64,000 nt of DNA from contig JAJEKV010000040.1 in the NCBI GenBank assembly GCA_021234155.1, forward strand, positions 11,241,072-11,305,071, given 5' to 3'. Within the stretch, counting starts at the first letter, position 1. Each line of letters starts with the position of its first letter. Below the pieces are notes generated by a model. It searched no databases. It was not told where the DNA came from and saw nothing but the letters and a program-made list of their open reading frames with translations. Origin of the DNA: Isoetes taiwanensis (taxonomy: Eukaryota > Streptophyta > Lycopodiopsida > Isoetales > Isoetaceae). The position numbers and the translations under genes are program-made. Of the stretch, positions 1-64,000 are shown piece by piece.

Positions 1-741
1 TTCACGTTCGGGCGCTGCTAGGAATTAAACTCATAGAGATGGAGTTAGAGTGTCTACTTATATTGGGCCCAGGCCATTGTACTATATATATGGTAGGGAT
101 TAGCTCATAAGTTTTTAGATGAGTTTGAGTCTTGTCTCTCTTGATCTCCTCTCTATTTGAGCTCATGTATGTTCATCATTGATATCAAGGGGGCTTATCA
201 TTTTCCACTCTCATTGTTCTCTTTTGTTCACATTTTCTTCTTCTTGTTTTCTCTTGCAAATCCGTACGTGACATAGTCCCCAGGATTCTCTGTTAGATCC
301 AAGGGTCCTCCACAGGGGAGGCTGTCTCTTTGCGAGGAGTTCACGAACCAGACCCCAAACAATTATCTTAATGTTTGTTTTTGCGGAGTTAGGACAATGG
401 TAAAAGATTTGTAAAAGCTTGCCAATGGGGGTTCACTTTCACCGATCCTTAAATTTGCTTAGTAATGTATAGTTCTTTTGCAATCAAATGTTTATTCAAG
501 TATTTGATGTAACCATTCAGATTCAATATAGCTATCACCATTTATGTTATGTATTGGTTAATTAATTATTTGCATTAAAGGTAAGTTTAGATCACATTGC
601 TTAATTATTACATTGCATCATTGAGCATGCGACTACGCACTCATAAACTACACCATTGAAGTGAAATTGTCACGAGAAGGTTATGCGAACCCCTTCAATT
701 TGCTGGCTAATTGTGGTGTGTAGGGATGAATTTGGGAATCA
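1..741 (+). mobile_element. LTR, 3' portion, upstream of unit A
   Basis: This is the right-hand three quarters of the same LTR that is complete at 34274-35220 and 60214-61175. From about position 47 it aligns throughout with those copies, including the TATA box and the closing segment that ends in CA at 741, just before the primer-binding site. The first roughly 45 bases do not align convincingly, so either the window begins in a divergent stretch or the junction is disturbed. It would drive transcription of unit A. It differs from the other copies by many one- to three-base indels, mostly at C/G-containing sites. Confidence 0.8.
83..91 (+). promoter_or_regulatory. LTR TATA box (unit A)
   Basis: The TATATATAT run follows the sequence GGCCATTGTAC and is conserved at the same place in all three LTRs. 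It is the likely core promoter for retrotransposon transcription. Confidence 0.6.
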
Positions 742-744
742 ATT

Positions 745-756
745 TGGTATCAGATC
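745..756 (+). other. Primer-binding site, tRNA-iMet type
   Basis: TGGTATCAGATC starts three bases after the LTR end. Eleven of its twelve bases match TGGTATCAGAGC, the usual plant retroelement site complementary to the 3' end of initiator tRNA-Met. It would prime minus-strand DNA synthesis. Confidence 0.75.
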
Positions 757-1589
757 TAAAATTAAGCGACTTGTAAGAGGCACATCGGATATAATAAAAA
801 TCATGTTTTGGCCTTGGGATCCGCAGTTATAGACATTTCTTCATATGTTCACCATTTATGGGGCACCCACCTTAACTCTGTTTCCAAAAGGAGGCCTTTA
901 ATCTAGGCTCGATCTAGGGTGTTTGATAAAGTCTAGAATAGTCCATTCCTTATCCCTTCAGCTAAAGATTGTTTTGCGAGATCTAAAAGGTACAAATCAC
1001 TTCCCCAGCCAAATATTTGAGTGGATTGTCTTGGGAGAAGCACGCTTGCAACCAAGTGTGTTTTGATGTTATTGAGCCACATGTCTTGTATAAATCTATA
1101 AAGGTTTTAGGCCGGCCCATACAAAACTCTCTCACCTCCCTTATCGTGGCCAAAGAAGCCCACAGGCACTCCCAATTAGGTAATCCAAATGTTGTATGGC
1201 TTCAATTGGCGATAAAATTCTTGCTCGATTGCGAGCTCAATTCAATTCTCCCTGCAATAGCTATGGCTTCCAGAACACATTATATTCCAAATGGAGCTCT
1301 ATAGCACTAGAGCATCAATATCGGCATTAGAATAGCTAGAACTATGTTTTATGTGATTACCAAGAGATGTGTGCCTTATGAGGAAGAAGAATGTGATGTT
1401 CACACATCACATGCGATGCTGCGCCGCACATGTCATAGCGGCCACACCTTTGAAAGGCCGCCATCGACTCCGGGCACAGGATGATCCAGGTAGGCGGGAG
1501 TGTTCATTACATCCCCATCCCCTCTAAGGTAACTATAACAACATATTTGTTTGTTCTTCTCTTTATTGGCCTTTACCCATTTTTTTCTT
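757..1589. other. Unit A leader, no supported gene
   Basis: AT-rich leader sequence also present at 35236-36067 and 61191-62033. Short open frames occur on both strands at 1017-1304, but the three copies do not keep one reading frame, so I do not support a gene. No gag-like domain is visible. Confidence 0.5.
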
Positions 1590-2020
1590 GCAATAATCTT
1601 CTCAAACCTCGAGTCTAACATTGACCATTGGATCTCATATGCATTTACTACATGTCATTAGTTCCTTTACTTGACCAATTTTGCTTGCATGCATTTTGTT
1701 TTACCACCTTGGCATATTTTGAGCCTAGGTGGCATGTTTTAATTACACCTTGCATGTTTGAGACACCTTAGCGTAATTTGGAGCCTAAGTGGCATTTTGG
1801 AGCCTAAAAGTGGCAATAATCTTCTCAAACCTTAGTCTAACATTGACCCATATGCAGTACTACATGCCATTAGTTCTACTTGACCAATTTTGCTTGCATG
1901 CATTTTTCTTTACCACCTTGGCATATTTGAGCCTAGGTGGCATATACAAACCCACCTTGGTATGTTTGAGCCACCTTGGCATGTTGGAGACACTGCTTGT
2001 CATTTTCTTTTTGCCATACT
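1590..2020 (+). repeat. Two-copy tandem repeat of about 224 bp with CACCTTGGCAT sub-motifs
   Basis: The string CAATAATCTTCTCAAACCT occurs at about 1590 and 1814. Within each copy the motif CACCTTGGCAT followed by TTTGAGCC recurs several times. The same duplication is present in the other two units. Confidence 0.7.
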
Positions 2021-2454
2021 TTCTTGAATCCATGATCTAGAACTACATCCAACAAATATGTATCTATTATTTCCTCGATATCTTTCACATTAGATGTTTG
2101 TTGTTCTCATACTTAAGAATTAAGCCTACCTCTTTTCGTTTAGCCATGGCAACCTCCATCTTTAGATAAATTTGCTTTTTGCATTATACTCAAACAAAAG
2201 TAGGATGTCGAGGGCCCAATAGAAACAAAGAGCAAAAGCAAGAGCTGATTTAAAAACAATGGTTCCATGCCAATGCATAAAATAAAAAAGCAAAGTAATA
2301 CTTGATTTGATCCTTAGAACTAAATCTTGCCTAATATTTTACATCTAACCTCTTGAGGCCTTTAAAAGCTCGGTAACTTCGGATTCAAGCCGATTAAGGG
2401 AGCTTTTGGTTTTGATATTTTTGATGATGGAAAATCTAAGAGTTTGATATTTTA

Positions 2455-2714
2455 ATGGAAAATCAAGAGGAAGCATTGATAGCTTTGAAAAGATCATTTG
2501 ATATTACGCCACATGTTCAAATACTTACATTAAAAGAATCTTGAGGCACAACTTTTGCCATATGCAAGTATTGTTGGATTTGGCTAACGAATTAATAGAT
2601 GCAAATGGATGCTATACAATCAATTCAACCTATTTGATATTGCGAAATTTACTACTGATATTGCATTTTTCTAAAGAATGCATGACACCCATTTCTTGGC
2701 AAATGATGTTATAA
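2455..2714 (+). pseudogene. Small conserved reading frame, broken copy (unit A)
   Basis: This corresponds to the roughly 84-codon frame seen more clearly at 62961-63214. It starts with the same ATGGAAAATC context and ends at the same TAA after ATGATGTTA. Several small insertions and deletions shift the frame in this copy. The function is unknown. Confidence 0.25.
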
Positions 2715-4190
2715 TAATTGCCACAAAAACACAAAGAACATAGTTGCTAGTTGTACCTAGTCTACTTACATCAGTTAGTAGTACTAAAAATTGACCTTCT
2801 TAGTCTACTCATAGCAAGTTAGGAGTAGTGTATGCTGATAAAGTAAAAATGTGAAAGTCAAACACCTAACCTCTATATAAACATGAACCACGATCATGCG
2901 TTATGGCTAAAGCTTGTATTATGGCTTTTTGGCCGTGTATTGCAGCACATGTAGAGCATATTCCTTCCCCCATAAATCAGGCCCAAAGTGAGCCTTTTGC
3001 GAGTCAAACTTCGTGCTGTTGACGACTATGAGGGACATTATTAAAGCAAGACCATTACATAAAGAAAAGCGATTATTTTTCAGCGTAATGCGATGCAGTA
3101 GGAAAACAAGAAGGCCAATTATTGCATGGCAATACTCTGTGAGCAAGAACATGAACACCATGATGGAATGACTAGAGCTTGGGGAATCGAACCCCCGAGA
3201 TAAATCCAATGCCATGCCTTACCTGCATGCCACATTCGGACTATGCATAGGAGCCATCGAGCGCGCATGCCATTCACTTTCGACTCCAAGCTCCGGTTGC
3301 CAATGGCATGGATTGATGATCCTATCGTGGTTTTTTAGATTTTTGGAAGCCAACAAAGGCTTGTTGTTGATTAGTTAGTGAGCTTGGGGAATTGAACCTT
3401 AGCGCCAATGCCAATGCTCATCAGAGCATAAGGAGATCGGTGTAGGGGTCTCATATGCCAGGGCAAAGCCCTCTTGAAGCCCTAGGATGTTAGTAAAGAA
3501 TGCAAATGGACAAAGCATGTGCAAGACATAGCATAAGCGACAAAACATCACACATATTCATCCACCAGGCTTTCGAGAATGTACATGTGGCATGGAGCCC
3601 GCTATGGCTTGCACAAACAAGAACATTTCAAACACAATGGAGGGCTGACAGCCTGGATTCATGGGCTGTCAGGATCTTGGCTCCACGATCCGGCATCAAG
3701 GCTGGCTGGATTTCTAGCACGTCCATGACACAGCCAAGCTCATGTGAGACCTCAAAGCACACCAATTAGGATAACGGAGCACCAAGTTGCTCCCGAGGCA
3801 ACAGACATAAGCGGGTCAGTAGCCACATAAAAGCGATCCGAAATTTGCCTCGAGGATCCTAAGAGAAGCTGACTATTCGATGAGGTCCAAAATGCTAGAC
3901 CTAGCAATTTGTTATTAGTGTACATGCAAAAAAATAAAGGCATTTAATAATTAGAAAACTTACATAAATAAAGAAATAAAGAAATAAAAAAAAAGCAAAA
4001 ACCACGATTCACATTGAAAAAGATCATTGACATTAAAACTATTTACATTGTTGAATTAAAAGAAGAACTATATTGACATGTAAAAATGAAAATAAAAAAG
4101 AACATAAAAGAAGGGGCCTCGTCTTTCTTGGCGTCCCCTTCTTGTAGTAATAAAAAATATAGAGAATGGGCCTGCGTCTTTCCAACGACG
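2715..4190. other. Unit A leader between small frame and GAA tract
   Basis: AT-rich sequence shared with units B and C. It holds a tRNA-like B box near 3183 and a second, degenerate one near 3380. I see no gene. Short frames at 2919-3215 (minus) and 3500-3769 (plus) are not kept in the other units. Confidence 0.4.
3183..3193 (-). promoter_or_regulatory. tRNA-like box B (Pol III internal promoter motif)
   Basis: On the minus strand this reads GGTTCGATTCC, a perfect RNA polymerase III box B, inside a short stem like a tRNA T arm. A weak box A-like TGGCATGCAGG lies upstream on the same strand. No full tRNA cloverleaf is visible. It may be a decayed tRNA-derived SINE head or coincidence. Confidence 0.35.
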
Positions 4191-4212
4191 TCCTTCTTCC
4201 ATGGAAAAAAAT

Positions 4213-4405
4213 AGAAGAGGAAGAAGAAGAGGAGGAGGAAGAAGAAGAAGAAGAAGAAGAAAGAAGAAGAAGAAGAAGAAGAAGAAGAAGAAGAAGAAGA
4301 AGAAGAAGAAAGAAGAAAGAAGAAGAAAGAAGAAGAAAGAAAGAAAGAAAAGAAGAAGAAGAAGAAAGAAGAAAGAAAGAAAGAAGAAGAAGAAAGAGAA
4401 GAAGA
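4213..4405 (+). repeat. GAA/AAG trinucleotide tract (left of insertion, unit A)
   Basis: A purine tract of mostly GAA repeats with GGA and AAA interruptions. It is equivalent to the start of the tract at 38684-38858. Both strands are open across it only because the repeat has no stop codons. Confidence 0.9.
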
Positions 4406-4447
4406 GGAGATAGGAAAGAAGATTGAATAGAATGAGGAAAATGGAAG

Positions 4448-7167
4448 TGTCCTACATCGAGGGAGGGATGTGGGAGAAGAAGAAAAAGAAGAAAAGAAGA
4501 AGAAGGAAAAGAAGAGAAAATGGTCTCAAAATGTTGGGGCTGCTTATACGGCTTAAAAAGATGCAAATACTTAGCTAAGATGCTAAAATGTCAATGCAAA
4601 AATATTTTTGGTTAAAATCTTGCTATATAGGGGCATGAGCCCAAAAGAATTAATGTTAAAACGCTTAAGGTAGATTGCATGTCAAGGGGCATAGACCCAA
4701 AATTATGTTAAAACTTGTAAAGAGTGGTGCACCCTTTGACTATATTACTATTATTGTTGATAAATTTTCTATAGGTGGTTTTTGTGGGCATGCAAGAGGT
4801 GCCACATATGACCTTTAAGTAAATGGGTTGCATGTGCTTTTGCCAAACTTTTTGGGGGCAACAATAAAGCTTTAATATTGGATTTGAAGATACTAGTTAG
4901 GCCTACAAGAGGTGCAAGATTTTCTCATACGAATTATTTTGGTTACTTAAAGTTTGCATGCATAGCCATAGCGGCTTCCGTGAAGGTGGATATCTTTGAT
5001 AAAGGTAAAAAAGCTTTACATTTATTCTGATTTGGGTGGGCGTAAGAGAACGCCGGTATTTTGTGCCCTAAATAGTTGGCCGCCTTAGCACGCCCTAAGC
5101 CGCCTTGCATGCGCTGAGTTATGGGCGATGCGGACTATGAAAATGGATGACTACGATGTAACGGTTCCACGAACAACATAGCGAAGATTTTCTTTATCAT
5201 GCCGGATAACTTGATGGAATACTTCTCATTGTGATCATTACCTTTAAAGGTGGACATTTCTCACATTAGAGTGCATTTCAATGCCATAAAAGTTATTGCA
5301 TGCACCAGCGGTAAGCCCATGGCATTCAAAATAATTAGCCGAAATTGGTGGCCATGGATTTGATATTTTCTATGGATGTCGCTTTACACGAAATACTTGA
5401 GGTTTCAATGGAGTCACGCAAATGAATGGAACGGCTATGTATGGCGGGAGCATCCTATTGAGGTTCTTATGACCCGTCTTTCATTTCATTATTTAGTCAA
5501 AATCGGAAAAGAATGATTTATGTACATACCTCGTATGAGACGGTACAGTTGTTCTTCTTTGGCGGGGAAGCTAAATAAGGAGATTGCTTTGTGCATAGGT
5601 GCAACAATAACATACTTGAAAGGCCATTGAGTATGTTTATCACGGGGCTCATATACTAGGAAAGATTTTATTGCAGCTACACCAACATCTATGCCTTATG
5701 ACGGGGAAGTCTTAAGCTTGTTCTTTGGTTTTAAGATGCTAAAATCACGAAATGAATCGTTAATGTTGGTAGCACGCATAGTGCTTGCCTGATTTTGCCT
5801 AGGTTGAATTCTCTGTAGCGTGGCTTGTAACATGTATAACATGTCGGGATAAGCTATATGATGTCGAGGATAAGCTATGCGAAAAATAAACATTTGGGAG
5901 TTAATCCTTGCATTAAGAAATTTATGTAAAAGAGTCATGCGCATTTGCTTGCGGTCTGCCCATAGGGAGGTTATTTCAGGCAGTTTTAGTCCTGCCACTT
6001 CAAAAGGTATAATGGGAATCGAGGTATGCTAACTTCTTGACATTAGATTCTATGTGATTACGCGTCATTGATGTTAAGTTTGATTTCTGATTTAATCCCA
6101 TTTATTGGCTTAATTGATTACTTTGCTCAGGGCTGAGCAGGGCAGCTGCCTGTTTTCAATAATCTTAAAAACAGGATTTGGTTGGAAGTTTGTGTTCTTT
6201 GAGAACTAATAGTGGTTAACTTGGATGGTTAACTATCACAGTTGGATTGTGTTGTTGTGATCTAACCTTGATAGAAGCTGGCTTCTTCTACTCATTAGGG
6301 TAGTTTAGCTCTGAATTTCATCTAATTTAAAGTGAGGGTGAAGGAGAAGGCGGAGAGTTTGTAAAAGCTTACACGGCCAGGTGTATAGTTACCATGTTTT
6401 TGCTAGCTTATGCATTGTTTGGGTCGGGTAACCCGCGACTCTCTCTCTGGTTCATTTATTTTTAGGTAAAAGATCCAGCATTTGTAGCAAGGTTGTTAAA
6501 CATGGAATAGCAAACGTACCAAATTATTGGTGAGATCCTTCGGCTTTGGGATTATGAATACGAGAACATGAGCGGAATAATAGTTGTTTTGGATCTTCTC
6601 TTGCATTTTTTATGCTCTTTAGACGATATTATAGCATGGTTAAAGGGTCGGACCAATGGATTATGTATTCAGAGAAATGGCTGACTACAAGCTTAAGCTA
6701 TGATAGGAAAGCGATTATGAAAATCGATCATGAAAGTAACAAAGGGAATGAGTTTGAGTATTCAATCATATTAGAATAAAGTAAAGTAAAATCACATATG
6801 AATGTTATGTTCCACGATTTTTGAATTCATTACCAAGTTATGCATATATTGGAGTAAATGTTTTCTACTTTGGCTAATAATAAATGATTCGGCTCAAGTT
6901 AAAGGTTTAAGTTCAAGTTAAAGACAAAATGTAATACTTAAAGCTATCTAGTTAAAAAAGAAAGAAAAAGATATATGGATCAAAATTTATTTGGGAAGTG
7001 TACATTTTGTCATGATAAATCAAGATTAAATGGAAGTAGGAGTACCTGATGTGGCGGCTTAAAACACCGGGATAGATATTGGGAGACATGGTCTTACTTT
7101 TCACGAGCGAAGCGTTTAATGGTAGTTTTAGCATTATTTATGCGTAGTCTTTGTAAGAACATATTAG
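4448..7167. repeat. 2.7-kb direct repeat, left copy (LTR-like)
   Basis: It begins TGTCCTACATCGAGGG and runs to about CTTTGTAAGAACATATT before the middle segment. It aligns along its whole length with 7890-10640, with many small indels. It contains no long open frame. The 3' boundary is uncertain by about ten bases. Confidence 0.65.
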
Positions 7168-7889
7168 AAGAAGAAGCATGACATCTATTTCTTTGGAGGT
7201 ATTAAACCAACACATCATTCTGAAAACCATTAAACAATCTTTGATTCCTTATTTGGATGTAGCACAACTAAAAAGCTGTGTATGATCTATTATTCTGCAT
7301 TTGGAAGGTTTTGGTGAATACTATTAGTGAGTTAAGATATATATCTTTGGGGTAATGCTCTAATAGGGTTGTCTTATCTCACAGTTGTACCTTATGGCTG
7401 ACAAAGTAATACATAAGGTATTACGAGGAATTAAACTAAAAGATCGGCGACCATCTCTTTTTTGCTAACGAGTTAGATTGAGTTTATTTGCTTTATTATA
7501 AGAAATATGATTCACCATCTTTTTGATTCATTGAAAGCTATGGGTATAAAAATATAATATAAGGATGGTCTTAACTGATTGGGGCTTGTGGCCCATAGTG
7601 TCACTTTTACCTCTACATCTTTTAAAATTATGGATGTTGGCCCAATGTGCTAACTGTCAAATGCTAGTCTAATAAAATTGACCTTGGCCCATTGTGCCAT
7701 GGCCATGATATTTGGCACAATGCTAATAATAATAATAATAATATTAATTGTTTCAACTATAGGGTAATAAGATAGTTTGAACTACCTTTTTACGGTATAA
7801 GGATAGTTAGAGCTATCTATTTTCTAATACGGTGTAAGAGAGTAGGACCCACCTCTTTTTATAGGAGTCCTACTTCCTTATAAGATATG
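7168..7889. other. Middle segment between the 2.7-kb repeats
   Basis: AT-rich unique sequence with an (AAT)n stretch near 7726. It has no coding potential I can support. Its right end (CTTATAAGATATG) is not a polypurine tract and its left end does not match a tRNA 3' end. Confidence 0.5.
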
Positions 7890-10640
7890 TGTCCTACATC
7901 ACGAGGGAGGGATGTGGGAGAAGAAAAGAAGAAAGAAGAAGAAGAAAGAGAAGGGAAAAGAGAAAATGGTCTCAAAATGTTGGGGGAATTTGCTTGCTGC
8001 AGGCGGCAAGATAAATACTTAGCTAAGATGCTAAAATATCAATGCAAAATATTTTTGGTTAAAATCTTGCTATATGAGGGCATGAGCCCAAAAGGGTATG
8101 TTAAAAACTTGTAAAAGTGGTGCATGTCAAGGGGCATGAGCCCAAAAGAATTAATGTTAAAACTTGTAAGTGGTGCACCTTTGACTATGTACTATTATTG
8201 TTATTAAATTTTCTATAGGTGTTAGAAGTTTTTGTACAGGCATGCAAGAGTGCCACATATGACCTTTAAGTAAATGGGTTGCATGTGCTTTTGCCAAACT
8301 TTTGGGGGCAACTTGTAAAGGCTTTATGTGGTTTGAAGATCTTAATTAGGCCTACAAGAAGGTGCAGAGATTTATACATACGAATTATTTTGGTTACTTA
8401 GGGTTTTGCGTACATGGCCATATGAAATAGTGGTGGATATCTTTTGATAAAGGTAAAAAAGCTTTACATTGTTACAATTTGGGTGTGGGCGTAGAGAGAG
8501 GAGCATGGGGTATTTTGTGCCCTAAAATAGTTGGCATGCCAGCGCCCTAAACCATACTTGCACATGCTTTGAGTTATGGGCGATGCCGGACTATGAAAAG
8601 GAAATGGATGGAGCCGGTAGCCAGCGGTTCCACCAGGCTGGCACACTGGCGAAGATTTCTTTATCATGCCGGATAACTTGATGGAATACTTCTCATTGTG
8701 ATGCGTGCCTAAAGATTGGACATTTCTGTTACGGTGCATTTCAATGCCATAGCAAAGAGTTATTGCATGCACCTTTGGTAAGCCCATGGCATTCAAAATA
8801 ATGTGGCGAAATTGGTGGCCATGGATTTGATATTTTCTATGGATTATATCCTTTTACAAATATGAGGAGTTTCAATAGATCTGCAAATGAATGGACAAGC
8901 TATGTATGGCGGGGAGCATCCTATTAATTCTTATGGCCGTCTTTCATTTAGAGTATTTAGTCAAAATCGGAAGAATGATTTATGTACATACCTCGTATGA
9001 GGCAATTTGGTTGTTCTTAATAACTTCTTTGAGAGGCTAAATAAAAGGAGATTGCTTGTGCATAGGTGCAACAACATAACGAAAGGCCATTGAGTATGTT
9101 TATCTGAGCTCATATACTAGGAGAGATTTTATTGCGACTACACCAACATCTATGCCTTATGACACGGGAAGTCTTAAAGCATTTGTACGGTTTAAGATGC
9201 CCAAATCGTGATAGATTTATAACATTGCTTTGCATAGTGCTTGCTGATTTTGCCTAGGTTGAATTACTCACGTAGCGTGTAGCAACACAATGTATAACAT
9301 GTCGGGATAAGCTATGCATGATGTCGGGGATATTTATCACACGAGAAAATAAACATTTGAGTTAATCTGCATTGAAATTTATGTAAAGAGTCTTTATGCG
9401 TTTGCTTAGATTACGCCCATAGGAGGTTATTTGGTAGTTTAGTCACGCCCTTCAAAGTATAATGGGAATCTACGGGGAGTATGCTAACTTCTTGACATTG
9501 AATTCTATGTGATTACGCGTCATTGATGTTAAGTTTGATTTCTCACGATTTAATCCATTTATTAGCTTAATTGATTACTTTGCTTTCAGAGAATTTGAGC
9601 AGTACATTTTGTTTTCAATAATCTTAAAAGCGAGTTTGGTTGAAGTTTGTGTTCTTTGAGAAGCCAATAGTAAGTTAACTTGGATGGTTAACTATCACAG
9701 TTAGTTGTGTGTTGTTGTGATCCCAACCTTGATAAACTGGCTTCTTCTACTCATTAGGGTAGTTTGAAAGCTCACGAATTTCATCTAATTTCGAGAGAGT
9801 GTGTAGTAGGTGAAGGAAGCGAGAAGAGCGAGGAGAGTTGTAAAAACACACGTACAGTGTACCGTTACATGTTTTTTTGCTATACATGCATTGTTTAGGT
9901 GCGGTAACCACGACTCTCTCTCACAGTTCTATTTTGATAAAGATCTGCTTGTTGTAGCAAGGTTGTTAAACGACCGATAACCAAAACCGGTACAAATTAT
10001 TGGTGAGATCCTTCGGCTTTGGGATTATGAATGCGGGGGTACGAGCGGAATAGTTGTTTGAGGATCTTCCTTATGCGCATTTTTTATCATAACACAGGCG
10101 ATATTATAGCATGATTTAAAGGGGTGGACAATGGATTATGTATTCAAATGGCTGACCTAAGCTTAAGCTATGATAGAGGCCCGATTATGAAAATGCGATC
10201 CTTAGAAGTAACAAAGGAATGAGTTTGAGTATTCAATCATATTAAGAATAAAAGAGTGGCAAAATGTCAGCATGAATGTATGTTCCACTTGATTTTTTGA
10301 ATTCGCATTACAAGTTATGCATATATTGGAGTAAAATGTTTTCCTTTGACTAATATGCAGTAGATTCAGCTCAATTTAAGGTTTTAAGTTCAAGTTAAAG
10401 ACCAAAATGTAATACTTACAAAAGCCATCTAGTTAAAGAAAAGAAAAGATATATGAGGATCAATTTATTTGGGAAGTGTACATTTTGTCATGATAATCAG
10501 ATTAAATGGAAGTAGGAGTACGTGTAGCGGCTGGCTTAAAACACCGGGGATAGATATTGGGAGACATGGTCTTACTACGAGCGAAGCGTTTAATGGTAGT
10601 TTTAGCATTATTTATGCATAGTCTTTGTAAGAGCATATTC
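7890..10640. repeat. 2.7-kb direct repeat, right copy (LTR-like)
   Basis: It begins TGTCCTACATCACGAGGG and ends near CTTTGTAAGAGCATATTC, where it runs into a GAA tract. It pairs with 4448-7167. The minus-strand frame at 8464-8796 is not kept in the left copy, so I do not call it a gene. Confidence 0.65.
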
Positions 10641-10735
10641 GAAGAAGAAGAAGAAGAAGAAGAAAGAAGAGAGAAGAAGAAGAAGAAGAAAGAAGAAGAA
10701 GAAGAAGAAGAAGAAGAAGAAAAGAAGAAGAGGAA
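10641..10735 (+). repeat. GAA tract (right of insertion, unit A)
   Basis: This is the continuation of the GAA tract after the insertion. It is followed by the same GATAGGAAAG...TTGAATAGAATGAG sequence that also precedes the insertion at 4405-4435. Confidence 0.85.
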
Positions 10736-10745
10736 GAGGAGATAG

Positions 10746-11185
10746 GAAAGAAAAGATTGAATAGAATGAGAAAGTGGTGAAGAAGAAGAAGAAGAAGAAA
10801 ATGAATAGAAGATTGGAAGAAACTGACGAGGAAGATTAGAAGGAAGAAACCAATGATTGGAAGATCATTGGAAGAAGAAGGAGGAGGATTGATTCATACT
10901 AATAGTGAGGAAATGGATTGAAGAAAAACAAGGGATGGAAAGAAGAGGAGGATAGAAATGGGATGGATTGAAAACAAACAAGAAAAACAAGCCTAAATCT
11001 AATGAAACAACAAGCCTAATTCAAAAATAGAGTTGATTGATCCATTGAAATACCTTTTGGATGCTTGCTTGGCTTTGGAAGGGACGCAAGGATGATCGCG
11101 CCAAAATGCATACGAAAAACGCTCCTCCGGCCGCTTAGAACCAAAAAACTAGGCTGGCCCGGAGCTGGAAATACGTTTCGATAAA
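10746..11185. other. Purine-rich spacer (unit A)
   Basis: AG-rich sequence equivalent to 38860-39295 in unit B, then a short mixed stretch leading into the CACTA left arm. No gene is supported. Confidence 0.4.
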
Positions 11186-11189
11186 AAAT

Positions 11190-13960
11190 TCTGAGGCGTC
11201 GTTCAGCGGCCACGTCATTGGCGTCGTTAAGCGGCGTCGCGTAATGAATCGTTAAGCGGCGTTTATAGCGGCATCAATGTGTATCTGGGCGTGTCTTTTT
11301 TATTAAGTTACCAACTTAGATCTATTTGTTTTACATTACTTATGTTTTTATCTATATTGTGAAGGTGGCACAAGATGATCCTTCAAAATAAATCACCTTA
11401 ATATAACATATCCTACTCACCTTGAATTTTAGTTGAGATATTCAATTTTAGGTACACTCATGTGAGTCCCATGCGAGATGTGGCCTTAGGCATAATTAGT
11501 TGGCCAAGCGTCCATGCGGCGTCTTTGTGTTAAGCGGCGTGCCCTTTTTTATTAAGTTTATATGGTAAGTTATTATTATAATTTATAATTATTATACAAA
11601 AAGAAGGATTGTTACCCAGGTGGAGAATTTGTCATTTATGCGATAATCCTAACTGGGAAAATTTTGCTCTTGTGAGCAGGGATGTTGAAGTCCGATTTGC
11701 CTCCCACCTCCGGACATTTTTGTGATAGAAAATGTAAATCAAACTCAAACTTTTATCTTTTCGGCCGAACTTAGATGATTAAAAAGCGGCTTTTCCGCAG
11801 ATGGATGAGGTTGCAATATTCGTCTGCATAAGCGGAGGCAGGAAGAAGCGGCGGGCGTATTTTGGGGCTGATGTGTATCACCAGGCGTGTCTTTTTTTCA
11901 GTAAGTTACCAACTTAGGTCTCCTTTGTTTTATTACACTTATGTTTTTTATCTATATTGTAGTGGCACAAGATAGACCCTTACTTACCAATATAACGCTA
12001 TCCTACTCACCTTGAATTTGAGTTGAAGAGATATTCAATTTAAAAGTACACTCCATAATGAGTCCATCTGAATGTGACCTTTGACAATTAATTTGTTATG
12101 CGGATTTGGGCGGTTAAGCTATACTATTCTAGAGGCAGCCCTATGCTTTCCATTTGGCCGGCCGTTTTTGGTTTATAGCGGCGTGTCTTTTAATTAAGTT
12201 TATTATTATTAGCAATCTTTTTTTTTATCTGACGATGCATGAAATTTTTAGATTTGGCAGCGTTTATAGCGTGTTTACCGGTTCCAAGCGGCGTGTCCTT
12301 TTTTAAGTTAATATTATTACTTAACTTAGATTTGTTCATTACTTATGTATTTTTATCTATTCTTGTTACATGTATCACTTAGATTTCTCTCCATCCTTGT
12401 TTATCTATCACTTTAATAGAAGCAGGACTTGTGCACCGGTAGGCCTTCACACTTGCATACTTTCATACTAAATCAAACACGCGTACTTGAGTCATGGCCT
12501 TAGCGCGCAAACATATGGCTCACAGTTTGCTCTTACGCACATCTGATCTACACAAGGCATACTTGACTACACAGTCCATGCAAAATTTGCAAGAAGAGCT
12601 TCTTTGATTTCACCATATTCTCTGGGTACATGATCACATACAACTTCATATATGGCGTAGTGGATTTGAAGGCAGCGTCTATAACGGCGTCTTAGGTGTT
12701 AAGCGGCGTGCCCTTTTATTAAGTTATAATTATAAGTTATTATTATAATTATAATTATTATTATTATTATACAAGAAGGATTATTTACGGTGGAGGCATC
12801 ATTTATGCGCATTAATCTAGCTGGGAAGCTGCTCTTGAGAGCCGGGGATGTTGAAAGTCGGTTTGCCTCCCACCTCGGACATTTTGTATTTGGTATGAAA
12901 TCAACTCAGAATTTTGCATCGCGCCGGTACATGCATTCATAGTGGTTAAGCGGCGTCTATAGCAACGTCTTTGTGTTAAGCGGCGTGCCCTTTCAAACAT
13001 CTCACGCGAAATCAATTTATTAAACATTTCAAAATGCGATTTCTTAAACCAACTTATCACGCACACCTTTAGAGTATTCTCTTGCCAACCTACATTAAGA
13101 ACACTTGCAAAGCGGGATTATTTGACACCATCCACGAAGTCCACAATACAATAAAATTTATTAAAATTGAACACGAAATTTGGAAGGGAACTATACATAG
13201 CCATAAAGGAATTTAGGAACTTTGAATACAACAATTTTGTGGAGGCAAATTTGTTTTGTTAGATGCCCCTGAGCACAGGCTACTTTTCAACAATTCCTTA
13301 CCAGCCAAGTTAATTATCCTTTCAATGTAGTTGAAAAAAGTTGTTTTATGTTATACGCCAATCATGCCCCCGGAAGGTTCTTAGGTACAAAAGCATTCAT
13401 AGTTTCACATTTTAAATTGATTGTGTTTGACGATCGACAAGCTACGGGATATCGTTGGCTGTCTGTAGGAAGCCTTTACTTTTTGCTATTGGTAACAATG
13501 ATAGAGATAACAAAGAGATGGTGAGAATGATAGTTGGGGAATTGCATCAAATGGAAATATGTGAGGATGGGGAGGAGGCAACTGGGTGCCAATGATTCTT
13601 GGGGTGTGCTTCGATGAAACTCACACATGGGCCGGATAATAATGGAGCACTAGTTGGCAATGATTACTTATGTATTTTATCTATCCTTCTTATCTATCAT
13701 AGATTTCTCTCCATCCTTGTTTATCTATCCACTTTAATAAGCGGACTTGTGCACCATTGAGCTTCTTGCATACTTTCATACTAAATCAAGCTTGCCAATC
13801 ACTTGATCATGGCTATTAGCGGTCTGAAACTATAGCTCACCGGGTTGCTCTTACACAATCTACACAAAGGCATACTTGACTACGGTCCATGCAAAATTTG
13901 CAAGAAGAGCTTCTTTGATTTGCCATATTCTCTAGGTGCATGATCACATACAACTTCATA
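11190..13960. repeat. CACTA left arm with internal duplications (unit A)
   Basis: This is the counterpart of 39300-42150. Three duplicated blocks are visible: about 11275-11470 with 11865-12085; 11520-11730 with 12690-12900; and 12350-12655 with 13680-13965. AACGACG motifs of unit B appear here mostly as AGCGGCG. No transposase coding is present in this arm. Confidence 0.55.
13485..13690 (+). pseudogene. Broken copy of the WG/GW exon-like segment (unit A)
   Basis: This is nearly the same DNA as 41591-41826, which encodes three Trp-Gly motifs. Small indels break the frame here, but GATAGTTGGGGAATTGCATC and GATTCTTGGGGT, which hold two of the WG codon pairs, survive. Confidence 0.4.
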
Positions 13961-14029
13961 TATAGTTTAGCACGGCCTCTTCATAGATTCTTGCTAAGGG
14001 TTTGGACCGCAACGAGGGTTCAGCGGCGT

Positions 14030-17000
14030 CTCACCTTGAATTCGAGTTCGGGGGCCTTGGGGAGGAGGAGATTTGGGGCAAGCGACCTCAGGAGGAGGAT
14101 TTTAGGGTCAGCTCGTCAACACCCCAACCCCACTTGAGACACGGCGCAAGGTCCGGGAATCACGACAAGGAGGGCCTCCGAAAGCGTAAACCACGGCGGG
14201 TTGCGGGGCTCTAGAAAGGGTTTGCACGTTTTACAGGGGAAGTAGAATCCTGATACCATTGCATAGGACGGCGGCAACCGGTAGGAATCTGGGCAAGGGG
14301 CGGCGGGCGGGTTGGGCCTTTCCTCCTCCCGATGTAGCCAAGTAGAAGTGAGCTTTCGCGGTGGCAAGACATTAAATAAATTAATTAATGCGTTACCGCG
14401 AAAATAAATTCCGGTTTTTGCCAGCGGGATCCCTAATTCATCTCCGACTACCACGGCCCAATTTTGAATTTTAGGAGAAGGTCTAGGTCAAAGGGTTAGC
14501 ATTAGAGCGGTCGGGGCGGCGGACTACTTGAGACAGCGGTGGCTTTTCCGCTCCCCAAGTCAAGCGAGGCCGAGGACCTTGCGGGGATCCCTCACAAGAG
14601 GGGAAGTAGGACGAGGGCCGGGATCAAAAAGTTCAGGCGGCTTCCCTTCTGTGGCCGCTCCCATTTGCAGCTATGACCACCCTCCACGGGCAGGTTCCCT
14701 ATCGGCCAGATTGGATCCTCCGGATTGAGGAGCCCCTCTTCCGGAAGGTCAAAAGATTCGGTCCGGTCAGGGAGAACTTGTCAAACGGCGGGGATAGATG
14801 TCGGCCTTGTAGAAACCGCCCTTTATTTTTATGCGTTCAGACACTTAGGGATGTAGAATGGCAAATAGACCACCTTAAATCGTCAGGATAGGCGAAATTA
14901 CCCTAGGGAGCAAGTTACGGTCGGTTTTGCGAAAGAAGAAGGAAACACTCCGCCCTCGGCAGGTATCGCATGCATCCTAGGCCAATTGACTACGAGTGTG
15001 ATGGAAGTAGGCTACTTTAGCGGCTTCTTGGAGTTCGGGTGGTCTTCTGGCCGGGCTTAGTCCCCGAGGGCAATGTCGGCGTTCTGGCGAGTCCATTGGC
15101 CGGTCGGTCGCGATTCCAGGGCCGGAGGAGGTCGCCCGTCAGATCCCCGAGGGCCTTGGGGAGAGAAATTTGGAGACAAGCAGCCTCAGGAGATTTTAGG
15201 GTCGGCGCTCACATGCCCCAACCCACTTCTAAGACACGGCGCCAAGGTCCGTGAGAATCGACAAGGAGAGGGCCTAGAAAGCGTCATGCAGTGGGTTGCC
15301 CGGAGCTCGAAGGGTTCACACGTTTTGGGGGCGGAGTCACAGTACTGTTGCACTTGGGACTTGGCGAGAAGCGGCCCGGTAGAATCTGGGCAAGGGAGCC
15401 CACGTGAGCGGAGTTTGGGCCTTTCCTCTCGATGTGGCAAGTAGAAAAATTAGAGCTTTCTTGATGGCAAGACATTAGTAAGTCGCCAATTAATGCATTG
15501 CGAAAATAAATTCGGTTTTGCCGGTAAGGATCCCTAATTCATCTCCGGCCTGCGGCCCAATTTTGAATTTTGAGGAAGGTCTAGGTCAAAGGGTTAGCGT
15601 GGAAGCGGTCGGGGCAGCGTTGCGAGAACAGCAGAGGCGCACCACTCCCAAGTCAAAGCGAGGCGGGACCTTGCGAGGGGATCCCTCACAAGAGGGAGAG
15701 TCAGGACCCGGGGAGGCGGGATCAAAAGTTCAGGGGCAGCCCTTCGCCCGGCGCTCCCCGAGGGGCTGCGCTAATGACCACCCTCCGGAGCCCGGTTCCC
15801 CTATCGCGGCCGTTGGATCCTCCGTTGAGGGCCCCTCTTGAGGGAAGGGTCCAAAGATTCAGATCGGTCGGAGAACTTGTCAAGCGGGGTAGATCACGAT
15901 GTCGACCTTGTAAGAAGCCCTTGCTGTTTTGTCGTTAGGGCCGCAGGATGCTCAGGAATGTGGAAATAGACCTATAAAATCGTCAGGAATGGCGAAATTA
16001 CCCTAGGGAGCAAGTTACACGATTAGGTTTCTGCGAAGAAGAAGGAAACACTCACGCCCTCCACGGCCGGTATCAGCATGCACATCCTAGGCCAATTGAC
16101 TCTGGCGAGTGTGATGGAAGTGAGAGGCTACTTTGAAGCTTCTTGGAGTTGAATTGGTCTTACGGCCCGCGAGGAACTTGGTCCCAGGGGCAATGTCGGC
16201 GTTACGAGGTCCATTGGCAGAGTCGGTCAGCGCCGGTCCGGGCGGAGGTCGCGCGTCAGATCCCGGGCCCAGCAGGGGAGAGGGTGGGGCAAAGCGGCCT
16301 CAGGAGGATTTTAGGTCGTAGCTCTGGCGTAACACTAACCCCACTTCAAGACACGGTAGCAAAGGTCCGTAGAATCGACAAGGAGAGACCTCCGGCGTAA
16401 ACCGTAGGTTGCGGGCTAGAAGGGGTTTCGTTTGGGGGCGAGGTCTGGTCATTGCACTTAGGACTTGGCAGAAGCGGCCATTGCAGGGAGAATACGAACA
16501 GAGGCCAGCGGGCCGGGTTGGGCTTTCTCCTCTAAGGTGTAGCAGGAAGTAGAAATTAGGGCTTTGCGATGGCAAGACATTACGTAAATTAAGCAATTAA
16601 TGCATTTACCGCGAAATAAATTAGGTTTTGCGGTAAAGGGATCACAAATTCATCTCTCGACTGCATTGAATTTTGAGATTTTGGAGAGGTCTAGGTCGAA
16701 GGGTTAGCATTAGAGCGGTGCGGGGCAGCGGATTGCGAGAACAGCAGAGGCGCACCAGCTTCCCCAAGTCAAGCGAGGCGGGACCTTCGCCGAGGGATCC
16801 CTCCTGAAGTCAGGACCCGGGCGGGATCAAAAAAGTTCCCAGAAGCGGCCCTTCTGGCGGCTCCCCATTTTGCTGCAGCTAATGACCACCCTCCGGGCAG
16901 GTTCCCCTATCAAGCCGTTGGATCCTGGATTCGAGGGCCCCTCTTAGGGAAGGTCAAAAGATTCAGATAGGTCAGGGAGAACTTGTCAAACGGCGGAGAT

Positions 17001-19820
17001 CGATGTCGGCCTTGAAACCGCCTTTACATTTTTGTCGTTGGGGCCGCAGGGATGCTCAGGAATGGCAAATAGACCTACTGCCAAATGCGTCAGGAATGGC
17101 GAAATTACCTAGGGAGCAAGTTACGCGGTCGGTTTTGCGAAGGAAACACTCTCACGCCCTCCACGGCAATTATCCGCATGCATCCTAGGCCAATTGACCC
17201 TACGAGTGTGATGCGTGAGCTACTTTGGCTTCTTGGGAGTTAGGGGTGGTCTTACGGCCGCGGAACTTGAATCCCCGAGGGCAATGTCGTGATTAAGGTC
17301 CATTGGCGGTCGGTCAGCGATTAGGAGAGCGGGAGGTCGCCCGTCGAGTCCCGGGGCCTTGGGGAGGGGGTAGGGCAAGCGCGGCCTCAGGAGAGGTTTT
17401 AGGTCCGCTCACGGCAGCACACAACCCCACTTCAAGACCGCGGCGCCCAAGGTCGGCGAATCGACAAGGAGAGGGCCTCGAAGCGTAAACCACATGGGTT
17501 TGCGGCTCTAGAAGGGTTCACGTTTTGGGGGGCGAGGTCCTGAAGTACGATTGCGCAGGACTTTGGCAGAAAGCGGCTTATTGCAGAGAATGGGCAAGGG
17601 AGGCGGCGGGAGGCGGAGTTTGGACCTTTCCTCCTCAGGTGTGGCAGAGTAGAGAGTGGGGGTGGCAAGACATTAAGTAAATTAGCAATTAATGCATTTA
17701 CTTACGAAAATAAATTCTTGAGTTTTGCCGGTAGGATCCCTAATAATTCATCTCGGCACGGCCCAATTTTGAATTTTAGGAGAAAGGTCTAGATCAAAGG
17801 GTTAGCATTAGAGGCAGTGGAGCAGCGGATTAGGGAACAGCCCATTTCTCCCAAGTCAAGCGAGGCCGAGGACCTTGGGGATCCTCACAAAGAGGGGAGA
17901 GTCAGGACCCAGGCGGGATCAAAAAGTTCGAGGCAGCCCTTCTGGCGGCGCTCCCGGGGCCTGCAGCAGCTAATGACCACCCTCGGGCCAGTTCCCCTAT
18001 GGGGCGGGTTGGATCCTGGATTCGGGGCCCCTCTTGGGAAGGTCCAAAGATTCAGGGTCGGTCAGGGAGAACTTACATCTAAAACCCATGATCACGATGT
18101 AATAAAGCCTTATAGAAACCGCCTTTGTTTTGTAGATTCGGGCAGGGATATAGAATAGCAAATAGACCCTACCAAATCGTCGGAATACGGCGAGGAGTAC
18201 CTAGGAGCAAGTTACCGCGGTCGGTTTTCGCGAAAGAGAAACACTCCACGCCCTCCCACGGCCGATTATCCGCATCCTAGGCCAATTGAGCTTCACGAGT
18301 GTGATGGGGAAGTATGACTGCGCAGCTTCTTGGAGTTGAGATTGGTCTTACGGCCCGCGAACTTAGTCCCGAGGGCAATGTCGATGTTAGTCCATTGGCG
18401 GTCGGTCAGCGGTCCGGAGGAAGCGGAGGAGTCGCCCCGTCAGTCAGGGGGCCTTGGGAGAGAATTTGAAGGGCCGGCAGGCCTCGAGATTTTAAGTCCA
18501 GCGCTGCAAAGCGTCAACACCCCAACCCCACCTTTAGGAACCGCGAGCGCCAAGGTCGACCCGAATCGACAGGAGAGGGCCTCGGCGGCAAAACCGTAGC
18601 AGGTTGCGGGGCTCTAGAAGTTTCACGTTTTGGGGCAGAGTCACGGTCTTACGGCCCGCGGAACTTGATCCCGGGGGCAATGTCGGCGTGCGAGTCCATT
18701 GGCGAGCCAAATCAGCGGTTCGGTGAGGGGAGGTTGCGGAATCCTTCCCGAGGCCTTGGGGAGAGGAAGTGCGGGGCAAGCGACTTCCGGGAGGGGATTT
18801 TGAATGTCGGCGCTCACGGCGTCAACACCCCAACTCACTTCAAGACATAGGCAAAGTCCGTAGAAGATCGACAAGGAGAGGGCCTCCGAAAACGTAAACC
18901 ACTAGCGGGTTGCCGAGGCTCCTAGAAGGGTTTCGTTTGAGGGGCCAGTCACAGTCTTACGGCCGCGGAACTTGATCCCGGGGCAATATGCGGCATTCGA
19001 GTCCATTGAGGCAAATCGCAGTTCGATGAGGGAGGTTGCGTCTTCGGGGCCTTAGGGGAGAGAAATTGAGGGCAAAAGCGACTTCCGGAGGATTTTTAGT
19101 AATGTCGCTGGCTACGGCGTCAACACCTAACTCACTTCAAGACATGGCGCCAAAGTCGTAGAATCGACGAGGAGAGGGCCTCGAAGCGTAAACCACGTGG
19201 GTTGCGGGCTCTAGAAGGGTTTCACGTTTCAGAGGCAGTCTCTGTCTTTTAGCCCGCGGAACTTGGTTTCGAGCAATATCAACGTTACGAGTCATTGTGA
19301 GCCAAATGCGTGGATTCAGGAGGGGAGGTTGCGCGTTCTTCCCGGGGCCTTAGGGAGGGAATTTGGAAGCGACCTCAGGGAGGGATTTTGGGTCAGCTGC
19401 AGCGTCAACACCCCAACTCCACTTCAAGACCGTCGCTAGGTCGGCCCGAATCACGACAAGGAGAGGGCCTCAGCGTAAACCTGTGAGTTACTTGCCCGGG
19501 CTCTAGAAGGGTTTCGTTTTGAAAACGGAGATCTAATATACATTCTTGGGATGGAAACGTGGTAGAAAATTTCTGGCGGCCAGGAAGCATAGCAAGAGGC
19601 CGGCGGAGCGAATTTGGACTGCATACTCCTCGATGTAGCAATTAGAAGTCGATGGCAACACGATTAAATTCATAATTAATGCATTACGAAAATAAATTCT
19701 GATTTTTGCGGTTGGATCCCTAATTCATCTCCAGCACCGCGGCCCAATTTTGAATTTTTGGAAGGTCTAGATCAAAGGGTTAGCATTAGAACGTCGGGGC
19801 GGCGTTCGCGAGCAGCCAGA
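14030..19820 (+). repeat. GC-rich nested satellite, unit A (1.1-kb and 0.3-kb tandem units)
   Basis: The landmark GGGCTCTAGAAGGGTTTCACG recurs, with small changes, near 14209, 15305, 16416, 17509 and 18611 (spacing about 1.1 kb), then near 18919, 19209 and 19501 (spacing about 0.3 kb). Other landmarks such as CCTAGGCCAATTGAC and GGCAAGACATTA repeat with the 1.1-kb period. The block is much richer in G+C than its surroundings. Unit B has two fewer 1.1-kb units. The many short open frames here are not conserved between units and are explained by GC content. Confidence 0.85.
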
Positions 19821-20190
19821 GCTGATTTGGAAAGATTTGGAAGATCGCGATTGACTTCAGAAGCCACAAGAAACATAAATTTAATTGCATTTGCTTCTGC
19901 TCCGATCGGAGTTGGAGAAAAATCAAGCTGATTTGTCCATCCTAAACACTTCTAGAATGTGCATTTGAAGATTTAGAACATGGAAGTGTCCCATTTGTAG
20001 AGCCTACGAGAGAGTCAAACCACAAATAATCTCAATTTGGTTCTACCGATCAAATCCCGAAAGGGAAAATGTCGCGAAACCTCGGCGGGCTCGAAATAGC
20101 AAATCGAGTGAAGAAGCTGATATCAACGGAAGAATGCAAAATATCTTCAAGAATCCTTGAGATCATGTTCATGCATATGTATCAATGCTA
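19815..20190 (+). pseudogene. Ser-rich reading frame, broken copy (unit A)
   Basis: It aligns with 45810-46223, where one frame is open. Here insertions and deletions interrupt it. It shares the segments encoding ACATAAATTTA and GATTTAGAACATGGAAGTG. Not identified. Confidence 0.3.
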
Positions 20191-20800
20191 AGATTTACCC
20201 AGAAAATATAACAATGTACAAAACATAGGTTTATTGAACAAAAGATCCACTTGAACAATTCGGCATATACTCCTCACTGAGCTTGAAAGCATAGTTTCTA
20301 TCGTGAAGTCCTCCACTTGTCCATCCCCTTTGAACCATAGCTCCATGTCAAGTATATGCGGCATCAGCCATGCACATGTCGGCGCTAGTATCATGTTAAT
20401 ACTTTGTTTTTCTGTGGTGCTTCCAAACCACACGACCATCTTTTTTCGAAGCACCCTCGCCGTAACTAGAAACTCAGTTCCTAGCAATTTTAGTCAGAGT
20501 GCCTTCTCACCAATCACATACTTCACTTCCAACACTTTCATCAGGTGATTGGTTGTTTCATAGTCCTCATCTTGAGTGGAGGAGGGTTCCTTGAGGAGGG
20601 GTCCTTCCTTCTCATGCCTCGGCGGCTCCTACACCAAGCTATAGATTAGAAAATAGATAAAATACAATAGAAGTGTATAAAACTCACGGGTGGCAAGCCT
20701 TACTTGTGTGAAGGCGAGGTTCCATATCTCTGCAACAACTTGAATCCTCATCTCCCTCCACGAATACGGTTCAGCGACCAGGAAGCATACCTTCCAGCAG
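20188..20800 (-). pseudogene. Third CACTA gene, better-preserved 3' exon (unit A)
   Basis: A minus-strand frame of about 99 codons is open at 20188-20487 and ends ...LLFNKPMFCTLLYFLGKS. Its counterpart in unit B (46220-46560) is broken, although the DNA is clearly the same. Upstream on the minus strand, near 20700-20800, lies the likely exon homologous to 46690-46790. The position downstream of the transposase on the same strand fits the second gene (TnpA role) of En/Spm-type elements. I do not recognise a domain. Confidence 0.4.
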
Positions 20801-20944
20801 CCATGTATCCCAAAAGCAATAAAGAAAAACTCTCACAATAAAGCAGCCGAAAACTAGGATCAGAGGTGGATTCATGACTCAAATCATAAAAGGAAATGGG
20901 AGGAAAAGGTAGAAGCCCGGCCGATGACTTTTTAAGAGCAATGA

Positions 20945-21045
20945 GGCGTGATTTAAAGGCGTATAGACGTCGTTCAACGGCGTTTAAAGGTCGTTCTTGG
21001 GTCTACTACTTGGCGTTCTCGGCTATATACTTGGCGATGCGTCTG
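20945..21045. repeat. CGTCGTT/AACGACG motif cluster before plus-strand gene (unit A)
   Basis: Short inverted CGTCGTTnAACGAC-like motifs lie here, partly changed to GCGG forms. They correspond to 46918-47030 and sit just upstream of a TATA box. Confidence 0.4.
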
Positions 21046-21080
21046 AAATTTGTTTTGTTTTAGGTATCTTTGAGATGCCA

Positions 21081-21087
21081 TATATAT
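21081..21087 (+). promoter_or_regulatory. TATA box for plus-strand cargo gene (unit A)
   Basis: The sequence CCATATATATTGCC is followed by a CT-rich leader and an ATG in good context at 21198. The same arrangement occurs at 47057 in unit B. Confidence 0.45.
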
Positions 21088-21197
21088 TGCCCTATTAGTC
21101 CTCCGGCTTCTCCATGCGCCCTCCGTCCTCACGCTCCTGGCCTCCAGCTTCCTCCTCCTCCTCGCTTAAAATTGCGGACTCCTCACTACATCTGCCA

Positions 21198-21693
21198 TGG
21201 CGCTTCTCGATGCATGCCCACTTGATCTCACGCGCAGTAGATGCGGTGGCTGGAGCTGAGCGCCTCGATCCCCGGTGGCTAGAGGCGAACCTAACCAAGA
21301 AGGCGGAGTTCCGGCAAGCCGCGGCAAAATTTGCGTGATGAGGGGCAAGAAAGACCTGCATTTCGCATTCTTTGGGAGAACCTTCCCTCAATCTGATTTC
21401 AGTGCGAAGGAAATGCATGAGTGAGCTCGTTATTGCTTGGCCCGGTATGCTAGGGGATAGGGGCCTTTGGGAGGAAACATTTGCTGAAGCCCTACTTTCA
21501 AAAGTTGCACCAGACCAACGGGGCATGCGGGAAGTGCTGTTACATGAATTCAACCCGGAAGCGGACACCACTTGTGGGAGGGCAGGATTCCCATGCCGGG
21601 AGGCTTGTTACGGCCAGGTGGGAGAAATCACCGTCGAGCACCTTCCGAGCCTACTTGAGTGGATCCTGCTTGGATGCTGATATATACCACTAG
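21198..21693 (+). pseudogene. Unidentified plus-strand cargo gene, broken copy (unit A)
   Basis: This is the counterpart of 47169-47681. Both copies have an ATG directly after GCC, a CT-rich leader and the same terminal codons encoding Asp-Ala-Asp-Ile-Tyr-His before TAG. The middle of the frame is shifted by indels. The minus strand is also open for 158 codons (21095-21571), but that frame is not kept in unit B. Confidence 0.35.
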
Positions 21694-22430
21694 ATGTGCC
21701 TTGGCATCACACTTTGTTTTTGTGTATTTGAATTGTGTATGGGTTTTTTATATAATTTTTGTGTATTTTGAAGGGAATACATATATGCCTTGATTTTTAT
21801 TACATATAGATCTTATTTGCATTTTTTGGAAGGGAATCTTCACATTTTATAGATTAATTAAACATAAGTGCTCAGCGTACACATGTGGAACTGCATTAAA
21901 GCTTGCTTGCAAGCCATGGAATTCTATACTAGGATGCCAATTAACTTGGCATAAATGTATGATAACCGAGAGTTGCAATACTAATATTGCCCCTAAATTA
22001 CATGCCAAAAGTATTTTTCTTATTCATATGTGGGAGAAGAAAATATAATAATCATAATAAAGTAATGAAGGTTCAATGCGATGGTAGTCTTCTATCATGA
22101 CAATGATGCGCCCCCCCAACCCCCAACCTCCTATTAGCCCAGCCATCTCTTCTTGCACCTTGAATATGCGGCCGGGGAGGCAGGCACTTACATGGAACTC
22201 TGAACCTGCTGATCTTGCAAAGGATGCGGAGCGAAGGTGACCTACAAAACCTCTATTACATTAGTTCCTTTGTTAATGACATATATAAATTTTATTGCAT
22301 CCAAGTAAACATACTTGTTCATTGCTCAACCCTCCCGCGAGTGTGTCTTGACCCGCGATCACAGGCGAGGATTGAATCTAGTGAATGAGGCCACTCGGTC
22401 TTTAGCGTGTCGTGGCATGAGCACCCGATG
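21694..22430. other. Spacer between cargo gene and transposase 3' end (unit A)
   Basis: AT-rich sequence matching 47682-48400. It may contain transposase 3' untranslated sequence. No gene is supported. Confidence 0.35.
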
Positions 22431-22439
22431 CACAGATCA

Positions 22440-25400
22440 AACCATTAGGCATCAAACAACATTGTTTGAATACTCTGGGCATCAACCTCCATGATAGTCT
22501 TTGCCTAGTACCAATCCATTTCCAACATTGCCTCGTTGGGTTGGAGTGCGCACTACGGTCGGCAAATTTGTACTAAACACTGTGATATACCACAATCGCC
22601 AAGTCGTTTGCCCATGATGATCCACACTTTATTAGGTCGAAAGTGAGCACCCGGAAGACCATATTGATGCATATAGTTATACTACAAAGTAAAGGAACAA
22701 ATGTTCAAAATAGCGAAGCGAAACTTCGTGAATTATATGCTATTAAGTTGCACTTACAAATAGTGACCGCCTTTAGCATGTATACAAATTCTTAGCTAGA
22801 AACATGTTAGCCGCACGTTGCCTTGCTATCTCTAGTTGTTAGAACAGCCATTTTATTGTTTATCTCACTTGGCGGGACCCTAGATGGCCGGGGAAGTGGT
22901 TGTTTCGCATTCTTTTGTCGATAAGCGTCTTCTCTCCTCATCTCTCTTTATTTTTTTTCTTCCTCGTATTTTTTATCCATTTCTCCATGGGAGTGGAGTT
23001 GTAGATGAGAAACTTATTTGACTTTTGCACATTCTTCTAGTGTGAACAATTTCTTAAATGGTCTTCAGCCGAGAACTTCTCCAATTATAGTTGGGTGTCT
23101 TCATCGGTCCATAATAGGTAGACATTGGGGTGTATATCGACCAAGAACTTCGGTGACATAGAATAATGACTCGTGCTAACCAACCCTCGGCCATACAACC
23201 CTCACGGCCTTGCCTTACGGCGTCACGAAGTCGCGCCGAGGTTAGCCGAGGAAAGGCGTTCTATAAAAACATCCATCTAGGATTTTGTTGTACTGCAAAG
23301 CTCTGCGCCGTCCACCCCTAAAACAAATGCACCTAGTAAGTGAGTTTGTATGTCAATGAAGAAAACTTGTTGGGAATTCTTTCTCTAGCGCACAAGATGC
23401 CTCCATGACCTTAGTTACATGTCCGCCAATTTCATTTAGCCGGTATCTCCTTCCTTGTAATCCATCTACATATCATTTAAGAAGAAAAAGTTAAGTGAGT
23501 TGACGCCGAGTGTTTTTCTAAATCCGTGCAGAACTGGAAAACTCATTAGGGAGACATATTGCATGTAGTGGACGTCGGTGACCCTGAGAACAATAGGCAT
23601 AACAAGCGCAACATCTTATGCCAATCGCTTGAGATTTCCAGCCCGGTTAAACCACGCCGTTAGAGAAACAATTCATAGCGAATGCATATATATCTACAGC
23701 CAGTCTTTGTGCCTTGATAAACTTCTCGAGCGGGTTTTCATACATTTTTCGACACGATCAATCCACTTGTGGCCTTATTCCTTCTTGACATTTAACCATG
23801 CTTTAGATTTTGATCCGGCTTCTTGTAGATCTTCCTGCATTAACGCATCTGTGTCCTTCACGTCGGTGACATGCTTCCAAATAGGCGCGAAGCGTTTTAA
23901 AGATGTGCATGGGATCAAGAAGATGATGGATTCTTCAATTACATCGAAGGAAGAAGGATGCTTTCATTTCATTCCTTAACCTTATTTCCTTGGGCATGCA
24001 TGTACCCCGATCTCTCATTGTCAACCTTTTGGGAGGCTCTTGATTCTGTGTTTTCTCTTGGACCCTCGTATGAAGTCGATTTTCCATTGGCGGATATCTC
24101 TTGAAGTTTGCATAGTATTTTTTGTGTGCAATCTTAGTTGTGCGTGAGGATTCCAAGCTATTCAAACCCACACAAGTGATACATATCAGGACACTTGGAG
24201 TCGAGTTCATACAAGCCTTGAGCCAATGGCTTTCGTTGTCCACATTAAGATTGCTCTCTGCAAGGTAAATCTTAGATTCGTACAGTTCTCTTGAGACATA
24301 AATGCTCAATACCTTCACTCCACAATGTCAAAAGCTCATCAATAAGCTATTTTGAGATATGGATCTAGACTTTCCGGCTTCTTCGGTCACCGGAACTAAT
24401 AAGGTACTACCATTAAATGGCTAGTCTTCCATGAGTAACCGATTGGTAAATTATAGTTGATCAACACTACGGCCAGGATTGATGCAGCGGGTGATTGGCG
24501 TCCATGGGATTAACACCATCGTTGCCCAACCCTGTCGAGGATTTGTTGGCTCTCTTCCAAATTAGGCCATGTTTCATCGGCAACATTGCTTTGCGGGTCA
24601 CTAACCACTTGGCAGTGCATTGTCACTTTCGGCGCGTGGCGGCACATACCAACCCATGAAAGCGGCTAGAGATTCACATCGAAACAATAGCGCACATCAC
24701 GAGGGATCAATGGAAAGTAGCGAACCACCTTTGCGCCGGGGCGGTCTTTCCCTTGGCATGCTGCATTGTACCTAGAGGCACCACATTTTAGGGCGTATTT
24801 ACGTGTTCTTGTAGATGTCATCCGGATAATATACCATGCAATCATTTGGACAAAGCGTGAATCTTATGGTAGCCTAAACATTGAAACTGCCAATATATTT
24901 TTATTTAGGTCACGACTTTTGGGCATAGTGTTCCTTGTGGAAATTATTTTTCTCTTGCAATAGCACACGTATAAAACTAGGACAACTTTCGTATACATTC
25001 AACTACAAATTCAATAAGTCAAGTGGTGCGGGTGTACTTACTCTAACTTTCATGCTGCTTGGCATTTGCTCCATTTGAATTTGGCTTGAAGGTTAATATC
25101 AATAAAGATAATAGATCCAATGGGTAATAGCACACTTTTGGATATATAATGCTTTATCGCCTCCTCAATAAAGCGTGATCTTCATGACCATCGTTAGGGT
25201 ATTATTTATATGCGTCATCTAGGTGGATTTATGGAAGTTGGGCCAAATGCATCTAACATGTATGGGCTATGGGTTCCTCAGCTTCCATGGTAATCCATAG
25301 GGCATTGTCATCATCTTCATCATCGTATTCCACTGTTCATCTTCATCATTGTACTCTTCATTTATCGTTGTGCCCATGTTTTGTACCATCTTGCTCAATG

Positions 25401-25480
25401 TATTCCTAATTACGCTATCATGACTTTTGATATGCGCCAATTCGATGCGGCTTGGATGTGGTCTTGTATCCACTTGCCTA
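22440..25480 (-). pseudogene. CACTA transposase (Tnp2/DUF4218), unit A copy, heavily broken
   Basis: All transposase parts of unit B recur here in the same order on the minus strand. The acidic N-terminal region lies near 25267-25473, the Tnp2 part near 23740-25030 (best open piece 23935-24318, with the YANFKRY and EPPKRLTMRD strings), the DUF4218 part near 23290-23740, the basic C-terminal extension near 22750-23200 and the DUF4216-like piece near 22440-22620. Frames change every 50-150 codons. The plus-strand frame at 23578-23979 is a shadow of the DUF4218/Tnp2 region. As in En/Spm elements, the product would bind the element ends and catalyse excision and insertion. This copy cannot make it as read. 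Confidence 0.7.
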
Positions 25481-25734
25481 CCACCGCGCGTCAGTTAAGC
25501 GAAATAGCATAGCATTGATTGATACATACATTGAGAGCAGGTGTTTGTTAAATTTTTAAGCATTTAATACTTGACAGAAATATAAATTTTATGTCATAAT
25601 CAAAGCATATATTGAAGATATAATACATTTATCTTCAATATTGTGCGATATCATTCCAAAAGAAGAAGAAGAAAGAATTAGAAGAAGAAGAAGAAAAAGT
25701 GTGCATTTGACAAAAATTATATGAGTAATTTGAG

Positions 25735-27075
25735 TACATCATCAAAGAGGACCTGCGTTATTGGTCCTCTGGTATTTCATATTCAATGAACAATTCATCA
25801 CCAATACACAAAGTTTTTATAACAAAACCATGATATATCTCCCGTCAATTTTACGGCTAAAAATCTTCTTGGTCTTTGTTTGCCTCGACAAAGATTCACA
25901 ATTGGTAACCGAAGTTCACCGATAGAGCTATTAATAAGCGACAGGTTTCCATGCAGGCGAGGGCGACCATCAGCATATGTAGGAAACTGGCGTAGTCCAG
26001 CGGGCTTGGATATTGTTAGGTGCATTTGAATTTAGGCCATAGATGAGCATGCTTGATGCTTACTCAATTTATGCCAAATTATGCAGGGTTATATTGGGAC
26101 CATATGGCATTAAAGGGCGGTGGCATTACCATCTTTGACTTTCACGCTAAGTCATAATATATAATCGAGGCCGTACTTAGGGACCCGACTATTTTTAATC
26201 ATGTCTTTGCCTACCCCAATATATGAGAATTGCTCCCCATAAATAATTGGCTTGCCTCTGGGCCATGCATTGAATTTCTTCACGATACTTTATGTCACAG
26301 CCAAAGGGTTGGACCAAATGGACTGAGTGAAGGTGGAAGATTATTTTCTTAGGTATGATCTAGTACATTCCAATTTTTGATGAACATTGTCATTCCTCAA
26401 TCTTGGCAAGCGGCCATTTACACGGCGAGTTCTATCCGTAATGGGATACTCTTTGAGGGAAGTTGATGGCTTTCTTTTTGTAGGAGTTTTTCTATGAGCG
26501 CATTCATAGTATCGACATCATCTACTTTGTGACAACATAACCCCAAAGAATCTATATCGCCCGAGCTCACTTCATTCTCAATTTCTTCCTAACAAAATGC
26601 AAACAGAAACTAAGTTAAGTGGGTTTGGGTAGAGTAGTTGATTATGATTCATAAGATTAGGTGTATTATACCTGCGTTGGAATACCCCACATGTCGTCGA
26701 AACCTTTGGATTTGTCGGGCATTATTCACGTATTTCTCAACATGAGTGGGGGCAGTCTTTCTCATCAGTTTTATTTGTCCTTTGCGCATCGAACAATTTG
26801 CAATATAGCAAGCTCTGTCAGAGTACAACTGCAAAAAGTAACATCAAGATACTCAAGTTAACTAAATCATTCGAAACATGTTTTATGGGTACACATACAT
26901 GTGGCATTCATTTCATTTTTACACCACCGGCCTCTAGGAAGACTAGGTCCACTTGGAGTACAATTATGGACTATTTGTGGCAATTGTTGGGGTAACATTC
27001 TTCGCCATGTAACTTTCTCAAAGCTACACATCTCACTTCAACGTTTCGAAATTTCCTTGACGTTAGATCCATGTT
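25735..27075 (-). pseudogene. SET-domain-like CACTA gene, broken copy (unit A)
   Basis: This is the counterpart of 51660-53018. Exon 3 (about 25735-26600) encodes the SET-like end. The segment matching GNL..INSS lies near 25915-25950 and the GDELFIEYE segment near 25780-25805. Exon 2 (26649-26834) keeps the Cys-rich element. Exon 1 lies near 26900-27075. Frames are broken, but in places this copy keeps codons that unit B lost, for example the Gly-Asn-Leu step. Comparing the two copies is what reveals the SET-like pattern. Confidence 0.5.
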
Positions 27076-27079
27076 GTTT

Positions 27080-28310
27080 TCTAGTAAACAATAAAAGTAT
27101 TAATAAAAAACCATGTAATAATATAATAATTATAAATATCCATGTTTTTTTCATGATTTTATCAAATGTTTATTCTTAAGATTGATTCATACAACGTTTA
27201 TGATATTTAGAAAGCATTTTGATTGAGAGAGTCTGAACTTAGATACATCTAGTCCTCTCCATTTGGAAATGGAGTAGGCCGATTACCTTATATTCGCGCA
27301 ACCTTTCCAAATCTTTTGTAATCTATATGAAGATTGAAACTTACATTACGAGATTACTGCATAAACCCGATACATTTAAATTAGCTACTCCATTGGGGAT
27401 GGAGCAGGCCGGTACCTTGATCATGCATCCCTCAAGTTTTAACATACTTTCAAGATTCAATCTTCTATTTCCTATTAGCATTTAGAGGTGTTTTAGCTCT
27501 AACACAAAGATTAAAAGAGATCTTACGCCTTGAAGACCCGCGAGCAAAAAATCCGGAAACAAACGGTGAAAATAACAAGTAAATAACCCGAGCGCCGGGT
27601 TCCCGCCATATATGACGTCGTTTATGCGGCGATGCGGTAGTAACGTCGTTCCATGATACCGGCTGCGGCGTAGATCACATTTTAGGCTGCCATTCGACTG
27701 CTTGTGCGTCGATGCCCCCTCATATGCCACGTCGAGATGATCGGCGTCGTTTACTGACGTCAAATGATCACTCGCGTCGTTAAGCGACTAAGCGTGATTG
27801 TTTAACATAGCGAGAAAGCGACATACAATACAAATAACACAAATAAATAAAAAATCTTGATGTTCCCCATTCATAAAATAAGCTTATACAGCGACAACAC
27901 AAATAGATAAAAACTTATTGTTTCCATTCATAAAAAGCTTATACATTACTTATGTGTCCATCGAGGGCGTGGCGAGTTTGATGCAACCATTTGCATCATT
28001 ATACATTAATGTAAGTTTTCTCTTTGTTTTGGCTGGGTGAGCCACATTCTACCCGATCGTTCCGCATGGAGCGCCCGGGATATTAGTGCTGTCGAGCTCC
28101 TTTTCACTCATCTTTTGATGGTGAAGGGAGGGTTCTGGCCAGGGGCGGGGGTTCTTGGAGTTGTGCTTCCCTTGGAGGAGAGGATTGCTAGAAGGAACAA
28201 TAATTTTACCTTGAAGGTGGTCTTCCAGGCTGCCAGGACCATTATAACAGATAGGGAAGAACACTCAAAAAATAAGAATACTTGGCTGACTATGATGGAT
28301 CCACTTATAA
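27080..28310. other. CACTA right arm, 5' region (unit A)
   Basis: AT-rich sequence equivalent to 53030-54250, including a patch of CGTCGTT motifs near 27600-27790 and a short leftward frame near 28050-28110. No full gene is supported. Confidence 0.4.
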
Positions 28311-28321
28311 GCATTGGATGT

Positions 28322-28343
28322 AGGGTTAGGGTTAGGGTTAGGG
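28322..28343 (+). repeat. Telomere-like TTAGGG run (unit A)
   Basis: Three to four tandem TTAGGG units, identical in unit B at 54263-54284. This is the vertebrate/Asparagales-type hexamer, not the usual plant TTTAGGG. Confidence 0.7.
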
Positions 28344-28379
28344 TTTTTATTTGGCAAAAAAATTCCTGCAGTATTGTGG

Positions 28380-28715
28380 CGTCGTTTAAGCGTTGAAATT
28401 TGGCGATGTCTTTGGAAACGCTTGAGGCGGTGGCTGCTTTACCGAGCTACCATACCGCGAGCGGGCGTCGGCGTTGGCCTACTTGTCGTTCGCGGCAGCC
28501 TGTTGGCCCAGCGTCTTGTCACCTTGGTTTGCCGGCTAGGCAATTTGCCCATTTCCGCACATGGCCGGCCACGCGTGTGGCTGAAAACGTCGTTGAGCGG
28601 CGCGTCAGCGGCCGTTATGCGTCGTTGAGAACGGCGATAATGGTCGATCAGCGGCGGCGTTAGGCGTTCATCGGCGGCGCCTGCGTCGTTGGGCGTCCGG
28701 CGATCCTTAATAGTG
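28380..28715. mobile_element. CACTA right subterminal region and terminus (unit A)
   Basis: CGTCGTT/AACGACG-type motifs fill this stretch, which ends at TAGTG (28711-28715). The bases before it read CCTTAATAGTG here and CCCTTGTAGTG in unit B. RNase H coding sequence resumes immediately after, as in unit B. Confidence 0.6.
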
Positions 28716-29040
28716 CATTTTTACGCATTGTCCAGCGCTTACATCACTACCTTTTTAGGCTGATCAAATCAGAGTTCTTTGTGGATCACCCAAAGCACTC
28801 CCTTTATTTGATCAACAAGTCCGCATACAGACGCGTGCTTTCGTTGGGTCCTTCTTCTCAGAATTTGCTCCTTTTGAAATTGTTCATAAAGCGGGGGCCA
28901 AGTCTCATGTCGTCCCGGATTATCTTTCCGCATCCACGAGATGATCCCTCAGCTTTGGAGTCTCGGATGCCTTTCACGATGCTCGGCTCTTTTAGTCACG
29001 GCAACACCACATTGGTTCCATGATTTTTCAGCTGATTACC
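28716..29040 (+). pseudogene. Ty3 RNase H remnant (unit A)
   Basis: This matches 54666-54960. The segments encoding FFVDH, LYLINK and FEIVHK are recognisable but lie in different frames. In Ty3 Pol this domain removes the RNA strand during reverse transcription. It begins abruptly at the CACTA terminus. Confidence 0.6.
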
Positions 29041-29044
29041 TCCT

Positions 29045-30260
29045 CCCGCGGTGCTCTTCCACTGAAGATGAGGCGCTCTCTCACCTTAGCGAAAATCCGT
29101 CGCCATCAATTTTCTCAGGAAGATTAAGTGACACACCATAGTTCTTGGGACATCTCTAAAGAATGGGAGGACTACCATCAGCCGGTGTGTGTTCTACCTC
29201 ACTGAAGTTCAGGACATTGTTAGAAGGAAGCTCATCAAGGGCTGGTGGTGGTCATTTCATGGCTTCCCACGACGCTTAAAATCCTTCTTACTTGGGGTAT
29301 TATTATTTTGCGCTCTTCAAAGATGCTCCGCCCACGCACGCCCTTGCGTGCGCTTACCGGCGAGGTAGGGCGGCCCGGCAGCCAGCGCTCTTCCCGCGCC
29401 AGCGCGGTTGCCGCCGCTTCCCGCCGGCAAATGGGAATGGATTTTGTGGGACCCATCGATCACCTCTGCGGCACACCCGTGCCGCTACGATACAGTTCTC
29501 GCGACTCGCTACCAAATGGAAGGAAGCTTGCGCACTTCCGGACAACAACTGCGCGTAAGCCGCGGCCCGGGGATTATCTATCAGCAAATCACATCCAGCG
29601 ATTAATTTTACGGGTAGTGGGTGTCGGGGTGTTCACTTTATCAATCATACCATCAAGGAAGTGGCGGATTATCTCACGATACATCATCACAAAACACACC
29701 TTACTATCCTCCGAGGCAATGGGTTGTGAAAGCACCAACAAAACTTCGGTCACCATTCTCAAAGAAAGAATTTGTGGCGCTTCAGCCTGTGATTGTGAGA
29801 CAAAACTTCCTCTTGTTCTTTGGGCCTACAATACTTGTTTCAAGATTGCTACGGGTCACACTCCTTTTTTAAATTGGTTTTATGGTCAAGGGAAGCTCTC
29901 ATGCCATTTGAATACATCCTTCCAACACTCCCGTTTTTCAATTAGCTCTTGCTCACTTAACCATTTGCTCTTTCAAAGCGGGTCTATCAATTAGAAACGA
30001 TTGGATGAACCGAAGGATGTATAAACCGTCTATTTATTTAAGCGGACCTTGATTGCAAAAAATCTTTATGACAAGCGTTTGAAGACAAAGCTTATTTATT
30101 CAAAGAAGGAGATTTGGTTCTTCTTTGTAGTTCAATTTTACAAAATTTTCGGGTAAGCTCAGAGTTTAAGGTTGAAGCGGCGCCATCATATTGTTCAAGA
30201 GTAGTTTAGACCAAATTGTCTTCCAACTAAATTTGAGTTAGATGGCACTCCATTACCTAC
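29045..30260 (+). pseudogene. Ty3 integrase remnant (unit A)
   Basis: This is a broken copy of the integrase at 55000-56200. The first catalytic segment (encoding MDFVGPID, near 29435) is intact. The second, in the RGVHFINHT segment, has lost its Asp codon to a small change near 29615, and the Glu-bearing GNGL.EST segment is shifted near 29720. The C-terminal GPY/F region is only partly readable near 30170. Confidence 0.65.
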
Positions 30261-31349
30261 ATTGGTTAATGGTTTTGAAATTACTCAAAGCATTTCATCA
30301 CACAGAAAGTGAACATCAACACAGGCAGTTCAAGAATCAAACACCACTGAGAGAAGTGACTAGAAGTGATTTGGAATTATATTACTAATTGGAGATTTTT
30401 ACAAAATGTGGTGCTGATAGCCCCTATTTCCTTCACAGGCAGCGCCCTATATACAAATCACAGACTCGAGCCTATCTACTAAGTCCTAAGAGGAAAAACC
30501 GCCTCTCAGGGTTGAACCCCAGGGTAATCGCGGAGGAGATGGTAGAGGTTACGCTTTCGAGGGTCCCGGTAGTGCGGGAACCACTCCATCCGGGTTGGTG
30601 GGAGAGATGGGGATGTTAAAATTGCATCCGGCACACCCGGCAATCCATCACGAATGCCCACGCGGTTGTGGCGGCGCCCGGCGAGGATCGAACAATTCAT
30701 CTTACAAGTGATCCCTCGGCCGGTTGGTGGGCATAGATGGAGTTTTAGATTCGAGCCGTGGCAGTAGTACTTTCAGTAGCCATGAGGATAATAGCAGCTA
30801 CTCGGTTACGTCTTATATAGCCAGCAGGAAGCTGAGTAGTCGGCGTGGACCAATGATTTTGCTTGCGTGTTTGCAATGCAAGGCTCCTTCTGGCAGGAAT
30901 ACTTTTCTCCGTAGCATATTTAGCGAGGTACCTTCGATACATTCAGCTTTGGCGATATCCGCCGGAGTTCTTAGGCATTCAATGCCCTTCCTTCTTTTCA
31001 TGAGTGGGTATATGTGTCCTTTGGCCCACTTGTACGTGCTATACCTGCCTGCCTCTTTCTTCACATCCCATCATTCTCTCATTTAATCTCCATAGTTCAT
31101 TGCTTCTCCCTTATATGTTTTTAGGGGACTTGTAAATTTTTGCCTCTCAACTGCGCCTCCCGCCGAAAAAAGTAACTTTAGGCGCACGGCACCATCAGCG
31201 GTTTTGCGGCAAAGCGCCTATGTGAGGGCCTTAAGCCCACCCTTGCTTGGCGCCCTAAAACCTTTACCGTTCCTCTGGCCGTCCTCCGCGCCAGCGCACA
31301 GGTCCTCCGCCTTTGAATCACTCTTTAATTTTTTGCACAATGCGTTACC
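30261..31349. other. Spacer between integrase and extra gene (unit A)
   Basis: This is equivalent to 56215-57235. It contains the leftward TATA/CCAAT pair at 30814-30854 and the minus-strand frame at 30506-30700. No conserved protein is recognised. Confidence 0.4.
30814..30854 (-). promoter_or_regulatory. Leftward TATA/CCAAT promoter (unit A)
   Basis: On the minus strand ATTGG (a CCAAT box) is followed 30 bases later by GGCTATATAAGACG. The same spacing and orientation occur in unit B. It would start transcription toward the integrase, antisense to pol. Confidence 0.45.
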
Positions 31350-32935
31350 ATGGCTGCACAAAGTTTTCCCACTCTTCAAGCTACGCTCCCAAAGATCCGG
31401 CTCTTTTTGCATCGTATCCTTCTTGGCGCCCACTTTAGTGAAGCACCTTGTTGGCTCGGTAAAGTAAGCGAGCGACAGAGCTTCTGAGAATTCTCTCAAA
31501 TGAAACTTCCAACTCCAAATCCTGCCCGATTGCGGCGGTTCGCCATAATATTATTTGCCCCGCATGAGTTACACCCACGTGGTCGATGGCACCACTATTT
31601 CATTGACTCAACATTTGATTTCTGAGGTATTTCCTTATTCCCTTGCACACTCCTTGTGTATCATGAATTACGCTATCGGGATCTTGATGTCACCAAGTTT
31701 GGTGCACACCTTATCATGCCAATGTCCATCGTCTAACCAATATCGACAAGCTTCACGAGACCTTTGTTAAATTTACGTGGCGAAAATTCCTTGGGTATTC
31801 TATCAAGAACACCCATATCAATAAACCTTTCTATAACTTTGGTCCTTCTTTGCTACACACTCCAAACACCACATAGATTGGCCCCAAATGATGTTCTATC
31901 GTCTTCTCCAAGAAATGGACCGCCTTGGTACCACTTCCATTTACGAAGTTTACGTGGGAGGGCACTTTCAAGCCCTCATCGTCATTACTTCCCTCCCACA
32001 CCACCAAATTCTCATACTTCCACTCAGCGCTCCCTTCCACTCAATCACCAAGTTGGCACATCACGGCCCGTCTTCTCACAGTCATGACCACGGTCACACT
32101 CATGTCCTTTGTCTCTTCCCTCGGCTACACCATCCACTTCACACCATTTTTCCCGGACCTCCCAAACCGGGCAACAGACCAATTCCACCACCACAACACC
32201 CTAAATGGGTTGTTGTATCGATTGTCGAGGAAGCTCAAAGGCTTCTTTGCTCTTAAGTTAAGAATGCCAAGGCGCTCTTATGGCCCGGGGTTCACCGGGC
32301 ACTTTCGAGGCCTCGTCGCGGTACACCAAGACCTTCAAAGGCACCCAAGCGCCCAAGTTGCAACTTTGGAGAGCCACACTTCAAGACAAGCATGAAGCTC
32401 TCTTACAGGCTCATGCGGATCTCAAGTACACAAGCTCAAGTCAGCCAACTTCTGAGATCAGCGGGCTCGGCTCGGTCGAAATTCAGACTTTATTGGAGCA
32501 CAATAAGTCCAAAGCAGCTCTCACGAGTACTAAGGGCGAAGATATTGCTAAACTCAATGCCTTGTACTGGGCGTGTGAAAATTTCAGCACTCAAGTTCAA
32601 AATCTTTTCAGCCGGGGCGCTCAAAGTCGCCTCCTTGGCGGCTCGGCTTTCTACAGAACCTCTCGGCTCACCTCTCTTCAAGATCAGCTTACGGAGGTGC
32701 GAAGCAGAAGATCCTCGATGGCCGGAGATTGCCGTGCCCGTCTCAATACACCGGAAATCTTCCTCCCGGGTCCACACTTCGAGAAGCGGGTGCGTGACCG
32801 ATCCGCTTTGCTACTCGAAAAAGACAATCGGATGGTGATCTTGAACAGCAGTACTGCGACAAGCTATTGATCTGCTGATGAGGCTCAAGGAAAACTTGGC
32901 CCCGGACCGCCATTCTTCATCGAATACTGTTGACT
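31350..32935 (+). pseudogene. Extra 3' gene (transposon-associated-like domain plus coiled coil), broken copy (unit A)
   Basis: This copy starts ATGGCTGCAC, as at 57236, and matches the 453-codon open frame of unit B over its length. Many single-base changes break it. They mostly fall where unit B has CAG or CTG (for example CCCAGACC in B, CCCGGACC here). Only short pieces stay open. Confidence 0.65.
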
Positions 32936-34260
32936 TCGGTCCCCTCACGCTATCACGATTATGTGGTTTGCTCGGCGCCACCTCTTCCTTCGAGTGGCAT
33001 CGGCCGAGATGGACACAATGGATATCCTTTGGCGATCTTTGATTTTCTTGGTTGGCGAACTCTCCATTGAAGACAAAGGGTTATCTTTGTGCCTTGTGGT
33101 CTTTGATCTCATACCTTTGTGCCCGATCGGACTTTATCACCTTCCAGTGGTTCGACCCATGGCTTACATCTTTCATGATTTCTATCACGGGTGATACGGG
33201 GAACACTTTGGAAATGGGCCACGCCCGGCTTTTCGGGGTGACCCCTTGTGCAATGGGTGCCGGGATAACAATCCATATCTTGCGGATCTGCTCGGACCCA
33301 AACTCTTCATCGAGGGTACATGCACGAGCTTGCCAATCATTTATCTCTCGGCTTGGCGAGGCTTTTGCAACTTTCATCGAGGGAAGTATCTAGGACATCG
33401 AGGATCTTCCCTATGCCCAAATTTATATCGGCATCGCGAGGTTACAATGGATTTTACGCTCTCTTGGATAGCAAAAGGCGGTCCCCACGGGATGGGATAG
33501 CCCTCTGTCAACTCGACTCTCTGCTTCTCTTTGGGATCGTTGGTGTCGGGCACTTGATCCGGATCTTGTCGGTCAATTGAGGGCGCTTTCGGCCGCATAC
33601 AGGCATGGTTCCTTCTCCCTATGCTTTCCAGGTGTACCTCCGCCCGGGAGTTCGACTTGATTGGCGCCTTCCTTTTTGGACCAAGGTCATGGATGGTCAT
33701 GCGGTGGACACCACCTCGGATCTCGGCCGGATCTCGGTGGGATCCACGTTTTTGTTCGCCGCTCACATTGGGAAGAAGGTGCTACTCACGGACAACACCA
33801 CCAATTGGATCTACATTGCTAATGGCGTGGTTGGCAGCGGCCGGATGCGCTACATGGTCTCAACACCTTCTTGCAAAAGCGCCTCCACCTCACGATCCTT
33901 ACGTCCATCTTCAAGCGGGGATTTTCGCTGCCCTCAAATGCATTTTCTTTGAGCTCCTTAAATCGGCGTCCCATTTTTCACTTTGCAATCCGAATGCGGC
34001 GTCGGTGCCTTTGGCCTTGGACTGTCTCCTCATGGAATGTCGGTACATTTCTTGAGCGCCCGCTGCGCCGAAGACATGATGCGGCTCGTTTTCTTATTGA
34101 TGCTGATCACGCCCTTGGCCAAAACACACCTCAAGCTCTTCAATCCGCCAAGATCTCATCAGCCGATTACCATAATGGTGCCCGTCCTCACTCCGTGAGG
34201 ATCCTTTCCCCGATGGCTTCCGCCCTCTGGCGCTTCCTCCTTTTCTTCACTCGGTAGCCG
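32936..34260 (+). pseudogene. Degenerate 3' continuation of the extra gene (unit A)
   Basis: Overlapping plus-strand frames continue to the polypurine tract and align with 58836-60200. Their products are unrecognised. Frame changes follow the same pattern of small indels at C/G sites. Confidence 0.4.
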
Positions 34261-34273
34261 TTTGGTGGGGAAG
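34261..34273 (+). other. Polypurine tract of unit A
   Basis: TTTGGTGGGGAAG sits directly before the LTR start TGTTAG. It would be the plus-strand primer for reverse transcription. Confidence 0.75.
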
Positions 34274-35220
34274 TGTTAGTCTGTGCCTCACAGTGCGGGG
34301 ACTATTCATCATCGTCGGACGAGGGTCAAGCTCAAAGATCCTCGGTCACCACGGGTCGGACATCCAAGCCTCATGAAGACTAGCGGCAGAGCCCGCTTGA
34401 TCAAAGCCTTTGTTTGTCAACAAAGGCGCCCGCTTCGGACAAGTGGCGGCCCGTCCACTTGCCAGCGTCGGCGTCGGCGTGATTTTAGGCACTTCAGAGG
34501 CGCCAACATTCTGCAAATCAGGCCTCCTTCGAGTCGGCACGAGATCGATTTAGAGTGTCTATATTGGGCCCAAAGGCCATTGTACTATATATATGAGTAG
34601 AGTTAGCTCATAAGTTTTTAGATGAGTTTTGAGTCTTGTCTCTCTTGATCTCCTCTCTATTTAGAGCTCATGTATGTTCATCATTGATATCAAGGAAGCT
34701 TATCATTTTCCTCTCATTTGTTCTCTTTTGTTCTGTTTTCTTCTTCTTGTTTTTCTCTTGCAAATCCAGCGTGACATAGTCCCCGGTTCTCTGTTAGATC
34801 AAGGGTCCTCCACGGAGGAGCTGTCTTCTGAGGAGTTCGAACAGACCCCAAACAATTATCTTAATGTTTGTTTTGCGGAGTTAGGACAATGGTGGTTGGC
34901 CAAAAAGCTTGCCAATGGGGTTCACTTTCTCGATCCTTAGGCTGCTTAGTAATGTATAGTTCTTTTGCAATCAAATGTTTATTCAAGTATTTGATGTAAC
35001 CATTGATTCAATATAGCTATCACCATTTATGTTATGTATTGGTTAGTGGTGTTGCCGGTAAGGTAAGTTTAGATCACATTGGCAATTATTACGTGCATCA
35101 TTGAGGAGCATCGACTCGCACTCATAAACTACACCATTGAAGTGAAATTGTCACGGAAGGTTGTGCGAACCCCCTTCAATTTGCTGGCTAATTGTGGTGT
35201 GTAGGGATGAGATTTGATCA
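34274..35220 (+). mobile_element. Complete LTR shared by units A and B (947 bp)
   Basis: It starts TGTTAG after the polypurine tract of unit A and ends TGATCA two bases before the primer site of unit B. It is therefore both the 3' LTR of A and the 5' LTR of B. It aligns end to end with 60214-61175. The first 270 bases differ at many C/G-rich positions, while the AT-rich rest is nearly identical. No target-site duplication separates the units. Confidence 0.85.
34586..34594 (+). promoter_or_regulatory. LTR TATA box (unit B)
   Basis: TATATATAT at LTR position about 313, conserved in all three LTRs. Confidence 0.65.
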
Positions 35221-35223
35221 ATT

Positions 35224-35235
35224 TGGTATCGGATC
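35224..35235 (+). other. Primer-binding site of unit B
   Basis: TGGTATCGGATC here, where the other two units have TGGTATCAGATC. The single difference is CAG versus CGG. tRNA-iMet type. Confidence 0.7.
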
Positions 35236-36067
35236 TAAATTAAGCGACTTGTAGGGCACATCCGGATATAATAAAAATCATGTTTTGGCCTTGGGATCAC
35301 AGATTTATAGACATTTCTTCCTTATGTTCACCATTTATGGGGCACCCACCTTAGCTCTGTTTCCAAAGGAGGCCTTTAATCTAGGCTCGATCTAGGGTGT
35401 TTGATAAAAGTCTAGAATGGTCCATTCCTTATCCTTACGCTAAAAGATTGTTTTGCGGAGAAGATCTAAAAGGTACAAATCACTTCTAGCCAAATATTTG
35501 AGTGGATTGTGCGGGAGAAGCAGCTTGCAACCAAGTGTGTTTCCCCCTGATGTTATTGAGCCACATGTCTTGTATGGCGTCTATAAAGGTTTTGGGCAAC
35601 CCATACAAGAAACTCACCTCCTTATCGTGACTGTGAAAGCCCCTGAGCACTCCCAATTCGTGGCTCAAATGTTGTATGGCTTCAATTGGCGATAAAATTC
35701 TTGCTCGATTGCCAGAGCTCAATTCAATTCTCCCTCTGTCGCTATGGCTTCGAACACATTATATTCCAAATGGAGCTCTATAGCACTAGGCATCAATATC
35801 TGGCATTAGAGAATATGGGAACTATGTTTTATCAGCAGTTACCAAGAGAGTGTGTGCCCTTATGAGGAAGAAGAATGTGATGTTCCTACATCACATACGA
35901 TGGCACGCCGCACATGTCATAACGGCCACACCTTTGAAAGGACCGCCATCTGACTCGAACCTGGGATGATCAGGTAGGCGGGAGTGTTCATTTTGTCCCC
36001 ATCCCCCCTCTAAGGTAACTATAACAACATATTTGTTTGTTCTTCTCTTTATTGGCCTTTACCCATT
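35236..36067. other. Unit B leader, no supported gene
   Basis: Nearly identical to unit C over a 600-bp stretch (35521-36120 against about 61482-62080). Short overlapping frames on opposite strands (35453-35695 plus, 35486-35722 minus) are open in B. I cannot decide whether either is coding. Confidence 0.4.
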
Positions 36068-36520
36068 TTTCTTGCAATAATCTTCTCAAACCTCAGTCTA
36101 ACATTGACCATTGGATCTCATATACATTTACTACATGTCATTAGTTCCTTTACTTGACCAATTTTGCTTGCATGCATTTTGTTTACCACCTTGGCATATT
36201 TTGAGCCTAGGTGGCATGTTTGAAACCACCTTGCATGTTTGAGACACCTTAGCATGTTGGAGCCTAAGTGGCATTTTGGAGCCTAAGTGGCAATAATCTT
36301 CTCAAACCTTAGTCTAACATTGACCCATATGCATTTACTACATGCCATTAGTTCCTTTACTTGACCAATTTTGCTTGCATGCATTTTCTTTACCACCTTG
36401 GCATATTTGAGCCTAGGTGGCATGTCTGAAACCACCTTGGTATGTTTGAGCCACCTTGGCATGTTTGAGACACCTTTTGTCATTTTTTTTTTTGCCATAC
36501 TTTCTTGAATCACGGTCTAG
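36068..36520 (+). repeat. Two-copy tandem repeat of about 216 bp (unit B)
   Basis: CAATAATCTTCTCAAACCT occurs near 36075 and 36291. The CACCTTGGCAT sub-motif recurs inside each copy. Confidence 0.75.
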
Positions 36521-36923
36521 AACTACATCAACAAATATGTATCTATTATTTCCTCGATATCTTTCACATTAGATGTTTGTTGTTCTCATACTTAAATTAA
36601 GCCTACCTCTTTTCGTTTATGCATAACCTCCATCTTTAAGATAAATTTGCTTTGCATTATACTCAAACAAATCAGATGTCGGGCCCAATAGAAACAAAGA
36701 GCAAAAGCAAGAGCTGATTTAAAACAATGGTTCCATGCCAATCGCCAAATAAAAAGCAAAAAGTAATACTTGATTTAGTCCTTAGAACTAAATCTTGCCC
36801 TAATATTTTACATCCTAACCTCTTGGGGCCTTTAAAAGCTCCGGTGCTTTCAGTTCAAGCTCGATTAAAGGGAGCTTTTGGTTTTGATATTTTGATGGAA
36901 AATCTAAGAGTTTGATATTTTTA

Positions 36924-37174
36924 ATGGAAAATCCAAGAGGAAGCAGTGATAGCTTTGAAAGATCCATTTGATATTACGCCACATGTTCATGCAGCGTAAA
37001 AAAGAAGATGCGGGCACAACTTTGCCATATGCAAGTATTGTTAGTTTGGCTAACGAATTAATAGTGCAAATGGATGCTATACAATCAATTCAACCTATTG
37101 ATATTGCAATTTTACTGATATTGCATTTTTCTAAAGAATGCATGACACCCATTTCTTGGCAAATGATGTTATAA
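36924..37174 (+). CDS. Small conserved hypothetical frame, one lesion (unit B)
   Basis: An ATG at 36924 opens a frame matching the one at 62961 and closes at TAA 37172-37174 after Met-Met-Leu. The two copies agree except near 37000, between the codons for HVHA and EDAG, where each has a different small indel (GCAGCGT plus six A here, GCACG plus nine A in unit C). That pattern suggests the original was open for about 84 codons. The product would be short, with a hydrophobic stretch in its second half. Its place downstream of the LTR could fit a leader or gag-derived peptide, but I recognise no family. Confidence 0.3.
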
Positions 37175-38683
37175 TAATTGCCACAAAAACACAAAGACAT
37201 AGTTGCTAGTTGTACCTAGTCTACTTACATCAGTTAGTAGTACTAAGAATTGACTAGTCTACTCATAGCAAGTTAGGAGTAGTGTATGCTGATAAAGTAA
37301 AAAATGTGAAAGTCAAACACCTAACCTCTATATAAACATGAACCCTGATCATGCGTTATGGCTAAAGCTTGTATTATGGCTTTTTGGCCATTGGATTGCG
37401 ACACATGTGGGAGCATATTCCTTCCCCATAAATCCAGGGCCCAAAAGCAGGCCTTTTGCGAGGTCAAACTTCGTGCTGTTGACCCGACTATGAGGGGGAC
37501 ATTATTAAAGCAAAGACCATTACATAAAAGCGGTATTTTCAACTGTGTCTGATGCAATGAGGAAAACAAGAAGGCCAATTATTGCATGGCAATACTCTAT
37601 GAGCAAGAACATGAACACCATGATGGAATGACTAGAGCTTGGGGAATCGAACCCCGGATAAATCCAATGCCCATGCCTTACACCGCATGCCACATTAGGA
37701 CTATGCATAGGAGCCATCGAGCATGCCATTCACTCGACTCAAGCTCCGGTTGCCAATGGCATGGATTCGATGATCCTATGCGTGTTTTTTTTTTTTCGTT
37801 TTTGGAAGCCAACAAAGGCGATTAGTTAGTGAGCTTGGGAATTGAACCGCTAGCGCAATGCCAATGCTCATCCAGAGCATAAGGGAGATCCGGTGTAGGG
37901 GGTCTCCCCTTATGCCCGAGGAGCAAAGCCCTCTTCAAGCCCTCTGAGATGTTAGTAAAGGAAATGAAATGGACAAAGCATGTGCAAGACATAGCATAAA
38001 GCAGCAAAACATCACATATTCATCACAGGCTCAGAGAATGTACATGTGGCATGGAGCCACGCATATGAAACTGCACAAACAAGAACATTTCAAACACAAT
38101 GGAAAACAACAACGCCTAGTTCATGGGCTGTCCAGATGTAGCTCCCCTGATCACAGCATCAAGCTGCTGGATTTCCTGCGTCAACAAGCACCTGGCCAAG
38201 CTCATGTGAGACCTCAAAGCCTGCAATTCAGATAACGGAGCACCAAGTTGCTCCCAGGCAACACTGGACATAGCGGAATCGACCGCCACATAAAAGCCAG
38301 TCAGCTGCCTCCTGAGGATCCTAAGAGAAGCAGCTATTCGATGAGGGGTCCAAAAATGCTAGACCCTAGCAATTTGTTATTAGTGTACATGCAAAAAAAT
38401 AAAGGCATTCAATAATTAGAAAACTTACATAAATAAAGAAATAAAGAAATAAAAAAAAAAAACAAAAAGACGATTCACATTGAAAAGATCATTGACATTA
38501 AAACTATTTACATTGTTAATTAAAAAGAACTATATATTGACATGTAAAAAATGAAAATAAAAAAAAAAAAGAACATAAAAAGAAGGGGCCTCGTCTTTCA
38601 ACGACGTCCCCTTCTTGTAATAAAAAATAGAGGAAGAATGGGCCTCGTCTTTCAACGACGTCCTTCTTCCATGGAAAAAAAAT
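37175..38683. other. Unit B leader between small frame and GAA tract
   Basis: AT-rich sequence shared with units A and C. It holds the tRNA-like B box at 37643 and a degenerate one near 37840. No gene is supported. The last 100 bases contain two TCTTTCAACGACG motifs (about 38596 and 38651). Confidence 0.4.
37643..37653 (-). promoter_or_regulatory. tRNA-like box B (unit B)
   Basis: The minus strand reads GGTTCGATTCC within a T-arm-like stem. It is conserved in units A and C. No full tRNA fold is visible. Confidence 0.35.
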
Positions 38684-38858
38684 AGAAGAGGAAGAAGAAG
38701 AGGAGGAGGAGGAAGAAGAAGAAGAAGAAGAAGAAGAAGAAGAAGAAGAAGAAGAAGAAGAAGAAGAAGAAGAAGAAGAAGAAGAAGAAGAAGAAGAAGA
38801 AGAAGAAGAAGAAGAAGAAGAAGAAGAAGAAGAAGAAGAAGAAGAAGAAGAAGAAGAA
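38684..38858 (+). repeat. Uninterrupted GAA trinucleotide tract (unit B)
   Basis: More than 50 GAA units. The corresponding tract in unit A is split by the 6.2-kb insertion. The long poly-Phe frame on the minus strand is an artefact of the repeat. Confidence 0.95.
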
Positions 38859-38859
38859 A

Positions 38860-39295
38860 AGATAGGAGAAAGAAAGATTGAATAGAATGAGAAAGTGGTG
38901 AAGAAGAAGAAGAAGAAAATGAATAGAAGATTGAAGAACGGAAGATTTAGAAGGAAGAAACCAATATTTGGAGATCATTTGAAGAAGGGAGGAGGATTCG
39001 ATTCATACTAATAAGAGGCGAAATGGATTGAAGAAAAACAAGGATGGAAAGAAGAGGAGGATAGAAATGGGATGGATTGAAAACAAACAAGAAAAAACAA
39101 GAAGCCCTAAATCTATCAAACAACAAGCCTAATTCAAAAATAGAGTTGATTGATCCATTGAAATACCTTTGGATGCTTGCTTGAAGCTTGGAAAGGACCG
39201 CAAGGATGATCCAGCGCCAAAAATCGCACGAAAAGCGCTCCTCGGCCCGCTTAGAACCAAAAACTAGGCGGCGGAAAAGCCTACTCTGTTTTACG
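38860..39295. other. Purine-rich spacer (unit B)
   Basis: AG-rich sequence, then a short mixed stretch. I looked here for the left CACTA terminus (CACTACAAG) and for reverse transcriptase coding and found neither. Confidence 0.4.
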
Positions 39296-40494
39296 ATAAA
39301 AGTTCAGCGTCGTTCAACGACGTCGTGACGTCGTTAAACGACGTCCGTAATAGTCGTTAAACGACGTTTATAACGACGCCAATGTGTATACCGACGTGTC
39401 TTTTTTTTTTTTATTAAGTTACCAACTTAGATCTATTTGTTTTATTACTTATGTTTTTTATCTATATTGTGGTGGCACAAGATAGATCCTTCAAAAAAAA
39501 TAAATCACCTTAATATAACATATCCTACTCACCTTGAATTTCGAGTTCGAGATATTCAATTTCATTACCTCCATAATGAGTCCATACAGAATGTGACCAT
39601 ACGGACATAATGTTGTGGATTTGACCGGCGTCCATAACGGCGTCTTTGTGTTAAGCGGCGTGCCCTTTTTTTTTTATTAAGTTATAATTATAAGTTATTA
39701 TTATAATTATAATTATTATACAAAGAAGGATTGTTACCCGATGGAGGCTGTCATTTATCACGATAATCTAACTTCGGGGAAGAAGCGCTCTTGAGCGAGG
39801 ATGTTGAAAGTCGGTTTGCCTCCACCTCAGGACATTTTTGTGATAGAAAATGTAGAAATCAAACTCAAATTTTTTTTATCTTTCGGCGAACTTAGATGAT
39901 TAAAAGCGACTTTTCTTAGATGGATCCGGGCTGCAATATTCGATCTGCATAAGCGAAGGCGAGAGAAAAAAGGCGGGCGTATTTGCGGGAATGGCGCCAA
40001 TGTGTATACCGGCGTGATGTTTTTTTTTTTATTAAGTTACCAACTTAGATCTATTTGTTTTATTACTTATGTTTTTATCTATATTGTGGTGGCACAAGAT
40101 AGACCCTTCACCTTAATATAACATATCCTACTCACCTTGAATTTCGAGTTCGAGATATTCAATTTAAATTACACTCCATAATGAGTCCATACGAATGTGA
40201 CCGCCCACGGCAATTAATTTGTTGTCGATGCGGATTTGGCCGGTTAAGCTATACCTATTCTAGAGCCCGCCCTATGCTTTCATTTGGCGGCGTTTTGGTT
40301 TTATAACGGCGTGTCTTTTTTTAATTAAGTTATTATTATTAGCAATCTTTTTTTTTCACGGCGTCGTAATTTTTCGTTGAGCGGCGTTTATAACGATGTT
40401 TCGGTTCCCAAGCGGCGTGTCCTTTTTTTAAGTTAATATTATTAGCAACTTAGATTTGTTTCATTACTTATGTATTTTATCTATTCTTGTTTAT

Positions 40495-40790
40495 GTATCC
40501 ACTTAGATTTCTCTCCATCCTTGTTTATCTATCCACTTTAATAAACCAGACTTGTGCACCATTGAGCTTCACTTGCATACTTTCATACTAAATCAAGCTT
40601 GCCAGCCACTTCAGTCATGACTGTAGCAACGCAAACATATGGCTCACCAGGTTGCTCTTCTGCATACAATCTACACAAGGCATGCCCATTCTCACGGTCC
40701 ATGTCTTTTGCAAGAAGAGCTTCTTTGATTTGCCATATTCTCACCGTGCATGATCACATACAACTTCATATATGGCGTAGTGTTTTGAGC
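40495..40790 (+). repeat. 0.3-kb direct repeat, copy 1 (pair with 41815-42095)
   Basis: Both copies contain TTTATCTATCCACTTTAATA, ACTTGTGCACCATTGAGCTT and CTGCAAGAAGAGC-like text, and end CATACAACTTCATATATGG. After the second copy the sequence enters the GC-rich satellite. Confidence 0.75.
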
Positions 40791-41590
40791 GGCGTCTATA
40801 GCGGCGTCTTAGGTGTTAAACGACGTGCCCCTTTTTTTATTAAGTTATAATTATAAGTTATTATTATAATTATAATTATTATTATTATACAAAGAAGGAT
40901 TGTTACCCAGTGGAGGGCTGTCATTTATGCAGTAATCTAACTCAGGAAGCTGCTCTTGAACAGGATGTTGAAAGTCCGGTTTGCCTCCACCTCCAGACAT
41001 TTTTGTGATAGAAAATGTAGAAATCAAACTCAAATTTTTTATCTTTCAAATTTTATCTGTCATAGTCGTTAAACGGCGTCTATAACTTAATCTTTGTGTT
41101 AAACGGCGTGCCCTTTAAACATCTCCGCAAAAATCAATTTATTAAACATTTCAAAATCGATTTCTTAAACCAACATCGCACACCTTTCATTATTAGCGCC
41201 AACCCTACATTAAGAACACTTGCAAAACCGGGATTTGTTTGACACCATCCACGAAGTCCACAATACAATAAAATTTATTAAAATTGAACACGAAATTTGG
41301 GGAGAGAACTATACATAGCCATAAGGGGTAGGAACACGAATACAACAAGTTTTGTGGAGGCAAACCTGTTTTGTTAGATACTTTGCGAGCACGCAAACCC
41401 TTTCAACAATTCCACCGCCACAAGCAAAAAGTTAATTATCCTTTCAATATCAGATTGAAAAAGTTATTTATGTTACTTACGCAATCATGCCTTGAAGGTT
41501 CTTATTTTACAAGCGCATTCATAGTTTCACATTTTCGTGATTGTGTTTTGACCCGTGCGACAAACTGGGATATCGTTGGCCAATCTGTAG

Positions 41591-41826
41591 AGCCCACTGC
41601 CTGCTATTGGTAACAATGATAGAGATAACAAGGAATCAGGTGAGAATGATAGTTGGGGAATTGCATCAAATGGAAATGACAGATGGGGAGGAGGCAACTC
41701 AGATGCCAATGATTCTTGGGGTATTGCTTCCAATGAAACTCACACATCTGGAGCAGATAATAATGGAGCACTAGTTGGCAATGATTACTTATGTATTTTA
41801 TCTATCCTTCTTTATCTATCCACTTA
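41591..41826 (+). pseudogene. Exon-like segment encoding three WG motifs (Argonaute-hook-like)
   Basis: A frame without an ATG is open from 41591, directly after a T-rich stretch ending TGTAG (a plausible splice acceptor and also a stop in that frame), to a stop at 41826. It encodes Asn/Gly/Asp/Ser-rich sequence with NDSWGIASN twice and NDRWGGG between them. Tandem WG or GW dipeptides in a disordered polar context are the Argonaute-binding platform of plant RNA-directed DNA methylation proteins such as the NRPE1 C-terminus and SPT5L/KTF1. The codons drift into AT-rich non-coding-like sequence after about 41790. It looks like a captured host exon inside the CACTA left arm. I cannot name the donor gene. 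Confidence 0.5.
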
Positions 41827-42149
41827 GATTTCTCTCCATCCTTGTTTATCTATCCACTTTAATAAACCAGACTTGTGCACCATTGAGCTTCACTTGCATA
41901 CTTTCATACTAAATCAAGCTTGCCAATCACTTGATCATGTATGTAGCGGTGCAAACATATGGCTCACCCGGGTTGCTCTTACGCATACAATCTACACAAA
42001 GGCATGCCCGACTCTGATCCATGCAAAAGCTGCAAGAAGAGCTTCTTTGATTTGCCATATTTCTCGTGCATGATCACATACAACTTCATATATGGTTGCG
42101 ACCTCTTCATAGATTCTTTGCTAAGGGTTTTGGACCGCGGCCCGGGGTT

Positions 42150-45100
42150 CAACGACGTCTCACCTTGAATTTCCGAGTTCCCCGGGGCCTTGGGAGAGGA
42201 AATTTGGGGCAAGCGACCTCGGGAGGGATTTTAGGGGTCAGCGCTGCCAACGTCAACCCAACCCCAACCCACTTCAAGACACGGCGCAAGGTCCCGCCGA
42301 ACCGACAAGGAGAGGGCCTCAAAGCGTAAACCCGTGGGTTGCCGGGGCTCTAGAAAGGGGTTTCGTTTTGGGGGCGAGTCTGGTCTGTTGCACTTGGGAC
42401 TTGGGCCGGAAGCGGCCCCGAGAATACGGAGCAAGGGGAAGCGGAGGCCCGGAGTTTGGGCCTTTCCTCCTCCCGATGTGGCAAGTAGAAGTCGGGGGCT
42501 TTTGCAGTGGGCAAGACATTAAGTAAATTCGCTTAATTAATGCATTGCACGAAAATAAATTCGGTTTTTGCCCGGTAGGATCCCTAATTCATCTCGACTA
42601 CGGCCCAATTTTGAATTTTAGGAGAAGGTCTAGGTCAAAGGGTTAGCATTAGAGCGGTCGGGGCAGCCCGTTTGCGGAGGGGCAACCGAGCTGGCACCCT
42701 TCCCCAAGTCAAGCGAGGCCAGGACCTTGCGGGGATCCCTCACACAAGGGGAGAGTCAGGACCCAGGAGGCGGGGATCCAAAAAAGTTCGAGGCAGCCCT
42801 TCTGGCGGCGCTCCCGAGGGCTGCACGCTAATGACCACCCTCCCGGGCCGGTTCCCCTATCCGGCCCGTTGGATCCTCCGTTCGGGGCCCCTCTTGGGGA
42901 AGGTCCAAAAGATCCAGATCGGTCGGGGAGAACTTGTCAAACCGCGGGGCGCCCTAATGTCGGCCTTGTAGAAACCGCCTTTGTTTTGTCGTTCGGGCAC
43001 CGGGATGCTCGGGAATGGCAAATAGACCCCGCCAAATCGTGGGAATGGCGAAATTACCCTAGGGAGCAAGTTACACGGTCGGTTTTGCGAAGAAGGAAAC
43101 ACTCCGCCCTCCGGACAAGATATCCGCATGCACATCCTAGGCCAATTGACTACGAGTGTGATGGAAGTGAGCTACTTTGGCGCTTCTTGGAGTTCGGGTG
43201 GTCTTCGGCCCGCGGGAACTTGGTCCCCGTGGCAATGTCGGCGTTCGAGTCCATTGGCGAGAGTCGGATCAGCGATTCGGGAGGCGGAGGTCGCCCGTCC
43301 GGCCCCAGGGCCTTGGGGAGAGGAAATTTTTAGCACCTCCGGAGGGATTTTAGGGGTCCGGCCCGGGCGCCAACACCCTAACCCACTTCAAGACACGGCC
43401 AAAAGGTCCCGGCCGAATCGACAAGGAGAGGGCCTCAAACGTAAACCCCGGGTGGGTTGCCGGGCTCTAGAAGGGTTTACGTTTTGGGGGGGCGAGTCCC
43501 GGGTCTGTTGCACTTGGGACCTGGCGAGAAGCGGCCCAGGAATACGGAACAAGGGGAACGGACGAGCGGAGTTTGGACCTTTCCTCCTCCCGATGTGGCA
43601 AGTAGAAGTCGGGGGCTTTTTGCTGATGGCAAGACATTCAGTAAATTCGTAATTAATGCATTGCACGAAAAATAAATTCGTTTTTGCCAGCGGGATCCCT
43701 AATTCATCTCCAAAGACACCGCCCAATTTTGAATTTTTAGGAGAAGGTCTAGGTCAAAGGGTTAGCATTAGAGCGGTGGGGCAGCGTTGCGAGAACAAAC
43801 CGGCTGGCACCCTTCCCAAGTCAAGCGAGGCCGGGACCTTGCGGGGATCCCTCACAAGAGGGGAGAGTCCAGGACCCGTGAGGCGGGATCCAAAAAGTTC
43901 CGAGGCAGCCCTTCTGGCGGCGCTCCCGGGGCTGCGCATCGCCATGACCACCCTCCGGAGCCGGTTCCCCTATCCGGCCCGTTGGATCCTCCGTTCGGGG
44001 CCCCTCTTGGGGAAGGTCAAAAGATTCCAGATCGGTCCGGGAGAACTTGTCAAACCGCTGCGCGTCGATGTCGACCTTGTAGAAACCCCTTTTTTTTTGT
44101 CGTTCGCACCGGGATGCTCGAATGGCAAATAGACCTAAATCGTCCGGAATGGCGAAATTACCCTAGGGAGCAAGTTACACCGGTCGGTTTTGCGTAAAGA
44201 AGGAAACACTCACGCCCTCCCACGACGGTTATCCCGCATGCACATCCTAGGCCAATTGACTACGAGTGTGATGGAAGTGAGCTACTTTGGCGCTTCTTGG
44301 AGTTCGGGTGGTCTTCTGGCCACGGAACTTGGTCCCCAGGGCAATGTCGACGTTCAGAGTCCATTGGCGGTCGGATCGTCGGATCAGGAGAGCGGAGGAG
44401 GCCCGGTCAGATCCCGGGGCCTTGGGGAGAGGAAATTTGGGGCAAGCGACCTCTGGGAGGATTTTAGGGTCAAGGCTCAAGGTCAACACCCCAACCCCAC
44501 TTCAAGACACGGCGCAAGGTCCCGGCCGAATCTGACAAGGAGAGGGCCTCCGAAACGTAAACCCTGTGGGTTGCCAGGCTCTAGAAGGGTTTACGTTTTG
44601 GGGGCCGAGTCCTGGTCTTCTGGCCACGGAACTTGATCCCCAGGGCAATGTCGGCATTCCGAGTCCATTGGCGAGCCAAATGTGATTCCGGTGAGGGGAG
44701 GTTGCCCATCCTTCCCGGGGCCTTGGGGGAGAGGAAATTCGGGGCAAAGCGACCGGGAGGGATTTTAGTGTGTCAGCGCTCAAGGTCAACACCCCAACCC
44801 CACTTCAAGACATGGCGCAAAGTCCCGGCCGAATCTGACAAGGAGAGGGCCTCCGAAACGTAAACCCTGTGGGTTGCCAGGCTCTAGAAGGGTTTACGTT
44901 TTGGGGGCCGAGTCCTGGTCTTCTGGCCACGGAACTTGATCCCCAGGGCAATGTCGGCATTCTGAGTCCATTGGCAGAGCCAAATCACGGTTCCCAAGTG
45001 AGGGAGGTTGCCCGTCCTTCCCTGGGGCCTTGGGGAGAGGAACGGGGCAAAGCGGCTTCCGAGGGGATTTTAGTGTCGGCGCAAGGCGTCAACACCCCAA

Positions 45101-45830
45101 CTCCACTTCAAGACATGGCGCAAAGTCCCGGCCGAATCTGGAGGAGAGAGGGCCTCCAAACGAAACCGTGGGTTGCCAGGCTCTAGAAGGGTTTACGTTT
45201 TGGGGGCCGAGTCCTGGTCTTTTGGCCACGGAACTTGGTTTCCAGAGCAATGTCAACGTTCTGAGTCCATTGGCAGAGCCAAATCGTGGTTCCGAGAGGG
45301 GAGGTTGCCCGTTCTTCCCGGGGCCTTAGGGAGAGAAATTTGGGGAAAGCGACCTCCCGGAGGGATTTTAGGTTCCGGCTTCTGGCGTCAACACCCCAAC
45401 TCCACTTCAAGACACGTCGCTAGGTCCCGGCCGAATCTGACAAGGAGAGGGCCTCCGAAACGTAAACCCTGTGAGTTGCCAGGCTCTAGAAGGGTTTACG
45501 TTTTGGGGGCCGAGTCCTAGTCTATTGCGATTGAAGGCGGGCGAAGTCTGCGGCAGAACGCATAGCAAGGGGAACTGACGGAACGGAGTTTGGACCTGTC
45601 CTCCTCCCGATGTGGCAATTAGAAGTCGGGGGGCGCTTTTGCAGTGGCAACACACGATTAAATTCATAATTAATGCATTGCACGAAAATAAATTCTGATT
45701 TTTTGCCAAGCTGGATCCCTAATTCATCTCCAGCACACGGCCCAATTTTCGGAATTTTTGGAGAAGGTCTAGGTCAAAGGGTTAGCATTAGAACCGTCGG
45801 GGCAGCCCGTTGCGAGGCAACCGAGCTGAT
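42150..45830 (+). repeat. GC-rich nested satellite, unit B (1.1-kb and 0.3-kb tandem units)
   Basis: The GGGCTCTAGAAGGGTTTACG landmark recurs near 42347, 43465 and 44578 (1.1-kb steps), then near 44879, 45179 and 45483 (0.3-kb steps). Each 0.3-kb unit is a piece of the larger unit (from GGCAATGTCGGCGTT through CAACACCCCAACCCCACTTC to GGGTTTACG). It has two fewer 1.1-kb units than unit A. The numerous frames of 60-170 codons in this block shift between repeats and are not genes. Confidence 0.9.
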
Positions 45831-46223
45831 TTGGAAGATTTGGAAGATGCAGTTGACTTCAAGCCACAAAGAAACATAAATTTAGTGGCTGCTTCTATCA
45901 GTAAGGTTGGAGAAAAAATCCAAGCTGACAATCCATCACAAACTTCTAAGAATGTGCATTTGAAAGATTTAGAACATGGAAGTGTCCCATTTGTAAGAGC
46001 TACAGGAGAGTCCAAACCACAAATAATCTCGAGAGCTGGTTCTACCAGTCCAAGTCGAAATGTCGCAGAAACCTCAGGCTCCGAAATGGCAAATCGAACT
46101 GAAGAAGGCGATATCCAACAGAAGAATGCAAAATATCTTCAAGAATCCTTCAGATCATGTTCATGCATATGTATCAATGCTAGATTGTACCCAAGAGAAA
46201 ATATAACAATGTACAAAACATAG
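45810..46223 (+). CDS. Ser/Asn-rich reading frame of unknown function
   Basis: A frame of 137 codons is open directly after the satellite. It encodes a polar, Glu/Asp- and Ser-rich protein without a visible domain. It contains short strings such as DLEHGSVPF and SGSEMANRTEEGD. Codon use looks protein-like, unlike the satellite frames. Its start is arbitrary because the preceding codons are satellite, so it may be an internal or last exon. It ends facing the minus-strand third CACTA gene, giving a convergent layout. The copy at 19815-20190 is broken. It could be another captured host exon. Confidence 0.35.
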   Translation: MRGNRADLEDLEDAVDFKPQRNINLVAASISKVGEKIQADNPSQTSKNVHLKDLEHGSVPFVRATGESKPQIISRAGSTSPSRNVAETSGSEMANRTEEGDIQQKNAKYLQESFRSCSCICINARLYPRENITMYKT

Positions 46224-46800
46224 GTTTATTGAACAAAAGATCACTTGAACAATTCAAAGATACTCCTCCCGAGCTTGGCTTATAGTTTCTATCGTGAAGT
46301 CCTCCACTTGTCCATCCCCTTTGAACCATAGCTCCATGTCAAGTATGTGCCGCATCAGCCATGCACATGTCGACGCTAGTATCATGTTAATCTTTGTTTT
46401 TTCCTGTGGTGCTTCCAAACCCCGACCATCTTTTCAAGAAGCACCCTCATCATGCTAGGCGTGACTCAATTTGGTTCCTAGCAATTTGGTCGATGCCTTC
46501 TCACCAATCACATACTTCTTTAACACTTTCATCCGATGGATCGTTGTTTCATAGTCCTCATCTTGAAAGTGGAGGGGGGGTTCACAGGAGGATTCCCTTC
46601 CTTCTCATGCCCTCGGCGGCTCCTACACCAAGCTATAGATTAGAAAATAGATAAAATACAATAAAGTGTATAAACTACTGAGTGTAGCCTTACTTGTGAA
46701 GACAGGTTCCATATCTCTACGCTCTTGAATCCTCATCTCCTCCTGAATCTGGTTCAAGCGTCGAAGCATACCTTCCATGGCCATGTATCCCAAAAGCAAT
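46220..46800 (-). pseudogene. Third CACTA gene (TnpA position), unit B
   Basis: Two minus-strand pieces are seen. The upstream one (about 46800-46690) encodes MAMEGMLRRLNQIQEEMR..., a short helical, coiled-coil-like stretch. It ends near a donor-like ACAAGTAAGG and is followed by T-rich DNA and a CTATAG acceptor-like site. The downstream piece (about 46590-46220) encodes the region that stays open in unit A at 20188-20487, but it has a TAG and shifts here. The position on the same strand downstream of the transposase matches the accessory gene of En/Spm elements. There is no direct domain evidence. Confidence 0.35.
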
Positions 46801-46917
46801 AAAGAAAAAACTCTCACAATAACCGCAATGAAAACTAGGATCCGAGGATCGATTCGTAATACTCAAATCATAAAAGAAATGGGAAAAATGAAAGCTACCC
46901 GATGACTTTTAAAGAAG

Positions 46918-47030
46918 TAGACGTCGTTTAAAGGCGTGTATAGAGCGTCGTTCAACGACGTTTAAAGGTCGATTTAACGGCGTCTATAACGACGTTTCGG
47001 CTATAACGACGTCGTCATTTAAATTTGTTT
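46918..47030. repeat. CGTCGTT/AACGACG motif cluster upstream of the plus-strand cargo gene
   Basis: At least six AACGACG, AACGGCG or CGTCGTT elements lie within 110 bases, several arranged as inverted pairs. The cluster ends about 25 bases before the TATA box at 47057. The same motif family marks both outer arms of the CACTA element. Confidence 0.6.
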
Positions 47031-47056
47031 TGTTTTTAGGTATCTTTGAGATGCCA

Positions 47057-47063
47057 TATATAT
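47057..47063 (+). promoter_or_regulatory. TATA box of plus-strand cargo gene (unit B)
   Basis: CCATATATATTGCC is followed by a CT-rich leader (CTCCAGCTTCTCCGCC...) typical of plant transcription starts, with an ATG 106 bases further on. Conserved in unit A. Confidence 0.5.
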
Positions 47064-47168
47064 TGCCCTATTAGTCCTCCAGCTTCTCCGCCGCCCTCCG
47101 TCCTCTGCTCCTGCGCCCTCCAGCTTCCTCCTCCTCCTCCTTCCGTCGACTCCTCACCTACATACGCC

Positions 47169-47681
47169 ATGGTCGCTTCCGATGCATGCCCGCTTGATAC
47201 CGCACGAGTGCCGTCTGCGGTATTTGCTGGAGCACTCGAACCGCCTCGATCCGAAAAGTGGCTAGAGACGAACCTAACCCAAGAAAGGCCGGAGTTCAAG
47301 CAAGCCATGACAAAGCTGCGTGATAGGGGGCAAGAAAGACCTCGCCGCGTGCTGGGAGGCGGAACCTTCCCTCAATCTGGGCTCGAGTGCACAAGAAGAA
47401 ATGCATGGTGAGCTCGTTGTGCTTGGCCCGTATGCTAGAGGATGATAGGGGCCTTTGGGAAGGGAAACATTTCTTTGAAGCCCTACTTTCAAAAGTTGCA
47501 CCGCACCAAACCGGGGCATGCGGGAAGTGCTCATTACATGAATTCCTTGGGGAAATGCAGACCACCACGGGAGGGCTTGGATTCCATGCCGGGAGGCTTG
47601 TTCTCGACGGGTGGAGGAAATCACCGCCGAGCACCTTCGAACCTGAAAGTGGATCACACCGATGCTGATATATACCACTAG
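47169..47681 (+). pseudogene. Unidentified plus-strand cargo gene with own promoter (unit B)
   Basis: The ATG lies in strong context (GCCATGG). The frame reads through Lys-Trp-Leu-Glu-Thr-Asn-Leu and then shifts at least twice. The final frame (47442-47681) ends Asp-Ala-Asp-Ile-Tyr-His-stop, the same last codons as in unit A. The conserved start, leader, TATA box and stop suggest one gene of about 170 codons. I recognise no domain. It is oriented against the transposase genes, so it is probably cargo and not a core transposition gene. The minus-strand frames at 47274-47762 are likely shadows. Confidence 0.4.
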
Positions 47682-48400
47682 ATGTGCACCGCATCCACTT
47701 TGTTTTGTGTATTTGAATTGTGTATGGGTTTTATATGAATTTTGTATTTTGAAGGAATACATATATGATTTTTGTATATGAATCTTGCATTTTGAAGGGA
47801 ATCTTCACATTTTATGATTAATTAAACATAAAGCGTGTACTAACCTGTATGTAGAACTGCCCTGATCGGCGCTTGCAAGCCATAGGTCTATACTAGGATG
47901 CCAATTAACTTGGCATAAATGTCTATGATAACTTCGAAGTTGCAATACTAATGTTGCCTAAATTCGCATGCCAAAGTATTTTCTTATTCATATGTGGGAA
48001 GAAAATATAATAATCATAATAAAGTAATGAAGGTTCAATCGATGGTAGTCTTCTATCATGACAATAATAGTCTGCCCCAACCCCCAACCTCCCTATTAGA
48101 GCCGCCATCTCTTCTTCACCTTCAAATATGCGGCGGAGGCGAGCCTTTACATGGAACTACGAACCACCACTGATCTTGCAAAGGATCTGGAACGAAGGTG
48201 ACCTACAAAACCTCTATTACATTAGTTCCTTTGTTAATGACATATATAAATTTTATTGCATCCAAGTAAACATACTTGTTCACATTGCTCAACCCTCACG
48301 AGTGTGTCTTGACCACGATCTGGGAAGCGAAGTTGAATCTAGTGAATACAGGCCACTCGGATCTTTTGCGTATCGTGGCATGAGCACCAATACACACAAG
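47682..48400. other. Spacer 3' of the transposase gene (unit B)
   Basis: AT-rich sequence between convergent genes. It includes a minus-strand frame at 47923-48108 and a plus-strand one at 48128-48433, neither kept in unit A. Nothing else is recognised. Confidence 0.35.
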
Positions 48401-48401
48401 A

Positions 48402-48600
48402 TCAAACCATTGCATCAAACAACATTGTTTTGAATGCACTACCGACATCAACCTCCATGATAGTCTTTATAGTACCAATCCATTCCAACATTGCCTCGAT
48501 TGGGTTTGGGTCTGCACTACCAGTCTGGCAAACTGTACTAAACTTTGCTGATATACCACAATCATAAGTGCGTTTGCCATGATCCACACTTTGTCGTCGA
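48402..48600 (-). pseudogene. DUF4216-like C-terminal piece of the transposase (unit B)
   Basis: The minus-strand frame encodes a segment reading WIGTIKTIMEVDVG followed by AFKTMLFDAM. This resembles the beta-strand pattern of DUF4216, a domain often found at the C-terminal end of plant CACTA transposases. A frame break follows at the expected Trp-Phe-Asp. The assignment rests on pattern memory only. Confidence 0.35.
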
Positions 48601-48700
48601 AAGTGAGCACGTAGAAACCATATTGATGCATATGAATTATACTACAAAGTAAAGGAACAAATGTTCAAAATAACGAACGAAACTCGTGAATTATATGCTA

Positions 48701-49396
48701 TTAAGTTGCACTTACAAATAGTGACACGCCTTTAGCATATGCAAATTCTTCGCTAGAAACATGTTCGCCACGTTGCCTTGCTATCTCTAGTTGTTCGAGC
48801 AGCCATTTATTGTTTATCTCACTTGGCAGGACCCCTAGATGAGCAGGAAGTGGTTGTTTGCGATTCTTTTGTCGATAGCGTCTTCTCTCCTCATCTCTCT
48901 TTATTTTTTCTTCCTCGTATTTTTTTATCCATTTCTCCATGGGAGTGGAGTTGTAGATGAGAAACTTATTGACTTTTGCCTGTTCTTCTAGTGTGAACAA
49001 TTTCTTCTGTGGTCTTCCTTCGGGAACTTCTCCAATTATAGTTGGAGTGTCTTCATCGGTCCATAATCGTGGAGCATTGGGGTGTAGATCGGCCAAGAAC
49101 TCGGTGACATAGAATAATGACTCTCGTGCTAACCAACCCTCGCCATGCAACCCTCCGGCCTTGCCTTCTTCTGCATTTAAGTCCTTGAGGGACCTTCGTA
49201 AAGCGTTCTATAAAAACATCCATCTAGGATTTGTTGTGCCTGCAAGCTCTACTTCGTCCACTAAATGCACTAGTAAGTGAGTTTGTATGTCCAGAAAACT
49301 TGTTGGGAATTCTTTCTCTAGCATACAACATGCCTCAACGACCTTAGTTCGCATGTCCGCAATTTCATTTGGGGTATCTCCTTCCTTGTAATCCAT
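48701..49396 (-). pseudogene. CACTA transposase, DUF4218 end and basic extension (unit B)
   Basis: The upstream piece (49396-49208) encodes CCMLEKEFPTSFLDIQTHLL, then VHLVDEVEL and PRWMF, the core of DUF4218, which follows the Tnp2 domain in plant En/Spm transposases. The downstream piece (49150-48701, 149 codons) encodes a charged helical segment with runs of Lys, Glu and Arg. A short break near 49150-49208 separates them. Together they form the C-terminal half of the element's transposase. DUF4218 is widespread in land-plant CACTA elements; its exact role is not known. Confidence 0.75.
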
Positions 49397-49453
49397 CTAC
49401 ATATCATTAAGAAAGAAAAAAGTTAAGTGAGAGTTCAAGATCGAAAGTGTTTT

Positions 49454-50960
49454 CTAAACCGCTGAACCTCGAAAACTCGATGGGAGACATATTGCATGTA
49501 GTGGACCGTCATGCAGAGGCGACCCTCGAACAATAGGCATAACAAACCGCAACATCTTATGCCAATCATGAGATTTCAACCCGCTTAACTCTCCTTCGTT
49601 AGAGAAACAATTACGCAACGAATGCATATATCTGTCGGAGTCTTTATTGCCTTGATCGCTTCTCGAGCGGGTTTCATACATTTTTTCTAGGCACGATCCA
49701 ATCCACTTGTGGCCTTATTCCTTCTTCGACATTTAACCATGCTTTAGATTTTTGATCCAACTTCTTGTAGATCTTCTCGTCTTTGCATCTGTGTCCACGT
49801 CCGGTGACATGCTTCCAAATAGGACGAAACGTTTTTAAAGATGTGCATGGGATCAAGAAGATGATGGATCTTCAATTCTGGCCCAATAGGGTAGAAGGAA
49901 GAAGGATGCTTTCCATTTCATTCCCTTAACCTTATTTCCTTCAACGGCATCCCACATGTTACCCCAATCTCTCATTGTCAACCTTTTGGGAGGCTCTTGA
50001 AGGCAATGTTTTTCTCTTGGACCTACGTGACGGGAAGTCGATTTTCCATTGGCGAGATATCTCTTGAAGTTTGCATAGACATTTTTTGTGCAATGCCGTT
50101 GACCGTGAGAGTTCAACTGTTCAAACCCACACAAGTGACATGCCGCATATCCCAGACACTTGGAGTCCGAGAGTTCATACAAACCGGGCCAATCGCCGTT
50201 GTCCACATTAAGATTGCTCTCAAGGTAAATCTTCGTTCAAGACGAAGTTCTCTTGAGACATCAGAACTTCAATACCTTCACTCCACAATGTCAAAAAGCT
50301 CATCAATAACTATTTTCAGATATGGATCTAGACTTTCCGGCTTCTTGGTCCTGAACTAATAGTACTACCATTAAATGGCTAGTCTTCATGAGTAAACCAC
50401 GGTGGTAAATTATAGTTGATCAACACTATCGCCAAGTTGACCACGCGGCTGATTGACGCCCATAAGGATTAACACCATCGGTTTGCCAACCCTAATCTCG
50501 AGATTTCGTGGCTCTCTTCCAAATTTCGCCATGTTTCATCAATATGCTTCCATTGCTTGCAGTCACTAACCACGCGGAGTACATTGTCACTGACGATTAT
50601 GCACACCAACCCATGAGCTTAAGCTAGAGATTCACATCAAACAATAGCCTTATGCGAGGGATCAATGGAAAGTAGCTTAACCACCTTCATCGGGGCGGTC
50701 TTTCCCTTGGCATCCTGCATTGTACCTAGAGGCACCACATTTAGGGGCATGTTTCGTGTTCTTGTAGATGTCATCCGGATAATATACCATGCAATCATTT
50801 GGACAAGCGTGAATCTTATGGTAGCCTAAACCCAAGAGCCGCCAATATATTTTTTTATTTCAAGGCGACTTTTTGGGCATAGTGTTCCCTTGTGGGAGTA
50901 TTTTCTCTTGCAATAACCTGTATAAAACAGACCTTTACGTATACATTCAACTACAAATTC
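49454..50960 (-). pseudogene. CACTA transposase, Tnp2 domain (unit B)
   Basis: Minus-strand frames encode, in order, a degenerate N-terminal half of Tnp2 (50960-50350), an open piece (50206-49853), and pieces at 49856-49674 and 49681-49454. The open piece carries ACHLCG, then HCTKNVYANFKRYL, PPKRLTMRDW and ASFFLLPYW; the last piece carries GLKSHDWHKML. These match the zinc-ribbon, fruiting-body-like and pre-DUF4218 parts of the Tnp2 family. The enzyme would cut at CACTA/TAGTG ends. Four or more frame breaks make this a pseudogene as read. Unit A repairs some of them and vice versa. Confidence 0.75.
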
Positions 50961-50986
50961 AATAAGTCAAGTGATTGCAATTGTAC

Positions 50987-51460
50987 TTACTCTAACAAAG
51001 CCGTAACACTGGCATTGCTCCATTTGAATTTGGCTTGAAGGTTTAATATCAATAAAGATGTCGTCAATCTAGATATGCTTGCACCTGGATATAATGCTTT
51101 ATGCGCCTCCTCCAATAAAACGTGATCTTCATGACCATCGTTAGGAGTATTTATATCGTCATCTAGGTCGTTGTCGAAGATTGGGCCAAATGCATCTAAC
51201 ATGTCGGCTATGGGTTCCTCAACTTCCATGAAGTCGTCCATAGGGGCATTGTCATCATCTTCATCATCGTATTCCTGTTCATCTTCATCATTGTACTCTT
51301 CATTATGCGTTGTGCCCATGTTTGTACCATACCGCTTCAATGTATTCTAATTTCGCTATCCGCAATGACTTTTGATGTCGCCAATTCAAGACGCTTTGAT
51401 GTGGTCTTATATCCACTTGCCTACCCCCACGTCCGGATTAAAACTAAATATATGCGTGAT
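50987..51460 (-). pseudogene. CACTA transposase, acidic N-terminal region (unit B)
   Basis: A minus-strand frame of 117 codons is rich in Asp and Glu (for example EYNDEDEQEYDDEDDD) and then reads LLEEAHKALYPGASISRL and FKWSNASVTALLE. In plant Tnp2 proteins an acidic stretch followed by a 'LYPG' and 'KWS' segment precedes the main domain. The upstream start is unclear. Codons before 51340 are shifted, and the unit A copy begins with an ATG at 25473. Confidence 0.65.
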
Positions 51461-51599
51461 TGATACATACATTGAGAGCCCGTGGTTTGTTAAATTTTAA
51501 GCATTTAATAAATCTAAGCTAAATATAAAATTTTATGTCATAATCAAAGCATATATTGAAGATATAATACACATTTATCTTCAATATGTGCAATCTCAT

Positions 51600-51645
51600 T
51601 CCAAGAGAAGAAGAAGAAGAATTCAAGAAGAAGAAGAAAAAATTG
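51600..51645 (+). repeat. Short GAA-rich tract between CACTA genes (unit B)
   Basis: About 40 bases of AAG/GAA repeats, also at 25660-25700 in unit A. It marks the gap between the SET-like gene and the transposase gene. Confidence 0.6.
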
Positions 51646-51659
51646 TGCATTTTGACAAA

Positions 51660-53018
51660 AATTATATGAGTAATTTGAGTACATCATCAAAGGACCTCCG
51701 TATTGGTCTACCGTATTCATATTCAATGAACAATTCATCACCAATACACAAAGTTTTTATAGCATAAACCATGATATATCTCCGCCAATTTTACGGCTAA
51801 AAAAAAATCTTCTTGGTCTTTGTTTGCCTCGACAAATTCACAATTGGTAGCTTCGTGGATTCTCGATAGAGCTATTAATAAAAGCAGCAAGGTTTCCATG
51901 CAACCGGAGGATCGACCATCAATATATGTGAAGCTTCATGAAGTCACCGGGCTTGGATATTGTTCGTGCATTTGAATTTAGGCCATAGATGAGCATGCGC
52001 CACTGATGCTTACTCAATTTATGCCAAGTGTCTGAGTTATATTCAGGACCTACATATGGCATTAAAGGAACGGTCGTACCATCTTTGACTTTCACACTAG
52101 TCATAATATATAATCCTGTGCCAAAGACCCAGGGGACCCGACTATTTTAATCATGTAACGCCTACCCCAATATGTAAATTGCTCCCCATAAATAATTGGC
52201 TTGCCTCTAGGCCATGCATTGAATTTCTTACGATCTTTATCCGTAGAAGGGTTGGACCAAATGGACTAGTGAAGGTGGAAGATTATTTTCTTGACATGAT
52301 CTAGTACATTCCAATTTTGATGAACATTGTCATTCCCTCCAATCTTGGCAACGGCCATTGCACGACGAGTTCTATCACGTAATGGGATACTCTTTGAGGA
52401 AGTTGATGGCTTTCTTTTTGTAGGGTTTTCTATGAACGCATTCATAGTATCAACATCATCTACTTCCAATGACAACATAACCCCAAAATCTATATACTGC
52501 TTCGAGCTCACTTCATTCTCAATTTCTTCCTAACAAAATACAAGCAAACTAAGTTAAGACATCGATTCAAGTACATGAGAGTAGTTGATTATCGTTCATA
52601 AGATTCGTATTATACCTCGTTGGAATACCCCACATGTGCGTCCGAGATAACCGGATTTGTTCCGGGCATTCACCATATTTCTCAACATGGTCGAGGACAG
52701 TCTTTCTCATCCGTTTTATTTGTCCTTTGCACATCGAACAATTGCAATATAACCGCTCTGTCAAGTACAACTGCAAAAAAAAAAAGTAACATCAAGATAT
52801 AAAGTTAACTAATCATTCGAAACATGTTTATGGTACATACATCGGCGGCATTCATTTCATGCACACCACCCCAGCCTCTAGGAAGACTAGGTCCACTGGG
52901 TCTAATTGGACTATTTGTGGCAATTGTTGGGGTAACATTCTTGCACAAAGTCGCCATGTAACTTTCTCAAAGCTTTTCGTCTCACTTTACGCTCAAATTC
53001 CTTCCGACGTTCGTCCAT
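51660..53018 (-). pseudogene. Three-exon gene with a SET-domain-like C-terminus (unit B)
   Basis: Leftward gene model: exon 1 53018-52841 (ATG; basic N-terminus, then a Ser/Pro linker), exon 2 52770-52616 (CNCSMCKGQIKR...HVEKYG, a Cys-rich element), exon 3 52529 to about 51660. Introns have GTATG/GTATA donors and T-rich AG acceptors. Near its end exon 3 encodes SKPGDFMKLHIYIDGR, then in the combined reading of both copies a Gly-Asn-Leu..Phe-Ile-Asn-Ser-Ser step, TNCEFVEAN, and AIKTLCIGDELFIEYEYG (51748-51706). Order and spacing fit the last half of a SET methyltransferase: the GN..R/AFINH, PNC and GEEL.xDYxY strands. Several frame breaks remain, and the His of NHS is replaced by Ser. SET enzymes methylate lysines, usually on histones. 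The gene lies directly upstream of the transposase on the same strand. It may be separate or the N-terminal part of one long transposase gene. Confidence 0.55.
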
Positions 53019-53019
53019 G

Positions 53020-54250
53020 TTGTTTTTCTAGTAAACAATAAAAAATATTAATAAAAACCATGTAATAATATAATAATTATAAATATCCATGTTTTTTCAT
53101 GATTTTATCAAATGTTTATTCTTAAGATTTGATTCATACAACGTTTATGATATTTAGAAAGCATTTGATTGAAGGGTGCCTCAACCCGATACATCTAGTC
53201 CCTCCATTTGAAATGGAGTCGCACCAAGCACTTTATATTCACGCAACCTTTCAAATCTTTTTTTTGTAATCTATGAAGATTGAAACTTCTGTTCGAGGTG
53301 CATAAACCCGATACATTTAGTCTTCTCCATTCGGGATGGAACCGACCAAGACTTTGATCATGCATCCCTCAAGTTTTTTAACATACTTTCAAGATTCAAT
53401 CTTCTAATCTATTAGCATTTAGAGGTGTTTAACTCTAACACAAAGATTAAAACAGAGATCTTACCTTATGAAGACCCACTCTAGCAAAAAATCCTAAAAC
53501 AAACGAAAGTGAAAATAACAAGTAATAACCCGGCCGCCCGGGTTCCGCCATATATGACGCCGTTTATCGACGCCGCGGTGACGCCGCTCAACGACGCCAA
53601 GCCGACGTCGCCCCGACACCTAGGCATGCCACATCAGCTTGCGCCCGCCCGATGCCCCCTCATATGCCACGCCGATGATCACGCCGCTTAACGACGCCAA
53701 TGATCATAACGCCGTTAAACGACTAACCGCGGATTGTTTAACATAACCGTAAAACAACATACAATACAAATAACACAAATAAATAAAAATAATCGATTGT
53801 TCCCATTCATAAAATAAGCTTATACAACGACAACACAAATAGATAAAAAAACTTATTGTTTCCATTCATAAAAAAAGCTTATACATTACTTATGTCCATC
53901 CTGAGGACGTGACGGTTTGATGCAACCATTTGCATCATTATTCCGCACCATTAATGTCGCTTTTCTCTTTGTTTGCCTCGGTGAGCCATTCTACCGCCGT
54001 TCCGCATGGAACGCCAGATGTTAGTGCAATCAGAAGCTCCTTTTCACTCATCTTTGCCACGATGGTGAAGGGAGGGTTCTCAGCGGGAGAAGCAGGGGGG
54101 TTGCTGGAGTTGTCTTCCCTTGAGGAGGAGGATTACCGCTAGAAGGAACATATCGCCAAGGTGGTCTTCAACCGCACGGACCATTATAGCAAGATAGGGA
54201 AGAACACTCAAAAAATAAGAATAACAAAATTTTATCGATGGATCCACTTA
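53020..54250. other. CACTA right arm, 5' region (unit B)
   Basis: AT-rich sequence with a patch of AACGACG/GACGCCG motifs at 53555-53720 and a small leftward frame at 53938-54051. It probably contains the promoter and leader of the leftward genes. A clear TATA box was not identified. Confidence 0.4.
53938..54051 (-). CDS. Small leftward frame, possible first exon of a CACTA gene
   Basis: A 37-codon frame starts MSEKELLIALTSGVPCGTAV and ends Asn-Gly-Ala-Glu-stop. The open reading continues upstream through codons for Asn-Pro-Pro-Phe-Thr-Ile-Val-Ala-Lys. In unit A the same start (MSEKEL) is present near 28110 but the frame breaks sooner. No family is recognised. Confidence 0.25.
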   Translation of the reverse strand: MSEKELLIALTSGVPCGTAVEWLTEANKEKSDINGAE

Positions 54251-54262
54251 TAACGTGGATGT

Positions 54263-54284
54263 AGGGTTAGGGTTAGGGTTAGGG
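54263..54284 (+). repeat. Telomere-like TTAGGG run (unit B)
   Basis: Tandem TTAGGG units followed by a poly-A run at about 54297-54316. Same position as in unit A. Confidence 0.7.
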
Positions 54285-54324
54285 TTTTTATTTGGCAAAA
54301 AAAAAAAAAAAAAAAAATTCCTCG

Positions 54325-54665
54325 CGGTGACGCCGCTTAACGACGTTGAGGCCGACGCGGTCCCGACACGCAGCAGCCGCCTTGGCACAAAGCACCATGC
54401 CACGCAGTGCACGCGGACACGCCGGCGTTGTGGCCAACGCCGTTCAACGGCGGCGACGCCGGGCGGCGTCTTGACACGCAGGCTGCCAGCTAGGCAACTG
54501 CCCATTTCCACGCATGACGCGGCCACACGTCAGCGCTGTGAAACGTCGTTGAACGACGTCGAAACGACGTTGTCGTCGTTGAACGACGATGTGGTCGATC
54601 AACGACGACGTTCCGACGTTCATCGACGACGCCTCGTCGTTGGACGTCGACGATCCCTTGTAGTG
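54325..54665. mobile_element. CACTA right subterminal repeats and terminus (unit B)
   Basis: About 330 bases are filled with CGTCGTTGAACGACG-type motifs in both orientations and end GGACGTCGACGATCCCTTGTAGTG. Read from the other side this is CACTACAAGG, the standard CACTA terminal inverted repeat start. The transposase genes read away from this end, so it is the 5' terminus of the element. The three bases after it (CAT) should match a target duplication at the left end, which I could not find. Confidence 0.8.
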
Positions 54666-54960
54666 CATTTTCTGTGTCCAACGCTTCCGTCACTACCTTT
54701 TGGGCAGTCAAATCAAGTTCTTTGTGGATCACCAAGCACTCCTTTATTTGATCAACAAGTCCACGCCACGGCCGCATTGCTCGTTGGGTCCTTCTTCCAA
54801 GAATTTGCTCCTTTTGAAATTGTTCATAAGGCGTGCAAATCTCATGTCGCCCCGGATTATCTTTCACGCATCCCACGGATGATCCCTCAACCGAGTCTCG
54901 GATGCCTTTCCCGATGCTCGGCTCTTTTTAGTCACGGCAACACCACATTGGTTCCATGAT
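54666..54960 (+). pseudogene. Ty3 RNase H domain remnant (unit B)
   Basis: Coding resumes right after the CACTA terminus with codons for VQRFRHYLLGSQIKFFVDHQ and then LLYLINK, the typical middle of Ty3 RNase H. After small shifts it continues with FAPFEIVHKACKSH and PDYLSRI at its end. The upstream part of RNase H and the reverse transcriptase should lie on the far side of the CACTA but are not recognisable there. The C-terminal '...YLSRI' motif joins to the integrase region. Confidence 0.75.
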
Positions 54961-54999
54961 TTTCAGCAGCACCTCCTCACAAAAGTGCTCTTCCACCGT

Positions 55000-56201
55000 A
55001 AGATGAGACGCCTCTCCCCGCCAGTTTAAAAAATCCTGCCGCTATCAATTTCTCCGAGAGGTCCGTGACTACACCATGGTTGCCGGACATCTCTACAAAA
55101 GGGTAAGGACACCATCCTTCGACTGGCTGTGTTCTACCTCATGAAGTTCCGGACATTGTTCGAGAAGCTCATCAAGGGCTCCGGTGGTGGTCATTTTCAT
55201 GGTGACACCACGGCACGACATAAAAAATCCTTCTTGCCCGTATTATTGGCCCACGCTTCAAAGATGCTCACGCCCACGCCCGCACGTGTGACGCTTGCCA
55301 GCGGGTGGGACGGCCCACGGCCCGTGACGCTCTTCCCTTGACGCCGGTTGCCACGCCACTTCCCTTCAGCAAATGGGGAATGGATTTTGTGGGACCCATC
55401 GATCCTCCCCGCCGCGGCACACCCGCGTCTTCGCTTACATTCGGGTTCTCACCGACCACGCTTACCAAATGGGCGGAAGCTTTGCGACTTCCAGACAACA
55501 CCGCGGCAAGCACAGCCAAGGTTATCTATCAACAAATCATCACGCTGATTCGCTGCCCTACCTGAAATGGGTCGCTGATCGGGGTGTTCACTTTATCAAT
55601 CATACCATCAAGGAGCTGACGGATTATCTCCTGATACATCATCACAAGAGCACACCTTACTATCCTCAAGGCAATGGGTTGGCAGAAAGCACCAACAAAA
55701 CTCTGGTCACCATTCTCAAGAAAATTTGTGACGCTTCCCATTGCATTGGCGGATAAAACTTCCATCGTTTTTTGGGCCTACAATACTTGTTTCAAGATTG
55801 CTACGGTCACACTCCTTTTAAATTGGTTTATGGTCGAAGCTCTCATGCCATTTGAATACATCCTTCCAACACTCCGTTTTCAATTGGCTACTGCTCATAA
55901 CCCACCAGCTGCTCTCAAAGAACGGGTCTATCAATTAGAACAGTTGGATGAACTTCGAAGGGATGCTTATATTCGTGTTCTTCATGGACAACAGTTGCAA
56001 AAATCTTTACATGACAAACGTTTGAAGACAAAAACATTCAAAGAAGGAGATTTGGTTCTTCTTTATGATTCCGTGTACAAAAAATTTTCCTGTAAACTCA
56101 AGTTTCGTTGGTTTGGCCCTTATCATATTGTTCAAGTGGTTAGACCAAGTGTCTTCCAACTAGCCGAAGTTAGATGGCACTCCATTACCTACATTGGTTA
56201 A
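55000..56201 (+). pseudogene. Ty3 integrase, frame-broken (unit B)
   Basis: Domains in order: an HHCC zinc-binding region (GHFHGD near 55190, TCDACQR near 55285), then the catalytic core with its first Asp in MDFVGPID (55381), second Asp in ADRGVHFINHT (55573) and Glu in YYPQGNGLAESTNK (55665-55690), and a C-terminal region with FRWFGPYHIVQVV (56105), the GPY/F module. All three catalytic positions are present. At least three frameshifts split the gene; the last 175 codons (55674-56201) form the longest open piece. No chromodomain is visible. Integrase inserts the cDNA into the host genome. The domain order RNase H then integrase defines Ty3 (Metaviridae-type) elements. Confidence 0.85.
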
Positions 56202-56214
56202 TGGTTTTCGCCTC

Positions 56215-57235
56215 AAAGCATTTCATCACACGTAAAGTGAACATCAACACACCGAGACAGCTTCAAGAATCAAACACCACGTAAAGTGACTAGAAAGGCG
56301 GTAGATTATATTATAGTGGAGATTTTTTTACAAAATGTGGGCGCAGCCCCGTTTATTTCCGCTCGGGCACCGCCCTATATACAAATACGCTCGTGAGCCC
56401 TATCTACTAAGTCCTAAGAGGAAAAACCCTCTACTCCGGTTTGGAGCCGAGGTGATGGGAGGAGGAGATGGTAGAGGTTCCGCCAGTGGTCCCAAGCCGG
56501 AAGGTGCAGAACCACCTCCATCCCGTTGGTCGAGGGTTGGGATGTTCAGCCATCCCGCACACCGGCCGCCCATGCTAATGCCACGGTTGTGGCAAATAGA
56601 GATCCGCATAATTCATCTTACAAGTGATCCACTCGACAGCGGTTGGTGGGCATAGTGCGCTTTTCGCTCAAACCAAAGAAGCCAGCCCATGCTCAGCGCC
56701 ATCGGATGTTCGCTTCACTCCCGTTCGCCTTATATAGCCAACCGAGGAACCGTTAGTCGACGTGGACCAATCAGAAATTTGCCAACGTGTTTGCAATGCA
56801 AGGCTCCTTCTAACTTGAGAATCTTTTCTCCCCGCCGCATATTTAGCCGTGGTACCTTCGACACATTCCTTTTAATGATATCCCACTTCGAAAGCTTGCC
56901 GATTCAATGCCCTTCCTTCTTTTTTCACGCCCGTCGAACATTAATATGTGTCCTTTGGCCACCTGTCACATCCCATCATTCTCTCACGCCCTAATCTCCA
57001 CCGTTCATTGCTTTCCCTTATGTTTTCGGGGACTTAGCCAAATTTTTGCCTCTCAACTCGCCTCCTTGGCATCTTTTCGACACTGCACCATCAAGCGGTT
57101 CGCCTTTTATCTTATGCCCCCTTCGCCCACCCCGCCGCCCTAAAACCTTTTTAGTTCCTCAAGGCTTTCGTCCTCCGTGACTTGGCTTTCGTCCTCCGCC
57201 TTTGAATCACTCTTTAATTTTGCACAATCGTTACC
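56215..57235. other. Spacer between integrase and extra gene (unit B)
   Basis: It contains the leftward promoter at 56731-56771. Downstream of it on the minus strand is a 69-codon frame (56609-56400) whose sequence is not kept in unit A. No domain is recognised on either strand. Confidence 0.4.
56731..56771 (-). promoter_or_regulatory. Leftward TATA/CCAAT promoter between pol and extra gene (unit B)
   Basis: On the minus strand the order is CTGATTGGTCCACGTCGAC, 29 bases, then GGCTATATAAGGCG, followed after about 30 bases by a plausible start region. This is textbook spacing for a plant Pol II promoter. It is conserved in unit A. It would produce RNA antisense to the integrase. Confidence 0.5.
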
Positions 57236-58835
57236 ATGGCTGCACCAAAGTTTTCCACTCTTCAAGCTACCGCTCCCAAAGATCCGGGCTCTTTTTTGCA
57301 TCTCAGATCCTTCTTGGCGCCCACTTTCCGCGGAAGCCCTTGTTGGCTCCAAGAAAGAAGAAGCCGAAACGACACCAGCTTTTTACTTAATTCTCTCAAA
57401 TGGAACTTCCGCTCCAAATCCTGCCCAGCAGCAGCTTCATCGCCAATATTGTTAACAGCCAAGGTTACACCCAATGCGGGTCGATGGCACCACTATTTCA
57501 TTGACTCAACATTTGATTTCTGAGGTATTTCATATTCCCTTGCACACTCCTTGTGTATCATGGTCTGCTATACAGGATCTTGATGTCACCAAGTTTGGTG
57601 CACCTGCTTATCATGCCAATGTCCATCGTCTAACCAATATCGACAAGCTTCACGAGACCTTTGTTAAATTTCTGTGGCGAAAATTCCTTGGGTATTCTAT
57701 CAAGAACACCCATATCAATAAGCCTTTCTATAACCTGGTCCTTACTGCTACACACTCCAAACACCACATAGATTGGCCCCAAATGATGTTCTATCGTCTT
57801 CTCCAAGAAATGGACCGCCTTCGGGGTACCACTTCCATTTCTGAAGTTTCTGTGGGAGGGCACTTTCAAGCCCTCATCCGTCATTACTTCCCTCCCACAC
57901 CACCAAATTCTCATACTTCCACTCAGCGCTCCCTTCCACTCAATCACCAAGTTGGCACATCACGGCCGTCTTCTCCTGGTCATGACCACAGTCACACTCA
58001 TGTCACTGTCTCTTCCTCAGCTACACCATCCACTTCACACCATTTTTCCCAGACCTCCCAAACCAGGCAACAGCCAATTCCACCACCACAACACCCTCGT
58101 CAGTTGTTGTATCAGTATCAGCAGGAAGCTCAAGCTGCTGCTCTTAAGTTACAAGAATGCCAAGACGCTCTTATGAGCGGGGTTCACCGGGCACTCGAGG
58201 CCTCTGATGCGGTACACCAAGACCTTCAAGCTGCAACTGCCCAAGTTGCAACTTTGGAGGCCACACTTCAAGACAAGCATGAAGCTCTCTTACAGGCTCA
58301 TGCAGATCTCAAGAGTACACAAGCTCAAGTCAGCCAACTCGCAGATCAGCAGGCTCAGCTCCAGTCCGAAATTCAGACTTTATTGGAGCACAATAAGTCC
58401 AAAGCCGCTCTCCTGAGTACTAAGGACGAAGATATTGCTAAACTCAATGCCTTGTACTCGGAACTGTGTGAAAATTTCAGCACTCAAGTTCAAAATCTTT
58501 CAGCCCGGGACGCTCAAGTCGCCTCCTTGACGGCTCAGCTTTCTACACAGACCTCTCAGCTCACCTCTCTTCAAGATCAGCTTACAGAGGTGCAGAAACA
58601 GAAGATCCTCGATGACGCGGAGATTGCCGTGCTTCGTCTCAATACACCAGGGAAATCTTCCTCCCAGGTCCACACTTCTGAACGGGTCCGCGGACGGGCC
58701 ACGCTGCTACGAAAAAAAGACAATCGATCCGCGGATCTTGAACAAATACCGCAAAGCAAGCTATTCAGTCGGCCGATGAGGCTCAAGGAAAACTTGACGC
58801 TTCGCACCGGCCATTCTTCATCGAATACCTGTTGA
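57236..58835 (+). CDS. Extra 3' gene: transposon-associated-like N-domain plus long coiled coil (unit B)
   Basis: The likely start is ATGGCTGCACC at 57236 (context ACCATGG). One shift near 57470 joins it to a 453-codon open frame ending at 58835. Residues about 1-140 of that frame (VDGTTISLTQHLISEVFHIP ... MFYRLLQEMDRL) resemble the plant transposon-associated domain found in retroelement proteins (PF20167-like). A Ser/His/Pro-rich linker follows, then from about residue 205 a 200-residue Gln/Ala/Leu-rich heptad region with repeated SQL, AQL and TSLQDQL strings, a clear coiled coil. Extra genes between pol and the 3' LTR are known from the Tat/Ogre branch of Ty3 elements. The function is unknown; a structural or dimerising role is an inference. 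This is the longest intact frame in the window. Confidence 0.65.
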
Positions 58836-60200
58836 CTTCAGGTCCCCTCCCGCTATCACGATTATGTGGTTGCTCGACGCCACCTCTTCCTTTCGGCGGC
58901 ATGCGCGCAGATGGACCTGTGGATATCCCATCGAAAGCAAGGCGGTGATTTTCTTCGATTTGGCCGTAACTCTCCATTGAAGACAAAGGGTTGCGCCGTG
59001 CCCTTGTGGTCTTTGATCTCATACCTTAATCGCGGCCGATCCGCACTTTATCACCTTCAGAGTGGTTCAGCCCATGGCTTACATCTTTCATGATTTCTAT
59101 CCGGGTGATACACAGTGAACACTTTGGAAATGGGCCACGCCAGCCTTTTCCAGGTGACCCCACGTGCAATGGGTGCTTCAGATAACAATCCATATCTTGC
59201 GGATCCCCGCCGCACTCCAAACTCTTCATCGAGTACATGCCCGAGCTTGCCAATCATTTATCTCTCCGCAAGCGGAAGCGCCGCGAACAAATCGAAGTAT
59301 CTAGGACATCCCGAGGATCTTCCCTATGCCCAAATTTATATGCAAAGATCTCGCAGGTTACAATCGGCTACACGCCTCTTGATAGCAAGACGGTCCCCAC
59401 TGGATGGGATAGCCCTCCCGCCAACTCTCGCTCTCCGCTTCTCTTTGGGATCGCTGGTGTCGTGCACTTGATCCGGATCTTGTCGGCCAATTCGTGGAGA
59501 TCAAGCCAAGCCCCACACCCACGGGCATGGTTCCTTCTCCCTATGCTTCCCTCGGGTGTACCTCCACGCCCCCGTGTTCCCGACTTTCGATTGGCGCCTT
59601 CCTTTTTGGACCAAGGTCATGGATGGTCATGCCGGCTGGACACCACCTGGGGATCTCGACGGATCTCGGTGGGATCCACGCTTTGTTCGGCCGCCACATT
59701 GGGAAGAAGGTGCTACTCGACAACACCACCAATTGGATCTACATTGCTAATGAGCGTGGTTGGCTTGTACCGTGGATGCGCTTACATGGTCTCAACACCT
59801 TCTTGCAAAACGCCTCCACCTCACCGATCCTTTCCGTCCATCTTCAAGCGGTGATTTTGCGCTGCCCTCAAATGCATTTTGCTGAGCTCCTTAAATCGGC
59901 AGCGCCCCATTTTTCATCGCAATCCTAATATGCCACAAGTGCCTTTGGCCTTCGTGACTGTCTCCTCATGGAATGTCAAGACATTTCTTGACGCCACGCC
60001 GCACTTGAAGACATGGTGCGCCTCGTTTTCTTATTGATGCTGATCCCGCCCTTGGCCAAAACACACCTCAAGCTCTTCAATCACGCCAAGATCTCATCAG
60101 CCAGTACCATAATGGTGCCCGCCTCACTCCCGTGAGGATCTTTCTGCATCGTGATGGCTTCCCCCCTCAAACGCTTCCTCCTTTTCTTCACTCGAGTGTC
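58836..60200 (+). pseudogene. Degenerate 3' continuation of the extra gene (unit B)
   Basis: Overlapping plus-strand frames continue from the coiled coil to the polypurine tract, as in unit A. Readable strings in different frames include ADRTLSPSEW-like text near 59035, MAYIFHDFY-like text near 59075, DNTTNWIYIANERGWL near 59719 and FWTKVMDG near 59605. No domain is recognised. The last frame (60132-60329) runs through the polypurine tract into the LTR. Confidence 0.4.
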
Positions 60201-60201
60201 G

Positions 60202-60213
60202 TTTGGTGGGGAG
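60202..60213 (+). other. Polypurine tract of unit B
   Basis: TTTGGTGGGGAG lies directly before TGTTAG. It matches 34261-34273. Confidence 0.8.
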
Positions 60214-61175
60214 TGTTAGTCACCGTGCCTCCCGGTACAGGGACTATTCATGCATACGCCGAGACCAGGTCAAGCTCAAAGATCCTCGGTCAACCACGTC
60301 AGACATCCAAGCCTCCGCTAGAAGACTAAGCAGTGCCACGCGGTCAAAGCCTTTGGTCATCAACAAGAGGCGCCGCTCGGACAAGTGATGACCCGTCCCG
60401 CCGCCCGCGTCGGCGTCAAGATTTTTAGGCACTTCAAGAGGCACCGCCAACATTCCTCAGAATCAGGCCTCCTTCCGTGAGTCGGCACCGAGATCGCTTA
60501 GAGTGTCTATATTGGGCCCAAGGCCATTGTACTATATATATGAGTAGAGTTAGCTCATAAGTTTTAGATGAGTTTTGAGTCTTGTCTCTCTTGATCTCCT
60601 CTCTATTTCGAGAGCTCATGTATGTTCATCATTGATATCAAGGAAGCTTATCATTTTCCTCTCATTGTTCTCTTTTGTTCTGTTTTCTTCTTCTTGTTTT
60701 TCTCTTGCAAATCCCGCGTGACATAGTCCCCCGGATTCTCCTGTTAGATCCAAGGGTCCTCACAGAGGGCTGTCTTGCAGGAGTTCCCGAACCCAGACCC
60801 CAAACAATTATCTTAATGTTTGTTTTGCAGGTTAGGACAATGGTCGTTGGCCAAAAAGCTTGCCAATGGGGGTTCACTTTCTCTGATCCTTAGCTGCTTA
60901 GTAATGTATAGTTCTTTTGCAATCAAATGTTTATTCAAGTATTTGATGTAACCATTCAGATTCAATATAGCTATCACCATTTATGTTATGTATTGGTTAG
61001 TGGTGTTGCCAGTAAGGTAAGTTTAGATCACATTGGCAATTATTCTGTGCATCATTGAGGAGCATCGACTCGCACTCATAAACTACACCATTGAAGTGAA
61101 ATTGTCACCAGAAGGTTGTCTGAACCCCCTTCAATTTGCTGGCTAATTGTGGTGTGTAGGGATGAGATTTGATCA
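60214..61175 (+). mobile_element. Complete LTR shared by units B and C (962 bp)
   Basis: It begins TGTTAGTCACC and ends TTTGATCA. It is the 3' LTR of unit B and the 5' LTR of unit C. Compared with 34274-35220, differences concentrate in the GC-rich first 270 bases; the rest is almost identical. Confidence 0.85.
60533..60541 (+). promoter_or_regulatory. LTR TATA box (unit C)
   Basis: TATATATAT at LTR position about 320, conserved in all three LTRs. Confidence 0.65.
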
Positions 61176-61178
61176 ATT

Positions 61179-61190
61179 TGGTATCAGATC
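61179..61190 (+). other. Primer-binding site of unit C
   Basis: TGGTATCAGATC, identical to unit A and one base different from unit B. tRNA-iMet type. Confidence 0.75.
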
Positions 61191-62029
61191 TAAATTAAGC
61201 AGCTTGTAGGGCACATCCAGATATAATAAAAAATCATGTTTTGGCCTTGGGATCACAGATTTATAGACATTTCTTCCTTATGTTCACCATTTATGGGGCA
61301 CCCACCTTAGCTCTGTTTCCAAAAGGAGGCCTTTAATCTAGGCTCGATCTAGGGTGTTTCGATAAAAGTCTAGAATGGTCCATTCCTTATCCTTACGCTA
61401 AAGATTGTTTGCAGAGAAGATCTAAAAGGTACAAATCACTTCTAGCCAAATATTTGAGTGGATTGTAAAGGGAGAAGCACCGCTTGCAACCAAGTGTGTT
61501 TCCCCCTGATGTTATTGAGCCACATGTCTTGTATGGCGTCTATAAAGGTTTTGGGCAACCCATACAAGAAACTCACCTCCTTATCGTGACTGTGAAAGCC
61601 CCTGAGCACTCCCAATTCGTGGCTCAAATGTTGTATGGCTTCAATTGGCGATAAAATTCTTGCTCGATTGCCAGAGCTCAATTCAATTCTCCCTCTGTCG
61701 CTATGGCTTCGAACACATTATATTCCAAATGGAGCTCTATAGCACTAGGCATCAATATCTGGCATTAGAGAATATGGGAACTATGTTTTATCAGCAGTTA
61801 CCAAGAGAGTGTGTGCCCTTATGAGGAAGAAGAATGTGATGTTCCTACATCACATACGATGGCACGCCGCACATGTCATAACGGCCACACCTTTGAAAGG
61901 ACCGCCATCTGACTCGAACCTGGGATGATCAGGTAGGCGGGAGTGTTCATTTTGTCCCCATCCCCCCTCTAAGGTAACTATAACAACATATTTGTTTGTT
62001 CTTCTCTTTATTGGCCTTTACCCATTTTT
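61191..62029. other. Unit C leader, no supported gene
   Basis: The same sequence as 35236-36067. The minus-strand frame at 61442-61681 is nearly the same as that at 35486-35722, but this only reflects near identity of the DNA. Confidence 0.4.
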
Positions 62030-62460
62030 CTTGCAATAATCTTCTCAAACCTCAGTCTAACATTGACCATTGGATCTCATGTCTGTTACTACATGTCATT
62101 AGTTCCTTTACTTGACCAATTTTGCTTGCATGCATTTTGTTTACCACCTTGGCATATTTTGAGCCTAGGTGGCATGTTTGAGCCACCTTGCATGTTTGAG
62201 ACACCTTAGCATGTTGGAGCCTAAGTGGCATTTTGGAGCCTAAGTGGCAATAATCTTCTCAAACCTTAGTCTAACATTGACCCATGTCTGTTACTACATG
62301 CCATTAGTTCCTTTACTTGACCAATTTTGCTTGCATGCATTTTCTTTACCACCTTGGCATATTTGAGCCTAGGTGGCATGTCTGAGCCACCTTGGTATGT
62401 TTGAGCCACCTTGGCATGTTTGAGACACCTTTTGTCATTTCTTTTTTGCCATACTTTCTT
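62030..62460 (+). repeat. Two-copy tandem repeat of about 214 bp (unit C)
   Basis: CAATAATCTTCTCAAACCT occurs near 62034 and 62248, with CACCTTGGCAT sub-motifs as in the other units. Confidence 0.75.
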
Positions 62461-62960
62461 GAATCACGCCTAGAACTACATCAACAAATATGTATCTATT
62501 ATTTCCTCGATATCTTTCACATTAGATGTTTGTTGTTCTCATACTTAAGGGTCGCCTACCTTTTTTCGCTTGTCGCAACCTCCATCTTTAAGATAAATTT
62601 GCTTTTGCATTATACTCAAACAAATCAGATGTCCAGCCCAATAGAAACAAAGAGCAAAAAAGCAAGAGCTGATTTAAAAACAATGGTTCCATGCCAATCA
62701 AATAAAAAGCCAAATAAAAAGCAAAGAAGTAATACTTGATTTCTAAGGTTTTTGGTAATCAAGCCTTTTAGAATATGAAATCTTGCCCTAATATTTTACA
62801 TCCTAACCTTAAATCTATGTTTTTTTTTATAATAACCCATTGAATTGTTTTAGGATTGGTCTATGGCCTTTAAAAGCTCCAAGAACATCCGGATTCAAGC
62901 TCGATTAAGGGAGCTTTTGGTTTGATATTTTGATGGAAAATCTAAGAGTTTGATATTTTA
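62461..62960. other. Unit C leader with unit-specific inserts
   Basis: AT-rich. It contains about 35 extra bases near 62741 and about 60 extra bases near 62812-62870 relative to units A and B. No gene. Confidence 0.4.
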
Positions 62961-63214
62961 ATGGAAAATCCAAGAGGAAGCAAAGTGATAGCTTTGAAAG
63001 ATCCATTTGATATTACGCCACATGTTCATGCACGAAAAAAAAAGAAGATGCGGGCACAACTTTGCCATATGCAAGTATTGTTAGTTTGGCTAACGAATTA
63101 ATAGTGCAAATGGATGCTATACAATCAATTCAACCTATTGATATTGCAATTTTACTGATATTGCATTTTTCTAAAGAATGCATGACACCCATTTCTTGGC
63201 AAATGATGTTATAA
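62961..63214 (+). CDS. Small conserved hypothetical frame, one lesion (unit C)
   Basis: It starts ATGGAAAATCCAAGAGG (MENPRGSKVIALKDPFDITP) and, apart from a phase shift in the A run at 63035-63043, continues as EDAGTTLPYASIVSLANEL to a hydrophobic stretch and stop at 63214. Unit B carries a different lesion at the same spot. This supports a formerly open frame of about 84 codons. No family is recognised. Confidence 0.3.
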
Positions 63215-64000
63215 TAATTGCCACAAAAACACAAAGACATAGTTGCTAGTTGTACCTAGTCTACTTACATCAGTTAGTAGTACTAAGAATTGACTAGTCT
63301 ACTCATAGCAAGTTAGGAGTAGTGTATGCTGATAAAGTAAAAAATGTGAAAGTCAAACACCTAACCTCTATATAAACATGAACCCCGATCATGCTATGGC
63401 TAAAGCTTGTATTATGGCTTTTGGCCATTGATTGCAAAGACATGTGGGAGCATATTCCTTCCCCATAAATCCAGAGCCTCCAAACCGAAGCCTTTTTGCA
63501 GTGTCAAACTCGCGGCTCGCTGGACCCGACTATGAGGGGGACATTATTAAAGCAAAGACCATTACATAAAACAGTATTTTCACTGTAATACAGTACAGTA
63601 GGAAAACAAGAAGGCCAATTATTGCATGGCAATACTCTATGAGCAAAGAACATGAACACCATGATGGAATGACTAGAGCTTGGGGAATCGAACCCCAGAT
63701 AAATCCAATGCCCATGCCTTACCTGCATGCCACATTCGGACTATGCATAGGAGCCATCGAACGCATGCCATTCACTACGACTCCAAGCTCCAGTTGCCAA
63801 TGGCATGGATTCGATGATCCTATGCGTGGTTTTTTTTTTCGTTTTTTGGAAGCCAACAAAGACGATTAGTTAGTGAGCTTGGGGAATTGAACCGCAACGC
63901 AATGCCAATGCTCATCCGAGCATAAGGGAGATCCCGGTGTAGGGGGTCTCCCTTATGCCCAGGGGCCAAAGCCCTCTTGAAGCCCTACGATGTTAGTAAG
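63215..64000. other. Unit C leader to the window end
   Basis: Matches 37175-37960. It holds the tRNA-like B box at 63684 and a degenerate one near 63885. No gene is supported. Confidence 0.4.
63684..63694 (-). promoter_or_regulatory. tRNA-like box B (unit C)
   Basis: The minus strand reads GGTTCGATTCC within CTGGGGTTCGATTCCCCAAG, a perfect T-arm-like stem and loop. Confidence 0.35.

Follow-up and report, generated by a model that had tools for sequence, protein, structure and literature searches.

The window, by which we mean the whole 64,000-nucleotide stretch of Isoetes taiwanensis DNA analysed here (G000:C1046:11241072-11305071), holds a three-exon gene which lies directly upstream of a transposase within a CACTA element (Table 1). 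The sequence-only reading had described this leftward gene beside the transposase and we read the same three exons, with both of its junctions (52841/52770 and 52616/52529) reproduced and predicted to join in phase 0 in the open copy L016. None of the three exons is interrupted in L016, whose predicted spliced protein is 388 aa long. Exon 3 encodes 278 aa in open copies, approximately the last 140 residues of which form the SET domain, whilst the window copy of the gene carries several frameshifts, including in this exon. The further copy that had been reported in unit A is indeed present, and is the worst affected by differences between copies, its exon 3 differing from most copies at 112 of 811 positions with an additional 26 inserted bases.

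Much of the window consists of a repeated unit of ~26 kb (16285-37958 and 42205-63999; also 36-4444, 34541-38898 and 60498-63999), the copies of which are 82% identical over 22.7 kb and hold the CACTA element together with retrotransposon-like stretches.

Table 1 Features of the CACTA element and its SET gene in the window
Feature	Position	Strand	Remarks
Outer (5') end of CACTA element	54645..54665	minus	CACTACAAGGGATCGTCGACG reading inward from 54665; exact match
SET gene exon 1	52841..53018	minus	Transposase-associated-like/SET gene; donor GCCGAT/GTATGT; direct reading; open in L016
SET gene exon 2	52616..52770	minus	CxCxxCxG...H zinc-finger-like; resembles Transpos_assoc PF13963
SET gene exon 3 (SET exon)	52529 to ~51687	minus	PF00856 in open copies; window/L009 alignment
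First coding exon of transposase	50990..51425	minus	Phase-0 acceptor in relatives GTGCAG/GGTAGGCAAGTGGAT; window GGG vs CAG in clean copies
Transposase segment, TNP2 (PF02992)	49853..50236	minus	Window E = 6.4e-5, 22.7 bits, below cut-off of 28.6
Transposase C-terminal segment	48701..49207	minus	Homologous by reading to L019 DUF4218 segment
Unit A copy of SET gene	25735..27075	minus	More damaged than the copy at 51660-53018

The CACTA element and its transposase

The element end reads CACTACAAGGGATCGTCG from position 54665 on the minus strand. The same CACTACAAGG end was found in 15 of 20 fetched copies, each time with different 12-base flanks, and pairwise alignments of copies L009, L016 and L019 begin at this end. 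A 22-base pattern of the end matched the genome 410 times, against none for the same pattern written backward, and the relatives L053 and L050 possess terminal CACTA ends of their own (CACTACAAGGGATCACCG and CACTACTAGAGAATGG, respectively).

Downstream of the SET gene, relatives of the window element match TNP2 (PF02992) strongly (E = 1e-60 in L050, 4.4e-38 in the window-type copy L015, 4.6e-13 and 6.9e-37 in L052, and 3.6e-7 in L053), and the transposase is therefore TNP2, so that we rejected a Harbinger or mariner identity. DUF4218 was matched in L019 (L019:96-653, 3.8e-13), L050 (4.1e-27), L051 (3e-28, the only domain covered by the scan of this lineage) and L052 (1.3e-20), with no match in the scanned fragment of L053, nor in a Pfam scan of the C-terminal segment of the window transposase. 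In each of five sampled lineages, which share 47-99% identity with L016, exons for TNP2 and/or DUF4218 lie downstream of the SET exon, and the earlier proposal of a CACTA transposon with a SET-domain gene beside its transposase is borne out by these exons and by the shared element end. A 3' inverted end and target-site duplication were sought in 22.0 kb (L019) and 16.2 kb (L016) of joined sequence, and none was found.

Past the transposase, the window contains tandemly repeated DNA with periods of ~305 bases and 1.1 kb (at 14.0-19.8 kb and 42.2-45.8 kb). The downstream arrays of L016 and L019 align with it, and that of the diverged L051 is similar by reading of its frames; the array may belong to the 3' region of the element or be a satellite linked to it. 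Another frame on this side of the transposase (window 46240-46780, minus strand), small, conserved and without a Pfam match, also occurs at ~9.7 kb in the joined L016 stretch.

Copies, domain content and selection of the SET exon

We compared the window copies with one another (20010-30554 vs 46006-56483, plus exon 3 of 20 further copies). Differences per site were most frequent at CHG (0.148), compared with 0.072 at CG, 0.020 at A/T and 0.018 at CHH sites (22 rows), and close to CHG, at a distance of a few bases, the frequency of transversions was 11 times and that of indels 5-7 times the value elsewhere (21 rows, unit A excluded). Deamination of methylated cytosine yields transitions; since the excess here is of transversions and indels, the pattern suggests that the consensus of the long-read assembly contains errors at methylated CHG, and the broken frames of the window are therefore poor evidence of decay. 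Exon 3 was read from open copies only, with frames left unmended.

Such copies are numerous in the genome (1.66 Gb in 1110 contigs searched). A DNA search with positions 51660-53018 returned at least 40 copies at 91-100% identity (40 scored of 541 candidates), and in a protein search (139 of 1974 candidates scored) at least 16 of 153 matches were stop-free and spanned at least residues 8-275 of the 278, ranging from 48% to 100% identity; the intact copies which the sequence-only reading had proposed to look for thus exist. For alignment A1 we picked 11 exon-3 copies for open frames and divergence, namely nine of 16 short regions plus L009 and L016. It omits L034 (rearranged 5' part), L035 and L042 (frame-shifted stretches), as well as L038, L041, L045 and L047. 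Degenerate-pattern scans built from A1 gave seven pattern matches in viral contigs and 11 in prokaryote contigs, with no confirmed relative in either.

One further locus (L063/L070, G000:C1031:797949-798170) holds an open frame of 206 aa whose predicted product resembles that of the element SET gene by descent (PF00856, E = 1e-6), and no TNP2-like frame was noticed there within 9.2 kb. We read this as an orphan copy, or possibly a domesticated one.

Domain searches identify exon 3, by its predicted protein, as encoding a SET domain. For L016, the protein predicted from all three exons matches PF00856 across almost the entire model (1-104 of its 105 positions) with 28.6 bits, against a cut-off of 22.4 (E = 2e-6), the full spliced L043 protein matches positions 9-104 (E = 3.7e-7, 31 bits), and all 11 exon-3 proteins in A1 score above the curated cut-off, including relatives only 47-48% identical to L016. 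For the SET-like strand pattern that had been noticed at the end of the gene, the sequence-only reading had suggested a HMMER-type comparison and had named a missing SET match as one finding that would speak against it; this finding did not occur. An unbiased, genome-wide PF00856 search gave 72 matches, 18 of which coincide with element copies from the protein search. When the 11 A1 proteins and L063 were ranked against 2000 shuffles, a profile of nine host SET proteins placed 12 of 12 above the best shuffle, and a profile of five host proteins, which we take to be ATX/SUVH-type, placed 11 of 12, whilst a profile of four presumably SMYD-like host proteins placed none. Other searches were silent: phmmer against PDB sequences gave no matches, a PDB profile search gave no SET match (two aminotransferase sequences at E = 0.56), and the best NCBIfam match (0.014, to a cytochrome oxidase model) did not rise above noise. 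When three fungal SET domains were compared by hhalign, the result was weak (25% probability), and its local score of 22.9, the highest of 60 column shuffles being 22.5, is not independent support. The PDB and hhalign results are what a chance or weak resemblance to the SET domain would produce, but such a resemblance is extremely improbable and we rejected it in view of the PF00856 matches in every A1 protein and the ranking under the host profile; the genome-wide search, which recovered the element copies unprompted, speaks against it likewise.

Whether the protein would be an active enzyme is a separate matter. The motifs G-x-G, PYxGPE, HGNxAxFINSS, NC and GDELFIxYxY are invariant in A1. 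Aligned with the fungal SET domains, the serine of the FIN-S motif falls on the histidine of the NHS motif, a position occupied by serine in 11 of 11 proteins, whereas the asparagine and the YxY tyrosines do not vary; the assignment of these positions as catalytic residues is our assumption. Given the serine, the activity of the predicted protein may be weak or absent. The replaced histidine, and the lack of a post-SET cysteine motif after the domain, would both suit a protein that has lost catalysis and serves, bound to chromatin or to the transposase, as a reader or scaffold, an interpretation which we regard as rather unlikely, as the G-x-G, tyrosine and asparagine positions are all retained.

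Nei-Gojobori dN/dS was 0.21-0.30 in seven A1 pairs with dS of 0.19-1.46 and 0.25-0.35 in three close pairs, whilst three distant pairs had reached synonymous saturation (values for 13 of the 55 pairs, no significance test). Because the ratios between lineages are this low, we conclude that the SET protein is maintained by purifying selection across lineages. CACTA elements do take up host genes (PMC8616336), and a fragment passively captured in the manner of Pack-CACTA elements, with no function, would account for the presence of a SET exon. These ratios contradict it, as do the synonymous saturation between the main clades and the exon order and neighbouring transposase shared by five lineages, and we rejected passive capture as having almost no probability.

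The exon 2 domain and a proposed model of splicing

The best Pfam match of exon 2 was the Transposase-associated domain (Transpos_assoc, PF13963), two relatives of the window type giving E = 0.068 and 0.027 and the L043 lineage, at best, E = 5.3e-5 (23.7 bits; positions 29-61 of 74), with every one of these matches under the curated cut-off of 27.7. Exons 1 and 2 are likely homologous to this domain, judged from their predicted protein, as a degenerate version for which we do not claim formal membership. The sequence-only reading had named, as the finding that would speak against it, that the segment belongs to an unrelated CACTA domain; this applies to exons 1 and 2 only, in so far as they are Transposase-associated-like, and not to exon 3, where the SET assignment stands. 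The Transposase-associated domain is usually N-terminal in TNP2 transposases. Pfam scans of the lineages detected none on the transposase side.

In the relatives, the transposase frame opens at a phase-0 AG acceptor a short distance past the SET stop: TTGTAG/GATATTCGACCT in L050 (a gap of ~144 bases), ATTCAG/AGCGGTCTC in L051 (~157 bases) and GTGCAG/GGTAGGCAAG in L016 (~280 bases). The acceptor motif was located in 17 of 20 window-type copies, clean as CAG in nine and disturbed in the others, including the window, and all intron phases are 0. New here, by our reading of these frames, would be both the Transposase-associated-like exons 1-2 and the start of the transposase frame at a phase-0 acceptor just past the SET stop.

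Two arrangements other than alternative splicing have to be weighed against this layout. The SET gene and the transposase could be two separate genes, the former with its own promoter and the latter with its own downstream start, the SET protein then acting in trans as an accessory chromatin factor. Exon 3 is stop-terminated in 11 of 11 A1 copies, and in L051 the frame is open upstream of the acceptor with in-frame ATGs, so that a separate transposase start is possible in this lineage. In L050 and L016, however, a stop intervenes before any upstream ATG, and the conservation of the transposase frame up to the phase-0 acceptor, the gap of merely 144-280 bp and the missing Transposase-associated domain on the transposase side all argue against independent genes, which we hold to be unlikely.

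Alternatively, the stop could be removed by a splice donor late in exon 3, which would yield one SETMAR-like fusion protein in the order domain-SET-TNP2. A phase-0 GT does precede the SET stop closely in 8 of 11 A1 copies (GAG/GTCCTT and variants), but these sites match the donor consensus poorly, at 5 of 9 positions (a score shared by the real intron-2 donor), the final 60 bases of exon 3 contain no phase-0 GT in L043, L044 or L046, and the sole phase-0 GT common to all 11 copies would delete the final SET motif. We regard the fusion as very unlikely. Because a splice from the end of exon 3 to the transposase is thus improbable, we infer that exon 3 is best read as an alternative terminal exon, the gene giving rise to either a domain-SET or a domain-transposase product.

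Proposed role and relation to known elements

Taking these observations together, the reading we favour, and consider reasonably probable, is of an autonomous-type CACTA (EnSpm) lineage with a long-kept SET exon, shared exons 1-2 and a SET protein that acts on the element itself. Under this proposal, a CACTA lineage would have gained the SET exon and retained it over a long time. Exons 1-2 would be common to both products: with exon 3 as terminal exon a domain-SET protein would be made, and with exon 3 skipped exon 2 would join the phase-0 transposase exon to encode a domain-TNP2 transposase. Through the shared N-terminal domain, the SET protein could be targeted to the ends of its own element or to the transposase complex and might methylate histones there (or the transposase), so that the element stays expressible or its activity is tuned, an accessory role such as TNPA has in maize Spm/En. 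The fullest form of this proposal, in which a single CACTA gene picks, via one terminal exon, a transposase or a SET methyltransferase with a common N-terminal targeting domain, so that the element could move and could also mark its own copies to evade or tune silencing, we put forward tentatively, as a possibility.

Plants silence transposons via histone and DNA methylation, and a histone-methyltransferase-like protein kept by selection across diverged lineages of a CACTA element would be either a direct counter-measure to silencing or a self-regulator, within a plant transposon superfamily that is among the best known. The question of whether transposons write histone marks on themselves becomes testable here, and the numerous open copies make expression and enzyme tests feasible.

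Plant CACTA/EnSpm elements such as Spm/En, Tam1 and Tgmt* share with this lineage the CACTA ends, a TNP2 plus DUF4218 transposase and an accessory product within the same element. Spm/En and soybean Tgmt* make two products via alternative splicing (tnpA and tnpD in Spm), TNPA being a DNA-binding protein (PMC2613891), and in CACTA elements generally the transposase is accompanied by a second frame whose function is unknown (PMC4158355). Unlike in Spm/En, Tam1 and Tgmt*, the accessory product here bears a SET domain. A search of the literature outside subscription journals and Repbase, on SET domains with CACTA, EnSpm, TNP2 or transposon-encoded methyltransferases, found no such plant CACTA, in agreement with the earlier statement that none was known.

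DNA transposons encoding a SET histone-methyltransferase-like protein have been reported among HarbingerS and MuDR elements (Repbase Reports, cited in PMC12730594). These belong to other transposase superfamilies and the examples named there are from oomycete hosts, whereas the present lineage is CACTA/TNP2 in a plant and its SET exon is flanked by a Transposase-associated-like exon on one side and by the TNP2 exons on the other. In SETMAR (Metnase), a SET methylase is joined to a transposase-derived DNA-targeting part which binds Hsmar1 ends (PMC6326780, PMC8327481). The comparison with SETMAR made in the sequence-only reading holds as an analogy but not in origin: SETMAR is a primate host SET gene fused to a domesticated mariner transposase (PMC6326780, PMC8327481), whilst the SET gene here lies inside the element and moves with it, as an internal, mobile counterpart to SETMAR. 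Finally, VANDAL proteins of the MuDR family act against their element's own epigenetic silencing, and although the account of them in the part of PMC12730594 that we cite mentions no SET domain, they are a possible functional analogue of the element SET protein.
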